This document shows positions 1 to 64,000 of a DNA stretch of 64,000 nucleotides, in pieces. Origin of the DNA: Leucobacter muris. GTDB lineage: Bacteria > Actinomycetota > Actinomycetes > Actinomycetales > Microbacteriaceae. The stretch spans positions 2,604,001 to 2,668,000 of the forward strand of contig NZ_CP035037.1 in NCBI RefSeq assembly GCF_004028235.1, given 5' to 3'. Under the pieces are notes generated by a model that was given only the letters and a program-made list of their open reading frames with translations, was not told the origin of the DNA and made no database searches. Made by a program: the position numbers and the translations under genes. Positions within the stretch are counted from its first letter, which is position 1; each line of letters opens with the position of its first letter.

Positions 1-857
1 GCGAGACCCGCGAAGATGCTCTGCTCCCAGTAGCCCTGCTGCAGCGATGCCTGGCCGTTCGAGACCATGAGTCCCCAGTCGGCCGTCGGCGGCTGCACGC
101 CGAGCCCGAGGAACGACAGCGCCGCCAGCTCGATCATCGCGTAGCCGAAGTTGATCGTCATACCGGTGAGGATCTGGGTGCGCACGTTCGGCAGGATGTG
201 CCGCGCCGTGATGATGAAGCCCGAGATGCCCTGCAGCTGCGCGGAGGAGACGTAGGGCAGGTTGCGCTCCCGCAGGGCGACCGAGCGGATGACGCGCGCC
301 GAGTAGGGCGTGAAGCCGATCGCCAGCGCGATCGAGGCGGTGAGCAGCGAGGGGCCGAAGATGGCGACCGCGAGGATCGCGAGCAGCATGTTGGGGAACG
401 CGAAGAGGATGTCGAGGATCCGGCTGATGAACGCGTCGACCCGGCCGCCGAACCAGACGGCGGTGAGCGCGAGCACCGTGGCCAGCACGGCGGTGATCAC
501 GATCACGAGCAGCGGCCCGATGAGGCTCGTGCGGGCGCCCCAGATGATGCGCGAGAGGATGTCGCGCCCCGACTGGTCGGTGCCCATGAGGTGCGCGAGG
601 CTCCAGGCCTCGTGGCGCGCGGTGACGCTGCCCTCGTACGGGTCGTAGGGGGCGATGACGGGTGCGAGCGCCGCCATCAGCACGACGACCAGGATCACGC
701 CGAGGCAGACGATGCCGATGGGGCCGAGCCGCTTCGCGACGACGCGCCAGCCCGTGACCGGCACGTCGCCCCGTTGCTTGCGCAGCAGCTGCACCGCGAC
801 GGTGTCCTGCGACGTGGTGTTGGTGGACGGTTTGCGCGTGAACTTCTGCTGCGTCAT
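1..857 (-). CDS. ABC transporter permease, DppC/OppC-like (3' end cut by window edge)
   Basis: Inner-membrane permease of a peptide/nickel-type ABC importer (PepT family). The reading frame begins at an ATG whose last bases overlap the TGA stop of the DppB-like gene (ATGA), and stays open to base 1, so the C-terminus is missing. The visible protein has a long cytoplasmic N-terminus with an early membrane segment, then a periplasmic stretch reading HLMGTDQSGRDILSR, which is the DppC hallmark (LGTDxxGRD). The EAA-like permease segments follow. It is the second permease of the operon headed by the solute-binding lipoprotein at 1831-3504; ATPase genes would lie beyond the window. Family assignment is firm, substrate is not. 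Confidence 0.9.
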   Translation of the reverse strand, partial: MTQQKFTRKPSTNTTSQDTVAVQLLRKQRGDVPVTGWRVVAKRLGPIGIVCLGVILVVVLMAALAPVIAPYDPYEGSVTARHEAWSLAHLMGTDQSGRDILSRIIWGARTSLIGPLLVIVITAVLATVLALTAVWFGGRVDAFISRILDILFAFPNMLLAILAVAIFGPSLLTASIALAIGFTPYSARVIRSVALRERNLPYVSSAQLQGISGFIITARHILPNVRTQILTGMTINFGYAMIELAALSFLGLGVQPPTADWGLMVSNGQASLQQGYWEQSIFAGL

Positions 858-1801
858 CGTGCCGCTCCCTTGCTCAGCCGGACCCGGGGGTCGATCACCG
901 CGTAGAGCAGGTCGACGATGAGGTTGATGAGGCCGAAGGCCAGCACCATGATGAGCGCGATCGCCTGCACCACCGCGAAGTCCTTCTTCTGCACCGAGTT
1001 GACGAGCAGCGAGCCGATGCCGTCGAGGGTGAAGGCGTACTCGATGACGAAGGCGCTCGCGAGCAGGCCCGCGATCTGGGTGCCGAGCACCGTCGAGACG
1101 GGCAGCATGGAGTTGCGGATCGTATGTCGCCAGAGTACGAACTGCTTCGGCACGCCCCGGGCGATGGCCATGATGACGTGCTCGGATCCCTGCTCCTCTC
1201 GCACGGCGGTGCGCGTGATGCGCGCCACGACGGAGATGCCGGGGAAGGCGAGCGCGAGCGCGGGGAGGGTGAGGTGCCAGAGCCTGTCGGCGAAGCCCTC
1301 GCCGGACCCCGACACCGGGAACCAGCCGAGGTTCGAACCGAAGATCGCCATCAGGATGAGCGCGGCGAAGAAGGTGGGAACCGCGAAGCCGAGGTTCGAG
1401 CCGAAGACCACGAGCTTCTCGAAGACGCCCGAGCGGGTGGCGGCGAGCACCCCGAGGCCCACTCCGAAGACGATGATGAGGATCGCGGCGAAGGCCGCGA
1501 GGAACAGCGTGGTCGGCTGGCGCGACATGACGAGGGTCGACACGTCCTGCTGGGTGAGCAGGGAGCGGCCGAGGTCGCCCTGCACCACCTCGACGAGCCA
1601 GTGCCAGTAGCGCAGCAGGAAGGGATCGTCCAGACCGTACTGGGCGCGGATCGTGGCGAGCACCTCGGGGCTCACCGTGCGGCCCTGCACCAGGAACTGC
1701 TCCGGGCTGCCCGGAGCGAGGTACATGCCGGCGAACACGATGAAGCTGGACACGACGAGCACCGCGATGAGCGCTCCGATCCGTTTCAGCACGTAGATCA
1801 T
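854..1801 (-). CDS. ABC transporter permease, DppB/OppB-like
   Basis: 315-residue inner-membrane permease, partner of the DppC-like protein. The N-terminus MIYVLKRIGALIAVLVV is the first membrane helix typical of DppB, followed by a large periplasmic loop containing YGLDDPFLLRYWHWL and GDLGRS, both conserved in this family; membrane segments and the EAA loop lie in the second half. Start ATG has an AGGAAGGGA ribosome site. It lies 29 bases after the binding-protein stop and overlaps the next gene by four bases, so the three genes are one operon. A LacI-type regulator next door suggests an oligosaccharide rather than a peptide, which is inference. Confidence 0.92.
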   Translation of the reverse strand: MIYVLKRIGALIAVLVVSSFIVFAGMYLAPGSPEQFLVQGRTVSPEVLATIRAQYGLDDPFLLRYWHWLVEVVQGDLGRSLLTQQDVSTLVMSRQPTTLFLAAFAAILIIVFGVGLGVLAATRSGVFEKLVVFGSNLGFAVPTFFAALILMAIFGSNLGWFPVSGSGEGFADRLWHLTLPALALAFPGISVVARITRTAVREEQGSEHVIMAIARGVPKQFVLWRHTIRNSMLPVSTVLGTQIAGLLASAFVIEYAFTLDGIGSLLVNSVQKKDFAVVQAIALIMVLAFGLINLIVDLLYAVIDPRVRLSKGAAR

Positions 1802-1830
1802 GGACGATCCCTTCCTGCCGGAGTCACCGA

Positions 1831-3504
1831 CTACTCGGCGGAGCCGAGGTCAGCGGCCCACGGGTAGTAGAGGTACACGAACGAGGCGGGGGCGCCGGTG
1901 ATGCTGTCGTCCATGTACATGCGCACCGCGAGATCGGTGACGGGCACCCACGGCTGCTGATCCATGATCAGCGCCTCGGCCTCGACCGTGAGCTCGGCGC
2001 GCTTCTGCGGGTCGCTCTCGGCGAGCGCCGCGTCGAGGGCCGCGTCGACCGCGGGGTCGGAGAACTCGGAGTAGTTCTGGTCGCTGCCGGTCTTGGCCAC
2101 GCTGATGAGGTGCAGCAGCGGGTCGGGAGCGCTCAGGTAGTTCGTCGTGACGAAGCCGTCGTAGCCCTCGCGGGCGGCGGGGTCCGAGAAGAAGACGCCG
2201 AACTGCGCGCTCGGCACGCCGACGGGCTCGAGGGTGATGCCGAGCTCCTTGGCGCCGTTCGCCATCTCGTTGAGGATGTCGGCGTAGAAGCTGCGCTCGC
2301 TCGGGTACGCGATCTTGATGGGCTGCGAGAGATCCGCGTCGCTCTTCTCGAGCTCGGCCTTGGCGGCCTCGAGGTCGTAGCCCAGGTCGGGCAGCTCCTC
2401 GTCGCGCAGCTCGGCGACGCCGTCGATCGCGTCCCAGGGCGCCTGCGGCACCACCGAGCGCGACGGCGTGCCGGTGCCCTCGAAGACGGTGTCGGCGATG
2501 GCCTGGCGATCGGTGGCGCGGGTGATGGCGCGGCGCACGTCGGGATCGCCGAAGATGCCGTTGCCGGTCGAGATGATCGCCATGATCTGCATGCCCTCAC
2601 CGAAGTAGAGGCTGCCCGAGGTGCTGTTCGAGAGCTCGCTCAGCGCGGGGAGCGGCACGTCGTAGGAGCCCTGGATCTCACCGGCGGCCAGCGCCGTGGA
2701 GATCGCGGTGGGGTCGACCACGAAGCCGATCTCGACCTGCTTGGCCTTGGCCTGCTTCTCGGCGTTCCAGTAGCCGTCGTAGCGGTCGAGGGTGATCGAC
2801 TGCCCCTGCTTCCAGTTGCCGGGGGTGTACTGGAAGGGGCCGGTGCACATCACGCCGGTGTCGGGGTTGCCGTAGTTCTCGCCGGCAGCCTTGCGCTGCT
2901 GCTCCTGCACGACCACGCCGAGCACGGTCGAGAACGAGGAGGGCAGCAGCTGGTCGGGGGTGTTCAGCGTGACGGTGACCTCCGAGTCGCCGCTCTTGAC
3001 GACGTCGGCGATGTTCGCGGTGACGCCGCCGGTCCAGTAGCTGCCCTCGGCGGGATCGTTGTGGCGCTCGAGCGAGTAGACGACGTCCTCGACGGTCATC
3101 GGCGTGCCGTCCCAGAAGGTGACGTCGTCGCGGATGCCGATCCTCCAGGTGAGGCCGTCCTCGGTCTCGGCCCCCGTCGCGAGGTTGGGCTCGATCGAGA
3201 AGTCGGGCTGCATCTGGAAGAGCGGCTCGCAGAGGTTCGTGACGACCGTGTTCTCGGAGTAGTTGAACGCCTTGGCGGGGTCGAGGCTCGCGAGCTCGCC
3301 GTAGGTCGAGTTCCAGGTGACCTTGTCGGCCTCGCTCGTGGCGGCGGGCGTGGTCTGCAGCAGCTCGAGGTCGGCGCCGCCGCTCTCGCCGCCGCCCCGG
3401 CTTCCCGACGCGCAGCCCGCGAGGGCCAGACCCGTGATGGCAAGCAGGGCGATCGATGCCCGTGTCTTTGCGAGTTTCACGTTGTTCTCCATTCGAAGTT
3501 TCAT
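1831..3504 (-). CDS. Extracellular solute-binding lipoprotein, family 5
   Basis: About 557 residues. Captures the substrate outside the membrane for the DppB/DppC-like permeases downstream. The N-terminus has basic residues, a hydrophobic stretch and the lipobox LALAGC, so it is a lipid-anchored SBP_bac_5 protein; the text WRIGIRDDVTFWDGTPMTVEDVVYSLER is the signature region of this family (quoted in two parts: WRIGIRDDVTFWDGTP and MTVEDVVYSLER). The chosen ATG (MKLRMENN) follows AAGGGGA; an ATG four codons later is also possible. The frame stays open upstream for another 31 codons, but that part crosses the operator and is unlikely to be translated. Members of this family bind peptides, nickel or oligosaccharides; the divergent LacI gene favours sugar. 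Confidence 0.9.
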   Translation of the reverse strand: MKLRMENNVKLAKTRASIALLAITGLALAGCASGSRGGGESGGADLELLQTTPAATSEADKVTWNSTYGELASLDPAKAFNYSENTVVTNLCEPLFQMQPDFSIEPNLATGAETEDGLTWRIGIRDDVTFWDGTPMTVEDVVYSLERHNDPAEGSYWTGGVTANIADVVKSGDSEVTVTLNTPDQLLPSSFSTVLGVVVQEQQRKAAGENYGNPDTGVMCTGPFQYTPGNWKQGQSITLDRYDGYWNAEKQAKAKQVEIGFVVDPTAISTALAAGEIQGSYDVPLPALSELSNSTSGSLYFGEGMQIMAIISTGNGIFGDPDVRRAITRATDRQAIADTVFEGTGTPSRSVVPQAPWDAIDGVAELRDEELPDLGYDLEAAKAELEKSDADLSQPIKIAYPSERSFYADILNEMANGAKELGITLEPVGVPSAQFGVFFSDPAAREGYDGFVTTNYLSAPDPLLHLISVAKTGSDQNYSEFSDPAVDAALDAALAESDPQKRAELTVEAEALIMDQQPWVPVTDLAVRMYMDDSITGAPASFVYLYYPWAADLGSAE

Positions 3505-3560
3505 CTTTGAATCCCCTTGGTCCGGCACAGCGCTGGACGAAGACCCACCGAGGATGCTAG

Positions 3561-3594
3561 CACCCAAAACGATTTGTGAAAAACGGTTTGGGTG
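3561..3594. promoter_or_regulatory. Paired LacI-type operators in the divergent promoter region
   Basis: Two palindromic boxes, CAAAACGATTTG at 3565-3576 and AAAAACGGTTTG at 3579-3590, each have the central CG and flanking A/T runs usual for LacI-family operators. Together they form a larger inverted repeat (CACCCAAAACGA against ACGGTTTGGGTG, 10 of 12 pairs). On the minus strand TTTCAC and TAGCAT, 16 bases apart, could be the promoter of the binding-protein operon and would be covered by the boxes. Likely bound by the adjacent LacI protein. Confidence 0.7.
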
Positions 3595-3661
3595 CAACTT
3601 TTCGGTAACGGTCCGGGGCCTTCGCGGGGCTTTCGGGGCGGGTGCCGGGCCAGGGCCGGGC

Positions 3662-3667
3662 TATCCT
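3662..3667 (+). promoter_or_regulatory. -10 element of a leaderless promoter for the LacI gene
   Basis: TATCCT ends six bases before the GTG start codon, so transcription would start on or next to the GTG. No separate ribosome site precedes it. No clear -35 is visible. Confidence 0.55.
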
Positions 3668-3673
3668 GACGGA

Positions 3674-4717
3674 GTGCAGCACAGCGGCAGACCGACGATC
3701 AAAGACGTGGCGAGGGCCGCAGGCGTCTCCCCCACCACCGTCTCGCACGCCCTCAACGGCAAGGGCGTCGTGCGCCGCGAGACCGTCGAACGCATCGAGC
3801 GCATCGCCGCCGAGATCGGCTACCGCCCGAGCGCCATCGCCCGCGGCCTGCAGAACTCGCGGCTCGGGCTCCTCGCGCTCGTGATCCGCCCCTTCCACAG
3901 TCTCGACACGTTCCTGCCCGAGGGCGTCGACTACTTCCTCCGCATCGCGGGCGCTGCATCGCTCAGCGCCATGGAGCGCGGGTACAGCATGATGCTCATC
4001 GACGACCCCACCCGCCCGGGGGTGCCGTTCAGCGCACTCGCCGCCGACGCCTACATCGTGACCGAGCCCTTCGAGAACGACCCCGTGCTCACTATGCTCT
4101 CCGAGCAGCGCATCCCGTTCGTCACGGTGGGCGCCGACCCCGCGCGACGCGACCTCTTCCCCTCCATCGACGAGGCCGCCGGGCAGCAGGCCATGACCAT
4201 GATCGACCACCTCTCGCAGGCCGGAGCGCATCGCATCGCCCTCGTCACGGGCACCGACCGCAACGACTGGAACCTCGGCTCGCGGCAGGCCCTCGTCGAC
4301 TGGTGCGAGGCGCGCGGGCAGCAGCCGCTCGTGCTGGCCCTGCCCGAGGCGGAGGGCGAGCAGGTCGGCGAGCGGGTCATCGACCACTTCTTCTCGGGCG
4401 ACCCGGCCGAGCGCCCCGACGCCGTCTTCTGCCTCACCGGCCGCCACGCCGCCGGCGTGACCGAGGCGGCGATCCGGCGGGGCATCCGCGTGCCCGAGGA
4501 CCTGCTCGTCGCCGCCGGCTCCGGGGCCATGCAGAACCGCACCTCGAGTCCCACCGTCACCACCCTCGACCTGCGCCCCGAGGAGACCGCGCAGCTCGCG
4601 GTCGAGGTGGCGGTCGCGCTCGCCGAGGGCCGCCCGGTGCAGGAGCCGCTCGCCACCCCGACCGCGCGGCTCGACATCCGCGAGTCGACCACCCGCGCAC
4701 CCGGCCGCGCGCGATAG
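3674..4717 (+). CDS. LacI-family transcriptional regulator
   Basis: 347-residue repressor. Residues about 6-55 are the LacI helix-turn-helix and hinge (PTIKDVARAAGVSPTTVSHALNGKG, given as PTIKDVARAAGVSP and TTVSHALNGKG), followed by a periplasmic-binding-protein-like effector domain. GTG is chosen because it puts the helix-turn-helix at the very N-terminus as in the family, and because a -10 box lies just upstream; the frame is open far upstream but overlaps the operator and the divergent gene. It probably represses the divergent ABC importer and itself through the boxes at 3561-3594. The effector is unknown. Confidence 0.9.
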   Translation: MQHSGRPTIKDVARAAGVSPTTVSHALNGKGVVRRETVERIERIAAEIGYRPSAIARGLQNSRLGLLALVIRPFHSLDTFLPEGVDYFLRIAGAASLSAMERGYSMMLIDDPTRPGVPFSALAADAYIVTEPFENDPVLTMLSEQRIPFVTVGADPARRDLFPSIDEAAGQQAMTMIDHLSQAGAHRIALVTGTDRNDWNLGSRQALVDWCEARGQQPLVLALPEAEGEQVGERVIDHFFSGDPAERPDAVFCLTGRHAAGVTEAAIRRGIRVPEDLLVAAGSGAMQNRTSSPTVTTLDLRPEETAQLAVEVAVALAEGRPVQEPLATPTARLDIRESTTRAPGRAR

Positions 4718-4756
4718 CCGCCTGGCCGCGCGCGGTAGCCACCCGGCATCGCTAAC

Positions 4757-4819
4757 GCACCGATCGACGTTCGAGCACCGCGTTCTCCGCCCAACGGGTG
4801 CGTAAACGTCGATCGATGC
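4757..4819. repeat. Long inverted repeat downstream of the LacI gene
   Basis: Arms 4757-4771 and 4805-4819 pair at 14 of 15 positions (core CGATCGACGTT / AACGTCGATCG) around a 33-base spacer. It lies between the LacI stop and the icd terminator and could end the LacI transcript, although there is no T tract. Its nature is open. Confidence 0.6.
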
Positions 4820-4880
4820 GGAAGCAGCGCCCGCGCGGAAGCAGCACCCGCGCGGAAGCAGCACCCGCGCGGAAGCAGCA
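4819..4880. repeat. 17-bp tandem repeat, 3.6 units
   Basis: Units CGGAAGCAGCRCCCGCG at 4819-4835, 4836-4852 and 4853-4869, then a partial copy. It begins where the inverted repeat at 4757-4819 ends. It is not in a credible gene. Confidence 0.85.
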
Positions 4881-4889
4881 TCGAACGCG

Positions 4890-4925
4890 CAGAGGGGGCC
4901 GGCGCCGAAGCGCCGACCCCCTCTG
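4890..4925 (-). terminator. icd: Transcription terminator of icd
   Basis: A stem of about 15 pairs (AGAGGGGGCCGGCGC with GCGCCGACCCCCTCT, one mismatch) and a CGAA loop lies 22 bases after the icd stop codon. Confidence 0.85.
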
Positions 4926-4946
4926 CGAATCGCGGAGCGCGGAGGC

Positions 4947-6161
4947 TCAGGCCAAGCGGGCCTGCAGGTTCTCGTCGATCGCGGCGAGGAACTCCTCGGT
5001 GGTGAGGAAGCCCTGATCCGGGCCGACCAGCAGCGCGAGGTCCTTCGTCATCTTGCCCGACTCGACGGTCTTGATGACCACGTCCTCGAGGGTGTTCGCG
5101 AAGTCGATCAGATCCTGGTTCCCGTCGAGCTTGCCGCGGTGCGCGAGGCCGCGCGTCCAGGCGAAGATCGAGGCGATCGGGTTGGTCGAGGTGGGCTTGC
5201 CCTGCTGGTGCTGGCGGTAGTGCCGGGTCACGGTGCCGTGGGCGGCCTCGGCCTCGACGACCTTGCCGTCGGGCGTCGCGAGCACCGAGGTCATGAGGCC
5301 GAGCGAGCCGAAGCCCTGCGCCACGGTGTCCGACTGCACATCGCCGTCGTAGTTCTTGCAGGCCCAGACGTAGCCGCCCTCCCACTTCATGGCCGAGGCG
5401 ACCATGTCGTCGATGAGGCGGTGCTCGTAGGTGAGGCCCGCGGCCTCGAACTGCTCCTTGAACTCGGTGTCGTAGATGTCCTGGAAGATGTCTTTGAAGC
5501 GGCCGTCGTAGGCCTTGAGGATGGTGTTCTTCGTGGAGAGGTACACCGGATAGTTGCGCGAGAGGCCGTAGTTGAGCGAGGCGCGCGCGAAGTCGCGGAT
5601 CGAGGCGTCGAGGTTGTACTGCACCTGGGCGATGCCGTCGCCCGGCGACTGGAAGACCTCGAACTTCTGCGGCTCGCCGCCGTCCTTCGGGGTGAACTCG
5701 ACGGTCAGCGTGCCCTCGCCCTGGAAGCGGAAGTCGGTGGCGCGGTACTGGTCGCCGAAGGCGTGGCGGCCGATGATGATCGGCTTGTTCCAGCCGGGCA
5801 CGAGGCGCGGAATGTTGGAGATGATGATGGGCTCGCGGAAGATGACGCCGCCGAGGATGTTGCGGATCGTGCCGTTCGGGCTGCGCCACATCTTCTTGAG
5901 GCCGAACTCCTCGACGCGGGCCTCGTCGGGGGTGATCGTCGCGCACTTGACGCCGACGCCGTGCTTCTGGATGGCGTGGGCGGCGTCGATCGTGACCTGG
6001 TCGTCGGTCGCGTCGCGGTTCTCCATGCCGAGGTCGTAGTAGTCGAGCGTGACGTCGAGGTAGGGGTGGATCAGGCAGTCCTTGATGAACTGCCAGATGA
6101 TGCGCGTCATCTCGTCGCCGTCGAGTTCGACGACCGTACCTTCAACCTTGATCTTCGCCAA
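4947..6161 (-). CDS. icd: NADP-dependent isocitrate dehydrogenase
   Basis: 404 residues. Oxidatively decarboxylates isocitrate to 2-oxoglutarate in the citric acid cycle. The protein is of the homodimeric eukaryote-like type: N-terminal [20 protein letters not shown], then [12 protein letters not shown] (substrate loop), the conserved KYDG-like NYDGDVQSD metal site, and a C-terminal [10 protein letters not shown] nucleotide region. TTG is chosen as start because GGGAG precedes it by five to six bases and because homologues begin at this point (MAKIKVEG); an in-frame start 45 bases upstream would add an unrelated 15-residue leader. Single gene with its own terminator. Confidence 0.95.
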
Positions 6162-6254
6162 CGCTTCTCCCACTCTCGTATTCGTATGTATGAAGCCGCC
6201 GTCCATCCTACCCGAGAGCGGCTGGGATCTCTCGACATCGAGATAAATCGGGGC

Positions 6255-7472
6255 TCACCCAGCGCGCAGCACCTCGGCGACGCGCAGATCGGCATCCAGC
6301 GCGACGGCGTGCATGCGCCTGCCGACGGCGAGGTCGCCCACGTCGTGCCAGCCCATCGCGCGCGCCGGGTTCGCGGCGGTCAGCCGCACCGCGTCGATCA
6401 GCTCGGCGTCGCCCGCGCAGTCGCCGGCCCATCGGCGGAACAGCCCGTCCATGGTGGCGGTGCTGCCCGCGATCGTGTCGGTGCCGGCCACGCGCGCGAC
6501 GCCCCCCGCGACCTCGACGTCGAGCGCGCCCAGGCGGTAGGCGCCGTCGCCGCAGCCGGCGGCCCCCATCGCGTCGGTCACGAGCAGCGCCCGCCCCTCG
6601 CCCGCTCGACCCGCGGCCCATCGGGCGAGCGCCGGGTGCAGGTGGGTGCCGTCGGCGATCAGCTCGATCGCGACCCGCGGATCCTCGAGCAGCGCGAGCA
6701 CCGGTCCCGGCTCGCGGTGGTGCAGCGGGCGCATCGCGTTGAAGAGGTGCGTGGCGACCGTGGCGCCGGCGTCGATCGCGCGCACGACGCGCTCGTAGTC
6801 GGCGTCGGTGTGCCCGATCGCCACCACGACGCCCGCGCGCGCGAACCGCTCGATGGCTTCGAGGGCGCCGGGCAGCTCGGGTGCGATCGTCACCATCGCG
6901 ATCGCGTTCGGGGTCGCGCTCGATCCGCCGTCCGGGGCCGCCCCGGCCCGTCCGCCTGCCGCGTTCGTCTGCTCTGCGGCCGGGAGCGACCCCGCGCGCA
7001 GCAGCGCCTCGATCTCGGCGGGGTCCGGGTGGCGCAGCAGCCCGGGGTCGTGAGCGCCCGCCCGCGCCGGGCTCAGCCACGGCCCCTCCAGGTGGATCCC
7101 CCTGATCTCGCCGGCGGCGACGAGCGCCGCGAGCGTCTCGACGCCCGCGAGCAGCCCCGCAGGGGTGTCGGTCACGAGGCTCGCCATGCTGGTCGTCGTG
7201 CCGTGGGCGAGGTGCGCGGCGCGCGCCCGGCGCGCGAGCGTCTCCGACCCCTCCGTGTACCCGGCCCGGCCGCCCCCGTGCACGTGCACGTCGACGAAGC
7301 CGGGAACGAGCGTCGCCCCGGCCAGCTCGCGGTCGGGCCGCACGGCGGGCCGCCCGCCGCCGACCCCGGTGATCGCGCCGCGCTCGAACGACACCCAGCC
7401 CGGCGCGTGCACGGCCGCGGCGGTCACGACGCGGTCGGCCGCCACGGTTCCGGTGTCGGGAAGCGCGATCAC
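6255..7472 (-). CDS. nagA: N-acetylglucosamine-6-phosphate deacetylase
   Basis: 405 residues. Removes acetate from GlcNAc-6-phosphate to give glucosamine-6-phosphate in the cytoplasm. Amidohydrolase fold: metal-binding VDVHVHGG (His63, His65), AHGTTT, the GHTDADY histidine loop and LLVTDAMGAAG with the catalytic Asp. The GTG start overlaps the nagB stop (GTGA), so nagB-nagA are translated from one message. Expected to be controlled by the divergent GntR protein through the sites at 8342-8383. Confidence 0.95.
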   Translation of the reverse strand: MIALPDTGTVAADRVVTAAAVHAPGWVSFERGAITGVGGGRPAVRPDRELAGATLVPGFVDVHVHGGGRAGYTEGSETLARRARAAHLAHGTTTSMASLVTDTPAGLLAGVETLAALVAAGEIRGIHLEGPWLSPARAGAHDPGLLRHPDPAEIEALLRAGSLPAAEQTNAAGGRAGAAPDGGSSATPNAIAMVTIAPELPGALEAIERFARAGVVVAIGHTDADYERVVRAIDAGATVATHLFNAMRPLHHREPGPVLALLEDPRVAIELIADGTHLHPALARWAAGRAGEGRALLVTDAMGAAGCGDGAYRLGALDVEVAGGVARVAGTDTIAGSTATMDGLFRRWAGDCAGDAELIDAVRLTAANPARAMGWHDVGDLAVGRRMHAVALDADLRVAEVLRAG

Positions 7473-8260
7473 GCCGCACCGCCCGGCAGATGCTCCTGCA
7501 CGTACTCGTAGTAGTCGGAGAGCCGCAGCTGCGACGCGGCGGCGCGGTCGATCACCACGTCCGCGCGCCGGTGCAGCTGCAGAGCGCTCGCGGGGCAGAC
7601 GCTCGCGAGCGGGCCCTCGACCATCCGCGCCACGGCGTCGGCCTTGCCCTCCCCCTGCGCTACGAGCAGCAGCCGCCGAGCGTCGAGGATCGTGCCGAGC
7701 CCCTGCGTCACGCAGTGCACCGGCACCCGGTCGGGCGCGTCGAAGAAGCGGGCGTTGTCGGCGCGGGTCTGCGGCGCGAGCGTCTTGACGCGGGTGCGCG
7801 AGGCGAACGACGAGGTGGGTTCGTTGAACCCGATGTGCCCGTTGGCGCCGATGCCGAGCAGCTGGAGGTCGACGCCGCCGGCCTCCTCGATCATCCGCTC
7901 GTAGTCAGCGCAGGCTACTTCGAGGTCGGCCGCGGCCCCGTCCGGCACGTGCACGCGCTCGGGGTCGAGGCCGAGCGGTTCGGTCACGGTGCGGCGGATC
8001 ACGGAGTGGTAGCTCTCGGGGTGGTGCGGGTCGAGGCCGACGTACTCGTCGAGTGCGAAGGCGGCCACGCCCGAGACGTCGAGTTCGCCCGCGCGCACCC
8101 GCGCGGCGAGTGCGGCGTAGGTGCCGAGGGGCGAGGATCCGGTGGCGACGCCCAGCACCGCCGGGCGGCCGCGCGCGGCGCTGGATCGGATCGCATCGGC
8201 GATCCGATCGGCGGCGCACTCCGCGACGGCGTGCGCGTCGGGAACGATGGTGATCTGCAC
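7469..8260 (-). CDS. nagB: Glucosamine-6-phosphate deaminase
   Basis: 263 residues. Converts glucosamine-6-phosphate to fructose-6-phosphate and ammonia. The active-site parts are visible: ATGSSPLGTY (phosphate loop, about 39-48), FALDEYVGL with Asp71, and GIGANGHIGFNEP (136-148). GTG start with AGGAG six bases upstream. First gene of the nagB-nagA operon, divergent from the GntR regulator; the 140-base gap holds two dre-like boxes. Confidence 0.95.
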   Translation of the reverse strand: MQITIVPDAHAVAECAADRIADAIRSSAARGRPAVLGVATGSSPLGTYAALAARVRAGELDVSGVAAFALDEYVGLDPHHPESYHSVIRRTVTEPLGLDPERVHVPDGAAADLEVACADYERMIEEAGGVDLQLLGIGANGHIGFNEPTSSFASRTRVKTLAPQTRADNARFFDAPDRVPVHCVTQGLGTILDARRLLLVAQGEGKADAVARMVEGPLASVCPASALQLHRRADVVIDRAAASQLRLSDYYEYVQEHLPGGAA

Positions 8261-8341
8261 GGCGGCTCCTGGAGGGCTCGGGAGGGTGGATCTCAGCGGC
8301 GAAGCCGACGCTGACCGGGCTCGGACGCGGCGCGCGAGAAA

Positions 8342-8383
8342 AGGACTAGACCAATCTATGAGGCCTAAGATAGGCGTAGACCA
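8342..8383. promoter_or_regulatory. Two dre-like NagR/DasR operator sites
   Basis: AGGACTAGACCA at 8342-8353 and AGGCGTAGACCA at 8372-8383 match the palindromic dre core TGGTCTAGACCA at 10 and 9 of 12 positions. The shared half TAGACCAATC repeats exactly 30 bases apart (8347 and 8377), which places both boxes on the same face of the helix. They lie between nagB and the GntR gene. DasR/NagR binding to such sites before nag genes is known from Streptomyces and Bacillus; binding here is inferred. Confidence 0.75.
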
Positions 8384-8400
8384 ATCGAGGTGTCAAGCAG

Positions 8401-9099
8401 ATGACCAACACGCCGAAGTACTACACGCAGAAGCTGCGCATCCTCGACCTCATCGAGGGAGCGCAGCCCGGTGATCCGCTGCCCGCCGAACGCGAACTCG
8501 CCGAGCACTTCCGCACCTCGCGCACCACGATCCGCCAGGCGCTCACCGAGCTCGTCGCCGAGGGCCGCATCGAGCGCACCCAGGGCCGCGGCACCTTCGT
8601 CAGCCACCCGCCGCCGATCACCGTGCGTCAGCTCACCTCGTTCAGCGAGGATCTCGGCGAGGCCGGGCTCGACGACGAGGTGCTCGGGATCGCCGCGCAG
8701 CCCGCAGACGCCGAGGTCGCGCGGGCCCTCGAGGTGCCCGCGGGAGCCGGGATCACCCGCATCGACCGCCTGCGCCGCCGCGACGGGGTCGCCCTCGCGC
8801 GCGAGACCGCGCACCTGCCCGGGGCCTACCCGGGCATCGCCGCGGAGCTCGCCCGGCGCGGATCGCTCTACCGCACGCTGCGGGAGGCCTACGGCGTCGA
8901 GCTCGTCTCGGCCGACGACGAGATCGGCACCGAGCTCGCCGGCCCCGCCGAGGCCGGCCTGCTCGGCATCGACGTGGGCCGGCCGCTGCTCGTCGTGCGC
9001 CGCACGGCCAGGCGCGCCGACGGCGCGCCGGCCGAGTTCACGCGCTCGGCCTTCCGCGGCGATCGCTTCCGCTTCCGCGCGAGCACCGCGCGCGGTTGA
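8401..9099 (+). CDS. GntR/HutC-family regulator, NagR/DasR-like
   Basis: 232 residues. N-terminal winged helix (about 8-72) with LPAERELAEHFRTSRTTIRQ, then a UTRA ligand domain ending in FTRSAFRGDRFRF, which is typical of HutC-type regulators. In this subfamily glucosamine- or GlcNAc-phosphates release the repressor. The ATG follows GAGG by ten bases. Position next to nagB-nagA and the dre-like boxes argues for control of the amino-sugar genes. I do not use the name dasR because orthology cannot be tested here. Confidence 0.9.
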   Translation: MTNTPKYYTQKLRILDLIEGAQPGDPLPAERELAEHFRTSRTTIRQALTELVAEGRIERTQGRGTFVSHPPPITVRQLTSFSEDLGEAGLDDEVLGIAAQPADAEVARALEVPAGAGITRIDRLRRRDGVALARETAHLPGAYPGIAAELARRGSLYRTLREAYGVELVSADDEIGTELAGPAEAGLLGIDVGRPLLVVRRTARRADGAPAEFTRSAFRGDRFRFRASTARG

Positions 9100-9165
9100 C
9101 GCCGCGCGACGGCGCCACCGCAGGTCACGGTTCGGTCACGGGCGCCGAATCCGCGGGATCCGGGG

Positions 9166-9197
9166 TTGCGAATATTTAGTTCGTTAGCTTTACTAAC
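9166..9197 (+). promoter_or_regulatory. Promoter and probable autoregulatory operator of the ROK repressor gene
   Basis: TTGCGA (9166-9171) and TTTACT (9189-9194) are 17 bases apart, and the ATG at 9202 follows by seven bases, so the message is probably leaderless. The inverted repeat GTTAG-CTTTA-CTAAC (9183-9197) overlaps the -10 box, which fits repression by the ROK protein itself. Confidence 0.6.
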
Positions 9198-9201
9198 TCA
9201 C

Positions 9202-10443
9202 ATGACGGTCGCAATGCCGCGCTCCGAGTTCGCTCCCGAGCCGCCTTCCAGCACGCAGGGCGCCCCCGCGTCCCCCCGCCCCGCCCCCGGCGCCTCGACC
9301 GGCGGCCACACCTCGGCGGCATTCGGCTCCCGCGCGCTGCGCACCGGCCTCAAGGCCACCCCGGGCGACGCCAAGCAGCACAACCGCACGCTCGTCCTGC
9401 AGACCCTCTACGTCTCCGGCCCGCTCAGCCGAGCCGAGATCGCCCGCACGACCGGCCTCACGAAGGTCACGATCTCCGCCATCGTGGCCGAGCTCATGGC
9501 CGAGGGGCTGCTGCACGAGCTCGGCCCGCAGGAGTCGCAGCGGCCGGGCAAACCGGCGATCCTCGTCGATCTCGCCCGCGACGCCTTCGTCGTGGTCGCG
9601 CTCGACCTGAGCGACCACCGCCTGCTGCGCGGCGCCCTCATGAGCATCGACGGCGACATCGTGCTGCGAGCCGAGATCGAACTCGGCGACGCCACCGGCG
9701 ACGCGGCGTGCGAACTCGCCGTCGGCCTCGCGACCGACCTGCGCGACCGCGCCGCCGTGCCCGTGCTCGGCCTCGGAGTCGGCACGCCGGGCGTCGTCGA
9801 CGACGCCGGCACGGTGCGCACGGCGCCGAATCTCGGGTGGCAGGACTTCCCGCTGCTGCGCATCCTCGAGGAGCGCACGGGGCTGCCCGCGGTCGTCGCC
9901 AACGACGCGAACGTCGCGGCCCTCGCCGAGTACAGCTTCGGCGACTCGAGCGACAACTTCATCCTCATCACGATCGGGCACGGCGTCGGCTCGGGCCTCA
10001 TCATCGGCGGCCAGCCCGTCGCGGGCAGCCGCTTCGCCTCCGGCGAGATCGGGCAGGTCATGGTCGGCACCGACCTCGGGCTCGAGGCCCCCTACTCGCG
10101 CGAGCAGGTGCTCGAGCACTGGCTCTCGGTGCCGCCCCTCACCCGCTCGCTCGAGGCCGCCGGCCCCGAGGGCCGCGACCGGGTGCTGCGCGAGGCCGGA
10201 CAGCGTCTCGGCGTCGCGCTCGCACCCGTGGTGGGCGCGCTCAACCTCGCCGAGATCGTGCTCGCCGGCCCGACCGAGCTGATCGAGGGCACGCTCGCCG
10301 ACGCGACGCTCGAGATCCTGCGCCGCCGCACCATGCCCGACACCCACGACGGCCTCGTGCTGCGCACGAGCACCCAGGGCGACGACCTCATCCTGCGCGG
10401 CGCCACGGCGACCGTGCTGAAGGATCGGCTCGGCGTCAGCTGA
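9202..10443 (+). CDS. ROK-family transcriptional repressor (NagC/XylR type)
   Basis: 413 residues. After a low-complexity Ala/Pro-rich leader of about 50 residues comes a winged helix (QHNRTLVLQTLYVSGPLSRA, then EIARTTGLTKVTISAIVAEL) and then a sugar-kinase-like ROK domain (LGLGVGTPGVVDD, NDANVAALAEYSFG, HGVGSGLIIGG). The zinc motif of ROK kinases is not intact, as expected for a regulator. It is immediately upstream of, and co-oriented with, the sugar ABC operon, its likely target. An in-frame start 36 bases upstream overlaps the promoter and was not used. Confidence 0.88.
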   Translation: MTVAMPRSEFAPEPPSSTQGAPASPRPAPGASTGGHTSAAFGSRALRTGLKATPGDAKQHNRTLVLQTLYVSGPLSRAEIARTTGLTKVTISAIVAELMAEGLLHELGPQESQRPGKPAILVDLARDAFVVVALDLSDHRLLRGALMSIDGDIVLRAEIELGDATGDAACELAVGLATDLRDRAAVPVLGLGVGTPGVVDDAGTVRTAPNLGWQDFPLLRILEERTGLPAVVANDANVAALAEYSFGDSSDNFILITIGHGVGSGLIIGGQPVAGSRFASGEIGQVMVGTDLGLEAPYSREQVLEHWLSVPPLTRSLEAAGPEGRDRVLREAGQRLGVALAPVVGALNLAEIVLAGPTELIEGTLADATLEILRRRTMPDTHDGLVLRTSTQGDDLILRGATATVLKDRLGVS

Positions 10444-10562
10444 GCCGCACGATCCGCATCCCGAACCACAACCCCACATCGATCGCGAGCCGGCAGCAGC
10501 CGGACCGCATCCCGCGCACCTCGGGCCCGCAGGCCCGCGGAGCACACCGAAAGGAAAGCACC

Positions 10563-11903
10563 ATGAAGAGAAAGCTCACCGGCCTCACCGCGGCGGCCGT
10601 GGCCTCGGTTCTGCTGTTCACCGGCTGCAGCCAGGGCGGCGGGGGCGAGCAGGGCGGCGACGGCAAGTCGATCACGCTGTGGCTCGCGGGCGGCGACACC
10701 CCCGACGAGCTGCGCGAGTACCTCAAGGACGAGTTCGCCGAGCGCACCGGGGCGACCCTCAAGATCGAGGAGCAGGGCTGGGGCGACCTCGTGACGAAGC
10801 TCACGACCGCGCTGCCCGACGAGAACAACACCCCCGACGTCACCGAGATCGGCAACACGCAGTCGCCCACCTTCACGAACGTGGGCGCCTTCCTCGACCT
10901 CAGCGACATGTACGACGAGCTGGGCGGCGGCGACCTGCTGCAGTCGTTCGTCGAGGCGGGCAGCGTCGAGGGCAAGCAGTACGCGCTGCCCTACTACTTC
11001 GGCTCGCGCTACATGTTCTACCGCAAGGACGTCTGGGACGCCGCAGGCGTGCAGGTGCCCCAGACCCTCGACGAGTTCAACGCGGCGGTCGCCACCATCA
11101 CCGAGAAGAACCCGAAGTCGATCGAGAAGTTCTCGGGCTTCTACCTCGGCGGCCAGGACTGGCGCGACGGCATCTCGTGGATCTTCGCCAACGGCGGCGA
11201 CATCGCAGAGTTCGAGGGCGGCGAGTGGAAGGCGACGCTCGACTCGCCCGAGTCGCTCAAGGGCCTCGAGCAGCTGCAGCAGATCTACCGCGCCGCCTCC
11301 AATGCGCCGAACGACGCGAAGGACGCGAACCAGTACCAGTTCCTGAACGACTCCGACCAGGTGAAGGACGAGGACGGCAACGTCACCGATGATCTCTCAC
11401 TGGCCGCCGCCACGATCATGGCCCCGGGCTGGGCGCACTGGTCGATCGGCGACCTCGTCGAGGGCGAGGACGGCGAGCCCGCCCGCGAGTGGAACGACGA
11501 CGTGTTCGGCACCTTCGTGCTGCCGGGCAACGACGGCAAGCCGGCACCGGTGTTCGCCGGCGGCTCGAACATCGCGGTCTCGGCGAAGTCGAAGGAGCCC
11601 GAACTCGCGAAGGAGCTCATGCGCATCATCTTCTCCGAGGAGTACCAGACGATGCTCGGCGAGAACGGGCTCGGCCCCGCGAACCAGCAGTACACGTCGT
11701 CGCTCGGCGACGACCAGTTCGCGGAGGCGCTCATCGAGTCCGCGTCGAACTCGAAGCTCACCCCCGCCGCCCCGGGCTGGGCCGCGATCGAGTCGAAGAA
11801 CATCATGGAGGAGTTCTTCGCGCAGATCCGCGACGCCGACGACCTCGAGCAGCTGGCCGAGGACACGAACGCCAAGCTCGATCCGCTGCTCAACCAGAAG
11901 TGA
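10563..11903 (+). CDS. Sugar ABC transporter substrate-binding lipoprotein (CUT1 family)
   Basis: 446 residues. Signal peptide with lipobox LFTGC, then a family 1 solute-binding fold (SITLWLAGGDTPDELREYLK, PDVTEIGNTQSPTFTNVGAF, LPYYFGSRYMFYRKDVWDAAG). It should deliver an oligosaccharide to the two permeases downstream; the neighbouring GH3 and ROK kinase make a GlcNAc-containing oligosaccharide the best guess. ATG follows AAAGGAAAG. The MsiK-type ATPase is not encoded here, as is usual for actinobacterial CUT1 systems that share one ATPase. Confidence 0.92.
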   Translation: MKRKLTGLTAAAVASVLLFTGCSQGGGGEQGGDGKSITLWLAGGDTPDELREYLKDEFAERTGATLKIEEQGWGDLVTKLTTALPDENNTPDVTEIGNTQSPTFTNVGAFLDLSDMYDELGGGDLLQSFVEAGSVEGKQYALPYYFGSRYMFYRKDVWDAAGVQVPQTLDEFNAAVATITEKNPKSIEKFSGFYLGGQDWRDGISWIFANGGDIAEFEGGEWKATLDSPESLKGLEQLQQIYRAASNAPNDAKDANQYQFLNDSDQVKDEDGNVTDDLSLAAATIMAPGWAHWSIGDLVEGEDGEPAREWNDDVFGTFVLPGNDGKPAPVFAGGSNIAVSAKSKEPELAKELMRIIFSEEYQTMLGENGLGPANQQYTSSLGDDQFAEALIESASNSKLTPAAPGWAAIESKNIMEEFFAQIRDADDLEQLAEDTNAKLDPLLNQK

Positions 11904-11943
11904 TGCCGAGGGCGTAGGCCCGCGCGTCGCCCTGCGCGGCTCG

Positions 11944-11989
11944 CGAGTCGCAGGATCCGCCTCCCGACGGCCCGATCCTGCGACTCGCC
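11944..11989 (+). terminator. Strong hairpin between binding-protein and permease genes
   Basis: Perfect 15-pair stem (GCGAGTCGCAGGATC with GATCCTGCGACTCGC), 16-base loop, no T tract. Hairpins at this point in sugar ABC operons often stabilise or partly terminate the message so that binding protein exceeds permease; that role is inferred. Confidence 0.75.
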
Positions 11990-12040
11990 CCTCGCGGCAC
12001 CGACGAGACGCTCCGCCCACCCCGATCAGAAAGGCCGGCG

Positions 12041-12964
12041 ATGACCACCACCGGCACCCCGCAGACTCCGAGACGGCGCAGGATCCGCCTCACCCCGTAC
12101 GCGCTGCTGCTGCCCGCCACGCTGATCGTGCTGCTCGCGCTCGGCTACCCGATCGTCTGGCAGCTCGTCACGTCGATGCAGCAGTTCGGCCTCGCCCAGC
12201 AGTTCGGGCAACCGGCGGAGTGGGTGTGGTTCTCGAACTACGTCGAGCTCTTCTCGAGTTCGACGACGTGGCTCGTGGTGATCCGCTCGGTCGCGTTCTG
12301 CCTCATCACGGCCGCGGTCACGATGGTGGCCGGGGTCGGCCTGGCGCTGCTCATGCAGGCGGTCGCGACGCCGATCCGACTCACGCTGCAGATCTCACTG
12401 CTACTCGCGTGGGCCACCCCGGTGGTCGCGGCGATGACGATCTGGAACTGGATCTTCGACTGGCGTCGCGGCCTGGCGAACTGGATGCTCTCGGGAATGG
12501 GCCTGCCGATGCAGGGCCACAACTGGCTGCAGCACCCGCTGAGCTTCTTCGCGGTGGCGCTCATCATCGTGGTCTGGATGAGCGTGCCGTTCGTCGCGTT
12601 CGCGGTGTACGCGGGACTCACCCAGGTCTCGGGCGAGGTGCTCGAGGCGGCGCAGATGGACGGCGCGAACCGTCGGCAGCGGCTGCGCTTCATCATCATC
12701 CCGATCATCAAACCCGTGCTCGGCATCGTGATGCTGCTGCAGATCATCTGGGATCTGCGGGTGTTCGCGCAGATCAAGCTGCTGCAGGATCGCGGCTCCA
12801 TCGCCAGCCAGACCGACGTGCTGGGCACCTACATCTATCAGCTCGGCGTGGGGTCGAGCGACTTCGCCATGGCGAGTGCGATGTCGATCTTCGTGCTGCT
12901 GCTCACGATCGCGCTGAGCTGGGCCTACGTGCGCAATCTGCTGCAGGAGGATGAGGAACGATGA
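12041..12964 (+). CDS. Sugar ABC transporter permease (MalF-like)
   Basis: 307 residues, six predicted membrane segments after a basic N-terminus. The EAA loop reads EVLEAAQMDGANRRQRLRFI, which contacts the ATPase in MalF-type permeases. ATG follows AAAGG with a spacing of about seven. The stop overlaps the next ATG (ATGA). Together with the next gene it forms the membrane channel for the 10563-11903 binding protein. Confidence 0.93.
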   Translation: MTTTGTPQTPRRRRIRLTPYALLLPATLIVLLALGYPIVWQLVTSMQQFGLAQQFGQPAEWVWFSNYVELFSSSTTWLVVIRSVAFCLITAAVTMVAGVGLALLMQAVATPIRLTLQISLLLAWATPVVAAMTIWNWIFDWRRGLANWMLSGMGLPMQGHNWLQHPLSFFAVALIIVVWMSVPFVAFAVYAGLTQVSGEVLEAAQMDGANRRQRLRFIIIPIIKPVLGIVMLLQIIWDLRVFAQIKLLQDRGSIASQTDVLGTYIYQLGVGSSDFAMASAMSIFVLLLTIALSWAYVRNLLQEDEER

Positions 12965-13866
12965 CTCGTACGGAAACCGCGTCGATGACCGCTCCCGTCG
13001 AGGTCGTGCGCCGGCGCGGCCGGGGCCGCCCGGGAGGGCGCGCCGCGAGGGCGCTGTTCGGGGCGCTCGCCCTGATCCTGGCGGCCGTCTGGGCGTTCCC
13101 CGTCTACTGGATGCTCAACTCGTCGCTGCTGCCGAACGCGGTGCTCGAGAAGACGACGCCGACGCTGCTGCCGTTCGGGGGCTCCCTCAAGAACTTCCAG
13201 TCGGTGCTCGCCGACGGGTCGTTCTTCAGTGCGCTCGGGATCAGCCTCGCGGTGGCGGGGATCGCGGTCTCGTGCTGCCTCGTCTTCGCGTTCCTCGCGG
13301 CGCTGTCGATCAGCCGCTTCCGGTTCAAGGGGCGCCGCAGCTTCGTGCTGGCGGTGCTGTTCATCCAGATGCTGCCAGCCGAGGGCATGTTCATCGCGCA
13401 GTACAAGCTGATGGGCTCGCTCAACCTGCTCAACTCGGTGATCGGCGTGAGCATCATCTACATCGCGGCGGTCGTGCCGTTCACGATCTGGATGCTGCGC
13501 GGCTTCGTCGCGGGCGTGCCGGCCGACCTCGAGGAGGCGGCCATGGTCGACGGCCTCAGCCGCACCCAGGCGTTCCTGCGCATCACGTTCCCGCTGCTCG
13601 CCCCGGGGCTCGTGGCGAGCGGCGTGTACGCCTTCCTGCAGGCCTGGAACGAGTTCACCGTCGCGCTCGTGATCCTGCAGGACTCGGGGTCGCAGACGCT
13701 GCCGCTCTGGCTGCGGGGCTTCATCCAGCAGTCGGCGTCGCGCGCCATCGACTGGGGCGACGTGATGGCGGCTTCGACGCTCGTCGCGGTGCCGGTGATC
13801 ATCTTCTTCCTCTTCGTGCAGGGCCGCATGACGAGCGGTCTCGTGAGCGGGGCGGTGAAGGGATGA
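12961..13866 (+). CDS. Sugar ABC transporter permease (MalG-like)
   Basis: 301 residues with six predicted membrane segments. EAA loop PADLEEAAMVDGLSRTQAFL is in the expected C-terminal half; FAFLAALSISRFRFKGRR and QAWNEFTVALVIL are common in MalG-type subunits. Overlaps its neighbours by four bases on both sides, so translation is coupled across the permease pair and the following glycosidase. Confidence 0.93.
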   Translation: MTRTETASMTAPVEVVRRRGRGRPGGRAARALFGALALILAAVWAFPVYWMLNSSLLPNAVLEKTTPTLLPFGGSLKNFQSVLADGSFFSALGISLAVAGIAVSCCLVFAFLAALSISRFRFKGRRSFVLAVLFIQMLPAEGMFIAQYKLMGSLNLLNSVIGVSIIYIAAVVPFTIWMLRGFVAGVPADLEEAAMVDGLSRTQAFLRITFPLLAPGLVASGVYAFLQAWNEFTVALVILQDSGSQTLPLWLRGFIQQSASRAIDWGDVMAASTLVAVPVIIFFLFVQGRMTSGLVSGAVKG

Positions 13867-15434
13867 GCGGGCTTGCCGGGCTCGCGCGCGAGGTGCGCGC
13901 GACGCTCATGCCGGGCTTCTCGGGCTACTCGGCGCCCGAGTGGGTGCTGCGGGCTCTGCGCGACGGCCTGCTCTCGGTCTGCGTGTACGGCGGCAACGTG
14001 CGGGATCGCGCGCAGCTGTCGGCGCTCGGCGGCGAGCTGCGCGCTGCGGCGCCGGGGGCGCTGGTCGCGATCGACGAGGAGGGCGGCGAGGTCACCCGCC
14101 TGCACTACCTGGAGGGCGCGCCGTATCCGGGCGCCGCGATCCTCGGCAGGATCGGGGATCTCTCGTACACCGAGGAGATCGGGCGCCGCGTGGGCGGCGA
14201 CATCCTCGCCTCGGGGTTCAATCTGACGCTCGCCCCCGACGCCGATGTGAACAGCAATCCCAGCAACCCCGTGATCGGCACGCGCAGCTTCGGCGAGGAT
14301 CCGGCGACCGTCGCGCAGCACGTCGCGGCGTGGGTGCGCGGGCTGCGGGGCACGGGCGCCCGCGCCTGCCCGAAGCACTTCCCGGGCCACGGCGACACGG
14401 CGCAGGACTCGCACCTGGCGCTGCCCGTGGTCGACGCCGAGCCCGCAGTCGTCGAGGCGCGGGATCTGCCGCCGTTCGCGGCGGCCGTCGCCGCGGGCGC
14501 GGAGGCGATCATGACCTCCCACATCCTGCTGCCGCGGCTCGACCCCGAGGCTCCGGCGACGTTCAGCCGCCCCATCCTGCAGGGGCTGCTGCGCGAGCGG
14601 CTCGGCTTCGAGGGCGCGATCGTCTCCGATGCGCTCGACATGCGCGGCGCGAGCGGCGGGATCGGCATGCCGGAATCGGCGGTGCGGGCGCTCGTCGCGG
14701 GCTGCGACCTGCTCTGCCTCGGCACTGACACCACGTTCGAGCAGCTGCGGGAGATCGAGGAGCACGTGCTCGCCGCGGTTCGGGAGGGCCGGCTCGCGGA
14801 GGCGCGGGTGCTCGAGGCCGCCGAGCGCGTGCGGAGCCTCGCGGGCTCCGGATCCTGGGAGACCTCGGCGGAGCAGTCGCCCGTCGAGCCGTCCGCCGAG
14901 GAGGTCGCCCGGATCGTCGCCTCCTTCGACGGCGTCGCCGCGGCGCGCGACTGGCTGCGCGCCCACCCGGCGTCGACGGTGCTGCGCGTCGACGCCGAGG
15001 CGAACATGGCGGTCGGCTTTGCGCCCTGGGGGCCGTTCGCGGCCGCCGCGCACCCGCTCCCCCATCAGCGGGCGGCTGCGCGCGCCTTCTCGGAGCGCGT
15101 GAGCGCCCGGGTCGACGCGTCGTCGCCGATGCCGTGGCCGCTGCGCTCCGACGCGTGGAACGGCCTGATCGTGATCGGGCGCGAGCTGCACCGGCACGAG
15201 TTCGCGCGCGACGGCGTCGACGCCCTGCGCGAGGCGGGGATCCCCGTGCTGCTGGTCGAGACGGGTTGGCCGGAGGCTCCCGAGGCCGACCGCCGCCGCT
15301 ACGCCGACGTCGCCTGCTACGGCTCGTCGGCGCTCGCCGGCGCGGCGCTGCTCGAGCTGCTCCGGCAGAGCGAGCCCGGCGAAGCGGGCGACGCCCGCGA
15401 ACCGGGCGACACCCCCGACGGGGGTGCCGCATGA
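13863..15434 (+). CDS. nagZ: GH3 beta-N-acetylhexosaminidase, NagZ-like
   Basis: 523 residues, no signal peptide, so cytoplasmic. The NagZ motif KHFPGHGDTAQDSH (171-184) carries the Asp-His acid/base pair (Asp182, His184), and GAIVSDALDM (251-260) the nucleophile Asp256. Residues beyond about 350 form the extra C-terminal domain seen in two-domain GH3 NagZ proteins. It would split an imported beta-linked GlcNAc saccharide or cell-wall disaccharide, releasing GlcNAc for the next gene's kinase. Some GH3 enzymes with this motif act as phosphorylases, which cannot be excluded. Coupled to both neighbours by four-base overlaps. Confidence 0.88.
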   Translation: MSGLAGLAREVRATLMPGFSGYSAPEWVLRALRDGLLSVCVYGGNVRDRAQLSALGGELRAAAPGALVAIDEEGGEVTRLHYLEGAPYPGAAILGRIGDLSYTEEIGRRVGGDILASGFNLTLAPDADVNSNPSNPVIGTRSFGEDPATVAQHVAAWVRGLRGTGARACPKHFPGHGDTAQDSHLALPVVDAEPAVVEARDLPPFAAAVAAGAEAIMTSHILLPRLDPEAPATFSRPILQGLLRERLGFEGAIVSDALDMRGASGGIGMPESAVRALVAGCDLLCLGTDTTFEQLREIEEHVLAAVREGRLAEARVLEAAERVRSLAGSGSWETSAEQSPVEPSAEEVARIVASFDGVAAARDWLRAHPASTVLRVDAEANMAVGFAPWGPFAAAAHPLPHQRAAARAFSERVSARVDASSPMPWPLRSDAWNGLIVIGRELHRHEFARDGVDALREAGIPVLLVETGWPEAPEADRRRYADVACYGSSALAGAALLELLRQSEPGEAGDAREPGDTPDGGAA

Positions 15435-16348
15435 ACGGGACGCTGCGGATCGGCATGGACATCGGCGGCACGAAGACCGAGGCAGTGGCCCTCGACCGCG
15501 AGGGGCGGGTCGTCGCCGGAGCGCGGATCCCGACCGAGGCCGGGGCCGACGGCGTCGTGAGCACGGCCGAGCGCGTGATCGCCCGCCTCGCCGAGCAGAC
15601 GGGCCGCCGCACCGCCGAGTTCGCCTCGGTGGGCGTCGGCATCCCGGGCCGCATCGACCGCGAGCGGGGCGAGGTGCACAACGCCTACAACATCGGCGTG
15701 GAGCGGCTGCCTCTGGCGCGGCGGCTCGCCGAGGCCACGGGGCTCCCCGTGGCCCTCGACAACGACGTGACGGCGGCCGCCATCGGCGCCGCGCACCTCA
15801 TGGGCCTCGACGGTGTGGTGGCCTACCTGAACCTCGGCACCGGCCTCGCGGCGGGGCTCGTGATCGACGGCACTCCGATCCGCGGGGCGCACGGCGTCAC
15901 GGGCGAGATCGGCCACCTGCCGGTCGACCCGCTCGAGCGCCCCTGCCCGTGCGGGCAGCGCGGCTGTCTCGAGACGGTGGCGAGCGGTTCGGCGCTGAAG
16001 CGGTACTGGCCGGCCGGCGGCGACCACCCCGGCCGCCTGCTGCTCGCCGCGATCGACGCCGGAGACGCCGAGGCCGAGCACGCGTTCGAACAGCTCGTGC
16101 GCGGGGCTGCGAGCTGCGTGCGCCTGCTCGCCCTGACGCTCGATCCGCACACCGTGATCGTGGGCGGCGGCCTGCGTCTGCTGGGCCCGCGCCTGCTCGA
16201 CGGCATCCGCACCGCACTCGATTCGTGGGCCACCCAGTCCCCCTTCATCGACATGCTCGAGCTCTCCGGGCGGGTGCAGCTGCTCGCCGCCGACTCCTCG
16301 GCGGCCGCGGTCGGGGCAGCACTCGCCAGCGAAGGCCGGAGGCGCTAG
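15431..16348 (+). CDS. ROK-family sugar kinase, probable N-acetylglucosamine kinase
   Basis: 305 residues. ATP site DIGGTKTE (10-17), catalytic Asp112 in LDNDV, EIGH (159-162) and zinc ligands in CPCGQRGCLE (172-181), which are the full set for an active ROK kinase. Last gene of the importer-glycosidase operon, overlapping it by four bases. Its product GlcNAc-6-phosphate would feed NagA. Glucose or another hexose is the alternative substrate; context favours GlcNAc. Confidence 0.88.
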   Translation: MNGTLRIGMDIGGTKTEAVALDREGRVVAGARIPTEAGADGVVSTAERVIARLAEQTGRRTAEFASVGVGIPGRIDRERGEVHNAYNIGVERLPLARRLAEATGLPVALDNDVTAAAIGAAHLMGLDGVVAYLNLGTGLAAGLVIDGTPIRGAHGVTGEIGHLPVDPLERPCPCGQRGCLETVASGSALKRYWPAGGDHPGRLLLAAIDAGDAEAEHAFEQLVRGAASCVRLLALTLDPHTVIVGGGLRLLGPRLLDGIRTALDSWATQSPFIDMLELSGRVQLLAADSSAAAVGAALASEGRRR

Positions 16349-16351
16349 CCT
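16346..16351 (+). promoter_or_regulatory. -10 box overlapping the ROK kinase stop codon
   Basis: TAGCCT begins with the TAG stop of the upstream gene and ends six bases before the ATG of the GNAT gene: a compact leaderless promoter. Confidence 0.5.
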
Positions 16352-16357
16352 GGGACC

Positions 16358-16816
16358 ATGAGCGCTCTGAGACTCGAAGAACTTTCCGCTGCGACCATCG
16401 TGGCCGTGAACACGCTCGGCCTGAAGCCCGGCCAGGAGCAGTTCATCACTCCCGTCTCCTACGCTGCAGCCGCCGCCGTCACCCCGGCGCACACCGCGTG
16501 GCAGCGCGTCGTGCTCGACGGCGACCGCGTGGTCGGCTTCATCCACGGCAACTTCGATCCCGACGCCCCGCAGGAGGAGTTCCGGGCCGCGCTCTGGCGC
16601 ATCAACGTCGACGCCGAGGCGCAGGGCATGGGCGTCGGCACCTTCGCGGTGAACGCGCTCGTCGAGGAGGCGCGACGCCGCGGCGTCGGTCGCCTCACCG
16701 TGCTGTGGGAGCCGGGCGAGGACGGCCCCGAGGGCTTCTTCCTGCACATGGGCTTCAGCCCGATCGGCGAGACGCCGTACGGCGAGGTCATCGGCGCAAT
16801 CGACCTCGCAGATTGA
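16358..16816 (+). CDS. GNAT-family N-acetyltransferase
   Basis: 152 residues. Acetyl-CoA-dependent acetyltransferase fold: LWRINVDAEAQGMGVGTFAV contains the acetyl-CoA pyrophosphate loop (Q-x-x-G-x-G/A equivalent, QGMGVG), followed by GRLTVLWEPGEDGPEGFFLHMGF, given here as GRLTVLWEPG and GFFLHMGFSPIG, the usual C-terminal motif. Substrate unknown. Probably leaderless. The TTG start of the next gene overlaps its stop codon. Confidence 0.85.
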   Translation: MSALRLEELSAATIVAVNTLGLKPGQEQFITPVSYAAAAAVTPAHTAWQRVVLDGDRVVGFIHGNFDPDAPQEEFRAALWRINVDAEAQGMGVGTFAVNALVEEARRRGVGRLTVLWEPGEDGPEGFFLHMGFSPIGETPYGEVIGAIDLAD

Positions 16817-17760
16817 CCCGCCCGCTCCGCTCGGGCCCGCTCGGCTCGGGCGGGCGCGGCATTCTGACGTCGGTCGCGTCGTCGGTGCTCTTCGGCGGCA
16901 TCTACTTCGTCACGCCGATGCTCGCACCGGCGTCGGCCGAGTCGATCTGGGGCATCCGCAACCTCATCACGATCCCGGTGATCGCCCTCGCGCTGCTGGC
17001 GATCCGGCAATGGCACCTCATCACCGAGGTGGGTCGCCGCATCCGGCGCAAGCCGGTGCTGCTGCTCGGGATCCTCGTCTGCGGGGTGCTCGTCGCGGCG
17101 CAGCTGTGGGTGTTCAGCTGGGCGCCGCTGCACGGCCGCGGCATGCAGGTCGCGCTCGGTTACTTCCTGCTGCCGCTCGTGCTCGTGGTGGTGGGCCGTC
17201 TCCTCTACAAGGATCGCCTGGCGTGGTGGCAGTGGCTCGCCGCGGGCTGCGCGGCCGTGGGCGTCGGCTTCGAGCTGATCCGCGTGGGCGGCGTCTCGTG
17301 GGAGACGCTGCTCGTGGCGCTCGGCTATCCTCTCTACTTCGTGCTGCGGCGCGCGCTCGGGATCGGCCACCTGGGCGGCATGTTCTGGGAGTTCCTGGCC
17401 CTCGCGCCCGTGGCGGTCGTGCTGCTGGGGCTCGAGATCGCCGACGGTTCCGCGACGGCCGCGAACCCCGCCCTGTGGTGGGCCGCCCCGCTGTTCGCCG
17501 TCGCCTCGGGGGTGGCGCTCATGTTCTACCTCGCCGCGTCGCGGCTGCTCACGATGAGCCTGTTCGGCCTGCTGAGCTACCTCGAACCGGCACTGCTGAT
17601 GGTGGCGTCGATGCTGAACGGCGAGCGGATCGCGGCCGGGGAGCTCGTCATCTACGGCGCCATCTGGGTGGCGGTGCTCGTGCTCGTGACGGGCGGGATC
17701 GCGCAGCTGAGAGCGAACCGGGGATCGGGGTCCTCGGAGCCCCCGCGAGATCGCGTGTAA
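16813..17760 (+). CDS. EamA/RarD-family membrane transporter
   Basis: About 315 residues, about ten hydrophobic segments and little else, as in drug/metabolite transporters of the EamA family (ASSVLFGGIYFVTPMLAP at the first helix, LLSYLEPALLMVASMLNGE near the end). Start is uncertain: TTG overlapping the GNAT stop (TTGA) gives the whole first helix and suggests translational coupling, but no strong ribosome site is seen. Substrate unknown. Confidence 0.8.
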   Translation: MTRPLRSGPLGSGGRGILTSVASSVLFGGIYFVTPMLAPASAESIWGIRNLITIPVIALALLAIRQWHLITEVGRRIRRKPVLLLGILVCGVLVAAQLWVFSWAPLHGRGMQVALGYFLLPLVLVVVGRLLYKDRLAWWQWLAAGCAAVGVGFELIRVGGVSWETLLVALGYPLYFVLRRALGIGHLGGMFWEFLALAPVAVVLLGLEIADGSATAANPALWWAAPLFAVASGVALMFYLAASRLLTMSLFGLLSYLEPALLMVASMLNGERIAAGELVIYGAIWVAVLVLVTGGIAQLRANRGSGSSEPPRDRV

Positions 17761-17763
17761 GGT
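17758..17763 (+). promoter_or_regulatory. -10 box overlapping the EamA stop codon
   Basis: TAAGGT starts with the TAA stop of the transporter gene and lies six bases before the ATG of the CsoR-type gene, implying a leaderless message. Confidence 0.5.
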
Positions 17764-17769
17764 TCTCGC

Positions 17770-18084
17770 ATGAGCGAAGCGACCGGCGCCTCCTGCGAGC
17801 ACGAGACCCACGGCTACATCGACCACAAGGACGATCTGCTGAAGCGGCTGCGTCGCGCCGAGGGGCAGGTGCGCGGCGTGCACCGCATGGTCGAGAACGA
17901 CGAGTACTGCATCGACATCCTCACGCAGGTGTCGGCGGCGACGAAGGCGCTCGAGCGGGTGGCCCTCGCGCTGCTCGACGACCACCTGGCGCACTGCGTC
18001 GCCTCGGCCGCCGCGGAGGGCGGCGAGGTGGCTGCCGAGAAGCTGCACGAGGCCTCGGCGGCGATCGCGCGCCTCGTGCGCTGA
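17770..18084 (+). CDS. CsoR/RcnR-family metal-sensing repressor
   Basis: 104 residues, all-helical DUF156 protein. Conserved KDDLLKRLRRAEGQVRGV (DNA-contact helix) and the copper-type ligand set Cys47, His72 and Cys76 (YCIDIL; DDHLAHC). This Cys-His-x3-Cys arrangement fits Cu(I)-sensing CsoR or persulfide-sensing CstR relatives rather than formaldehyde-sensing FrmR. No copper exporter or chaperone is next to it, so its target is unknown; the upstream transporter is one candidate. Confidence 0.87.
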   Translation: MSEATGASCEHETHGYIDHKDDLLKRLRRAEGQVRGVHRMVENDEYCIDILTQVSAATKALERVALALLDDHLAHCVASAAAEGGEVAAEKLHEASAAIARLVR

Positions 18085-18227
18085 TCCGTCTGCGGCTCCC
18101 CTACAAGCGGCGCGGCCCTGCAGGGGTGCGCGTTGGAGGTATCTTCGGAGGCATCTGTGAGGTCGCCATGAGCGGCGTAGACTGGGAAGCGCGCCCGCGC
18201 TGATCCGCTCAACCCGAAGGAACCCCT

Positions 18228-19196
18228 ATGGTCAACGGCCCCGAACACGCGCCCGCAGACGAGAGCTTCGAGATGGCCGCGCCCGGCCAGGTCGACGTCA
18301 CGCCCGAGATCGACGAGATCGCGGAGCTCAGGCGCACGGGCCGCGGGGCGAGAGCCGACGACGGCCCCGAGGCGCCGTGGCGGCAGGGCTACCCGTACGA
18401 CACGAAGATCTCCCGGCGCAGCTACGAGCGCGAGAAGCGCAAGCTGCAGATCGAGCTGCTCAAGCTGCAGGCCTGGGTGAAAGAGACGGGCCAGAAGATC
18501 GTGATCCTCTTCGAGGGCCGCGACGCCGCCGGCAAGGGCGGCGCGATCAAGCGCTTCACCGAGCACATGAACCCCCGCGGCGCCCGGGTCGTGGCGCTCG
18601 AGATCCCCACCGAGCGCGAGCAGACCCAGTGGTACTTCCAGCGCTACGTCGCGCACCTGCCCGCGGCCGGCGAGATCGTGATGTTCGACCGCTCCTGGTA
18701 CAACCGGGCCGGCGTCGAGCGCGTCATGGGGTACTGCACGCCGCAGCAGTACCTCGAGTTCACCCGCTCGGCCCCCGAGTTCGAGCGCATGCTCGTGAAC
18801 TCGGGCGTGCACCTCATCAAGTTCTGGTTCTCGGTCGGCAAGGCCGAGCAGCACGATCGCTTCGTCTCGCGCTCCTCCGACGAGGTGAAGCAGTGGAAGC
18901 TGTCGCCCACCGACCTCGCCTCGCTCGACAAGTGGGACGCGTACACCGAGGCGAAGGAGGCGATGTTCTTCTACACCGATACGCCGCACGCGCCCTGGAC
19001 CGTCGTGAAGTCGAACGACAAGAAGCGGGCCCGTCTCGAGGCGATGCGCTGGGTGCTCTCGCGCTTCGACTACCCCGACAAGGATTTCAAGCTCGTCGGC
19101 GATCCCGATTCCAAGATCATCGGCTCGCCCGCCACGGTTTACGATGAGGGTGAGACTCCCACCGGCACCTTCCCGGTGGTGGGCTCGCCGAGGTAG
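18228..19196 (+). CDS. ppk2: Polyphosphate kinase 2
   Basis: 322 residues. Transfers phosphate between polyphosphate and nucleotides. Walker A EGRDAAGKGG (96-105), Walker B FDRSWYNR (153-160) and the lid region FWFSVGKAEQHDRF are those of class I PPK2. ATG follows AAGGAA; a TAGACT about 45 bases upstream is a possible -10 box. Direction (nucleotide synthesis or polyP synthesis) cannot be told from sequence. Confidence 0.93.
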   Translation: MVNGPEHAPADESFEMAAPGQVDVTPEIDEIAELRRTGRGARADDGPEAPWRQGYPYDTKISRRSYEREKRKLQIELLKLQAWVKETGQKIVILFEGRDAAGKGGAIKRFTEHMNPRGARVVALEIPTEREQTQWYFQRYVAHLPAAGEIVMFDRSWYNRAGVERVMGYCTPQQYLEFTRSAPEFERMLVNSGVHLIKFWFSVGKAEQHDRFVSRSSDEVKQWKLSPTDLASLDKWDAYTEAKEAMFFYTDTPHAPWTVVKSNDKKRARLEAMRWVLSRFDYPDKDFKLVGDPDSKIIGSPATVYDEGETPTGTFPVVGSPR

Positions 19197-19243
19197 CCGA
19201 GCTCGCTCACTCGGCGCCCGCTAGCACCCGAGGAGCAGGCCAC

Positions 19244-20323
19244 ATGACCGATGATCGAACCCCCGCATCGTCAACGCAATCCGGCCGGCGCACAGCCGCT
19301 CCCCGGCGGAGGCGCCGCGGCCTGCGCAACACGCTCATCGCGCTCGGCACGCTCGTCGTGCTGCTCGGCATCGCCGCGGGCGTCGCCTACGCCCTGCTCG
19401 CGAGCACCTTCAACGAGGTGCAGCGCGTCAGCATCGAGCAGGATCCGTCGCTCGAACGGCCGGCCGCGGTGCAGCTCGCGGCCGGGGAGCAGGCGCCGAT
19501 CAACATCCTGCTGCTCGGCTCCGACTCGCGCGAGACCACGGATCGGAACGCGGTGGCCGAGGATCTCCAGGGCTTCCGCAGCGACGCCATCATGGTCGCG
19601 CAGATCTCGCCCGATCGGCGGCACCTCACCGTGATGTCGATCATGCGCGACAACTGGGTCGAGATCCAGGGCCACGGCGAGGCGAAGATCAACGCCGCGG
19701 TCGCGTACGGCGGACTGCCGCTCGCGGTCAACACCGTCGAGAACTTCATCGGGGCGCGCATCGACCACGTCGCGCTCATCGACTTCGAGTCGTTCAAGGG
19801 TCTCACCGACGCGGTCGGCGGCGTCACCGTGCGCAACGACGTCGCGTTCACCTCGCGGCACGGCGGCTTCGCGTTCGAGCAGGGCGACGTCGAGCTGAAC
19901 GGCGAGCAGGCCCTCGGATTCGTGCGGGAGCGCTACGCGTTCGCCGACGGGGACTACCAGCGGGCCCGCAATCAGCAGGCCTACCTCAAGGGGCTCACGC
20001 AGAAGGTGATGAGTTCGGAGACGCTGCGCAATCCCGGGCGGCTCGTCGACACCTTCCAGGCGCTGAAGCCCCACCTCATCCTCGATCAGGGCCTCGACCT
20101 CGGCGCCGCCGTCGCCCTCGGCTACGACATGCGCGATCTGCGCAGCGACGACATCGAGTTCTTCACGAGTCCCACACTCGGCACCGGCACCTCGGCCGAC
20201 GGGCAGTCGATCGTGCTGCCCGATTGGGCCGAGATGGCGAACGTGCGGGCCGCGTTCCAGAGCGGCACCCTCGACGAGTACGCGGCGACGCGCGCGGCGG
20301 GGTCCGAGCTGCCGCAGAGCTGA
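19244..20323 (+). CDS. LytR-CpsA-Psr (LCP) family envelope glycopolymer ligase
   Basis: 359 residues. Short basic N-terminus, one membrane segment (about 30-52), then an extracytoplasmic LCP domain with INILLLGSDSRE, SDAIMVAQISPDRRHLTVMSI, IMRD, the KINAAVAYGG loop and RERYAFADGDYQRARNQQ, where the conserved arginines bind the polyprenyl pyrophosphate. LCP proteins attach lipid-carried polymers (wall teichoic acid, capsule, arabinogalactan) to peptidoglycan. It sits at the edge of the polysaccharide genes and probably anchors their product. ATG follows GAGGAG. Confidence 0.92.
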   Translation: MTDDRTPASSTQSGRRTAAPRRRRRGLRNTLIALGTLVVLLGIAAGVAYALLASTFNEVQRVSIEQDPSLERPAAVQLAAGEQAPINILLLGSDSRETTDRNAVAEDLQGFRSDAIMVAQISPDRRHLTVMSIMRDNWVEIQGHGEAKINAAVAYGGLPLAVNTVENFIGARIDHVALIDFESFKGLTDAVGGVTVRNDVAFTSRHGGFAFEQGDVELNGEQALGFVRERYAFADGDYQRARNQQAYLKGLTQKVMSSETLRNPGRLVDTFQALKPHLILDQGLDLGAAVALGYDMRDLRSDDIEFFTSPTLGTGTSADGQSIVLPDWAEMANVRAAFQSGTLDEYAATRAAGSELPQS

Positions 20324-20370
20324 GGCGGCGCCTCACCGGCACTCCCCCGCGCTCGTTCAGTCGGCCCCTT

Positions 20371-20439
20371 CGTACCGAGTCGGCCTATGATTCGCGCGAA
20401 AAGCAGGCCCTCTCGGCACGAATAGGCCGACTCGGCACG
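20371..20439. terminator. Long inverted repeat between convergent genes, probable bidirectional terminator
   Basis: Arms 20371-20388 and 20422-20439 pair at 17 of 18 positions (CGTACCGAGTCGGCCTAT against ATAGGCCGACTCGGCACG). A third partial copy of CTCGGCACGA lies in the 33-base spacer at about 20412. It stands between the ends of the LCP gene and the TagD-like gene. Confidence 0.65.
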
Positions 20440-20464
20440 AGGAGGCCGTCCCGACGGACGAACG

Positions 20465-20929
20465 CTATCCCTGCAGCACGGCGACCGGGGCCGGTTCGAG
20501 GCGCGCCGCCGGCGTCTCGAGCAGTTCGAGGGCGCGACGCAGCGCGGTGCTCGAGGTGTGCGCGGTGTAGGGGAAGTAGACGACCTCGACGCCCACCCGG
20601 GCGAAGCGGCACTCGAGCTGCAGCCCCTGCTCGGTGCCGCGCCAGTCGTCGCCCTTGAAGAAGTGGGTGAATCCCACCTCGCGCCACACCTCGAGCTTGT
20701 CGGGCACCCGCTCGACGTAGACCTCGTCGACGAAGTCGACGTGGCGCACGATCTCCTCGCGCTCGGCCGTGGGGATCACGGGCTCGCTGCCCTTCACCTC
20801 GCGCAGCATCTCGTCGCTCACCACTCCCGCGACGAGGTAGTCGCAGTGCTGCTTCGCGTGCCGCAGCAGGTTCAGGTGGCCGATGTGGAACAGGTCGAAT
20901 GCTCCCGCTGCATAACCGATGCGCGTCAT
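20465..20929 (-). CDS. Cytidylyltransferase-like protein, TagD family
   Basis: 154 residues. HIGH motif in GAFDLFHIGHLNLL (9-22), FKGDDW (91-96) and TSSTALR (125-131, ISSTxxR type) mark a glycerol-3-phosphate cytidylyltransferase-like nucleotidyltransferase. Such enzymes make CDP-glycerol or a related CDP-polyol from CTP. Family length is about 130-150 residues, so the protein is complete. ATG follows GGGGAG. It precedes nothing else on its strand except the LCP terminator region and probably shares a transcript with the Wzy-like gene upstream. It may supply the CDP-linked head group used by the CDP-alcohol phosphatidyltransferase at 23908-24627; this is inference. Confidence 0.87.
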   Translation of the reverse strand: MTRIGYAAGAFDLFHIGHLNLLRHAKQHCDYLVAGVVSDEMLREVKGSEPVIPTAEREEIVRHVDFVDEVYVERVPDKLEVWREVGFTHFFKGDDWRGTEQGLQLECRFARVGVEVVYFPYTAHTSSTALRRALELLETPAARLEPAPVAVLQG

Positions 20930-20983
20930 GGTGCTCCCCTTCGCCGAGCGCCGGCCGCCCCGTCGCGTACCGCGCGCTTCACG

Positions 20984-22477
20984 TCAGCGTAGGTTCGACG
21001 ACGGCCGTTCCGCATCGGCGGGAACTACGTAACCTCCGCCCGCGGCGCGGGGCTCGTTCGCGGCGCGGGGCTCGATCGCGGCGCGGGACTCGATCGCGGC
21101 GCGGGGCTCGATCGCGGCGCTGGGCTCGATCGCGGCGCTGGGCTCGATCGCGGCGCTGGGCGCGCCTCCGCCGAGGCGCGCCACCGCCGACGGCTCCTCC
21201 CTCGCGGCGTCGCCTCCGCCGTCGACCTCGTCGTCCCGCTCCCGCAGCGCGAGCGCCGCCACCGCGAACGAGACGATGAGCCCGTTCGGCAGCAGACCGT
21301 AATAGGCGCTCTCGACCAGGGTCACGAGCTGCACGGTGTGCAGCACGAGCACCACGGGGCCGCGCCATCGAGCGGTCGCCACGACCAGCCAGGTGAGCGC
21401 GAGCATGAAGCAGAGCAGCGCGGGGAGGCCGTGCGAGAACATCACCATCCACACGTGCCCCTGGGTGCCCACCGACGGCGGCGAGGTGAAGGAGGGGCGC
21501 GGGGCGCCGTAGCCGAAGAGGGGCGAGTCGAGCGTGCGCACCCACGTCTCCTCGTAGATCATCGAGCGCGTCGTGGTCGATGCGCTCACCTCGACCCTGT
21601 CGGAGAGGCGGGAGAACAGGTCGAGGCCCACCGCGAGGCCGATGCCGAGCACGCCGAGCGCACCGAGCGCCAGCACCTCGCGCGTGCGGCCGGCCAGCAC
21701 GAAGCGCACGAAGCAGTAGACGCCCCCGACGGCGAGGCCGATGAACATGCCCCGGTTGAGCGAGAGGATCGCGGGCACGAGCGACACCGGCACGGCGATG
21801 AGCACGCACCAGAACCGCCAGCCGCGCCGCACCTCGTCGAGGTAGGCGATCGCGAGCGGCAGCGTGATGGAGTACACGTTGCCCCACGCGTTCGTGTAGA
21901 GGAAGGGGGCGGAGGGTCGGGGCGCGAGCTCCAGCCAGCCGTCGGGGTTGTACTGGGCGGTGCGCCGCACGGCCATCTCGTCGATCAGCTCGTTCTGCAG
22001 CAGCGACTGCGGCAGCACGTAGGCGAGCGGCGACTTGAAGGAGAACTCGGGGAAGAACACCCCGGCGTAGCCGCCGAGCCACGTGTAGATCCAGAACGCG
22101 GTGAAGACGCCGAGCACGTAGCGCCTCGTGAGCTGCTCGCGCGCGTTGTAGACGTACACGAACACCAGCGTCACCACGAGGTAGAGCATCGCCCGGTAGA
22201 CGAAGCCGATCAGACGCCCGCTCGTGTCGATGCCGATCACCGACACGAGCATGAGCACGAGGAAGAGCAGCCAGATCCCGAACCCGCGCGGCGCCCGGAT
22301 GCCGCCCCGCCGGATCATGAGCAGCAGCATGCAGGCGGCGAGCGGGATCCACGCCATCTCGGCGATGCCGAGCACCCACCAGAGGGGGAACCAGACGATC
22401 ATCGCGGTGAGGGGCCATCTCGGCAGCAGAGCGCGGTCGGCGCTCGCCCCGCCCCCGCTCACGGCCCCTGATCGCAT
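20984..22477 (-). CDS. O-antigen ligase/polymerase-like membrane protein (Wzy type)
   Basis: 497 residues with about ten to twelve membrane segments and a large extracytoplasmic loop (roughly residues 130-185), the arrangement of Wzy_C/O-antigen ligase proteins. PLFGYGAPRPSF and GHVWMVMFSHGLPALLCFML resemble the conserved loop (GxGxxxF ... HxxxL). It probably polymerises repeat units outside the membrane. The last 80 residues are a cytoplasmic or exposed low-complexity tail with a hexapeptide repeat (PSAAIE and variants). ATG follows GGGAAGAG. Confidence 0.82.
   Translation of the reverse strand: MRSGAVSGGGASADRALLPRWPLTAMIVWFPLWWVLGIAEMAWIPLAACMLLLMIRRGGIRAPRGFGIWLLFLVLMLVSVIGIDTSGRLIGFVYRAMLYLVVTLVFVYVYNAREQLTRRYVLGVFTAFWIYTWLGGYAGVFFPEFSFKSPLAYVLPQSLLQNELIDEMAVRRTAQYNPDGWLELAPRPSAPFLYTNAWGNVYSITLPLAIAYLDEVRRGWRFWCVLIAVPVSLVPAILSLNRGMFIGLAVGGVYCFVRFVLAGRTREVLALGALGVLGIGLAVGLDLFSRLSDRVEVSASTTTRSMIYEETWVRTLDSPLFGYGAPRPSFTSPPSVGTQGHVWMVMFSHGLPALLCFMLALTWLVVATARWRGPVVLVLHTVQLVTLVESAYYGLLPNGLIVSFAVAALALRERDDEVDGGGDAAREEPSAVARLGGGAPSAAIEPSAAIEPSAAIEPRAAIESRAAIEPRAANEPRAAGGGYVVPADAERPSSNLR
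21043..21160. repeat. 18-bp tandem repeat encoding a hexapeptide
   Basis: Six full units and a partial seventh of the type CGGCGCTGGGCTCGATCG, in phase with the codons of the Wzy-like gene, giving PSAAIE, PRAAIE, SRAAIE, PRAANE. The phase means unit gain or loss would lengthen or shorten the tail without a frameshift. Confidence 0.95.
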
Positions 22478-22574
22478 GCTCTTCCCATTCCGCTGCTTTC
22501 CCTTAGGATAAGCACACCATCGGGTTCTCGGGCGGTTTGCCCCGAGATCCCCTGCCGAAGGAGGCGGAGAGTCA

Positions 22575-23792
22575 ATGGGCGGCAGCGCAGCGTACGAGCA
22601 GACCCTCGGGGTCTCGCGGTATCTCTCGGTGCTGCGCCGGCAGCGCCGGGTGGCCGTCGCGGGCGTCGTCTTCGGGGTGCTCGCGGCCTGCCTCTACCTG
22701 CTGATCGCCCCGCACACGGTCACGGCGACCACGGCGGTGAACCTCAACGTGATCACCACCGAGCCCTTCAACCAGCAGCGGCCCGCCTCGGGGCTGCTCG
22801 ACGCCCCGACCGAGGCCGACATCGCGAGCTCGCACGCGGTCGCCGAGGGGGCGGCCGAGCTGCTGGGCGGCGAGCTGACGGCCTCACAGGTGCGGCAGTC
22901 GTCGCAGGTCTCGTCCTCGGGCGGCGCGTCGGTGGTGCGCGTCGCGTTCACGGCGCCGACCGAGCAGGAGGCGGTGCGCGGCGCCGACGCGATCGCGCAG
23001 GCCTATCTCGAGTTCCGCAGCGATCAGGCCGAGCAGCGCATCGACACGATGCTGACCAGCATGAACACGCGCATCGAGAAGCTCAACGAGGCCCTGCTGC
23101 AGGCCAACCGCGAACTCGTGTCGGCCGAACCCGGCACGACCGACTACGCGCAGGCCGTCTCGCAGCAGCAGCAGATCCAGGTCGAGCTCGACAGCCTGCT
23201 CTCGCAGCGCAACGCCCTCACCAGTGTCGACACGACCGGGGGCATCGTGCTCACCTCCGCGCGCGACAGCCAGTTCGAGCGGAGCCCGTCGAGCAGGATG
23301 GCGCTCGCGACCGGGCTCGCGGGCGGGCTGGTGCTCGGGATCGTCGCGGCCTTCGCGCGCAACCCCTTCGATCGGCGGCTGCGTTCCTCGACCGACGTCG
23401 CGGAGGTGCTGGGGGCGCCCCTGCTCGCCGACCTCGAGCCGCGCAAGGGCGAGGTGTCCGACGACGACGCTCACGAGCAGATGCGCGTCATCTACGAGCG
23501 GCTGCGCAGCCTCGACTCGTCCGGCGGCCCGGTGATGGTGTTCGATGCGCGACGCTCCTCGGACGAGTCGCGCGCGCTGCGGCAGCTGCGGCAGATCTCG
23601 GACGGCGCGGTCGAGTTCGAGCGGATCGATGCGGGCGCGAGTCGCGCCGACGGCCTCGCGATGCTGCGGGAGGCGGCGGCCGTGCTGGTGCTCTGCTCGC
23701 ATCGCACCGCGCTGGTCGAGGATCTGCGCTGGATCGCTCAGGAGGCGCAGCGCGCGGGCGCCCCGGTGGTCGGCTTCGTCTCAGAGGCGTGA
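22575..23792 (+). CDS. Wzz/BY-kinase-like polysaccharide copolymerase with degenerate kinase domain
   Basis: 405 residues. Two membrane segments (27-45 and 242-261) flank an extracytoplasmic domain with a coiled coil (about 140-215), the topology of chain-length regulators. The C-terminal 140 residues lie where tyrosine autokinases carry their ATPase, but no Walker A is present: the expected loop reads SGGPVMVFDARRSSDESRAL. There is also no tyrosine cluster. It therefore probably controls chain length without kinase activity. ATG follows AAGGAGG. Transcribed away from the Wzy-like gene; the 97-base gap has an inverted repeat TCTCGGG / CCCGAGA (22526-22547). Confidence 0.85.
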   Translation: MGGSAAYEQTLGVSRYLSVLRRQRRVAVAGVVFGVLAACLYLLIAPHTVTATTAVNLNVITTEPFNQQRPASGLLDAPTEADIASSHAVAEGAAELLGGELTASQVRQSSQVSSSGGASVVRVAFTAPTEQEAVRGADAIAQAYLEFRSDQAEQRIDTMLTSMNTRIEKLNEALLQANRELVSAEPGTTDYAQAVSQQQQIQVELDSLLSQRNALTSVDTTGGIVLTSARDSQFERSPSSRMALATGLAGGLVLGIVAAFARNPFDRRLRSSTDVAEVLGAPLLADLEPRKGEVSDDDAHEQMRVIYERLRSLDSSGGPVMVFDARRSSDESRALRQLRQISDGAVEFERIDAGASRADGLAMLREAAAVLVLCSHRTALVEDLRWIAQEAQRAGAPVVGFVSEA

Positions 23793-23836
23793 CCGCGCAG
23801 CCGAGGCTCGGGGACGGCCGCCGCGCAGCCGACGCG

Positions 23837-23884
23837 GCGGCGAGGCCGCCCGATCCGGCGTCCCGGATCACGCGGCCTCGCCGC
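23837..23884. terminator. Bidirectional hairpin terminator between convergent genes
   Basis: A 13-pair perfect GC stem (GCGGCGAGGCCGC with GCGGCCTCGCCGC) encloses a second short palindrome (GATCCGG / CCGGATC). It separates the ends of the Wzz-like and CDP-alcohol transferase genes. Confidence 0.75.
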
Positions 23885-23907
23885 GGTGCCGGCCCGGGTG
23901 ACGGGCC

Positions 23908-24627
23908 TCAGAGCGCGCGCAGCTTGCGGTACTTGCGCCGCATCGACACGGCCGCGTACACGGCGTTCACCGCGAACAGCACCGCGTAGACGGCTGCGAA
24001 CACGGCGGGCAGGCCCCACAGCGCGAAGCTCCAGCAGAGCGTGCCGGTGTCGGTCGGGATGAGGGCGATCGACTTGCGCACCCCCTACGGCTCGGGGGCC
24101 TCGCCGCCGCGCTGGCGCACCAGCTGCTCGGCGAGGATCTGACTCATGAACTGTCCGGCCGAGACCACCGCGTAGGCGAGGGCGACGCCGGCCAGCCAGA
24201 TCAGTTCGGGCCGGTGCGCCGCGATGGCGACCGCCACCGCGACGTGGGTGAGCGGCGTGCGGATCGCATCGACGACGTGATCCACCCACTCCCCGGCCGG
24301 TCCGCCCGCACCCGTCAGTCGGGCGAGCTGCCCGTCCGCCGAGTCGCAGGCGAAGCCGAGCGCCAGCAGCAGCGCCACCGCGACGCCGACCCCGAGGCCG
24401 GGCTCGGCGACGACGAGCAGCACGAGCCCCGCCAGCGAGCAGAGCGCGCTGACCGCCGTCACCCCGTTGGGGGTGAGGCCGATCACCGCGGCGGCGGCCG
24501 CGATCCGGCGCCCGAGCCAGCGGTTCACCCAGCGCATGTAGGCGGGCACCCCGGCGCCGCTCTTCTGCGCGCTCCGCAGGGTCGCGACGCTCTCGCGGTA
24601 CCTCAGCGGGCTGCGTTCGAGCATCAT
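23908..24627 (-). pseudogene. CDP-alcohol phosphatidyltransferase with in-frame TAG stop
   Basis: The frame from ATG 24627 to TGA 23908 is 240 codons, interrupted once by TAG at 24085-24087 (codon 181). Before the stop lies an intact catalytic motif, DG-x2-AR-x8-G-x3-D-x3-D at residues 98-120, with the surrounding membrane helices. After it the same frame continues as VRKSIALIPTDTGTLCWSFA and a last membrane helix ending MRRKYRKLRAL, a natural C-terminus. A C-to-T change of a CAG codon would explain the stop. The enzyme class moves a phospho-alcohol from a CDP carrier, making phospholipids or decorating polymers. The truncated 180-residue form keeps the catalytic residues but loses the final helices. 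Start follows GAGGAG and abuts the giant secreted gene. Confidence 0.85.
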
Positions 24628-24628
24628 C

Positions 24629-27600
24629 TCACTCCTCTTCGGGAACCGCGGGGGCGGGGGCGATCAGGAATCGCCCCCAGCCCTCGGGCGAGGGTCCGCC
24701 GGCAACCGGGGGTACGGCTGGGGAAGATGCGGCGGGATCCTCTGTCTCCTCGGGTGATTGGGGGACCCGAGGGGTCGGGGTGGTCGGGGTTTCGGCCTGG
24801 GGCGCGACGGGGGCGGGTTCGCCGCCCTGCGTCGCGTCGGGCGCGACCTCGGCGGGCGCCTCGACCGGGGCCTCGGCCGGGACCTCGAGCGGCGCGGGCG
24901 GCGCGACGGCCGCCCGCAGCGGGGTCGGGCTCACGGTGCCGATGGCCTGCAGCTCGAAACTGTGACTCGGCGTCGTGCGGTAGCCCGAGTGCACGGACAC
25001 GGCGATCACGTTGGTGCCGGTGACCAGCAGCTCGCCCGGAACGGTGATCGTCACCGGGTTCGCCAGCGCGGTCGCCGCGTTCGGCGAGCTCGTCGCGTAG
25101 TTGTTCACACCGGCCGGGTTCGCGGTGACGTTCTGCCGCCCCACTTCGGTGCCGTTCACGTAGACCACGATGCCGTCGTCGGCCCGGGTGGTGACCTGCA
25201 TGGACTCCACCCTGGTCGCGTCGGCCACCTCGAAGGCCTTGCGGTAGAAGGAGGCGTAGGGCATCGGAGCCGGCGACGACAGCGGCGTCGCGATGCCGGC
25301 GTGCCCCCAGCCGAACGGGGCGAGTCCCGTCGACCAGCCCGTCGTGTCGGCTCCGGCGCTCACCCAGTCGCCGCTCGGCCCGGCCGCGCTGTACAGGTAC
25401 GCCCACTCGGAGGCGGGCGCCACGTACGAGACCGTCTCGTTGCGCACCGGCTCGGTGCTCAGCGTGCCGATCGCCTGCAGGTCGAAGCTGTGGCTCGGCG
25501 TCGTGCGGTAGCCCGAGTGCATCGACACCGAGACCACGTTGGCGCCCGCGACCAGCAGCTCGCCCGGAACGGTGATCGTCACCGGGTTCGCCAGCGCGGT
25601 CGCGGCGTTCGGCGAGCTCGTCGCGTAGTTGTTCACGCCCGCAGGGTTCGCCGAGACGTTCTGCCGCCCCACTTCGGTGCCGTTCACGTAGACCACGATG
25701 CCGTCGTCGGCGCGCGTGGTGATCTCCATCGACTCGACCCGCGTCGCGTCCTCGACTTCGAAGGCCTTGCGGTAGAAGGAGGCGTAGGGCATCGGAGCCG
25801 GCGCCGACAGCGGCGTCGCGATGCCGGCGTGCCCCCAGCCGAACGGGGCGAGCCCCGTCGACCAGCCCGTCGTGTCGGCCGAGATGCCCGTCCAGCCCGC
25901 GCTCGGGCCCGCCGCGTTGAAGAGGTAGGCCCACTCGTCGCCGGAGTTGATGTAGTTGACGGTGTCCGGCGTCTCGGGGGGCTCCTGCGCCAGCACGGCC
26001 GCGGTCGAGGCCGACTTGTTGCCCGCCGCGTCGACGGCTCGCACGAAGTACTTCGCCCCCGACGCCGACGGCGGCAGCTCGGCGCTCGTGCCGGTGACCG
26101 TCGCGACGACCCGGTCGTCGCGCATCACCTCGTAGCCGGTGACGCCGGTGTTGTCGGCCGCCGCCTGCCAGCTGAGGGAGACCGCGGTGACGTCGCCGGT
26201 CGCGGTGAGCGCCGTGGGTGTCTCGGGCGGCGTGACGTCTCGCTGACCGTGCCGCGTGAAGCCGCTCGTCCACTGCCGCACGTAGCCGGCCCGCGTCGAG
26301 TACGACCAGTCGCCGCCCTGCCAGAGGGTGCCGTTCGAGTCGACCATGAGCGCCCAGGAACCGGCGCCGCGATAGGTGCTGAACGTTCCGTTGAACTGGG
26401 GGATCCGCTCGCCCGTGCTCGCGCTCCACGCGCCCGTGCCCCAGACCGCGTTGGCCGAGGTCCAGCCGGTGCCGATCTCGGGCCACCGGGTCTCGCCCTC
26501 GTACTGCGTCTCGAAGCAGTGGCAGCCGCCGTAGACGACGCCGTTGTACTCGGCGATGGCCTGGAAGTCGCCGCCCGCGTTGCCGATCGTGGTGCTCAGC
26601 AGCGAGAAGTCGTCGCGCGAGTAGCTGAAGAGCGAGTGCTCGGCGCCACCGAGCCACACCCGGTCGCCCACCTCTTTGACCGCCTGCTGGTAGCCGGTGC
26701 GGCCGCCGCTGCGGTTCGAGAAGAGCACGTTCCAGGTGAAGAGGTCGGTGCTCGTGGCCGAGATCGCGGCGGCCTTGTCGGAGTCGCGTCCGCGCGACTT
26801 GTTGAAGTGGCCGGCGAAGTAGGCGCGGTCGCCCCTCGGGGAGGCGTCGACTGCCATCACGGTGCCGTTGAACTCGGGGTTCCAGAGGTCGGGGGTGCCG
26901 TCGGTCACCGAGAGGCGCCCGCCGGCCCGCATATAGCGCTCCTGGGTGGTGGAGCCGCCGGTGCCGTGGGTGAAGGATCCGCCGACGTACAGCCAGCCGT
27001 CCTGCACGTCGAGGGCGCGCACGAGCGGGAAGCCCCCGCTCAGGTGGTTGATGAGCCGCCCGGTGAACTGAGGGTCGAGCTGGCCCGTGGTGCCGTTGAG
27101 CACCGCGAGGCCGTCGCGGGGCTCGCCGTTCACCTCGGTGAAGAAGCCGCCGACGGCGATGCGGTTGCCCGGCAGGGTCGCGAGGGCCCGGATCGCGTTG
27201 TTGAACGTCGGCCTGAACGCGGGATCCCACTCGCCCGTGTCGCGGTTGAACGCGGCGAGGTAGGACTGCTGCTGGGCGCTGCCTCCGGCCGCGGTCTTCT
27301 GCACGGTGGTGAAGTTGCCCCCGACGTAGACCTTGCCGTTGTCCTCGGTGAAGGCGGCCACCTCGTTGTTGCCCTCGATCGAACTGGGACCGTTGCCGAT
27401 CCCGGCGACGCTCCACGGCTGCGGCAGCGCGAAGCTGTCGGCGACCGACGTGGTGGTGACGGCGGGGGTGCCGGTGTCGGGGATCGCCTGGTAGATGTCG
27501 CTGCTCTTGAGCTGGGGCCTGATGAAGACCTGGGTGAAGGGCCGCGCGTAGCCGGTGGAGGTGTCCTTCGACCAGAGGTAGCTCGTGGCGGCCGGGTTGC

Positions 27601-28411
27601 CGCGGATCTGGGACCCGAAGCCGAAGCCCATCTTCCATCCCTCGTTGCTGCCGGTGACGGTGCGCACCCGGTTGTACGAGTTGTCACTGCCGAAGTTGCT
27701 CGTCTCGCCGCCGGTGCGGGTCGTGCTGCCGATCTTGTAGCTGGCGACGCGCTGCTTGTTGTTGAACTGCCAGGTCCAGTCGGCGCGGGGGCTCGCGAAG
27801 GTGAAGGTGAGCTCCTGCCACGAGGTGCCCTGCTGGTTGGTGGCGCGCACGAGGCGGATGCCGTCGGGCAGGTTCTTGATGGGGGTGTTGTTCGCGAGCT
27901 GTCCGATGAGCTCGGACGAGAGCTGCCGGGGGAGGAACGCCTCGGTGCCGGTGACGGCGCTGCGCACCTGCTCCGGGGTGCCGGATCCGGCGTTCGCCAC
28001 ACCCCAGCCGTCCCTGCCGCGACCGACGAGCACCCAGCCGCCGCCGGCCCGCTCCTGGTCGCAGTAGAACTGCTGCGCTCCGCCCATGGCCGGTGTCGCG
28101 AGCCAGTAGACGCCGCTCGGAGCCGAGGGTGTGGTCTGCTTGATCTCCCAGCAGGACGCGGCGGCGGTCGCCTCGCTCAGCCCGTCGATGACGGGCGGAG
28201 TGGGGTCGGCCGCTGCTGCGGCGGTCGGGGCCGCGAGCAGGCTCGCGGCGAGCGCGCCGGCCAGTGCGAGGGCTGCGGTGAGCCTTCCCGTCCTCCAGCC
28301 CGGCCGGGGAACCGCCGGATTCACCGGCGGGGCTCCGCGGCCGTGCGCGGAGTGGCGGAGCAGGCGCTGCCCCGGGGCTGAGCCTGTCAGCGGTGTGCGG
28401 TTGTCGAACAT
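24629..28411 (-). CDS. Giant secreted protein with fibrinogen-like domain, propeller-like region, FN3 and two jelly-roll repeats
   Basis: 1260 residues. Signal peptide to about residue 68 (hydrophobic ALALAGALAASLLAAPTAAAAA). Residues about 85-310 form a fibrinogen-related domain: SCWEIKQ, SGVYWL, FYCDQERAGGGWVLVGRG. Next comes a region of about 400 residues with recurring VGGxFT-type strands (VYVGGNFTTV, IAVGGFFTEV, LYVGGSFTHG, RAYFAGHFNKS), a delta-60/propeller-like fold. Residues about 730-817 are an FN3 domain, then two 170-residue repeats with TRADDGIVVYVNGTEVGRQN (galactose-binding-like jelly rolls), and a Pro/Glu-rich tail of 100 residues. No LPxTG anchor is present. Start follows AGGAAAGAG. 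It lies between the Wzx-side genes and the CDP-alcohol transferase, so it may be a surface or matrix protein tied to the exopolysaccharide. Function unknown. Confidence 0.88.
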   Translation of the reverse strand: MFDNRTPLTGSAPGQRLLRHSAHGRGAPPVNPAVPRPGWRTGRLTAALALAGALAASLLAAPTAAAAADPTPPVIDGLSEATAAASCWEIKQTTPSAPSGVYWLATPAMGGAQQFYCDQERAGGGWVLVGRGRDGWGVANAGSGTPEQVRSAVTGTEAFLPRQLSSELIGQLANNTPIKNLPDGIRLVRATNQQGTSWQELTFTFASPRADWTWQFNNKQRVASYKIGSTTRTGGETSNFGSDNSYNRVRTVTGSNEGWKMGFGFGSQIRGNPAATSYLWSKDTSTGYARPFTQVFIRPQLKSSDIYQAIPDTGTPAVTTTSVADSFALPQPWSVAGIGNGPSSIEGNNEVAAFTEDNGKVYVGGNFTTVQKTAAGGSAQQQSYLAAFNRDTGEWDPAFRPTFNNAIRALATLPGNRIAVGGFFTEVNGEPRDGLAVLNGTTGQLDPQFTGRLINHLSGGFPLVRALDVQDGWLYVGGSFTHGTGGSTTQERYMRAGGRLSVTDGTPDLWNPEFNGTVMAVDASPRGDRAYFAGHFNKSRGRDSDKAAAISATSTDLFTWNVLFSNRSGGRTGYQQAVKEVGDRVWLGGAEHSLFSYSRDDFSLLSTTIGNAGGDFQAIAEYNGVVYGGCHCFETQYEGETRWPEIGTGWTSANAVWGTGAWSASTGERIPQFNGTFSTYRGAGSWALMVDSNGTLWQGGDWSYSTRAGYVRQWTSGFTRHGQRDVTPPETPTALTATGDVTAVSLSWQAAADNTGVTGYEVMRDDRVVATVTGTSAELPPSASGAKYFVRAVDAAGNKSASTAAVLAQEPPETPDTVNYINSGDEWAYLFNAAGPSAGWTGISADTTGWSTGLAPFGWGHAGIATPLSAPAPMPYASFYRKAFEVEDATRVESMEITTRADDGIVVYVNGTEVGRQNVSANPAGVNNYATSSPNAATALANPVTITVPGELLVAGANVVSVSMHSGYRTTPSHSFDLQAIGTLSTEPVRNETVSYVAPASEWAYLYSAAGPSGDWVSAGADTTGWSTGLAPFGWGHAGIATPLSSPAPMPYASFYRKAFEVADATRVESMQVTTRADDGIVVYVNGTEVGRQNVTANPAGVNNYATSSPNAATALANPVTITVPGELLVTGTNVIAVSVHSGYRTTPSHSFELQAIGTVSPTPLRAAVAPPAPLEVPAEAPVEAPAEVAPDATQGGEPAPVAPQAETPTTPTPRVPQSPEETEDPAASSPAVPPVAGGPSPEGWGRFLIAPAPAVPEEE
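24938..25972. repeat. Tandem duplication of a ~528-bp coding segment
   Basis: Two copies, about 24938-25444 and 25466-25972, repeat with a 528-base (176-codon) period inside the giant secreted gene. Nucleotide identity is high over long runs (for example around 25131 and 25659), which points to recent duplication or gene conversion. Confidence 0.85.
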
Positions 28412-28437
28412 CGTCGTGTCTCTTTCCTTGCTGCGGC

Positions 28438-29106
28438 TCAGCAGGCCGGATCGTCGGGGAAGTCGTGGTTCGTCACGCGCCAGACGTCGTCGTCTCCGCG
28501 TGTGAGGGTGAAGCGGTGCAGGGCGCGGTTGGTGCTCGCGGCGTCTGCGCCGATGGGGACTCCGGCCGAGTCGAGCATGCGCACCGCGGTGGCGTCGACG
28601 CAGCTCACGGCGACGGCGCTGCGCTCGTCGGCGGCGGTCTCGACCGAGGTCTTGACGATTTCGGGCGCGCCGGAGATGCTCCAGCCGTTGACCACGAGCT
28701 CCTGCCACTGCGCTTCGAGTTCGGCGGCGTAGGCGCCGGCCGCGAACCCCTCGATCTGCTTGGCGAGGGCTCCGTCGTCCCCGCTGCGGGTCAGAGGTGC
28801 GCTGATGGCTGCCGCGATGAGCTCGCTCGCGGTATCCTCGGTGATTGAACCCGCATCCCCCGAGCCGCCCGCAGTTTCAGGGGAGTTCGGCGTCTCGGAG
28901 GATGCGGGGGCTTCGGTGGGCGAGGCGGTGCCCTCGGTCTCGCGCTCGATCCCGTCGACGGGTGAGGCGGATCCGTCCGGCTGCTCTGCCCCTGCCGTGC
29001 TCAGCCAGATGCCTCCGGCTGCGACGGCGAGTGCGGCCGCAATGGTCGCGGTCAGTGCCCACCGCCTGCGCGGGGGCCCTGCCGGGCCTGCTGGTTCGTG
29101 GTTCAT
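28438..29106 (-). CDS. Uncharacterised membrane-anchored extracytoplasmic protein
   Basis: 222 residues. Basic N-terminus, one membrane segment (about 16-37), an acidic Ser/Pro/Glu-rich linker (to about residue 95), then a compact domain of about 125 residues ending VWRVTNHDFPDDPAC, with Cys residues that could form a disulfide. The overall layout resembles small anchored domains of the SnoaL/Mce-associated kind, but I do not recognise the family. ATG follows AGGGACACC. It lies in the same run as the Wzx gene and the giant secreted protein, 26 bases before the latter, so a shared role outside the cell is likely. Confidence 0.75.
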   Translation of the reverse strand: MNHEPAGPAGPPRRRWALTATIAAALAVAAGGIWLSTAGAEQPDGSASPVDGIERETEGTASPTEAPASSETPNSPETAGGSGDAGSITEDTASELIAAAISAPLTRSGDDGALAKQIEGFAAGAYAAELEAQWQELVVNGWSISGAPEIVKTSVETAADERSAVAVSCVDATAVRMLDSAGVPIGADAASTNRALHRFTLTRGDDDVWRVTNHDFPDDPAC

Positions 29107-29174
29107 GGTGTCCCTGATCTCTGCGTGTGGTGGTGCCGGGCGAGCGGATCGCCGGCGGTGGATTCCGGAGAGGT

Positions 29175-30671
29175 TCACTCCGGAGCTCTGGGGCCCCCCG
29201 GCAGTCTGAGCCGGGCTCGGGCGAGGCGGCCGCAGGCGGCGAAGAGCGCGAGACCGACGCCCGCTGCGACGACGAGGCCGACGAAGCCCGGTCCGAGCAG
29301 CAGCCTGGCGAGCAGGGCGGGGGCGCCGACGCTGCCCAGGCAGACGACGAAGGCGAAGAGCCCCGCGGCGGGGGCGATGCGCAGCCGCAGCACGAACCGG
29401 ATCTCGCACCAGGCGAGCAGCGCGTCGACGACGCACGCGATGGTCCAGGCCCACGCGGCTCCGACGATGCCCCAGGCCGCGACGAACGGCGGGATCAGCG
29501 CCACGTTGATGGCGACGACCACGGCCTTGTTGATGGCGGCGAGGCCGCTGCGTCCTGCGGTGAGCAGGATCGTCTGCACGTTGCCCGCCAGGAAGGCGAC
29601 CAGCGCGCCGAGGCACATCACGGCGAGCGTCGAGGCGCCCGAGACGAAGTCGGGGCCGAGCACCGCGAGGGCGACGGGGGCGAAGACGGCGAGCAGTATG
29701 AAGACGGGGGCGCTGAAGAGCACGAGCCAGCTCGTGGCGGTGCGGTGCAGCTCGCGCACGTCGTGCTCGGCTCCGCGGTGCTGCATGCGGCTGAAGATCG
29801 GGGCGAAGACCACGCGGATCGCCGAGTCGACGATCATGCCGGCGGCGACGAAGCGGCTCGCGGCGCCGTAGACGCCGGCGGCGGCCGGACCGGCGACGGC
29901 GCCCACGACGAGCACGGAGATCCAGAGCAGCATCTGCTCGAGCGCGGCCGAGATCACGCGCGGGCCGGCGAAGCCGAGGGTGCGGGCCGGCAGCGCGGTG
30001 CCGAAGAAGCGCGCGCCCCGCCCGTAGCCGAGGCCGCGCATCTGGCGCGCCACGACCGCGAGTGCGATGGCGAGCGCGGCCGCCGCGGGCAGCGCCCACG
30101 CCAGCACGACGCCGCTCAGCGTGAGGCCGAGCAGCATCGCCGCGAGCACCGCCAGCAGCCGGGCGGCGGGCAGCCCGACGCTGCCGATCAGCACGTACTC
30201 GGCGATGCGTCCCAGCGCTCGGCTCACGGCGAGCGACGTCAGCAGCATCGCCGCGAAGGGCAGGAGGACGGCGCTGATCCGGATCGCGGCGGGCAGCGGG
30301 TCCGAGGGGTTCGCCTCGGCGGCGAGCGCGGCGCCGATCCACACCGCCGCGGCGCAGACCGTGCCCGCGACTCCCGAGACCGCGATGAGGAACCAGGAGG
30401 TGGCGCGCACCTGCTGCGGCTGGTCGTCGGCGAGGCGCGGCAGCAGCCACACCGCGGTCGAGTCCATGCCGAAGCGCGCGAAGCCGAGCGCGATCATGAG
30501 GACCGCGATGGCCTGCAGCACGATCCCGGAGTCGGCGTCGCCGAGGAAGCGGGCGAGCACCACGACCAGCAGGAAGCCGAGCAGGGCGCTCGTCGCCGAG
30601 CCCGCGAAGCTGAGCATGCTGCGGCGGCCCAGGGTCCGCTCCTCGCGCAGGGGGGCCGCGACGGCGGTCAT
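29175..30671 (-). CDS. Polysaccharide flippase, Wzx/MATE-like
   Basis: 498 residues with about fourteen hydrophobic segments. N-terminal RRSMLSFAGSATSALLGFLLV and the central ALEQMLLWISVLVVGAVAGP, AAGVYGAASRF are typical of the polysaccharide-synthesis flippase family. It would turn lipid-linked repeat units to the outer face for the Wzy-like polymerase. The ATG overlaps the WecG-like stop codon (ATGA). The longer upstream frame only reads through the neighbouring gene. Confidence 0.9.
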   Translation of the reverse strand: MTAVAAPLREERTLGRRSMLSFAGSATSALLGFLLVVVLARFLGDADSGIVLQAIAVLMIALGFARFGMDSTAVWLLPRLADDQPQQVRATSWFLIAVSGVAGTVCAAAVWIGAALAAEANPSDPLPAAIRISAVLLPFAAMLLTSLAVSRALGRIAEYVLIGSVGLPAARLLAVLAAMLLGLTLSGVVLAWALPAAAALAIALAVVARQMRGLGYGRGARFFGTALPARTLGFAGPRVISAALEQMLLWISVLVVGAVAGPAAAGVYGAASRFVAAGMIVDSAIRVVFAPIFSRMQHRGAEHDVRELHRTATSWLVLFSAPVFILLAVFAPVALAVLGPDFVSGASTLAVMCLGALVAFLAGNVQTILLTAGRSGLAAINKAVVVAINVALIPPFVAAWGIVGAAWAWTIACVVDALLAWCEIRFVLRLRIAPAAGLFAFVVCLGSVGAPALLARLLLGPGFVGLVVAAGVGLALFAACGRLARARLRLPGGPRAPE

Positions 30672-31432
30672 GCGATGCTCGCAGTCAGGCGCTGCCGCGC
30701 GAGTGCGGCGATGAACTGCACGTTGCCGAGCAGGTAGCGCTTGGCCAGACGCCTCGGTTCGAGGCCCAGCCGCCAGAACCACTCGAGCCCGGCGCGGATC
30801 ATCCACCGAGGCGCGCGGCGGTTCGAGCCGCTCAGCCAGTCGAACAGCCCGCCGCAGGTGAGCACGGCCGGCGGCAGCAGCTCCTCGTGCTCCTGCACCC
30901 AGCGCTCCTGCACCGGGTCGCCCATGCCGACGAAGAGGATGCCCGTGCCGTGGTCGGCGATGTCGGCCGCGATGCGCGGCACGTCGTGCTCGCCGAAGTA
31001 GCCGTGGTGGGTGCGGATCCGCGCGCCCGGGATGCGGGCGCGCAACCGTTCGGCCGCCGCCTCAGCCACCCCTTCGGCCGCGCCGAGGAAGTAGACGGGG
31101 ATGCCGGCGTCGGCGGCGGCCCGCAGCACGGGCTCCGCGACGTCGGTGGTCGCGAGGCGCTCGGGCAGGCGACGGCCGAGCAGACGCGCCCCCCACACGA
31201 TCGACTGCCCGTCGGCGTACGTGGTGTGCCGCTGCAGGAAGCCGCGCAGTTGCGCGTCCTTGCGGGCCAGGTTGCAGACGTGGGCGTTCACGCCCACGGC
31301 GACATCGACGCCCGGCTTGCCGGCCCACTCGATGACGGTCTCGGCGAACGAGCGCTCCGTGAACGAGTCGACCGCCACGCCCGCCACCTCGACCGAGGCG
31401 CTGCCGTGCGGGTGCACGTTGAGGTGCGACAT
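30668..31432 (-). CDS. WecG/TagA/CpsF-family glycosyltransferase
   Basis: 254 residues. GT26 fold: VNAHVCNLARKD, TTYADGQSIVWGARLLG with the conserved Asp, VYFLGAAEGVAEAAAERL, and FVGMGDPVQERWVQEH near the C-terminus (GxGxPxQE motif). Enzymes of this family add the second sugar, typically ManNAc or ManNAcA, to an undecaprenyl-linked first sugar. ATG follows AAGGAG by ten bases, two bases after the WbaP-like stop. This fits a step right after the WbaP-type enzyme. Confidence 0.92.
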   Translation of the reverse strand: MSHLNVHPHGSASVEVAGVAVDSFTERSFAETVIEWAGKPGVDVAVGVNAHVCNLARKDAQLRGFLQRHTTYADGQSIVWGARLLGRRLPERLATTDVAEPVLRAAADAGIPVYFLGAAEGVAEAAAERLRARIPGARIRTHHGYFGEHDVPRIAADIADHGTGILFVGMGDPVQERWVQEHEELLPPAVLTCGGLFDWLSGSNRRAPRWMIRAGLEWFWRLGLEPRRLAKRYLLGNVQFIAALARQRLTASIA

Positions 31433-31434
31433 GA

Positions 31435-32913
31435 TCAGTACGCTCCTTCGCGGTGCACCATGACGCGCGCGGTGCGCCACATGATCTGCAGGTCGTTCAT
31501 CAGCGACCAGTTCTCGACGTAGCTGAGGTCGAGCCGCACGCTCTCGTCCCACGAGAGGTCGCTGCGACCGCTCACCTGCCAGAGGCCCGTGATGCCCGGC
31601 TTCACATAGAGCCGGCGCACGACGGTGCCGTCGTAGGCGGTGACCTCGGCGGGCAGCGGCGGCCGCGGGCCGACCACGCTCATGTCGCCGCGCAGCACGT
31701 TCCAGAACTGGGGCAGCTCATCGAGCGAGAGCTTGCGCAGCACCCGCCCCACGCGGGTGACGCGCGGATCCTGCTTCATCTTGAAGAGCGGGCCGGATCC
31801 CTCGTTCCGCTCCCGCAGCTCCGAGAGGCGCTGCTCGGCGTCGACCGCCATGGTGCGGAACTTGAACATGGTGAACACGCGCCCGTCGCGCCCCACCCGC
31901 TGCTGGGAGAAGAACACGGAGCCGGGCGAGTCGAGCTTGATCAGCAGCGCCAGCACGGGGGTGATGAGCGCGATCGCGGCGAGCGCGAGCGCGGCGACGC
32001 TCACGTCTAGGCCTCGCTTCAGCAGGTGGTGCCCGCCCTCGTAGGAGGGGATCTTGATCTGCAGCATCGGCAGCCCCTCGACCGGGCGGAACGAGATGCG
32101 CGGGCCGACCACGTCGGTGACCCGGTTCGAGAGCACGAGGTTCGCCGCCGTGCCCTCGAGCCGCCAGCTGAGCTCGCGCACGAAGGAGGGCGCGTTCTCC
32201 GGCTGACTGGCGACGATGATCGTGTCGGCCCCCGCCTGCGAGGCGACCGCGGCCACCTGGTCGGCGCTGCCGCGCACCTGGTAGCGCCGGCCGCCCACGA
32301 CGAGCGGGCCCCGGTCGGCGCCGAAGAGCGTGGCCGCGACCACCTGGTAGCCGCTGCCGCGATCCGCCTGCAGCGTGCGGATCACGTACTCGACGTCGGC
32401 CCGCTCCCCCACGACGAGGGTGCGCGAGGCGTAGTGGCCGATGCGGCGCTGCTCGCGCAGCCAGCGCCGCCACTCCCAGCGCGAGACGAGCAGCGCGACG
32501 AGCCCGATCGGCAGCGCGGCGAAGATGAGCACCCGGTCGCCGCTCCAGTCGGCGATGAGCGCGGCGATGGCGACCGCGCCGAAGGCGAGGCCGGTGCCGT
32601 GCGCCACCCGGCGGTACTCGAGCGCGCCCGCTCCGAGGCAGCCGAGGTCGCGGCTGCGCATGCCGGTGAGGGCGAGGATCCAGAGCGTCACGAGCGCGAC
32701 CGCCACGATCGGGGTCGAGCGGCTCGTGCCCACGAGCAGCGACTGCAGCAGCAGCGAGGCCCCCACCGAGGCGAGGATCACCAGCGTGTCGGACGTGCGC
32801 AGGCACCACCGGAAGTTCCGCTCCCAGCGCCGCCTGCGCTCCAGCGTGGGCGTGCGCCGCGGCGACAGCGCCACCGCTCCCGTGAACGTATCCAGCCCGC
32901 TCTCCACCAGCAT
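31435..32913 (-). CDS. Undecaprenyl-phosphate sugar-phosphotransferase, WbaP/CpsE-like
   Basis: 492 residues. Four to five N-terminal membrane helices, a nucleotide-fold middle domain, another helix (about 310-330), then the catalytic bacterial sugar transferase domain: KRGLDVSVAALALA, FFSQQRVGRDGRVFTMFKFR, LDELPQFWNVLRGDMSVVGP and VKPGITGLWQVSGRSDLSW. It starts repeat-unit synthesis by placing a sugar-1-phosphate on undecaprenyl phosphate. ATG follows GGGGAG. The 180-base gap before it, after the LuxR-type gene, contains two TACGCAA direct repeats (32991, 33055) and a possible -10 TAGCCT on the minus strand. Confidence 0.93.
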   Translation of the reverse strand: MLVESGLDTFTGAVALSPRRTPTLERRRRWERNFRWCLRTSDTLVILASVGASLLLQSLLVGTSRSTPIVAVALVTLWILALTGMRSRDLGCLGAGALEYRRVAHGTGLAFGAVAIAALIADWSGDRVLIFAALPIGLVALLVSRWEWRRWLREQRRIGHYASRTLVVGERADVEYVIRTLQADRGSGYQVVAATLFGADRGPLVVGGRRYQVRGSADQVAAVASQAGADTIIVASQPENAPSFVRELSWRLEGTAANLVLSNRVTDVVGPRISFRPVEGLPMLQIKIPSYEGGHHLLKRGLDVSVAALALAAIALITPVLALLIKLDSPGSVFFSQQRVGRDGRVFTMFKFRTMAVDAEQRLSELRERNEGSGPLFKMKQDPRVTRVGRVLRKLSLDELPQFWNVLRGDMSVVGPRPPLPAEVTAYDGTVVRRLYVKPGITGLWQVSGRSDLSWDESVRLDLSYVENWSLMNDLQIMWRTARVMVHREGAY

Positions 32914-33093
32914 GCCGACTCCCCTAGCTTGCACTCCATCGTGAATGTGGAGTCAGGCTAAGAAGATCGGGGGCCGTCGCGGGGGGAAGTTACGCAAGCC
33001 CTACGGAGGGGTTCGGCGCGGTTCCCGGGGCCTCTCGCGGAAACCTCCTCCAGCTACGCAATCCCCCGGCCTGGCCCTGCGACCGGCCCGCGC

Positions 33094-35746
33094 CTACCGG
33101 GAGACGTGCTCGCGTCGGAACCACTGCCGCAGTTCGTCGCGACCGCTCACCCGCAGCTTCGTGAACACGTGCCGCAGGTGCGTGTCGACCGTGCGCACCG
33201 AGAGGTGGAACTGCTCGGCGATCCATCGGCTCGAGTAGCCCAGCGAGGCGAAGAGCGCGATCTCCCGCTCCCGCGACGACAGCTCCTCGGTGAGGGGCAG
33301 CGGCATCCAGATGCCGTATTCCGTGAGCCGTCTCGACGCGGGGGTGTCCCACCCGTCCCGCCCGTCCAGCAGCTCCTCGCAGTGGGCGAGCAGGGCCTCG
33401 CCGAACGGGGGGGTCCATCGAGGCCGCGAGAGCCTCGATGCGCCCCCGGTAGGGCGCCGCCTCGGCGCGATCCTCGACCGCGAGCAGGCGCAGCGCGCGC
33501 AGTTCGATCGCCTCGAGCTGCTGCGTGCGCGCCCACGAGGCGAGTCGCAGCGCGAGCTCCGCCTTCTCCTCGTCGCCGTTCCACTGGCGGGCCTGCAGGG
33601 TCAGCAGCCGCAGGTACCCGGTCACGGCCTGAGAGATGCCGGAGTGCCGGCTCTCGGCGAGGCGGATCGCCCGGCGGCTCGCCGCGTGCTCGCCGAGGGC
33701 GGCGAGCGCCAGCGAGAGGGCGGCGTTCACGAGCGCCGCGACGCCGTGCCGATCGTACGCCGCGAGCCGCTCGCGCAGGCGCTCCGCCCGCTGCGCGGCC
33801 AGCCGCCACTTGCCGTCGGAGAGGCTCATCAGCACCGCGCAGGTGTCGACGAGCCCCGAGTAGTGCACGTCCGAGAACGACTGCCGCACGGCCTCGCCGA
33901 GCATCTGCCGCGCCGACTCGAGGGCGCCGCAGCCCCACGCGCCGATGAAGCCGCAGAAGCGCAGCAGGTCGGCGCTGTCGATCTGCGGCTGCTCGCCGAG
34001 CGACGCGAACGACTCGGCGTACTCCGCCACCTGAACCGCGTCCTCCTGCCGCCCGCGCTGCGCGAGGATCAGCGACGAGATCGCGCGTCCGAAGGTGCGC
34101 TCCCACTCGATCGGCATCGTGCCGAAGCGGCCGGGATCCGGCACCAGCTCGGCCGCTTCGCGCAGGCGTCCCGAGCGTCCCAGGAAGAGCACGCGGGCGT
34201 TGCGCACGATCTCCACCACGCGCGCGTCGGCCTCGGCGAACTCCCGTTCGAGCTCGTCGAGCAGCACCTCGGCGCCCTCGGCGTCCTCCCGGTCGAGCGT
34301 GAGGTGCTCGACGAGCGCGAGCCGCAGCTTCGCGCGCAGCAGCGCGGGCACACCCGAGACGCGTCGCGTGCGTTCGACCGCGGTGCGCACGTGGTCGAGG
34401 GCCTCGGCGAGACGGGCGCGATCCCCGATGAAGCGCGCGATCTGGCTCGCCTGCTGTGCGCCGATGGTCAGCTGCAGGGTGGACGCGTCGGGGTGCGCGG
34501 CGACCGCGAGCGCGACGCGCAGCCGCAGCTGCAGCTCGTGCCCGCTGCGCAGGATCTCGAGCGCCTCCCACAGCCAGCCGAGGGGCACGCTGCGATCGGC
34601 GTCGAGCCCCATCGCCACCATGCGGAACAGCAGGCGGGGCGAGCGGTACGGATCCTCGGACCCCAGCTCGTCGTGCAGCGCGTCGAACAGCTGATTGCTC
34701 ACCTCGACCAGACGCGCGGGGGTCATCTGCTCCCGCACCGCCTTGGTGAGCAGCTGGTGCTTGAGGCTGAGCGTCAGCCGGCCGCTCGGCCCGGTGCCCG
34801 CGACCAGCAGTCCCTGCTCGGTGAGGTGCGCCACGTGCACCGGGTCGAGCAGCTGGATGAAGGCGTTCTCGAACATGGGCTCGACGTGCGCGACCAGCTC
34901 GAGCGTGCGCAGTTCGGCTGCGGTGCACGTGCTGTGCAGGAACTCGCGGAACTCCGTCGGCACCGCCTCGGCGCCCGGCAGCTCGTAGACGACTCCCCGC
35001 TTGCGGCCCACGAGGCCGCGACGGTCGAGGGTGAGCGCGAGCAGCGTGAGCGACAGCGAGTTGCCCTCGGTCACCCGGTACCAGCGGCGCAGCGTCTGCA
35101 GTTCGACGTACTCGGCCCCGAGCAGCTGCACGATGAAGCGCTGCGCCTCGGCCACCGAGAGCGGGGGCACGGAGATCTTGCGCACCTGGGGGTCGCGGGC
35201 GAGCTGACCCGCGGCGCCGCTGAGCTGGCGGGTGGTGCCGACGACGCGGATCCGATGCGAACGCACGAGCCGGTCGAGCATCATGGACGCCATCGGCGAG
35301 TACTGGTCGAGGCCCTGCGCGATGAGCAGCGGCGTGCCGTTCTCGCTGTCGCGCTCGACCGCCTCGATGAGCCGGGCGGCCAGCACCTCGGGCTCCTCGA
35401 TGTTGAAGTGGTCGCTGTTCTCGAGCGCGTCGGAGGCGCCGAAGAGTTCGGGGAAGTGGAAGCCGAAGTGGGTGGCGATACCCGTGAGCGGGCTCGGCGG
35501 CGGCTCCAGCGCGATCACCGAGACCGGCTCGCCGAGCCGTCCCGCCAGGGCGCCCGCCGCCTCCTGGGCGAGCCGGTTCTTGCCCGTTCCGGCCTCGCCG
35601 ATCAGCAGTGCGACGCTGCCGGGCGGCCCGAGGGCCTCCAGCAGCATCTCGAGACGTTCGGGAGTGCTGCTCTCCTCGACCGTCGCGCGCGATTCAGCTG
35701 AGATCGTGAATTCGCGCTCCACCCCGTCTGCATTGAATAGTTCCAT
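33094..35746 (-). pseudogene. LuxR-family ATPase-type regulator (LAL-like), frameshifted at a G7 tract
   Basis: From ATG 35746 (after GGGGGAG) the frame encodes an AAA-type domain with Walker A-like GEAGTGKNRL (50-59; Asn replaces the usual Ser/Thr) and a long helical repeat region to about residue 779. At 33409-33415 a run of seven G (seven C on the coding strand) shifts the frame; with six C the protein continues MDPPFGEALLAHCEELL and ends with a LuxR helix-turn-helix (ELSSREREIALFASLGYSSR; SVRTVDTHLRHVFTKLRVSG), total 883 residues. As read, the ribosome instead adds about 140 unrelated residues and stops at 32990, so no DNA-binding domain is made. It probably governs the polysaccharide operon just downstream and perhaps the divergent glycosyltransferase. 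Confidence 0.85.
33409..33415. repeat. Homopolymer tract G7 at the frameshift
   Basis: Seven consecutive G (GAACGGGGGGGTCC). Removing one base restores the reading frame between the ATPase part and the LuxR helix-turn-helix. It could be a slipped-strand phase switch or a sequencing error. Confidence 0.9.
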
Positions 35747-35839
35747 CACTCGACTCCCCCAGGGGAGCCAGTCGGCCCCCACTGCCGCCCGAAAGCCCCC
35801 TCAGAGTAGGCCGAGTTTTTTCACCCTGCACTCGACATT

Positions 35840-35854
35840 ACGTGTTTCGCACGT
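35840..35854. promoter_or_regulatory. Palindrome in the divergent regulator/glycosyltransferase promoter region
   Basis: ACGTG-TTTCG-CACGT, extended to TTACGTG...CACGTACGTAA. The 255-base gap 35747-36001 is the most AT-rich stretch in this part of the window and must hold promoters for both directions; TTGGGA and TTGTTA near 35900 are possible -35 boxes, not certain. Confidence 0.5.
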
Positions 35855-36001
35855 ACGTAAGTCTCCGCCCGGAACTCGCGACACGTCAATGGGGGTTTTG
35901 GGAAATTGTTAACTATGTGATAAATGCGTCATGCTTTCGCAGCCAACGGTGGGCGGACATGCAAAGATGAGGGCCCGGTCATCACGATTCGAAGGAGAGT
36001 C

Positions 36002-37177
36002 ATGGCCCAGCACGCAGACAGCGGCGAGGGGGCCGCGAGCGCCGAGCAGGCCGGCTCCGCCGCCGCGCGCGAGGCGGCGTCGCACCGCCCCGCTCACGCG
36101 GCGGGCTCCGCGCGGCCTCCCGCGGCCCTCGTGATCCTCAGCTCCGTGAAGTGGAACTTCGCCTGGCAGCGCCACCACTCGCTCGCTCGCGCGGCGGCGG
36201 CGTCGGGCACGGCGGTCGTGTTCGTCGAGCCGCAGCTCAGAGACGCGCGGCAGGTCGTGGCCCGGCTGCGGCGCGGCAGCGGTGCCGCTCCCCCGACGCA
36301 GCAGGTGCCCGAGGGCGTGCGGATCCTGCGCTGGTCGCCGGTCGACCTGCTGCCCGGCGCGACCCTGCGCCGCATCCGTCGGCTGCTGGGCTCCGCTGCG
36401 GCCGACGAGACGATGGTGCTGCAGTACGTGCCCTCGCGACGAGGTCTGGCGCTGGCCCGGCGGCTCGGCCGGGGCCGGCACGTCTACGACCGCGTGCTCG
36501 ACTGGTCGAGGGTGCCCGCGAACTGGTTCCCGCCGCGCGGCTGGCGCCGGGTCGAGAACGCCCTCGAGCGCGAGGCGCGCCTCGTCACCGACTCCGCCGC
36601 CATGCAACGGAAGTGGGCCGAGCGAGGCCTCGACTCGATCCTCGTGCTGCCCGCCGCCGACGACGAGTTCACCCGGCACCCCTGGTCGAGCCCGCGCGCC
36701 GACGCCCCGATCGGCTACTTCGGCACGGTGCAGGAGGGCATCATCGACCTGCCCGCCGTCGCCGCCGTCGCGCGGGCGCACCCCGTCGAGGTCGTGGGCG
36801 AGGTCGACGAGGCCTCGCGGGCCGTGCTGCGCGATGCCGGCGCGATTCTCGCCGCTCCGGTGCCCGTCGCCGAGCTGCCGCCGATCATCGACCGCTGGAG
36901 CGCGATCCTGCTCCCCTACCGCGTGGGCGACCGCAGGGAGACCCTCGTGCCGGCGAAGATCTGGAACTCGCTCGCCAGCCGTCGCCCGGTGCTCACCCTC
37001 GGGCTGGCGCTCCCCGACGGGATCGCGCAGCACACCGTGCCGCTCGACGACGCGGCATCGGTCGCCGAGGCGGCGATCGCCGCGATCGAACGCGGCGGCG
37101 ACGCGGCCCCCCAGCGGGTGCCCACCTGGGCCGACGCGTGGCGCCGGATCGTCGAATTCGCCTCGCCGATCGCCTGA
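36002..37177 (+). CDS. Glycosyltransferase, TuaH-like
   Basis: 391 residues. Ala-rich leader of about 40 residues, then ALVILSSVKWNFAWQRHHSL and a GT-B style architecture: VFVEPQLRDARQV, HVYDRVLDWSRVP, EREARLVTDSAAMQRKWAERG, PIGYFGTVQEGIIDLPAV and PYRVGDRRETLVPAKIWNSLA. The KW-x-F-x-WQRH start and the E-x2-L-x4-KxW element are seen in teichuronic-acid-type glycosyltransferases such as TuaH. ATG follows GAAGGAGA. Divergent from the LuxR-type regulator. Donor and acceptor unknown. Confidence 0.82.
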   Translation: MAQHADSGEGAASAEQAGSAAAREAASHRPAHAAGSARPPAALVILSSVKWNFAWQRHHSLARAAAASGTAVVFVEPQLRDARQVVARLRRGSGAAPPTQQVPEGVRILRWSPVDLLPGATLRRIRRLLGSAAADETMVLQYVPSRRGLALARRLGRGRHVYDRVLDWSRVPANWFPPRGWRRVENALEREARLVTDSAAMQRKWAERGLDSILVLPAADDEFTRHPWSSPRADAPIGYFGTVQEGIIDLPAVAAVARAHPVEVVGEVDEASRAVLRDAGAILAAPVPVAELPPIIDRWSAILLPYRVGDRRETLVPAKIWNSLASRRPVLTLGLALPDGIAQHTVPLDDAASVAEAAIAAIERGGDAAPQRVPTWADAWRRIVEFASPIA

Positions 37178-37182
37178 CGCCC

Positions 37183-37211
37183 TTGCATCCGCACGGGCGA
37201 GGCACCACGAT
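37183..37211 (+). promoter_or_regulatory. Possible promoter of hemQ
   Basis: TTGCAT (37183-37188) and CACGAT (37206-37211) are 17 bases apart; the ATG follows after six bases, so the message may be leaderless. The -10 match is poor. Confidence 0.4.
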
Positions 37212-37217
37212 GAGAGC

Positions 37218-37964
37218 ATGAACTCCTCGCCGCTCCACGCCGTCCCCGACCGCAGCACCGCCATCGACGTCGACTTCGAGAACAGCGCCGAAGACCCCGC
37301 CTTCACCCTCTTCGCGGTGTTCCGCGTCAGCTCGTCGCACCCCGTCACGATCGACGGCCGCGACGTGCCGGACGCGGTGCAGGAGCTCGAGGGCGTGGTC
37401 GAGGTCATCGAGGAGGAGGGCGTCGCCCTGCGCGGCTGGTACGACGTCAGCGGCATGCGGTCCGACGCCGACCTCATGGTCTGGCTGCACGGCACTGCGG
37501 CCGAGGATCTGCAGTGGGCCCTGCGCGAGCTGCGCCGCTCGACGCTGCTCAGCCCGCTCATCCGCACGTGGAGCGCCGTCGGCGTGCACCGCGACGCCGA
37601 GTTCAACCGCGGCCATCTGCCGGGCTTCGTGCGCGGCGTGCCGGCTCAGCAGTGGCTCGCCGTCTACCCGTTCGTGCGGTCGCCTGAATGGTACCTGCTG
37701 CCTCCCGAGGATCGGCGCACAATGCTCGCCGAGCACGGCCGCGCGGGCGCGCAGCACGCGGGCGTCGTGTCGAACACGGTGTCGGCCTTCGCACTCGGCG
37801 ACTACGAGTGGCTGCTGCCGATGGAGGCCGACGACCTCACCGAGCTGGTGGACATGATGCGGGATCTGCGCGGCGTGGACGCCCGCAACTACGTGCACCT
37901 CGAGACCCCGTTCTACACGGGTCGGCGCATCGAGACCGTCGAGATCGTCGAGGTGCTGCAGTAG
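37218..37964 (+). CDS. chdC: Coproheme decarboxylase HemQ (ChdC)
   Basis: 248 residues, chlorite-dismutase-like fold. It completes the coproporphyrin-dependent haem pathway by removing two carboxylates from coproheme. The catalytic tyrosine is Tyr150 in WLAVYPFVRSPEWYLL; the proximal histidine candidate is His173 in MLAEHGRAG; YEWLLPMEADDLTELVDMMR matches the C-terminal family motif. Other haem genes are not adjacent, although CcsB (haem handling) lies 3 kb away. Start is the first ATG that gives a family-length protein. Confidence 0.93.
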   Translation: MNSSPLHAVPDRSTAIDVDFENSAEDPAFTLFAVFRVSSSHPVTIDGRDVPDAVQELEGVVEVIEEEGVALRGWYDVSGMRSDADLMVWLHGTAAEDLQWALRELRRSTLLSPLIRTWSAVGVHRDAEFNRGHLPGFVRGVPAQQWLAVYPFVRSPEWYLLPPEDRRTMLAEHGRAGAQHAGVVSNTVSAFALGDYEWLLPMEADDLTELVDMMRDLRGVDARNYVHLETPFYTGRRIETVEIVEVLQ

Positions 37965-38048
37965 CGACTGCGCTCCGCCCCGAGCGGGGTGAGTAGGAAT
38001 CACGGCTTTTGTCCGCCCCCGCCGGGCACGCGACCTACCATCTGGCGT

Positions 38049-40193
38049 GTGGGAGCATTCGCAGTACAGCAGCAGACGGCCGTGCGCCCCGGCGCCAAGG
38101 CCGGGTACATGCACGAGATCGACGGTGTGCGCGGCATCGCGCTCACGCTCGTCATGCTGTTCCACGTCTTCGGCAACGGCCGGGTCTCGGGCGGGGTCGA
38201 CGTCTTCCTCGTGCTGTCGGCCTACTTCCTCACGCGCAAGCTGCTCGGCTACTTCGACCGGCCCGAGCCGGGCGGCGGGCGCAAGCGACCTGCGGCCTGG
38301 CTGCGCAAGCACTTCATCGGCGTCTCGACGCGGCTGATCCCGAGCTCGGTCATCGTGCTCTCCGCGGTGCTGATCGGCACCTGGCTGTGGGTTCCGGCGA
38401 CCCGGTACCTGCAGACCTTCCGCGAGGTGTTCGCCTCGGCGCTGTATTACGAGAACTGGGAGCTCATCTCGTCGCAGCTCTCGTACGGCGCCGCGGGGCC
38501 CGATTCGAGCCCCGTGCAGCATTTCTGGTCGCTGGCCGTGCAGGGGCAGTTCTTCCTGGTCTGGCCGTTCCTGGCGCTCGCGCTCTACGCGGCCTTCGGG
38601 CGCCGCAGGGGCGCCGGCGCCGGCGATGCCCGTGCCGCGGGTGCGGGCGGCTTCTCGTTCCGAGCGGTGTTCCTCGCGACGACCGTCGTGCTGACGGTCG
38701 TGTCGTTCGTCTGGGCGCTCATCCTGGTCGATGCCGATCAGACCGTCGCCTACTTCAACACGTTCAGCCGGTTCTGGGAGCTGGGTGCGGGGGCGCTGAT
38801 CGCGTTCATCCCCGCTGCCTTCTGCGCTCGGTCGTGGGTGCGGGAGGGCGGCATCTGGGTCGGGCTCGGCATGATCCTCGTGTGCGGCTTCATCTTCGAC
38901 GGCGCGCGCGAGTTCCCGGGGGTGCCGGCCCTCTGGCCGGTGGGGGCGTCGCTGCTCGTGCTCTTCGGCGCGACTCGCGGCGCCCCCGACGGGTGGGCCG
39001 CGCGGGCGCTCAGCGTGGGCCCCGTCAAGTTCCTCGCCAGGATCACCTACCAGCTGTACCTCTGGCACTGGCCCGTGCTGGTCTTCACCATGCGCGCGCG
39101 GGACGAGACGTCGGTGGGCTGGGACGTCGCGATCTTCGTGGCGGCCGTGTCGTTCGTGCTCTCGATCCTCACCGAGCGGCTCGTCTCGTCGGTCTCGCGA
39201 CGATCGCTGCAGGAGTGGTCGTGGCCGCGGGCCGCCGCCGTGCCCCTGGTGCCCCTCATGCTGCTCTCGACGGTGACCGTGGGGTGGGCGCAGGCCGTGA
39301 ACCAGCAGCGCAAGGCGGATCTCGCGGCGGCCGCTCAGCTCTCGCCCGAGCAGGTCGGGGCGGGCGCGCTCGCCGGCCCGCACCCGGCGGTGCGGGTCGA
39401 TCCCGAGGCGCGCTTCCTGCCCACGCCCACATCGGCCTTCATCGATCTCGCCCCGATCTACCACGAGGGCTGCATCCAGTCGCACCGCGACGAGCCCGGG
39501 GCGGGCGAGGTGCTGGTCTGCGACGTCGACGACTTCGGCGCCGAGCGCACGGTGGTGCTCACCGGCGGGTCGTTCTCGGTGCAGTGGTATCCCGCGCTGC
39601 GCAGCATCGCCGAGCAGCACCACTGGCGCCTGATCGTCATCGAGAAGGACGGCTGCCGGCTCACCACCGAGCAGACCGGGGACACCTGCAGCGACTGGAA
39701 CGGCGACGTCATCCGCACGATCGCGTCGTATGATCCCGACCTCGTCTTCACTCTCGGCAGCGTCGTCTCCTTCGAGGCGGACACCCCGGAGGAGATTCCG
39801 ACGGGCATGGTCGAGCAGGTCGAGAAGCTCGGCGAGCTCGGCATCGAGGTGGTGGGGATCCGGGGCACCCCGAAGTTCCCCTTCGACGTGCCCGAGTGCC
39901 TCGTCGAGCACGGGGGCGATCCCGAGGCCTGCTCCCTGCCCCGGTCGCAGAAGCTCGCCTCCGACTTCTTCGAGACGCTGGCGGCCGATCTGCCGGCGAA
40001 CCTCAGCATCCTCGACCTCTCCGACGCGCTGTGCGGGCCGGCCGTCTGCGAGCCGATCGTCGGCAACGTGCTCGTCTACCGCGATGACGGGCACATGACG
40101 AGCACCTACGCCCGCACCACCGAGCCGGCGCTGCTCGAGGCGCTGCGCGAGGCGGAGCCGCAGCTCTTCTCGACACAGCCCGCGACGAGCTGA
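38049..40193 (+). CDS. Acyltransferase-3/SGNH-hydrolase fusion, OatA-like
   Basis: About 714 residues. N-terminal acyltransferase-3 domain: EIDGVRGIALTLVMLFHVFG, GGVDVFLVLSAYFLTRKL, and about ten membrane helices to residue 420. A C-terminal extracytoplasmic SGNH-like domain follows (VVLTGGSFSVQWYPALRSIA; catalytic triad end DDGHMTSTYA). Proteins of this type O-acetylate peptidoglycan or exopolysaccharide. The usual GDS at block I appears here as GGS, the same Ser position. GTG is chosen because TACCAT lies seven bases upstream; an in-frame start 60 bases earlier is possible. Probably modifies the polymer of this locus. Confidence 0.87.
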   Translation: MGAFAVQQQTAVRPGAKAGYMHEIDGVRGIALTLVMLFHVFGNGRVSGGVDVFLVLSAYFLTRKLLGYFDRPEPGGGRKRPAAWLRKHFIGVSTRLIPSSVIVLSAVLIGTWLWVPATRYLQTFREVFASALYYENWELISSQLSYGAAGPDSSPVQHFWSLAVQGQFFLVWPFLALALYAAFGRRRGAGAGDARAAGAGGFSFRAVFLATTVVLTVVSFVWALILVDADQTVAYFNTFSRFWELGAGALIAFIPAAFCARSWVREGGIWVGLGMILVCGFIFDGAREFPGVPALWPVGASLLVLFGATRGAPDGWAARALSVGPVKFLARITYQLYLWHWPVLVFTMRARDETSVGWDVAIFVAAVSFVLSILTERLVSSVSRRSLQEWSWPRAAAVPLVPLMLLSTVTVGWAQAVNQQRKADLAAAAQLSPEQVGAGALAGPHPAVRVDPEARFLPTPTSAFIDLAPIYHEGCIQSHRDEPGAGEVLVCDVDDFGAERTVVLTGGSFSVQWYPALRSIAEQHHWRLIVIEKDGCRLTTEQTGDTCSDWNGDVIRTIASYDPDLVFTLGSVVSFEADTPEEIPTGMVEQVEKLGELGIEVVGIRGTPKFPFDVPECLVEHGGDPEACSLPRSQKLASDFFETLAADLPANLSILDLSDALCGPAVCEPIVGNVLVYRDDGHMTSTYARTTEPALLEALREAEPQLFSTQPATS

Positions 40194-40241
40194 CGCGCGC
40201 GGTCGTTCCGCGCGGGCGGGAGCGACCGCGCGCGTCAGTTC
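40187..40241. repeat. Dispersed palindromic element, copy 1 (contains both convergent stop codons)
   Basis: Arms 40187-40205 and 40223-40241 pair at 18 of 19 positions (GAGCTGACGCGCGCGGTCG). The TGA in each arm is the stop codon of the acyltransferase and of the VanZ-like gene. A near-identical element occurs at 59345-59402. It can act as a bidirectional terminator. Confidence 0.8.
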
Positions 40242-40822
40242 GAGTGCGAGGGGGCGCTGGGCGGGGGCGGGGCGGCCTCGGGGATCCCCGCTTCGCGCAG
40301 CAGACGCCTGTCGCGGGCGGCGACGCAGACGCGCAGCAGCACCGCGAGGCCCACGCCGACGCCGGCGCCGGTCGTGTTCGCGACCACGTCGAGCACGCTG
40401 GCGAACCGCTCGGGCAGCAGTGCGAACTGCGCGATCTCGACCGCCGCCGAGAACCCCGCGCCGAGCAGCGCGGCGAGCCAGGCGCGGCCGAGCGGCAGCA
40501 GCAGCGCCGCGAAGAATCCGAGCGGCACGAACATCACGATGTTCGCGGTGAACTCGAGCTCCGCGTAGCCGAACCTCTCGGGCACGCCGAGGCCGTGCAG
40601 CAGAGCGAGCGCCTCCCGCACCAGCGCCCGGTGGCCGCGATCGACGGGAGCCGGGTTCAGTGTGACCGCCGTCACGAGCGTCGCTCCGGCGAGCAGGCCG
40701 AGGATCCCGGCCCACACTCGGGCGGTGACCGCCGGCCGGCGCGGGGCGACCGCGGATCGAGTCGCGGGCGGGGCGGCGCCGCTCACCGCCAGGGGCGGTG
40801 CGTCGGCGCCGTCGCCCGACAC
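40235..40822 (-). CDS. VanZ-like family membrane protein
   Basis: 195 residues, about five membrane segments. Signature ELEFTANIVMFVPLGFFAAL and VEIAQFALLPERFASVLDVV, then ANTTGAGVGVG. VanZ-type proteins are of unclear biochemical role and some raise teicoplanin resistance. The GTG start is four bases after the CcsB stop, so the genes are probably cotranscribed. N-terminal 35 residues are Ala/Pro-rich and the true start could be further in. Confidence 0.85.
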   Translation of the reverse strand: MSGDGADAPPLAVSGAAPPATRSAVAPRRPAVTARVWAGILGLLAGATLVTAVTLNPAPVDRGHRALVREALALLHGLGVPERFGYAELEFTANIVMFVPLGFFAALLLPLGRAWLAALLGAGFSAAVEIAQFALLPERFASVLDVVANTTGAGVGVGLAVLLRVCVAARDRRLLREAGIPEAAPPPPSAPSHSN

Positions 40823-40826
40823 GGGG

Positions 40827-41807
40827 TCACAACCCCGAGTAGGCGTGCAGGCCCTTGAAGAAGACGTTCACGATCGTGAAGTTGAAGATCACCGCGGCGT
40901 AGGCGATGACGTTCAGCCACGCCGAGCGGGTGCCGCGCCAGCCGCGCGTCGCACGCGCGTGGATGAAGCCGGCGTAGAGCACCCAGATCACGAACGTCCA
41001 GACCTCCTTCGTGTCCCAGCCCCAGTAGCGGCTCCAGGCGCGCTCGGCCCAGATCGCACCCGCGATGAGCGTGAAGGTCCAGAACACGAAGCCGATGATC
41101 GCGAGGCGGTAGGCCAGATCCTCGAGCCGCACCGCCCCGGGCAGGCTGCCCATGAAGGCGAATCCGCCGGGCTCCCCCGCGGCGACGCGGCTGTCGCGAC
41201 GGGTTTGCAGCAGCTGCAGGATCGAGAGCCCGAACGACAGCGTGAGGAACGCGACGGCCAGCACGGCGACGAGGATGTGGATCACCAGCCAGTACGAGTC
41301 GAGCGCGGGCTGCAGGGGCACGATCTCGACGTAGTAGTTGATCTTGGTGATGCCGAGGAACAGCACCGTCATGCCCGTGATGAGCGTGCCGAGGAAGCGC
41401 AGGTCGACGAAGAACTGCACCAGCAGGAAGACGAGCACGATCGCGCACGTCGCCGTCAGCGCGAACTCGTACATGTTGGCCCACGGCACGCGCTCGGCGG
41501 CGATGCCGCGCAGCACGGTGGCGCCGAGGTGCAGCAGGAAGGCGAGCACGGTGAGCGAGAAGCCGATGCGCAGCGAGCGGGAGCGGGGCTGCTTCGTCGC
41601 GGTGCGGGCGGCGGACGCGGTGCGGGTGAGCGTCGCGACGCCGCCGGCCCCCGCTGCCGCCTGCCGCGCATCGCCGCGCACCGCCTGCTGCGAGGCGTCG
41701 CCGCTGCGGTTGGCGAGGTCGACCGCGTAGAAGACGAACGCGATCGAGTACACGATCATTGCGGAATACAGCGCGATCGTCGAGTAGTGTTCCAGCTCAC
41801 TCAGCAC
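40827..41807 (-). CDS. ccsB: Cytochrome c biogenesis protein CcsB (ResC)
   Basis: 326 residues with about eight membrane segments. WGWDTKEVWTF is the WWD-type haem-handling motif of system II cytochrome c synthetases; flanking histidines lie in FLLHLGATVLRG and GFIHARATRGW. With ResB it exports and attaches haem to apocytochrome c outside the membrane. ResB, CcdA and the thioredoxin ResA are not next to it here. The GTG start is preceded by TACCCT at eight bases, a possible leaderless promoter. Confidence 0.92.
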   Translation of the reverse strand: MLSELEHYSTIALYSAMIVYSIAFVFYAVDLANRSGDASQQAVRGDARQAAAGAGGVATLTRTASAARTATKQPRSRSLRIGFSLTVLAFLLHLGATVLRGIAAERVPWANMYEFALTATCAIVLVFLLVQFFVDLRFLGTLITGMTVLFLGITKINYYVEIVPLQPALDSYWLVIHILVAVLAVAFLTLSFGLSILQLLQTRRDSRVAAGEPGGFAFMGSLPGAVRLEDLAYRLAIIGFVFWTFTLIAGAIWAERAWSRYWGWDTKEVWTFVIWVLYAGFIHARATRGWRGTRSAWLNVIAYAAVIFNFTIVNVFFKGLHAYSGL

Positions 41808-41879
41808 AGTGCATCAGGGTACCCTGCGTGCCTGGGAACTCACGGGCGCCGGCCCCGGCCCCCGCCCGACCGGCCGGGC

Positions 41880-42302
41880 TCAGTCGCGCTCCGTCACCTC
41901 GACCGTGAAGGTGAGCGGCTGGATGCCGCCCTGCTCGTTCGTCATGGTGACCTCGGTCGAACCGGGCGAGAGCGCGGTGACGCCCGGATTGAACTCGGCG
42001 CTGTCGCCCACGCGGCCGGGGGTGAACTCGGCGATCCCGGGATCGGCGACCTCGCCCGCGTAGCTGTCGACCGCGAGGCTGTCGGTGTTGATGTTGAGCA
42101 CCTGGCCGACCACGAGCTCGACGCGCGCGCCCTGCAGGTCGTTCGCGCTCATCGTGACGGGCGCGATCGTGTCCTTGCCGATCGGCTCGGAGGCGGTGCC
42201 GCCGCCCGAGTCGTCGGCGGTCTCGGCGCTCCCGCCGCAGCCGGCGAGCGTCAGTGCCAGCAGGGCGGCGGCTCCGAGAGCGGCCCAGTTCTTCGTTCTC
42301 AT
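41880..42302 (-). CDS. Uncharacterised lipoprotein
   Basis: 140 residues. Signal peptide with lipobox LTLAGC at about residue 22, a Ser/Gly/Thr linker and an all-beta domain (LVVGQVLNINTDSL, EFNPGVTALSPGSTEVTM, GGIQPLTFTVEVTE) that looks like a small Ig-like fold. It resembles no enzyme I can name. CACACT lies six bases before the ATG, again like a leaderless start. It is transcribed toward ccsB, 72 bases away. Confidence 0.78.
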   Translation of the reverse strand: MRTKNWAALGAAALLALTLAGCGGSAETADDSGGGTASEPIGKDTIAPVTMSANDLQGARVELVVGQVLNINTDSLAVDSYAGEVADPGIAEFTPGRVGDSAEFNPGVTALSPGSTEVTMTNEQGGIQPLTFTVEVTERD

Positions 42303-42476
42303 GGCATCAGTGTGGCATCTCCGCAGCGCGCCCCCAAGCGGCCTCGGCGACTTCGCAGCATCGGGGGCGAGACGCACCGGCCGGCGTCCGGGCCACCGAC
42401 CCCGGCGGCGGTTCCCCGCATCGAGTCCGAGCGCCGCCGATCCGCAGCTTCCCCGCACATCGAATCATGGTTAACA

Positions 42477-42491
42477 TTGGACACTATCCAA
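42477..42491. promoter_or_regulatory. Palindrome before the MpaB-like oxygenase gene
   Basis: TTGGA-CACTA-TCCAA, with a further TTGTCC at 42495-42500 echoing GGACA. This resembles a TetR-family operator and overlaps the likely promoter. No TetR gene is adjacent. Confidence 0.5.
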
Positions 42492-42540
42492 GAGTTGTCC
42501 GGAGATCACCTCCCGGACCCGCGCACGACAGGGGAGCACC

Positions 42541-43506
42541 ATGAGCATCACCGGCACCGGCATCGACACCGCCGAATCGACGGCCGACGGCCCACGACCC
42601 GGCGGCTGCCCCGTCGCGCACGCGGGCGGCACGAGCGCGGCGAGCACCTCCGGAGCCGCTGCGGGAGCCACCGCGAGCACTCCCCCCGCCGACGACGGCT
42701 ACTTCGGCCCGGGCAGCGTCAGCTGGCGGCTCTTCTCCGACCCCAGTTCGAAGCTCGGCGGCGTCGCCGCGCTGCTGCTCCAGTCGCTCAACCCGATGAT
42801 GATGCGCGTGTTCGACGGGACGAGCGGGTACGCCTCGGACGCGGAGGGCCGCGCCGAGCGCACCGGCAGGTACATCGACACGACCGTCTTCGGCGATCGG
42901 GCCCACGCCGACGCGGCGGGCGAAGCGGTGCAGCGGCTGCACGCGGCGAGCGTCTGGACCGACCCGCGCACCGGCGAGGAGCTGCGCGCAGACACCCAGG
43001 AGTGGCTCGCCTGGACCCACAACGCGATCGTCTACGGCGTGCTGCGCGCCTCCGACGCCTTCGGTCCGACGCTCACCGTGGCCGAGCAGGATCGATTCGT
43101 GGTCGAGCAGCACGAGGCGGCTCGCATCGTCGGCATCACCGACGCATCGCTGCTGCCGGGCAGCCGTTTCGAGCTCGACCGCTACATCGACGACAACCGC
43201 GGGTGGATGGCGCTCACGCTGCCCGCCGCCGAGCTCTCCCGAGAGCTGCGCGCACCCGCGCTCCGCGGAAACCCGGTCAAGGTGTGGGCCGCGGTCAACA
43301 TCCAGGACGGCATCCTCTCCCTGCTGCCCGACTGGGCGCGGCTGCTGTTCGGCGTCGAGGGACGCCCCATGAGCCTGCGCGCCGCCGCGCGCGTGACGCG
43401 GCGGCTCACCGCCGCAGCCCGCGCGGGGCGCTCGAGCGAGGACCTGATCTCCGAGGTGGCCGAGCGCGTGCAGACCCACCCCTATCGCAAGGTGCGCCGG
43501 CGCTGA
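42541..43506 (+). CDS. Oxygenase MpaB family (DUF2236) protein
   Basis: 321 residues. DUF2236 elements: GSVSWRLFSDPSSKLGGVAA, LLLQSLNPMMMRVFDGTSGY, ERTGRYIDTTVFGD, AEAVQRLHAASVW-like GEAVQRLHAASVW, and EWLAWTHNAIVYGVL with haem-ligand-type His. The family includes rubber latex-clearing protein and fungal MpaB, b-type haem proteins; substrate here is unknown. The N-terminal 55 residues are low-complexity. ATG follows AGGGGAG. Confidence 0.85.
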   Translation: MSITGTGIDTAESTADGPRPGGCPVAHAGGTSAASTSGAAAGATASTPPADDGYFGPGSVSWRLFSDPSSKLGGVAALLLQSLNPMMMRVFDGTSGYASDAEGRAERTGRYIDTTVFGDRAHADAAGEAVQRLHAASVWTDPRTGEELRADTQEWLAWTHNAIVYGVLRASDAFGPTLTVAEQDRFVVEQHEAARIVGITDASLLPGSRFELDRYIDDNRGWMALTLPAAELSRELRAPALRGNPVKVWAAVNIQDGILSLLPDWARLLFGVEGRPMSLRAAARVTRRLTAAARAGRSSEDLISEVAERVQTHPYRKVRRR

Positions 43507-43641
43507 TCCCCCGCTCCGGGCCCGCACCCCCCTGGTCGACTTATCGGCATCGCCCCGCGACGACCGTGAGCCCCGCGAGAACGGCGGCGCCGCAGCCGCA
43601 GTCCGCGCACGGGGCGCCGGGCCCGCGCACCCGCATCGCCA

Positions 43642-43647
43642 TACACT
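43642..43647 (+). promoter_or_regulatory. -10 box of a leaderless promoter
   Basis: TACACT lies six bases before the ATG of the GDPD gene. No ribosome site is present in the interval. Confidence 0.5.
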
Positions 43648-43653
43648 GAGACC

Positions 43654-45504
43654 ATGCAAATCGAGACACCGTCCAAACCCGGCATCTGGCGCGAGAGCGC
43701 GACGCTGTTCGCCCTGGGGTGGGGTCTCGTGCGCTCGGGCGGGACGCGGCTGCTCGGGCTGATCCTCGTCTCCCAGCTCGTCATCCTGGGAATCGCGCTG
43801 CCCGTGATCGGGTGGCTGTTCCGCGAGGCACTGCGCGCGAGCGGCATGACGGGCCTCGATCTGGGCGCCCTCGCGCCCGGCCGGGGGCTCCCGCTCACGA
43901 TCGGGCTGATCGCGGTGATCATCGCCCTCGCGTTCTGGCTGATCTCGCTGCAGTTCACCGCTCTCGTGGTGCTGCTGCAGTGGCCCGGCATCGGCTGGCG
44001 GGGCTTCGCGGCCGAACTCGGCCGGGTCGCGCGCAAGCTGCTGCGACCGAGCTCCCTCCCGCTGCTCTGCTACCTGTTCCTGCTGCTGCCCCTCACAGGC
44101 TTCGGCTTCACCTCGACCTTCACCCGGGGCATCGCGATCCCCTCGTTCGTCTCGGGCGAGCTGCTCAAGAGCGCGTCGAGCGCGGTCGCGCTCGGAGCCT
44201 TCCTGCTGGTGCTCGCGGTGCTCAACGTGCGCCTCTCGCTCACCGTGCCCGTCTTCGTGCTGACCGACGGCGGGCGGGCGTCGCGGTGCAGTTGGCGCCT
44301 CACCCGCGGCGTTCGGAGCTGGCTGCCGCTCGTGCTGGCGGTCGCCGCCGTGATGCTGCTCGCCGGGCTCGCGGCGCTCGCGCTGACCGTGGCCGCCGTC
44401 GTGCCGACCGCGCTGACCGACGAGCTCGCACCCGGCGCCTCACCGTTCGTCGCGGCCTACTCGCTCGGGGCGGCGCAGGTGATCGGCTTCCTGCTCAGCG
44501 GCCTGGCGACGGCGTTCGTCGCGTCGATCCTGATCATGAGCGTGCGGCGGCGAGCCGATCGGCTCGCGCCGGGCGTAACGCTCGTGGATCGGACGCGGCC
44601 CGCCCCCTCCCCCGAGGGCCGGCCCGCGCGTCGATCGCGGCGCCCGGCGCTGCTCGCCGGCGCGATCGCCCTCGTCACCGCGCTCGGTCTCGGCACGGTG
44701 GCCGTCGACACCATGCAGCGGCTCTCCGACGCCCCCGAGACCCTCGTGCTCGCGCACCGCGGCTTCTCGGACGGCGGCGTGGAGAACACCCTCGGCGGGC
44801 TCGATGCCGCGCACGCCGCGGGCGCCGACCTCGTCGAGATGGACGTCATGCAGACGGCCGACGGCGAGTTCGTCGCGATGCACGACGCGACCCTCGGCCG
44901 TCTCGCCGGGCGGCCCGACGCCGTGAAGGATCTCACCCTCGCCGAGCTGACCGCGATCACCGTGCACGATCAGCACGGGCACGAGGATCTCATTCCGAGC
45001 TTCGCCGACTACGTGACGCGTGCGCAGCAGCTCGGCATGCCGCTGCTCATCGAGATCAAGCTCGGCGGCGCCGACACCCCCGACCACGTCGAACGGCTGG
45101 TGGCCGAGCTCGAGGCGCTCGACGCGCTCGAGAGCAACATCTACCACTCGCTCGACGCCCCGAGCGTGGCCCGCCTGAAGCAGCTGCGCCCCGACCTCAC
45201 GGTCGGCTACACGATGGCGTTCGCCGCTGTCGCGGCGCCCGACACCCCGGCCGACTTCATCGTGCCCGAGGAGTGGAGCGCGACCGAGCAGCTGCAGCGG
45301 TCGGCTGCCGAGTCGGGCCTCGGCTTCATGGTGTGGACCCTGAACGACGAGGCCGGCATGCGAGAGCAGCTGCGGCGCAGCGCCGATGGCATCATCACCG
45401 ATCACCCCGACCGGGTGCTCGCCCTGCGCGCCGAGATGCAGCAGGAGACCGGGCTGGCCGACGTGCTGGTCGACGCCGTCACCCGCTTCGTGAAGGTCGT
45501 CTAG
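43654..45504 (+). CDS. Membrane-anchored glycerophosphodiester phosphodiesterase
   Basis: 616 residues. About eight membrane segments in the first 340 residues (the glycerophosphoryl diester phosphodiesterase membrane domain), then an extracytoplasmic GDPD domain: LAHRGFSDGGVENTLGGLDA, GADLVEMDVMQTADGEFVAM, HDATLGRLAG, LIEIKLGG, VWTLNDEAGM and ADGIITDHPD. His-Arg, Glu, Asp and the catalytic His are all present. It should release glycerol-3-phosphate from glycerophosphodiesters, perhaps lipid or teichoic-acid debris. Confidence 0.92.
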   Translation: MQIETPSKPGIWRESATLFALGWGLVRSGGTRLLGLILVSQLVILGIALPVIGWLFREALRASGMTGLDLGALAPGRGLPLTIGLIAVIIALAFWLISLQFTALVVLLQWPGIGWRGFAAELGRVARKLLRPSSLPLLCYLFLLLPLTGFGFTSTFTRGIAIPSFVSGELLKSASSAVALGAFLLVLAVLNVRLSLTVPVFVLTDGGRASRCSWRLTRGVRSWLPLVLAVAAVMLLAGLAALALTVAAVVPTALTDELAPGASPFVAAYSLGAAQVIGFLLSGLATAFVASILIMSVRRRADRLAPGVTLVDRTRPAPSPEGRPARRSRRPALLAGAIALVTALGLGTVAVDTMQRLSDAPETLVLAHRGFSDGGVENTLGGLDAAHAAGADLVEMDVMQTADGEFVAMHDATLGRLAGRPDAVKDLTLAELTAITVHDQHGHEDLIPSFADYVTRAQQLGMPLLIEIKLGGADTPDHVERLVAELEALDALESNIYHSLDAPSVARLKQLRPDLTVGYTMAFAAVAAPDTPADFIVPEEWSATEQLQRSAAESGLGFMVWTLNDEAGMREQLRRSADGIITDHPDRVLALRAEMQQETGLADVLVDAVTRFVKVV

Positions 45505-45532
45505 GCGCGGGCTCTCCGCGCACGGCCTAGAC
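45499..45532. terminator. Bidirectional terminator sharing both stop codons
   Basis: GTCTAGGC (45499-45506) pairs with GCCTAGAC (45525-45532), with an inner GCG/CGC pair. The TAG stop codons of the GDPD gene and the AHSA1 gene lie in the arms. Confidence 0.65.
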
Positions 45533-46519
45533 CCCGAGCACCTGGCCCTCGAGGCGCGCGTAGCTCGTCTCCATGCCGTCGACCATGCCGGTGGCGAGGA
45601 TCATCTCGCGGGTCGCCTCGTCGGGGTAGGTGATGAGCAGCGACAGCAGGGTGCCGCCCTCGACGGGGGTGAGCGTCATCTCGTTGATCGTCTCGGCGCT
45701 GTTCGCCGCATCGGGGTCGTCGGGCGTCCACATCGCCTCGGTCGTGACCGAGCGGTACGGCGCCGACACCTCGCGGGCGACGCCGGTGAACCCGAACCGC
45801 TGGCCGTCGGCCGTGTTCTCCCAGCCGCTGCGGTACCGCTCGCCGGCTTCGGCGGCGACCTCGCAGATCGGCATGGTCCAGCCGTCGGGGCCGAGCTGCC
45901 AGCGCCGCAGCAGTTCGGGGTCCATGTGCGCCCGCCACACCTGCTCGACCGTGCCTCGGATCACCCGAGAGACGCGGGCCTGGCGGTCGCCGATCAGCTG
46001 CAGCTCGGTGCCGCGTCCGGCGGCGAACGACGCGAGATCCTCGACCACGGCGTCGATCTGCCCCATCGCGGCGCTCATGCCCTCGACCATGCCCATGCCC
46101 TGCAGCTGCTCGAGCTCGTCGAGCGAGCCGAAGTGCGTGGTCGTGGTGAGTCGCGAGCCGAGCGCGGTCTCGGCGAACTCGAACACCATGCGCATGCTCG
46201 GCAGGTCGGGGTTGGGCGTGCCGTCCTCGTGGGCGAAGCCGTCGCGCACCTCGAACGAGTGCGGCGCGTCGACGGCGTCCCACTCCCAGTAGCCGCAGCT
46301 GCGGTCGCCCTCGGGGCCGGTCATGTAGTACTGGCTGAGCCCGCCGGGGTGGGCGTCGTGACGCAGGAAGGTGGCGGGATACTCGGGCGGCCCCCAGAAG
46401 CGCTCGATCTGGCGCGGGTCGGTGTAGGCGTCCCAGAGTCTGCGCACGGGGACGGTGAAGTCGGCGATCACGGTGAGGGTGAGCGCTTCGGGATCGGTGG
46501 TGACTGCGGTGATGGGCAT
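45527..46519 (-). CDS. SRPBCC/AHSA1 domain protein, two tandem domains
   Basis: 330 residues. Two START-like AHSA1 domains: the first begins LTVIADFTVPVRRLWDAYTD and ERFWGPPEYPATF, the second VSRVIRGTVEQVWRAHMDPE and LLRRWQLGPDGW. Such proteins bind hydrophobic ligands or act as polyketide cyclase-like stress proteins. Its ArsR partner is 71 bases upstream, a common pairing in which the ArsR protein controls the AHSA1 gene. Confidence 0.88.
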   Translation of the reverse strand: MPITAVTTDPEALTLTVIADFTVPVRRLWDAYTDPRQIERFWGPPEYPATFLRHDAHPGGLSQYYMTGPEGDRSCGYWEWDAVDAPHSFEVRDGFAHEDGTPNPDLPSMRMVFEFAETALGSRLTTTTHFGSLDELEQLQGMGMVEGMSAAMGQIDAVVEDLASFAAGRGTELQLIGDRQARVSRVIRGTVEQVWRAHMDPELLRRWQLGPDGWTMPICEVAAEAGERYRSGWENTADGQRFGFTGVAREVSAPYRSVTTEAMWTPDDPDAANSAETINEMTLTPVEGGTLLSLLITYPDEATREMILATGMVDGMETSYARLEGQVLGV

Positions 46520-46590
46520 GATTCGGGCCTTTCGTGGTGCGCCGTGCGGGACGCGGGTGGGGGTCGGCGCCGCGTTGCGCCGGCCCGGGG

Positions 46591-46962
46591 TCAGCTGGCG
46601 GGCGGATCCTCGGCGAGGAGCGCGTCGAGACGTTCGATGCGCCCGCGCCAGATCTGCTCGAAGCGGCCCAGCAGCTGCTGGGCGCGGCGGATGGTGTCGG
46701 GGTTGCCTCGGATGATGCGCTCCCTTCCTCGGGGGATGCGTTCGACGAGGTCGGCGGCCTCGAGCACGGCGATGTGCTTCTGCACGGCCGCGAACGACAT
46801 CTCGTAGCGGTCGGCGAGTTGCGAGATCGACGCCTCTGCGCCGAGCGTGCGGCGCACGATGTCGCGGCGCGTGGCGTCGGCGAGCGCCCGGAAGACGCGG
46901 TCGACCTCGGCGTCGTCGAGTTCGCCGATGGCGGTGGGCTGGCGGTCGGGAGCGGTCTTTAT
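46591..46962 (-). CDS. ArsR-family repressor, probable AUA start
   Basis: 123 residues if started at ATA 46962. The helix-turn-helix core is VFRALADATRRDIVRRTLGA, SISQLADRYEMSFAAVQKHI, AVLEAADLVERIPRGRERII. The only canonical in-frame start (GTG 46857) would remove the first helix VFRALADATRR, which all ArsR proteins need. Upstream of ATA is AGGAGG with a five-base gap, and no ATG, GTG or TTG occurs in frame before the next stop. So translation most likely begins at ATA. A sequence error is the alternative. An operator-like palindrome lies just upstream. Confidence 0.75.
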   Translation of the reverse strand: MKTAPDRQPTAIGELDDAEVDRVFRALADATRRDIVRRTLGAEASISQLADRYEMSFAAVQKHIAVLEAADLVERIPRGRERIIRGNPDTIRRAQQLLGRFEQIWRGRIERLDALLAEDPPAS

Positions 46963-46974
46963 GAGCGCCTCCTC

Positions 46975-47000
46975 AATATGAAACCATTTAGTTGCATATT
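46975..47000. promoter_or_regulatory. ArsR operator palindrome
   Basis: AATATGAAACC and GTTGCATATT-type arms: AATATG (46975-46980) is exactly matched by CATATT (46995-47000), and inner bases extend this to 9 of 11 pairs. AT-rich in a GC-rich region, directly before the ArsR gene. Confidence 0.7.
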
Positions 47001-47100
47001 AAGTCACGCGGGCGCCCGGGTCAACCCCGGGCTCCCCGCGGCTCCCGCTTGCGCAAGCGAACTCGGCACCCGCCTCGTGCGGGGCTGTTCGGGCGCGTCG

Positions 47101-47844
47101 CTACTCGGCGGCCGGCGCCTGGGGGGACTCGGGGGCGGTTCCGCTCTTCGCCGCCCGGCGCTTCGCCCGCCACGACGAGAACGCGCGCCACATCTCGACC
47201 AGGATCGGGATGCCCGGGATCAGCACCAGCACGATGATGAAGACCTCGCTGTACTGCTGCACGAACGGGATCTGCCCGAGGAAGTAGCCGAGCAGCGTCA
47301 CCCCCACCGCCCAGAGCAGCCCGCCGACCGCGTTGTAGACGACGAAGCGGCGGTACGTCATGTTGCCGACGCCCGCCGCGGCGGGCACGAACCCGCGGAT
47401 GATCGGCAGGAAGCGCGCGATGATGATCGCCTTCGGGCCGTGCTTCTCGAAGAACGCGTGCGTGCGCGCCACGTTCTCGGGGTTGAAGAGCCGACTCTTC
47501 GGGCGGTTGAAGATGGCCGGGCCGATCTTGCGGCCGAGCATGAAGCCCATCTGGTCGCCCAGGAACGCGCAGATGAACAGCACCGTGCAGGTGATCCAGA
47601 TCGGGATGTCGATGATCGGCACGCCGCCCGGCCCGGTCGCGCTGAAGAGCCCCACGGTGAACAGCAGCGAGTCGCCGGGCAGGAAGGCGAGCACCACCAC
47701 GCCGGTCTCGAGGAACACGAACAGGCACGCGAGCACGAGCGCGGCCCAGCCCCCCGCCTCCAGCAGCGTCTCGGGGTCGAGCCAGTCGATGCCGAGCAGC
47801 GCGGGGACGACGAGTGCGCTCAGCGAAGAGGAGGTGAGAGTCAC
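47101..47844 (-). CDS. DedA family membrane protein
   Basis: 247 residues, VTT/SNARE-associated domain with about five membrane segments. Conserved FLETGVVVLAFLPGDSLLF, GDQMGFMLGRKIG, FFEKHGPKAIIIARFLPIIR and FVPAAAGVGNMTYRRFVVYN. DedA proteins act in membrane lipid homeostasis, including undecaprenyl phosphate or phospholipid flipping in some members. The charged Lys/Arg/Ala tail is cytoplasmic. GTG start without a strong ribosome site. Confidence 0.92.
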   Translation of the reverse strand: MTLTSSSLSALVVPALLGIDWLDPETLLEAGGWAALVLACLFVFLETGVVVLAFLPGDSLLFTVGLFSATGPGGVPIIDIPIWITCTVLFICAFLGDQMGFMLGRKIGPAIFNRPKSRLFNPENVARTHAFFEKHGPKAIIIARFLPIIRGFVPAAAGVGNMTYRRFVVYNAVGGLLWAVGVTLLGYFLGQIPFVQQYSEVFIIVLVLIPGIPILVEMWRAFSSWRAKRRAAKSGTAPESPQAPAAE

Positions 47845-47949
47845 GTGTGGGGCTCTGCTTTCGATCGGATCAGGCGGGCACGACGCCTTCTAGTATGCCC
47901 GCCGCTGCTGTACGACCACTCCCGATGCGGAAGCGCCCGCGCCGCCGAA

Positions 47950-47993
47950 CCGACGGAGGCCCCGGATCGCGTACGCTCCGGGGCCTCCGTCGG
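47950..47993 (-). terminator. Terminator of folD
   Basis: Perfect 16-pair stem (CCGACGGAGGCCCCGG with CCGGGGCCTCCGTCGG), 12-base loop, 11 bases after the folD stop. Confidence 0.85.
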
Positions 47994-48004
47994 ACGCGCG
48001 GCGG

Positions 48005-48880
48005 TCAGGCCCGCTCGGCCATCTCCACCACGTTCTGCAGCAGCAGCGCGCGCGTCATGGGGCCGACCCCCCCGGGGTTCGGCGAGACCCAGCCCGCCAC
48101 CTTGGCGACGCCCGGGTCGACATCGCCCACCACGCGGCTCTTGCCGGTCTCGGGGTCGGTCTTGCGCGAGACTCCCACGTCGAGCACGATCGCGCCGGGC
48201 TTCACGTGCTCGGCGGCGACGATGCCCTCGACGCCGGCTGCGGCGACGATCACGTCGGCGCGGCGCAGCTCGGCGGCGAGATCCTTCGTGCCGGTGTGCG
48301 TCAGCGTGACGGTCGCGTTGTACTCGCGGCGCGTGAGCAGGGGGCCGATCGGCCGGCCGACGGTCACGCCCCGACCCACGACCACCACGTGCTGACCGGC
48401 CCACGACAGGCCGTTGCGCTCGACCAGCTCGATCACGCCGCGCGGGGTGCAGGGGAGGGGGCTCGTGATCTCGGTGTTAGCGTTGAGCACGAGACGCCCG
48501 AGGTTCGTCGGGTGCAGACCGTCGGCGTCCTTGCCGGGATCGATGCGCTCGAGGATGCGGTCGGTGTCGATGTGCTTCGGCAGCGGCAGCTGCACGATGT
48601 AGCCCGTGCACTCGGGATCGGCGTTGAGCTCGTCGAGCACCGCCTCCAGCTCCTGCTGGGTCACCGTCTCGGGCAGCTCGCGCTTGATCGAGGCGATGCC
48701 GACCTCGGCGCAGTCGCGGTGCTTGCCCGCCACGTACCACTGCGAGCCGGGATCCTCGCCCACGAGCACGGTGGCGAGACCGGGCACGATGCCGCGCTCG
48801 CGCAGCGCGGCCACCCGCTGCGTCAGCTCGCTCTTGATCGCGGCGGCCGCGGCCGTGCCGTCGAGGATGTTTGCAGACAT
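48005..48880 (-). CDS. folD: Methylenetetrahydrofolate dehydrogenase/cyclohydrolase
   Basis: 291 residues. Interconverts 5,10-methylene-, methenyl- and 10-formyl-tetrahydrofolate. Active-site Tyr49 and Lys53 in [26 protein letters not shown] loop [15 protein letters not shown], and C-terminal [17 protein letters not shown]. Follows glyA by 82 bases on the same strand; together with purU across the divergent region it makes a one-carbon cluster. The canonical GRSxxVG loop reads GRGVTVG here. Confidence 0.96.
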
Positions 48881-48962
48881 GACTGACTCCTCTTGTGAGC
48901 CGTGTCCGGGCCCGTCGATGGGCGGCGAGCGCCGCCCGCTTCGACGGGCCCGGCGAACGGGT

Positions 48963-50246
48963 TTACCAGGTCTCGAGGCCGGGGTACAGCGGGAAGGCCT
49001 CTGCGAGCGCGGTGACCCGGGCCTTGAGGGCCTCGATGTCGCCGGACTGCTGCAGGGTCTGCGCGATGATGTCGGCCACCTCGGCGAACTCGGCGTCGCC
49101 GAAGCCGCGGGTCGCGAGCGCGGGCGTGCCGATGCGCAGGCCGCTCGTGACCATCGGGGGCCGCGGGTCGAAGGGCACGGCGTTGCGGTTGACGGTGATG
49201 CCCACCGCGTGCAGCGCGTCCTCGGCCTGCTGGCCGTCGAGCTCGCTGTGGCGCAGGTCGGCGAGCACCAGGTGCACGTCGGTGCCGCCGGTCAGCACGT
49301 CGACGCCGGCGCTCTTCGAGGCCTCGCTCGTCAGGGACTCGGCCACGAGCTTGGCGCCCGAGAGGGTGCGCACCTGGCGATCCTTGAACTCGTCGGTGGC
49401 GGCGAGCTTGAAGGCGGTCGCCTTGGCGGCGATCACGTGCATGAGCGGGCCGCCCTGCTGGCCGGGGAACACGTTCGAGTTGAGACGCTTGTAGATCTCG
49501 AGGTCGTTCGTGAGGATGAAGCCCGAGCGGGGGCCGCCGATGGTCTTGTGCACAGTCGACGAGACGACGTGGGCGTGCGGCACCGGGTTGGGGTAGAGGC
49601 CCGCGGCGACGAGGCCCGCGAAGTGCGCCATGTCGACCCACAGGGTCGCGCCCACCTCGTCGGCGATCTCGCGGAACTTCGCGAAGTCGAGCGTGCGGGG
49701 ATAGGCCGACCAGCCGGCGATGATCACCTTCGGCTTGTGCTCGAGCGCCTGCTCGCGCACGACGTCCATGTCGATGAGGAAGGTCTCGGGGTCGACGCCG
49801 TAGTGCGCGACGTTGTAGAGCTTGCCCGAGAAGTTGAGCTTCATGCCGTGGGTGAGGTGGCCGCCGTGGGCGAGCTCGAGGCCCAGGATGGTGTCGCCGG
49901 GCTCGGCGATGGCGCTGAGCACGGCGGCGTTGGCGCTCGCGCCCGAGTGGGGCTGCACGTTCGCGTACTTCGCGCCGAACAGCGACTTGGCGCGCTCGCG
50001 GGCCAGATCCTCGGCGACGTCGACGAACTCGCAGCCGCCGTAGTAGCGGCGGCCCGGGTAGCCCTCGGCGTACTTGTTGGTGAGCACGGAGCCCTGCGCC
50101 TCGAGCACGGCGCGGGGCACGAAGTTCTCGCTGGCGATCATCTCGAGGGTGCCGCGCTGGCGGCCGAGCTCGTTCTTGAGCACCTCGGCGATCTCGGGAT
50201 CGACCGCCTCGAGCGGCTCGTTGAAGAATGCGGACTGGGTGGACAT
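48963..50246 (-). CDS. glyA: Serine hydroxymethyltransferase
   Basis: 427 residues. PLP enzyme that moves a one-carbon unit from serine to tetrahydrofolate. PLP lysine Lys234 in [48 protein letters not shown] and HYGVDP are family hallmarks. ATG follows AAGGAG; the longer frame upstream covers the leader. The leader has a short hairpin CTCCGTG / CACGGAG about 20 bases before the ribosome site, of unknown role. Confidence 0.97.
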
Positions 50247-50397
50247 TGTGTGCTCCTTCTGTCTTCGTCTCCGTGGCACACGGAGATTCCAGAGAAATAC
50301 GACCCAGGCGAGCGGCCAATTGATGCGAAACGTCGTTCCCCGATGGTGTCCCATCTGCACGCCAGTCACGACAGCCATCAGTTTAGCGCGGATCCAC

Positions 50398-50403
50398 TAC
50401 CCT
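50398..50403 (+). promoter_or_regulatory. Possible -10 box of purU
   Basis: TACCCT lies eight bases before the GTG start with no ribosome site in between, consistent with a leaderless message. Confidence 0.4.
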
Positions 50404-50411
50404 TGTACTCC

Positions 50412-51308
50412 GTGAGCACCAACACGATCGCCCCCGCAGAGACCACCGACAGCACCCAGTGGGTGCTCACCCTCTCGTGCATCGACGGTCCGGGCATCGT
50501 GCACGCGATCAGCGGGGCAATCGTCGCCGCCGGCGGCAACATCGCCGAGAGCCAGCAGTTCGCCTCGGCGGACACGGGTCGGTTCTTCATGCGCCTGCAG
50601 GTCGAGGCGGTGGCGCAGCCCGAGACCTTCGAGCAGCGGTTCACGGGCGCCCTCGCGCCCGTCACCGAGCGCTACCACATGACCTGGCGCCTCGACACGG
50701 TGGGCCGTCCCGTGCGCACGCTGCTCCTCGCCTCCACCGCGACCCACTGCGTCAACGATCTGCTCTACCGCCGCCGCGCGGGCCAGCTGCCGATCGAGGT
50801 GCCCCTCGTGCTCTCGAACCACGAGACCATGCGCGACATCGCCGAGTTCTACGGGGTGCCCTTCGAGCACCGCCCCATCGCGGGCGCCGACGACAAGGCC
50901 GCGTTCGAGCGTCGCGTGCTCGAGGCCGTCGAAGAACTCGACATCGAGCTCGTGGTGCTGGCCCGCTACATGCAGATCCTGTCGCCGGAGCTGTGCGAGG
51001 CGCTCGAGGGGCGCGCGATCAACATCCACCACTCGTTCCTGCCCGGGTTCAAGGGCGCCAACCCCTACAAGCAGGCGCATCAGCGCGGCGTGAAACTCAT
51101 CGGCGCGACCGCGCACTTCGTCACCACCGACCTCGACGAGGGCCCGATCATCGAGCAGGACACCACCCGCGTCGACCACTCCTATTCGCCGCGCGAGCTC
51201 GTGCAGCTGGGGCAGGACATCGAGGCGCGCGTGCTGCGGCACGCGGTCAACTGGTTCGCCGAGAACCGCATTCTGGCCGACGGCGACCGCACCATCATCT
51301 TCCAGTAG
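50412..51308 (+). CDS. purU: Formyltetrahydrofolate deformylase
   Basis: 298 residues. Hydrolyses 10-formyl-tetrahydrofolate to formate and tetrahydrofolate. N-terminal ACT domain (LTLSCIDGPGIVHAISGAIV), then a formyltransferase-like domain with Asn204, His206 (INIHHSFLPGFKGANPY) and Asp242 (TDLDEGPIIEQD). Divergent from glyA, with which it balances one-carbon pools. Its last 14 bases overlap the end of the convergent TetR gene. Confidence 0.95.
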   Translation: MSTNTIAPAETTDSTQWVLTLSCIDGPGIVHAISGAIVAAGGNIAESQQFASADTGRFFMRLQVEAVAQPETFEQRFTGALAPVTERYHMTWRLDTVGRPVRTLLLASTATHCVNDLLYRRRAGQLPIEVPLVLSNHETMRDIAEFYGVPFEHRPIAGADDKAAFERRVLEAVEELDIELVVLARYMQILSPELCEALEGRAINIHHSFLPGFKGANPYKQAHQRGVKLIGATAHFVTTDLDEGPIIEQDTTRVDHSYSPRELVQLGQDIEARVLRHAVNWFAENRILADGDRTIIFQ

Positions 51309-52062
51309 CGGGTCGCGGCGCGTTCGGCGCCGACGGCCTCGCCGGTCCGGATCCGGCCTCCTCGCGCACGGCTGCGAGTTCGGCCCGCAGACCTGCGAGC
51401 AGCGCGCGGAGACCCAGCTCAAACGCCGCGTCCGCGGGCCGCTGCCCGGCGGCCGCGAGCGCCGCACGCCGCGCTTCGTAGGCGACGGCGAACGCGGGCA
51501 CGTCGGTGCGGGGGCCGGGATCGAGCATGTCGTCGGCGGCGGCGAGATCGAGGGCCGAGCCGAGTATGAACGATTCGAGCGCGACGAGCGCCGTGAGCGC
51601 GCGATCCCGCGGCCAACCGGCCCGCAGCATCGCGGCGATGACGGCCTCGTACATGCGCGTCGTCGCCGACTCCTCGGCGAGGGGCAGCACCGCGAGCAGC
51701 GCGACCGTCGAGGGGTGGGCGGCGAAGGCGACGCGGTAGTGGTGGGCCCATTCCTCGAGCGCCTCGTCCCACGGCTCGTGCTCGAACACGCCGGTGGGAA
51801 TGCGGTCGCTGAGCAGCTCCCGCACCCCGGCGATGAGCTCGGCGCGGCCGGCGACGTGGTTGTACAGCGCGGAGGGCCGCACGCCGAGCTCGGCGGCGAT
51901 CGCGCGCATGCCGGCGCCGTCGGCACCGCGTTCGTCGATGAGCCGCAGGCCGGTCTCGATGATGAGGCGTCGCGAGAGCACGCGCACGCTCGGCCGTCCG
52001 GCCCTGCGTCGCGCCGGAGCGGGCCGTTGGGGGGATCCCGCCCCGTCGGCTGCTGCTGCCAT
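51295..52062 (-). CDS. TetR-family transcriptional regulator
   Basis: 255 residues. N-terminal helix-turn-helix (LIIETGLRLIDERGADGAGM, RAIAAELGVRPSALYNHVAG), then a TetR_C-type ligand domain. ATG is preceded by GGAGGGGGAG; an upstream frame extension of 32 residues is Arg-rich and unlikely. Divergent from the amidohydrolase and amino acid permease genes, its probable targets. Tail-to-tail overlap with purU. Confidence 0.88.
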   Translation of the reverse strand: MAAAADGAGSPQRPAPARRRAGRPSVRVLSRRLIIETGLRLIDERGADGAGMRAIAAELGVRPSALYNHVAGRAELIAGVRELLSDRIPTGVFEHEPWDEALEEWAHHYRVAFAAHPSTVALLAVLPLAEESATTRMYEAVIAAMLRAGWPRDRALTALVALESFILGSALDLAAADDMLDPGPRTDVPAFAVAYEARRAALAAAGQRPADAAFELGLRALLAGLRAELAAVREEAGSGPARPSAPNAPRPATGR

Positions 52063-52189
52063 CGCACTCCCCCTCCGTCGCCGGCGCCGCTCCGAGCCGC
52101 CCGTTCGCGGCGGTGAGCCGCGGCGCCCCGCGGCTGCCGCGCACCGGTCCCGGTTCACGCTAGCGCAACGCCCCGTTCCGTACTATTCT

Positions 52190-52236
52190 CGACGCGGCAC
52201 CCGAAAAGAACCCCGTTCATTTTGCGTGCCGCGTCG
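52190..52236. promoter_or_regulatory. Inverted repeat in the TetR/amidohydrolase intergenic region
   Basis: CGACGCGGCAC (52190-52200) pairs perfectly with GTGCCGCGTCG (52226-52236). The gap 52063-52368 is 306 bases, encodes no credible protein, and carries TACTAT at 52181-52186 as a possible plus-strand -10 box. The repeat could be a TetR operator or a leader hairpin. Confidence 0.55.
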
Positions 52237-52368
52237 CGGCGAGAGCGATTCGTCGCGAGGCCGAGCACACATCGAAGGAGATCCCGTGGCCGCTGCCCCC
52301 GACGCCGGCACCGCCGCTCGGCGCGCCGCTCTCGCCTTCGCAGCCCCCACGCAGAGAAGGACGCACCC

Positions 52369-53994
52369 ATGAGCCTCACGATCTTCACCGGCGGCACCGT
52401 GATCGTCGACCCCGCGGGCGAGCACGGCCCCGTCACGACCACCGCGATCGCGTTCAGAGAGGACCGAGTCGCGGCCCACGGCGCGGCGGCCGAGGCGCTG
52501 GCCTCGGAGCCGGGCGCGGTGCGCGTCGACCTCGCGGGCGGCGTGCTGGCGCCGGCGCCCGGTGACGGCCACGCCCACCCGCTGCTCGGCGGGCTCGAGG
52601 CGCTCGGGCCGAACGTGCGCGACGCCTCCGATCTCGCGGGCATCCTCGAGGCCGTGGCGGCGTGGAAGGCCGAGCATCCCGAGACCGAATGGATCGTGGG
52701 CGGCAGCTACGACGCCACCTTCGCCGAGGGCGGCCTCTTCGACGCCCGATGGCTCGACGAGGCGACGGGCGACACCCCCACGATCCTGCGCGCCTGGGAC
52801 TACCACACCGCGTGGGCCAACTCCGCAGCGCTGCGGGCGGGCGGCATCACCGCCGAGACCCCGGACCCCGCCCTCGGACGCATCGTGCGACGCGAGGACG
52901 GCGCGCCGCTCGGCACCCTGCAGGAGGCCGCGGCGAACGACTTCCTCGCCGACGTCGTGCCCCCGTTCTCGCTCGCGCAGCGGGTCGCCGCCCTCGAGCA
53001 GGCCACCCTCGGGTACGCCGCCCAGGGCACCACCTGGGTGCAGGACGCGTGGGTCGAGCTCGACACCCTGCCCGTCTACGTCGCCGCAGCCGAATCCGGC
53101 CGCCTGCACACGCGCCTCAATCTGGCCTTCCGCGCCGACCCGGCCCGCTGGCGCCGGCAGGTCGAGGAGTTCGTCGCGGCCCGCGCCGAGGTGCGGGCGC
53201 TGGGCGCGGATCGCCTCACCGCGGAGACCGTCAAGTTCTTCGCCGATGGGGTGATCGAGAGCCACACGGCCGCCATGATCGCCCCCTACGCCGACCGTCC
53301 CGACGAGCGCGGCCTGCCGAACTGGACGGCCTCGGAGCTCGCAGAGGCCGCCGCCGCGTTCGACGCCGAGGGGTTCCAGCTCCACATCCACGCCATCGGC
53401 GACGCCGCGAACCGCGACGCCCTCGACGCGCTCGAGGCGGCGATCCGAGACGATCCCGCCCGCGAACGGCACCACGTCGTCGCGCACGTCGCCGTGCTCG
53501 ATCCCGCCGACATCGCACGCTTCGCCGAGCTCGGCGTCATCGCCAACTTCGAGCCCTACTGGGCGCAGTGCGACGCCGTGATGCGCGACCTCACGATTCC
53601 GCATCTCGGCCATCCCCGCGACGAGTGGCAGTACCTCATCGGTTCGGTGCACCGCAGCGGCGCCACCGTGTCGTTCGGCAGCGACTGGCCCGTGACCACG
53701 CGCGACTGGCGCCCCGCGCTCTCGACCGCGATCACGCGGCACAGCCACGCGGAGCCCGGCGCCCCCGCCTGGCTGCCCGCCGAGCGCGTCGACGCGGGTA
53801 CCGCCTACGCGGCGTACACCTCCGGCATCGCCCGCCAGGCCCTTGCGGGCGCGGATCGCGGCACCCTCGAGACCGGCCGCATCGCCGACGCCGTGTGGCT
53901 CTCCGCCGATCCGCTCTCGATCGCCCCCGAGGCGATCGCCGACCTCGCCGTGCACGGCACGTGGCTCGCGGGCGACGAAACATATCGGGCGTAA
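52369..53994 (+). CDS. Amidohydrolase, YtcJ-like
   Basis: 541 residues, metal-dependent amidohydrolase family 3. GDGHAHPLLGG carries the first two metal histidines (His68, His70); FFADGVIESHTAAMIAPYAD, LHIHAIGDAANRDALDALEA and FGSDWPVTTRDWRPALSTAI supply the others and the catalytic Asp. No signal peptide. Substrate unknown, probably an amide or cyclic compound taken up by the permease 40 bases downstream. ATG has only a modest AGAAGGA ribosome site. Confidence 0.88.
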   Translation: MSLTIFTGGTVIVDPAGEHGPVTTTAIAFREDRVAAHGAAAEALASEPGAVRVDLAGGVLAPAPGDGHAHPLLGGLEALGPNVRDASDLAGILEAVAAWKAEHPETEWIVGGSYDATFAEGGLFDARWLDEATGDTPTILRAWDYHTAWANSAALRAGGITAETPDPALGRIVRREDGAPLGTLQEAAANDFLADVVPPFSLAQRVAALEQATLGYAAQGTTWVQDAWVELDTLPVYVAAAESGRLHTRLNLAFRADPARWRRQVEEFVAARAEVRALGADRLTAETVKFFADGVIESHTAAMIAPYADRPDERGLPNWTASELAEAAAAFDAEGFQLHIHAIGDAANRDALDALEAAIRDDPARERHHVVAHVAVLDPADIARFAELGVIANFEPYWAQCDAVMRDLTIPHLGHPRDEWQYLIGSVHRSGATVSFGSDWPVTTRDWRPALSTAITRHSHAEPGAPAWLPAERVDAGTAYAAYTSGIARQALAGADRGTLETGRIADAVWLSADPLSIAPEAIADLAVHGTWLAGDETYRA

Positions 53995-54034
53995 TCTTCA
54001 TCACAACCGCTTCACTCGATTCAAAGGAGACACT

Positions 54035-55450
54035 GTGAGCGATTCATCCCAGCCGCATCTCAAGCGGGCACTCGGCCTCACCGGCCTCACGCTGTTCGGC
54101 GTGACCTACATGACGGTGATCACGGTCTTCACGACCTACGGCATCGTCAACCAGGTCACCGACGGCCACCTCCCCGCGGCCTACGTCGTCGCGGTCGTCA
54201 CGATGCTCTTCACCGCCGCCAGCTACGGTGCGATGGTGCGCCGCTACCCCGTGGCGGGCTCCGCCTACACCTACTCGCAGCAGTCGTTCGGCGGTGCCGC
54301 GGGCTTCCTCACCGGCTGGGTCATGCTGCTCGACTACCTGTTCATCCCGATGATCAACTTCATGCTCATCGGCATCTACCTGAACACGCAGTTCCCCGCG
54401 ATCCCCGCGTGGATCTTCACCCTCGCGGCGCTGCTCATCGTGCTCCTCTTCAACGTGCTCGGCATCACGCTCGTGAACCGGGCCAACATGGTGATCATCG
54501 CGCTCTCCGTGGTGCTCGTGGTGCTGTTCATGGTGCTCGCCTTCAAGCACTCGCTCGGCGGCAACACCGAGATCAGCCTCATCGAGCCTTTCACCTTCGG
54601 AGAGGGCGGGATCGGCGCGGTCGCCTCCGGCGCCGCGATCCTCGCGCTCTCGTTCCTCGGCTTCGACGCGGTCTCCACGCTCTCCGAGGAGGCCAAGCGG
54701 CCCCGCAAGGACATCCCGCGCGCGATCGTGCTCGCGACGATGGTGGGAGGCCTCTTCTTCATCCTCGTCTCGTGGGCCGGCGCCATGGCCTACCAGCCGG
54801 ACTGGGAGTCGCTCACCGCGGGCGAGGTCGACGCCGCCGGCGTCACGGTGATGAACAACATCGGCGGCGAGGCGTTCACCGCGTTCTTCGTCGCGGTCTA
54901 CGTGGTGGGAGCGTTCGGCTCGGGCATGACCGGCCAGGTGTCGGTCTCGCGCATCCTCTACGCGATGGGCCGCGACGGCATGCTGCCGAAGCCCCTCTCG
55001 CGTCTGCACCGCCGCTTCGGCACCCCGATCGTCGCCGCCGTCACCGTGTCGGTGTTCGCGCTGTCGAGCCTCTTCCTCTCGCTCGACACCGTGGCGTTCA
55101 TGATCAGCTTCGGCGCGCTCGCGGCGTTCGCGATGGTCAACCTGTCGGTGATCCGCACCTACCTGTTCCCGAAGGGCGGCCGCAAGCAGCCCCTCACCGC
55201 GCGCGAGATCCTGACGCACGGCGTCGCACCCCTCATCGGCTTCGGCCTCACCATCTGGCTGTGGACCTCGCTCGAGCCGGGCACCTGGCTCGTGGGCGGC
55301 ATCTGGCTCGTGGTCGGCGTCATCATCATCGCGATCGTGACCGGGGGCTTCAAGCGGCCCGTGCCCAAGATGGACTTCTCCGAGAACGACCCCACCACCG
55401 AGCAGATCGACCAGCTCGGCGAGGAGTACCCGATCGACCCGCGCCGCTGA
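54035..55450 (+). CDS. APC-superfamily amino acid permease
   Basis: 471 residues with about twelve membrane segments. GLTGLTLFGVTYMTVITVFT, YPVAGSAYTYSQQSFGGAAG and FLGFDAVSTLSEEAKRPRKD are the core motifs of amino acid/amine permeases such as the PuuP group. GTG follows AAAGGAGA. Second gene of the amidohydrolase operon; the pair suggests uptake and hydrolysis of an N-acyl amine or amino acid derivative. Confidence 0.92.
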   Translation: MSDSSQPHLKRALGLTGLTLFGVTYMTVITVFTTYGIVNQVTDGHLPAAYVVAVVTMLFTAASYGAMVRRYPVAGSAYTYSQQSFGGAAGFLTGWVMLLDYLFIPMINFMLIGIYLNTQFPAIPAWIFTLAALLIVLLFNVLGITLVNRANMVIIALSVVLVVLFMVLAFKHSLGGNTEISLIEPFTFGEGGIGAVASGAAILALSFLGFDAVSTLSEEAKRPRKDIPRAIVLATMVGGLFFILVSWAGAMAYQPDWESLTAGEVDAAGVTVMNNIGGEAFTAFFVAVYVVGAFGSGMTGQVSVSRILYAMGRDGMLPKPLSRLHRRFGTPIVAAVTVSVFALSSLFLSLDTVAFMISFGALAAFAMVNLSVIRTYLFPKGGRKQPLTAREILTHGVAPLIGFGLTIWLWTSLEPGTWLVGGIWLVVGVIIIAIVTGGFKRPVPKMDFSENDPTTEQIDQLGEEYPIDPRR

Positions 55451-55462
55451 CGCGTCGCCGGC

Positions 55463-55506
55463 CAGAGGGGCGGTCGCGGGGGTTCTCCCCCGCGACCGCC
55501 CCTCTG
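55463..55506. terminator. Strong bidirectional terminator
   Basis: Perfect 20-pair stem (CAGAGGGGCGGTCGC... with its complement) and a TTCT loop, between the convergent permease and birA genes. Confidence 0.9.
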
Positions 55507-55509
55507 CGG

Positions 55510-56382
55510 TCAGCGCAGGTGTTCGACGTCTCCCGCGGAGACCGTGAGCACGCCGCCCGTCGGCAGATCCACCACCAGCGAACCGTCCTCCGCGAGCCGT
55601 CGCGCCCGGCCGTCCACCACCTCGCCGCCGGGCAGATGCACCCGCACCTCGGTGCCGAGCGTCAGGGAGTGCCGCGCCACGCGGGCGCGGGCGGTGTCGG
55701 GGTCGCTCGCGGCGAGCGCGATCAGCCGCAGCAGCTCGGCCGCGTAGGCGGCCAGCACACGATCCGCGAGGTCGCGGCCCACCTCGTCGGCGAGGGTCGG
55801 ATCCGCACCCGCCCCGCCGCGCCCGTCGGCGCCCGCGCTCAAATCGGCGCCCGCAGTCACATCGGCGCCCGCGGCCAGCAGCGAGGTGGCCCGCTCCGTA
55901 GGCAGCTCCCACTCGGGGATGAGCAGGTTGATGCCGGTGCCCACCACCACCGCCCCGTCGGGCAGCATCTCGCAGAGGATCCCGCAGAGCTTCTTCCCCG
56001 GGCGGCCTGCGATCGCGTCGTCCTCGTCGCGCACGTGCACGTCGTTCGGCCACTTCACGCCGACGCGCAGGCCCTCGCCGAAGAACGGCTGCAGGGCCGC
56101 CGTGGCGGCGGACCCGGTGATCAGCGGCAGCCAGCCGATCCCGAGCCCCTCGAAGCTCCGGATCAGCAGCGAGGCCGCGATCGCGGTGTCGGGCGGTGTC
56201 ACCCAGCCGCGGTCGAGCCGACCGCGGCCCGCCGTCTGATCCGAGGTCGCCAGCAGGGTGCCGTGGGGCAGCGCGCCGCCTCCGGCGCCGGTCGCGAGCG
56301 CGCGCAGCTCGGCGTTCGTCGAGGGCGAGCTCTCCCGCCAGATCACCTCGGGCAGAAGTTCGCGCGTGCGCCGCAGTTCCAT
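55510..56382 (-). CDS. birA: Biotin-protein ligase (class I, no HTH)
   Basis: 290 residues. Attaches biotin to carboxylase carrier domains. [52 protein letters not shown] and VGTGINLL are the ligase motifs; no DNA-binding domain. An unusual AGAD-rich insert lies at about residue 167-195. ATG follows TAGCGT by seven bases. Divergent from the acyl-CoA carboxylase genes, whose partner subunit it biotinylates. Confidence 0.94.
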
Positions 56383-56389
56383 GCGCACC

Positions 56390-56395
56390 ACGCTA
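56390..56395 (-). promoter_or_regulatory. -10 box of a leaderless birA promoter
   Basis: TAGCGT on the minus strand, seven bases before the ATG. Confidence 0.5.
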
Positions 56396-56472
56396 CCCCC
56401 TCGCCCCGCCCGGCCCGCACCCCCGCCCGCGAGCCGCTCCCCCGCAAGCAACACCGCCCAACACCGCCGCGT

Positions 56473-56494
56473 TTCGTATGGAATCGACTACGAA
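56473..56494. promoter_or_regulatory. Palindrome upstream of accD
   Basis: TTCGTA (56473-56478) and TACGAA (56489-56494), ten bases apart, in the AT-richest part of the birA-accD gap, 25 bases before the accD start. Possible operator for a fatty-acid or biotin regulator. Confidence 0.45.
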
Positions 56495-56518
56495 TTTCCA
56501 GCTCAGTTGGAGGTGTCC

Positions 56519-58183
56519 ATGAACCATCCGTCAGAGGCCCGCGCTAGGCTGGCAGGCGTGATCGAAGAGAACGCCACCGCAGCTGCGCCCGCCTCGCCGG
56601 GAGCAGACTCGCTCGCGACCACCGCGGGCCGCATCGCAGACCACCGCCGCAAGTACCAGGAGGCCGTGGGAGACCGCGACGCCGCCGCCGCCGCGAAGCA
56701 GCACCCCCGCGGCAAGATGACGGCGCGCGAGCGCATCTCGGCGCTGCTCGACCCGGGCTCCTTCGTCGAGTTCGACAAGTACGTGAAGCACCGCACCCAG
56801 GGCTTCGGCATGGAGAACAGCCGCCCCTTCGGCGACTCGGTCGTCACGGGAGCCGGCACCATCCACGGCCGCCAGGTGGTCGTGTTCTCGCAGGACTTCA
56901 CCACTTTCGGCGGCTCGCTCGGCGAGGTCGCCGGCGAGAAGATCGTGAAGGCGATGGAGTTCGCCCTCAAGACGGGCGCACCGCTGCTCGGCATCCTCGA
57001 CTCGGGCGGCGCCCGCATCCAGGAGGGGGTCGTCGCGCTCAGCAAGTACGCGAAGATCTTCCGCCTCAACACCGCGTGCTCGGGCGTGATCCCGCAAATC
57101 TCCATCGTGATGGGCCCGTCGGCCGGCGGCGCGGTCTACTCCCCCGCCCTCACCGACTTCGTCATCATGGTCGACAAGACCAGCCACATGTTCGTCACCG
57201 GCCCCGACGTCATCAAGACCGTCACCGGCGAGGACGTCGGCTTCGAGGAGCTCGGCGGCGCGCTCACCCACAACAAGACGAGCGGCGTGAGCCACTACCT
57301 CGCCAGCGACGAGCTCGACGCGCTCGACTACGCGCGCACGCTCATCAGCTACCTGCCCGACAACAATCTCGCCGAGGCCCCGGTCTACGACAGCGACACC
57401 GCGCTCGAGATCACGAGCGCCGACCGCAGGCTCAACACCATCATCCCGGACAGCCCCAACCAGCCGTACGACATGAAGGTGATCATCGAGGCGATCCTCG
57501 ACGGCGGCGACTTCCTCGAGGTGCAGCCGCTGTTCGCGCCCAACATCCTCATCGGCTTCGGCCGCGTCGAGGGCCGCACCGTGGGCGTCGTCGCCAACCA
57601 GCCCAACCAGATGGCGGGCACCCTCAACATCGACGCCAGCGAGAAGGCCGCCCGCTTCGTGCGCTTCTGCGACGCGTTCTCGATCCCCATCCTCACCCTC
57701 GTCGACGTGCCCGGCTACCTTCCCGGCACCGATCAGGAGTTCCAGGGCGTCATCCGACGCGGCGCGAAACTGCTCTACGCCTACGCCGAGGCCACGGTGC
57801 CGCTCGTCACGATCATCACGCGCAAGGCCTACGGCGGCGCGTACATCGTGATGGGCTCGAAGGAGATGGGCGCCGACTTCAACATCGCGTGGCCCACCGC
57901 CGAGATCGCCGTCATGGGCGGTGCGGGCGCCGTGAACATCCTCTACCGCAAGGAGCTGGCCGCGGCCGCCGAGCGCGGCGAGGACGTCGAGGCGCTGCGC
58001 GCCGAGCTCACCGCGAAGTACACGGCCGACGTGTCGTCGCCGTTCCTCGCGGCCGAGCGCGGCGAGCTCGACAACGTGCTCGAACCCGCCGGCACCCGCC
58101 TCGCGGTCATCAAGGCCCTGCGCGGTCTGCGCGGCAAGCGCGACGAGCTGCCGGCCAAGAAGCACGGCAACATCCCGCTGTAG
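56519..58183 (+). CDS. accD: Acyl-CoA carboxylase carboxyltransferase (beta) subunit
   Basis: 554 residues, PccB/AccD5-like. Transfers carboxyl from biotin to acetyl- or propionyl-Co[81 protein letters not shown] and [20 protein letters not shown] are crotonase-type family motifs. ATG follows GGAGG by five bases. A GTG 39 bases later (56558) has TAGGCT seven bases upstream, so a second, leaderless start is possible. Confidence 0.93.
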
Positions 58184-58269
58184 GGCCGCACGCGGCAGCG
58201 CGCCGCGCCTCATCCAGGTATTCTCGAGGGATCGCGCTCAGCCGCGCCCTCGACCGAGAGGAACCCACC

Positions 58270-58545
58270 GTGAACGATCCCCTGCTGCCGCCCGACGCCG
58301 CGGCGCGCGACGCCGCCCGACGCCAGGCGCTCGGAGAGCTCGACGACGCGCTGCACGGCGACGACATCCGCTTCGCGACCCGCCGGGTGAGCGACGACGA
58401 GCGGGCCGCGGTGATCGCGGTGCTCACGCGGGTGCGCAGCGAGGAGACCCAGCGGCGCAAGCGCGTGGCACGGCGGGACCGCGAGCCGTGGTCGCGCTCC
58501 CAGCGGGTGCCCGAGGGCATCGCCGAGCTGCTGTTCGAGGGCTGA
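58270..58545 (+). CDS. Acyl-CoA carboxylase epsilon-like subunit
   Basis: 91 residues. Short, charged, helical; the core DDERAAVIAVLTRVRSEETQ followed by WSRSQRVP fits actinobacterial AccE small subunits, which bind and activate AccA/AccD complexes. It follows accD by 86 bases and the birA-accD-accE order matches that in mycobacteria and relatives. Sequence conservation in this family is weak, so context carries the call. GTG start after GAGAGGAA. Confidence 0.75.
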   Translation: MNDPLLPPDAAARDAARRQALGELDDALHGDDIRFATRRVSDDERAAVIAVLTRVRSEETQRRKRVARRDREPWSRSQRVPEGIAELLFEG

Positions 58546-58567
58546 CCGGAACAGGGGCGCGGCAGGC

Positions 58568-59266
58568 ATGGGAAGGACGGTCGCCGACGCGGAGCGCGAG
58601 CTGCGCGAGCTGATGCTCCGCGGCTTCTCGTTCCCCTTCGACCCCCAGGGCGCACTCTCCGACCGCCCGCTGCGCCGCTCGGCCGTGCTCATCCTGTTCG
58701 GCGCCCTCGACCGCACCCCCGCGTCGCACACCGGCGCGGAGGCGAGCGGCATGCCCGCCGAGCTCGACGTGCTGCTCATCAGACGCGCCACCGGCATGCG
58801 TCACCACGCCGGCGAGATCGCTTTTCCCGGCGGCGGCGCCGAGCCGGCCGACCGCGGCGATCCCGCGCGCACCGCCCTGCGCGAGGCCGTCGAGGAGACG
58901 GGTCTCGTGCCCGAAGGAGTCGAGGTGCTGGGCTCGCTGCAGCAGGTGCACATCCCCGTGAGCAACAACCTCGTGACGCCGGTGGTCGGATGGTGGCGGC
59001 TGCCGAGCGACGTCGCGGCCGATCGCACGGAGTCGGTCGACGTATTCCGCGCGCCCGTCGCGGAGCTGCTGGACCCAGCGGCGCGCGGCACCTCGGTGCT
59101 GCGGCGGGGCGCCTCCACCTACCGGGGCCCCGCGTTCCGGCTGCACGACCGCCTCGGCGGCCACGTCGTGTGGGGCTTCACGGGGATCCTGCTCGCCGCG
59201 CTCTTCGAGGAGCTGGGCTGGGCCGTGCCGTGGGACGCCCGACAGGTGTTCGCCGTCGACCCCTGA
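58568..59266 (+). CDS. Nudix hydrolase, CoA diphosphatase-like (NudL type)
   Basis: 232 residues. Nudix box reads GGGAEPADRGDPARTALREA then VEETGL, preceded by HHAGEIAFPG, the extra UPF0035 motif of CoA pyrophosphatases. It would cleave CoA or its esters to phosphopantetheine and adenosine 3',5'-bisphosphate. ATG start; 22 bases after the epsilon gene, so the three genes may share a transcript. Confidence 0.88.
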   Translation: MGRTVADAERELRELMLRGFSFPFDPQGALSDRPLRRSAVLILFGALDRTPASHTGAEASGMPAELDVLLIRRATGMRHHAGEIAFPGGGAEPADRGDPARTALREAVEETGLVPEGVEVLGSLQQVHIPVSNNLVTPVVGWWRLPSDVAADRTESVDVFRAPVAELLDPAARGTSVLRRGASTYRGPAFRLHDRLGGHVVWGFTGILLAALFEELGWAVPWDARQVFAVDP

Positions 59267-59344
59267 GCGCGCCCGCCTCCTGTCCCGCCTACCCGGCACC
59301 CCGCCTGCCCCGCACCCCGCACCCCACCTGCACCCCCACCCCTG

Positions 59345-59402
59345 CCGAGCTGACGCGTGTGGTCGCCGCGCGCTGCGGGAGCGACCGCACGCGTCAGCTC
59401 GG
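59345..59402. repeat. Dispersed palindromic element, copy 2
   Basis: Arms 59345-59365 and 59382-59402 pair at 20 of 21 positions (CGAGCTGACGCGTGTGGTCG). Same arm and loop design as 40187-40241, with loops of 16 and 17 bases both ending GGGAG. It lies in a C-rich 231-base gap after the Nudix gene, with no coding content, and may terminate it. Confidence 0.8.
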
Positions 59403-59485
59403 CGGGGGCGGGGGTGGGCGAGGTCGGGGACGGGTGAGGGCGGAGCCGCCTGCCCCGACCCATGGACCTCGCAGGCGAGCCGCAA

Positions 59486-59491
59486 TACACT
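59486..59491 (+). promoter_or_regulatory. -10 box of a leaderless promoter
   Basis: TACACT, six bases before the GTG of the TPM-domain gene. Confidence 0.5.
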
Positions 59492-59497
59492 CCGAGT

Positions 59498-61497
59498 GTG
59501 GACAGCGCGCGGATCCGAGCTCGAAGATGGCTGGTCGGGGCGGCCCTCGGTGCGACATGGGGGCTGCTCTCGGGAGCCGCGGCGTGGGCGACCTCCCCCG
59601 TGACCCTCGGCGACACGTACGTGACCGACACCGCCGACGTGCTCGACGCTTCGGACGAGCAGCGCGCGAACGCCCGCCTCGCCGAAGCCTTCGATCAGAC
59701 CGGCAGCGACCTCTACGTGGTCTTCGTCGACGAGTTCACCGACCCCGCAGACCGCATCGCGTGGGCGAACCAGACCGCCGACCTGAACGGGCTCGGCGAG
59801 TCGCAGTACCTGCTCGCGGTGTCGACCGAGGGCCGGCAGTACTTCATCTCGGCCCTCGACGGCGGGCCGCTCAGCGACGCGCAGGTCGGCCGGATCGAGG
59901 AGGAGATCCTGCCCGAGCTGCGCGACAGCGACTGGCTCGGCGCGGTCGAGGCCGCGGCCGACCGGCTGGAGTCGGAGCACGGCGCCGGCGGCCGGACGGC
60001 GGCGATCGTGGTCGGCTCGGTCGTGGGCGCGGCAGGGATCGCGGGCGCCTCGTTCGGCGTCGTGAAGATGCGCCGCGGCAAGCGCGCCAGACAGGAGGCG
60101 CAGCAGCAGCTCGCGCACCTCGAACAGACCTCGGGCCTCGCGCTCGTGGCCGCCGACGACGCGGTGAAGACGAGCGAGCAGGAACTCGAGTTCGCGCGGG
60201 CGCAGTTCGGGGACGGGGCCGTCGCCGAGTTCGCGACGGCGCTCGACGGCGCCAGGCGCAGCTCATGGAGGCCTTCTCGCTGCGGCAGCAGCTCGACGAC
60301 GAGGTACCCGACACCGACGCCCAGCGGCGCGAATGGCTGGGCCACATCATCGAACTGTGCGGGGCGGCCGACGCCGCACTCGACGCGCAGGCCGGGGCCT
60401 TCGCCGAGCTGCGCGACATCGAGCGCGACGCCCCCGCCGCCCTCGAGGCGGCGAGGGGACGACTCGCGACCGCCGACGACGGATCCATCGCAGCCGAGCT
60501 GGTGCGGCTGGGCTCGACCTACGCGGCCGACGAGATGCTCGCGGTCGCCGGGCACGACGAGCAGGCCGCGGGTCTGCTCGCATTCGCGAGAGAGCGCACC
60601 GCGGCGGCCGAGCGAGCGATCGGCGCGGGTCGCTCGGGCGAGGCGGCGGTCGCCATCCGCGAGGCCGAGACAGCAGCGGCGCAGGCCGATCAGCTGCGGC
60701 AGGCGGTCGCCTCGCACGGCGAGGCCATCGCCGCGGTCGAGCAGCGCTGCGCCGAGCTGATCGCCGACCTCGAGGGCGACGTGGCAGCGGCCCGCGGCAT
60801 GACCGACACGAGCGGCGGCATCACCGCCGCCGCCCTCGCCACCGAGCAGCAGCTCGCGAGCGCGCGGGCCGACCTCGACGGCGCGGCGCGCCGTCCGAGC
60901 CGCGCCCTGCAGACGCTCGAGGCGGCGAACGCGCACATCGACGGCGTACTGCAGGCGGCTCGCGACGAGCAGCGCGCGCGGCAATTGCTCGGAGCCCGGC
61001 TCACGCAGGCCGACGACGACGTGCGCCAGGCCGAGCACTACATCGCCTCGCGCCGCGGAGCCGTCGGGGCCGTCGCGCGCACGCGCGTCTCCGAGGCACG
61101 CGCAGCGCTCGCGCAAGCCCGGTCGGCGCAGGGCGCCGACGCGCGCGCAGCGCTGAACGAGGCCCAGCGCGCGATCCGGCTCGCGGCCGAGGCGCTCACC
61201 TCGGCGCAGCTCGACGTGAGCGGCTACGACGGCTACGACGGCCTCGGCGGTCGGGGAACCGTCTCGTCGGGCGACCTCGGCTCCGATCTCGCCGCAGTGC
61301 TCGGCGGCATCCTGGGCAGCGGCCGGGGCGGCTACGGCGGCTCGGGCGGCTCCTGGGGCGGCGGCGCCTGGGGCGGCGGCTCCCGCAGCGGATCCCGCAG
61401 CAGCGGATCGAGGCGCAGCAGCTCCGGCGGATCCCGGCGCAGCAGTTCCCGCAGCGGCGGCGGTTCGCGCCGCAGCAGCGGAGGCGGCCGCTTCTGA
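59498..61497 (+). pseudogene. TPM-domain membrane protein with coiled coil, frameshifted near 60250
   Basis: Signal or anchor helix (RRWLVGAALGATWGLLSG), TPM domain (residues about 35-160: YVTDTADVLDASDEQRANAR, DLYVVFVDEFTD, QYLLAVSTEGRQYFIS), a membrane segment (TAAIVVGSVVGAAGIAGAS) and the start of a helical region, in one frame. Near 60250-60262 the frame changes: after EFATALDGAR the homologous text (QLMEAFSLRQQLDDEVPDTD) is in the next frame and runs to the stop at 61497, ending with a Gly/Ser/Arg-rich tail. Adding one base restores spacing with the paralogue at 62511-63818. As sequenced the first frame ends at 60760; ATG 60265 could start the second part. Confidence 0.8.
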
Positions 61498-61588
61498 CAC
61501 CGATCTCGCCCACCCGATCCGATCTCTGCGAACTCCGAGCACCGATCCCTAGACTCACCCCAAGGCCCTCCGGCGAAAGGAACCCAGC

Positions 61589-62323
61589 ATGACCAAACAA
61601 TCCATCTTCGGGCGCATCACCACCCTCGTGCGCGCGAACATCAACTCGATCCTCGACTCCGCCGAGGATCCGCAGAAGATGATCGACCAGCTCATCCGCG
61701 ACTACACCAACAACATCGCCGACGCCGAGTCGGCGATCGCCGAGACCATCGGCAACCTGCGGCTGCTCGAGCAGGACTACCGCGAGGACGTCAAGACCGC
61801 CGAGGAGTGGGGCCGCAAGGCGATCGCGGCGAGCGGCAAGGCCGACGAGCTGCGCACCGCGGGCAACACCGTCGACGCCGACAAGTTCGACAACCTCGCC
61901 AAGGTGGCGCTGCAGCGCCAGATCTCGGCCGAGAACGAGGCGAAGACCGCCGAGCCCACCATCGCCGCCCAGCAGGAGGTCACGGCGAAGCTCAAGGACG
62001 GCCTCAACGGCATGAAGGAGAAGCTCAAGCAGCTCCACTCGAAGCGCGCCGAGCTGGTCGCCCGCGCCAAGACCGCCGAGGCCCAGAACCGCGTCGCCGA
62101 CGCCGTCAAGTCGATCGACGTGCTCGACCCCACCAGCGACCTCGGCCGCTTCGAGGAGAAGATCCGCCGCCAGGAGGCCCTCGCCCGCGGCAAGCAGGAG
62201 ATCGCCGCCTCGACCCTCGACGCCCAGTTCAACGAGCTCGAGAACTTCGAGGCCGTCACCGAGGTGGAGGCGCGCCTCGCCGCGCTCAAGAGCGGACGCA
62301 CCGCGCAGGCGATCGAGCAGTAG
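61589..62323 (+). CDS. pspA: PspA/IM30 family protein
   Basis: 244 residues, almost wholly coiled-coil helix. FGRITTLVRANINSILDSAE, DPQKMIDQLIRDYTNNIADA and the alpha-helical core DVKTAEEWGRKAIAA are family motifs. PspA-type ESCRT-III-like proteins coat and repair stressed inner membrane. ATG follows AAAGGA; TAGACT about 35 bases upstream is a possible -10. It sits between two paralogous coiled-coil genes, suggesting one envelope-stress unit. Confidence 0.93.
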   Translation: MTKQSIFGRITTLVRANINSILDSAEDPQKMIDQLIRDYTNNIADAESAIAETIGNLRLLEQDYREDVKTAEEWGRKAIAASGKADELRTAGNTVDADKFDNLAKVALQRQISAENEAKTAEPTIAAQQEVTAKLKDGLNGMKEKLKQLHSKRAELVARAKTAEAQNRVADAVKSIDVLDPTSDLGRFEEKIRRQEALARGKQEIAASTLDAQFNELENFEAVTEVEARLAALKSGRTAQAIEQ

Positions 62324-62331
62324 CCGGCCGG

Positions 62332-62367
62332 GGCGGGAGGGCGGGCGCGCGGCGCCTCCCTCCCGCC
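62332..62367 (+). terminator. GC hairpin after pspA
   Basis: GGCGGGAGG (62332-62340) pairs with CCTCCCGCC (62359-62367), nine bases after the pspA stop. Confidence 0.6.
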
Positions 62368-62427
62368 GCCGTTCCGGAGGGCGGTGCGACGGGACCGGGG
62401 GGCTGCCCGACCGGTGCCCGGGGCCCG

Positions 62428-62452
62428 GTCGGGATCGCGGCTCGATCCCGAC
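62428..62452. promoter_or_regulatory. Perfect hairpin in the leader of the third stress gene
   Basis: GTCGGGATCG and CGATCCCGAC with a CGGCT loop, 58 bases before the GTG at 62511. Operator or leader stem; no T tract. Confidence 0.5.
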
Positions 62453-62510
62453 GTTGCGGTGTGGAGCAGAGAAGCATCGGGGGCGACCCCGTTCGAGGAT
62501 CGGAGAGAAC

Positions 62511-63818
62511 GTGGCTTTCTGGGGGCGCAGGACGCGCGAAGAGCAGGGGCAGCAGGACACGGCGGACACCGAGCTCTCGCGCCGCGCGCGCACCGCGTTC
62601 GTCGCGGCCGACGAGCGCATCCGCGCCACCGGCGACGAGCTCGCCTTCGCCGCCGCCGAACTGGGCGACGCGGCCACCGCCGACCTGCGCGCCGGCCTCG
62701 AAGCCGTGCGCACGCACCTGACCGAGGCCTTCCAGCTGCACCAGCTCAACCACGACGAGGTGCCCGACACCCCCGAGGAGCTGCGCACCCGCAACGCCCG
62801 TATCGTGCAGCTGTGCGACTGGGCCGAGGGGGTGCTCGACGAGCGCACCTCAGCGCTGCAGGAGCGCATCGCCCGCGTGCGGCGGGCGCCCGAGATCCTG
62901 CAGCGGGTGCGCGCCGACGTCGCTCGGCTGCGCGAACGGCTGCCCGAGACCGCCACGACCGTCGAACGGCTCGCCGAGCGCTACAGCACCGCAGCGCTGC
63001 AGCGGCTGCGCATGACCACCGGCGAGGTCGAGCAGCTGCTCGACTTCGCGCAGCACTCGGCCGACGTCTCGGAGCGGCGGCGCGCCGCGGGCAAGCCCGA
63101 GGACGCCAACCTGGCGCTCGAGGCGGCCACCGAGACCGTGCGCCGCGCCGAGTCGATCATCGACGAGGTCGACGGATTCGAGATCGAGGCGCTGCGCGCG
63201 CAGACCACGCTCTCCGACGTCATCGCCGACTCGCGCGGCGACCTCGCGGAGGCCCGCCGCGGGTCGCGCACCGGGGCCGTCGACGACGCCGTCAACCGTC
63301 TCGAGGCGGCACTCGCGAGCGTGGCCGCGGGAACGCGCCGCGACCCCTTCGCCGACCTGGCCCTGGTCTCAGAGGCGAACGCCGCGCTCGACGCCGCCCG
63401 TGAGCGCGCCGCCCGACCGATCCCGTCGCGCCAGCACGTGCAGCACGACGTCGACACCGCCGACCGCTCGATCGGCGTCGCCGCCGGCCTGATCAACGGG
63501 CACCGCGGCTGGATCGGCGCCGACGCCCGCACTCGGCTCGCGGAAGCCCAGCGGCTGCGCGCCGAGATCGGCGGCGTGCCCGACTCCGAGGAGACCCGCG
63601 AGCACGTGCAGCAGCTCGCCCGCCGCACCGCCCACCTCGCGAACGAGGCCGTGCAGCTCGCGCAGCGCGACATCGACTCCTCCCGCCCCGACAACGACGA
63701 CTGGGGCTGGGGCAACCGCGGCAGGAACCAGGGCGGGGGCGGCGGGGCCGCCGGGATCCTCGGACCCGTCATCGGCGGGGTGATCCTGGGCGGCCTGCTC
63801 GACGACATCTTCGATTGA
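62511..63818 (+). CDS. Coiled-coil protein, paralogue of the TPM protein's C-terminal half
   Basis: 435 residues, no signal peptide. Long helices with heptad-like Leu/Ala/Arg patterns. LTEAFQLHQLNHDEVPDTPE aligns with LMEAFSLRQQLDDEVPDTDA of the upstream gene, and so does the region after it. The C-terminus is Gly/Asn-rich and ends in a short hydrophobic stretch (AAGILGPVIGGVILGGLLDD) that could insert in a membrane. GTG follows GGAGAG; the 19 codons before it have no support. Function unknown; context with PspA suggests envelope stress. Confidence 0.8.
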   Translation: MAFWGRRTREEQGQQDTADTELSRRARTAFVAADERIRATGDELAFAAAELGDAATADLRAGLEAVRTHLTEAFQLHQLNHDEVPDTPEELRTRNARIVQLCDWAEGVLDERTSALQERIARVRRAPEILQRVRADVARLRERLPETATTVERLAERYSTAALQRLRMTTGEVEQLLDFAQHSADVSERRRAAGKPEDANLALEAATETVRRAESIIDEVDGFEIEALRAQTTLSDVIADSRGDLAEARRGSRTGAVDDAVNRLEAALASVAAGTRRDPFADLALVSEANAALDAARERAARPIPSRQHVQHDVDTADRSIGVAAGLINGHRGWIGADARTRLAEAQRLRAEIGGVPDSEETREHVQQLARRTAHLANEAVQLAQRDIDSSRPDNDDWGWGNRGRNQGGGGGAAGILGPVIGGVILGGLLDDIFD

Positions 63819-63901
63819 GCCCGCCCCCGGGCAGATGCCCGGCCGCGCCCCACCGCAATGCGCCGTCGGCCGCGAGCGCTCGCGCCCCGCGCCCGGCTCG
63901 T

Positions 63902-64000
63902 TCAGGCGTGGCGGGCGCCGTCGTCCGGGAACACCGTGCCGGTGTCTCCCAGCTGCAGCGCGAGCGCCGTGGCCTGGGCCGCGTCCTCGAGATTGAGGGC
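63902..64000 (-). CDS. C-terminal fragment of an unidentified protein
   Basis: Last 32 residues of a protein that starts beyond the window: ALNLEDAAQATALALQLGDT and GTVFPDDGARHA, then TGA. Too short to place in a family. Supported by an open frame to the window edge and the codon use of real genes in this region. Confidence 0.5.
   Translation of the reverse strand, partial: ALNLEDAAQATALALQLGDTGTVFPDDGARHA

Follow-up and report, generated by a model that had tools for sequence, protein, structure and literature searches.

A conserved fibrinogen-related protein encoded within a polysaccharide gene cluster of Leucobacter muris

Fibrinogen-related domains (FReDs) are regarded as animal recognition modules, and several detect bacterial surface sugars. 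What would such a domain do in a bacterium, in a large protein that is predicted to be secreted and is encoded among polysaccharide genes? An earlier note on this DNA raised the question for one gene of Leucobacter muris. We analyzed the window, a stretch of 64,000 nucleotides (contig NZ_CP035037.1, positions 2,604,001 to 2,668,000). The gene is an open reading frame on the minus strand, from an ATG at 28411 to a stop at 24629. Its product, P0001, contains 1,260 residues (Table 1).

TABLE 1 Features of the FReD locus (positions in the window)
Feature	Position	Strand	Evidence
LytR-CpsA-Psr protein	19244..20323	+	PF03816, 2e-42
Cytidylyltransferase, probably CDP-alcohol-making	20465..20929	-	PF01467
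Wzy-like polymerase	20984..22477	-	PF04932 (Wzy_C), 30.4 bits, just below cut-off of 31.7
Wzz/polysaccharide co-polymerase-like protein	22575..23792	+	Sub-cut-off matches to Wzz PF02706 and EpsF
CDP-alcohol phosphotransferase	24085..24627	-	PF01066, 38.8 bits, cut-off 22
FReD/propeller/FN3/jelly-roll protein P0001, predicted to be secreted	24629..28411	-	Open frame; NF040941, 69.8 bits; structure models
Jelly roll 2, residues ~990-1152	24956..25444	-	BetaGal_ABD2, 26.7 bits, cut-off 23; AlphaFold2 strands
Jelly roll 1, residues ~815-984	25460..25969	-	AlphaFold2 strands; BetaGal_gal-bd, sub-cut-off
Fibronectin type III (FN3) domain, residues 730-805	25997..26224	-	Solved chitinase A1 FN3 domain, 3.9e-10 (phmmer, PDB); Pfam fn3, 14.5 bits, under cut-off of 25
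Seven-bladed beta-propeller, residues 320-728	26228..27454	-	
FReD, residues 74-300, with invariant Cys87 and Cys117	27512..28192	-	
Hydrophobic N-terminal stretch, likely signal peptide, residues ~40-69	28205..28294	-	Sequence
Partner, 222 residues, hydrophobic N-terminus, invariant Cys169 and Cys222	28438..29106	-	Alignment of 25 rows
Wzx-type flippase (Polysacc_synt)	29175..30806	-	PF01943, 2.2e-19, over cut-off
WecG/TagA/CpsF glycosyltransferase	30668..31552	-	PF03808, 2.4e-55; TIGR00696 over cut-off
WbaP/WcaJ-like polyprenyl glycosylphosphotransferase	31435..32934	-	TIGR03025, 411 bits, cut-off 295.55

The motifs SCWEI, SGVYWL, and YCDQERAGGGWVLVG, on which the earlier note based its claim of a FReD, were located at residues 86-130. 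The NCBIfam model NF040941 (GGGWT_bact) matches residues 86-129, and its curated cut-off is 30 bits. It describes the same 46-residue motif and supplies the NCBI name of close relatives, "fibrinogen-like YCDxxxxGGGW domain-containing protein." The model covers these 46 residues only and is silent on fold, architecture, neighborhood, and function. The suggested search with Pfam PF00147 (Fibrinogen_C) gave no match to the window protein at an E value of ≤1, so that it is not classed as a PF00147 member. PF00147 matches 8 of 45 aligned family members at an E value of ≤1e-3. The genome gave no match at ≤0.001, a null that is uninformative because no control genome gave a match either.

AlphaFold2 modeled residues 70-315 with confidence (pLDDT, 95.7). 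In each of two structure comparisons against the PDB, all 50 matches listed were FReDs. The predicted fold spans residues ~74-300, and this region is thus modeled as adopting the overall FReD fold, which would place it in the superfamily by fold. The proposed domain withstood this check.

By sequence, the closest proteins of solved structure are intelectins. A phmmer search of the PDB matched, over residues 83-135, Xenopus XEEL (1.2e-4) and intelectin-1 (1.6e-4), with a weak match to angiopoietin-2 (0.01) and only 0.54 for ficolin-3. A 78-row FReD profile matched XEEL at 8.4e-11, FIBCD1 at 9.9e-5, ficolin-3 at 0.0044, and tachylectin-5A at 0.0052. The match to the animal intelectins (XEEL and intelectin-1; X-type lectins) covers ~50 residues only, and the residues with which intelectin-1 binds calcium and an exocyclic diol are not placeable on it. 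Unlike the intelectins, the window FReD has one cysteine pair and is fused to a propeller. Cys87 and Cys117 are kept in 78/78 rows of the alignment, and exactly two cysteines are present in 75/78. They probably correspond to the N-terminal cysteine pair of FReDs, which forms a disulfide in the animal domains. Animal FReD lectins have a second, C-terminal disulfide, for which the 75 rows with exactly two cysteines have no equivalent. They also have a calcium site with paired acidic residues. In the sequence alignment, Asp243 is Asp in 43/78 rows. Position 294 is Gln or Glu in 77/78 and is the sole nearly fixed acidic or amide position past residue 200.

The earlier note proposed ficolin-like binding of acetylated sugars. 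Ficolins, tachylectin-5A, and FIBCD1 bind acetyl groups and share the predicted fold, but their sequence match is weaker than that of the intelectins, and their acetyl pocket and calcium site find no support in the window FReD. A ligand site is not readable from the sequence, and this proposal was not supported. It had also drawn on a nearby acyltransferase gene. That gene lies 9.6 kb from the FReD gene and is SucT-like, yet far under the SucT cut-off (382 versus 1275 bits). No relative of it was seen in 79 related loci, where flanks of 10 kb hardly suffice for a judgment. The argument from this gene was not supported either.

The remainder of the protein agrees with the architecture described earlier, in that domain matches and AlphaFold2 models together give a propeller, then FN3, then a pair of jelly rolls. 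DUF5122 and BetaGal_ABD2 are above their Pfam cut-offs in P0001. The jelly rolls gave no phmmer match in the PDB. Their Pfam matches, in the window protein and 45 members, are accessory domains of carbohydrate enzymes. The full-length model gave top Foldseek rows scattered over several domains with large rmsd; the propeller was clear when compared separately. When aligned, 14 relatives and the window protein share the FReD, the propeller, the FN3 domain, and one or both jelly rolls.

We listed 127 homologues, window protein included, from two lists (best 120 of 638 and best 120 of 1,062 matches). The propeller Cys-His-Cys motif is present in all 127 and the strict FReD motif in 121. An N-terminal hydrophobic stretch occurs within the first 80 residues of 116. 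None of the 127 has a hydrophobic C-terminus, in line with the reported lack of a wall anchor. The word LPx[TS][GA] occurs in the last 60 residues of four, without a hydrophobic stretch. Sortase-type anchoring (LPXTG plus a hydrophobic stretch) is not predicted.

The propeller is of the same repeat type as the Delta-60/DUF5122 and Rax2-type propellers (DUF5122 in 27/45 members and Rax2 in 11/45). Unlike these, it has seven blades, an invariant histidine set, and a fused FReD. His482 is kept in 44/45 rows, His592 and His631 in 45/45, and Cys630 and Cys632 in 43/45 each. Each of the three histidines directly follows the Gly-Gly motif of its blade (3, 5, and 6), and Asp615, Gln617, and Gln575 likewise do not vary. 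A metal site made of three histidines is known from the propeller of oligogalacturonate lyase. P0001 could be a secreted enzyme that modifies or cleaves the cluster's polysaccharide, trimming or maturing it at a metal or catalytic site in the propeller lined by the histidines and Cys630-His631-Cys632, with the FReD and jelly rolls as glycan-binding modules. Such jelly rolls also occur, by family name, in polysaccharide lyases and beta-galactosidases. Against this, the window protein has no Pfam match to catalytic carbohydrate-enzyme families, and the 50 structural matches listed for the propeller are WD40-type scaffolds. We consider an enzyme unlikely, though worth keeping in view.

Profile matches confirmed the Wzx, WbaP-type, and CDP-alcohol transferase neighbors reported previously. 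With a flippase and an initiating transferase over their cut-offs (PF01943 and TIGR03025), the locus is a predicted Wzx/Wzy cluster. It shares flippase, polymerase-like, initiating transferase, WecG/TagA, co-polymerase-like, and LytR-CpsA-Psr genes with Wzx/Wzy-dependent capsule and wall clusters. The LytR-CpsA-Psr family attaches polymers to the wall. We know of no described Wzx/Wzy cluster with a fibrinogen-fold protein. An in-frame stop (one TAG was noted) ends the CDP-alcohol phosphotransferase 58 residues short of its L027 relative. The nearest solved structures to the cytidylyltransferase profile are ethanolamine-phosphate cytidylyltransferase (3.9e-32) and, further off, glycerol-3-phosphate cytidylyltransferase (2.6e-18). 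The window enzyme is below the TIGR01518 cut-off (62 versus 165.4 bits). Both results weaken the case for glycerol-phosphate as a putative polymer decoration.

The link between the FReD gene and polysaccharide genes is strongly conserved. We examined 79 related loci (from the best 80 of 164 matches; 10-kb flanks). They contained Wzx in 69, Wzy in 67, Wzz in 65, and a CDP-alcohol transferase in 54, and Wzx and/or Wzy was present in 71. Among 50 neighboring reading frames scanned in these loci (25 Wzx-type and 25 Wzy-type), 24 matched Polysacc_synt and 24 matched Wzy_C. Twenty FReD stretches were compared with 20 controls. Wzx and Wzy each occurred in 18/20 versus 0/20, and the CDP-alcohol transferase and the partner each in 18/20 versus 1/20. 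The neighborhood search proposed earlier thus bore out the association.

The FReD protein is real, conserved, and uncharacterised. Since the gene and most examined relatives lie inside polysaccharide clusters, the protein may well bind, outside the cell, the Wzx/Wzy-type polysaccharide made by the surrounding genes. We give this a rough probability of 0.45. The protein, predicted to be secreted, would be exported and would then bind the polymer of its own locus. The FReD and jelly rolls would be the glycan-binding ends, and the propeller and FN3 domain would hold these ends apart. The partner, where present, may retain the protein at the membrane through its hydrophobic N-terminus. The outcome would be a capsule or wall polymer dressed or cross-linked by an endogenous lectin rather than a host adhesin.

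The earlier note had left the choice between a self-polymer-binding matrix protein and a host-facing adhesin. Carriers span many actinobacterial genera, including Cryobacterium, Nocardioides, Microbacterium, Schaalia, Actinomyces, and Rothia. This spread fits a function on the coat of the producer itself. An adhesin facing a host or neighbor would sit among capsule genes by chance. Schaalia, Actinomyces, and Rothia are known from mouths and animals, and animal FReDs are recognition domains, both in favor of such an adhesin. Against it, close relatives occur in genera of icy, soil, and saline habitats, an adhesin does not need Wzx/Wzy linkage, and P0001 has no wall anchor. We think an adhesin improbable; a purely host-facing one is hard to square with a range of carriers that takes in Cryobacterium, Nocardioides, Microbacterium, and Schaalia. 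Self-polymer binding appears to be the best reading.

The partner is a small gene upstream of the FReD gene, between it and the flippase gene in the window. In a family sample of 299 genomes, it matched at an E value of <1e-30 in 21/21 FReD genomes and 0/278 others. The best match below that set was partial (2.1e-19). A nameless gene pair of many actinobacterial genera thereby becomes a defined, testable module. The window copy has a single Pfam match, sub-cut-off (E value, 0.1), and the partner gave nothing significant against solved structures. One partner relative is named DUF6318 by a source. The exact co-occurrence and the gene order would also be expected of an extracytoplasmic factor for assembly or export of the polymer that works with the partner and has no matrix role. 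CDP-alcohol transferase and cytidylyltransferase genes accompany the FReD gene in 20/21 and 21/21 genomes, which agrees with such a factor. They also occur in 80 and 81 of the 278 genomes without a FReD gene, so this part of the pathway is independent of the FReD gene. The partner was found near 63/79 wider loci and was not seen near 16/79. We give an assembly or export role little credence.

Self-polymer binding could take a more specific, intelectin-like form. The partner would tether a secreted lectin of fibrinogen fold to the membrane. This lectin would read a phospho-alcohol (e.g., glycerol-phosphate or phosphoethanolamine) with which the cytidylyltransferase and the CDP-alcohol transferase encoded in the locus would decorate the cluster's own polysaccharide. 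This version is speculative and we rate its chances as low. If true, the bacterium would apply to its own coat a recognition fold that animals direct at the coats of bacteria. The domain is named in a database, but no study of the bacterial domain was found in the open-licence literature, searched for the domain, motif, propeller, genus, and intelectins. A conserved bacterial FReD branch tied to capsule and wall genes allows a direct test of whether the fold binds the producer's own polymer.

The FReD gene was present in 21/299 family, 5/54 genus, and 4/396 phylum genomes, its own genome counted. A mobile-element origin was rejected, as residues 70-315 had no match at an E value of ≤1e-5 in 72,556 plasmid and 50,697 phage records. 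In the FReD tree, genera mostly stay together, with a degree of mixing (32 label changes versus a minimum of 26). The patchy occurrence and the partly mixed tree suggest that the locus has been lost or, on occasion, transferred.

The source genome of the window is actinobacterial and 3.21 Mb in size. Its fibrinogen-related domain (FReD) protein matched the NCBIfam motif GGGWT_bact with 69.8 bits against a cut-off of 30. From the N to the C terminus, the protein contains a hydrophobic stretch, the GGGWT_bact-motif domain, a DUF5122-type propeller, an FN3 domain, two jelly rolls, and a tail rich in proline and acidic residues. Among named relatives, the nearest belongs to Leucobacter chironomi (93% across 654 columns). 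By eye, the two jelly-roll repeats are near-identical to one another, which suggests a recent duplication or conversion.

The GGGWT_bact domain is already named in NCBIfam, and relatives of the FReD protein carry that name in NCBI records. Searches of a library of open-licence papers listed no study of the bacterial FReD domain. Within the reach of these searches, four things are new: the fold of the whole domain, the fixed domain architecture, the conservation of the neighborhood, and the partner described below.

Features of the window discussed in this part
Feature	Position	Strand	Length
CDP-alcohol phosphotransferase	24085-24627	-	
FReD protein ORF	24629-28411	-	1,260 aa
Jelly-roll repeats 1 and 2 of the FReD protein	24956-25969	-	
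Partner	28438-29106	-	222 aa
ATPase-type regulator	32990-35782	-	
LuxR-like helix-turn-helix, another frame	about 33,100-33,300		
Acyltransferase-3/SGNH fusion	37989-40193	+	

The earlier note had set the FReD gene among genes for Wzx, a WbaP-type transferase, and a CDP-alcohol transferase, and all three are indeed present in the window. The surrounding genes also encode WecG/TagA, a Wzy-like protein, a co-polymerase-like protein, a cytidylyltransferase, and a LytR-CpsA-Psr protein.

FReD relatives were retrieved in 164 stretches of a species-level genome collection, and 79 loci were retained from the best 80 of these. The 79 loci were screened for neighboring genes at E ≤ 1e-4, using profiles built up from the genes of the window. 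Wzx was matched in 69 loci, Wzy in 67, Wzz in 65, and the partner in 63. The CDP-alcohol transferase was matched in 54, the cytidylyltransferase in 40, the WbaP-type transferase in 39, and WecG in 32. Neither Wzx nor Wzy was seen in 8 of the 79. A Pfam scan of 50 neighbor ORFs (25 Wzx type and 25 Wzy type) returned 24 Polysacc_synt and 24 Wzy_C matches. The window glycosyltransferase and the regulator were each matched in a single locus, and the acyltransferase was matched in none of the 79.

Some genomes contain three or four FReD genes, a number of them closely spaced. The loci noted here are L054, L064, L065, and L078 of Microbacterium sufflavum, L076 of Rothia amarae, and L084. No Wzx or Wzy match was present within the stretches of L064, L065, and L078.

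A stretch of about 20 kb was taken around each of 20 FReD genes, covering 20 of the 22 FReD genomes in the family and phylum samples other than the window's own, and these were compared with 20 arbitrary 20-kb stretches drawn from 12 of the case genomes and the window's own genome. Two genomes (G254 and G284) were excluded from the cases for their short contigs. Wzx and Wzy were each present in 18/20 FReD stretches versus 0/20 controls, and the CDP-alcohol transferase and the partner were each present in 18/20 versus 1/20; these case counts, and those that follow, are not fully independent because the profiles and the case set have organisms in common. Wzz was present in 14 FReD stretches, WecG and the WbaP-type transferase in 9 each, and the cytidylyltransferase in 8, all versus 0/20 controls.

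Cell-surface polysaccharide is the common denominator of the FReD loci. The FReD protein is predicted to be secreted, contains several sugar-module folds, and has no anchor, so the simplest reading is that it would bind the polysaccharide of its cluster outside the cell. We give this inference a confidence of 0.45. The propeller histidines keep alive an enzymatic role for the protein, which we consider unlikely. Less likely than an enzyme, and equally improbable, are roles as a host adhesin or as an assembly factor.

The product of the partner gene combines a hydrophobic N-terminal segment with a linker of low complexity and a domain in which two cysteines are invariant across an alignment of 25 rows. 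In the sample of 299 genomes from the window organism's family, matches better than 1e-30 were retrieved from 21 genomes, the same 21 that contain FReD (Fisher p 1e-32, relatedness ignored), with a profile that already contained some of the 21 matched proteins. The best match beyond these genomes in the family sample was partial (2.1e-19). At E ≤ 1e-4, 235 of the 299 genomes were matched, and the partner domain therefore has common distant kin. Counted with a distance window, at least 32 of the 74 loci with a recognized FReD ORF have the partner immediately upstream of FReD and in the same orientation. It was not seen in 16 of the 79 related loci at E ≤ 1e-4, including all 6 Aeromicrobium loci, and was not found in the stretches of about 20 kb around the two case FReD genes from other families. 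So far as seen, strict pairing of the partner with FReD fails outside the family.

The CDP-alcohol transferase and the cytidylyltransferase were found in 100 and 102 genomes of the family sample, respectively, and together in 98 (E ≤ 1e-30). At this threshold the former is present in 20 of the 21 FReD genomes and the latter in all 21, and they also occur in 80 and 81 of the 278 non-FReD genomes. Since this pair is common without FReD too, FReD and its partner look like accessory components of a broader polysaccharide pathway.

The window's CDP-alcohol phosphotransferase gene contains an in-frame stop past the catalytic motif, and its product is 58 residues shorter than the relative in locus L027. 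Intact copies exist. The shortening is either a strain mutation or a sequence error. The large regulator, whose one relative seen among the related loci is also in L027, appears as if frame-shifted, with a LuxR-like helix-turn-helix encoded in another frame. The acyltransferase fusion resembles mycobacterial SucT and scored far under the SucT cut-off. The FReD copies of loci L074 and L083, from records titled Sanguibacter and Xylanimonas, are very close to Schaalia and Actinomyces copies, and these genome records may be mislabeled.
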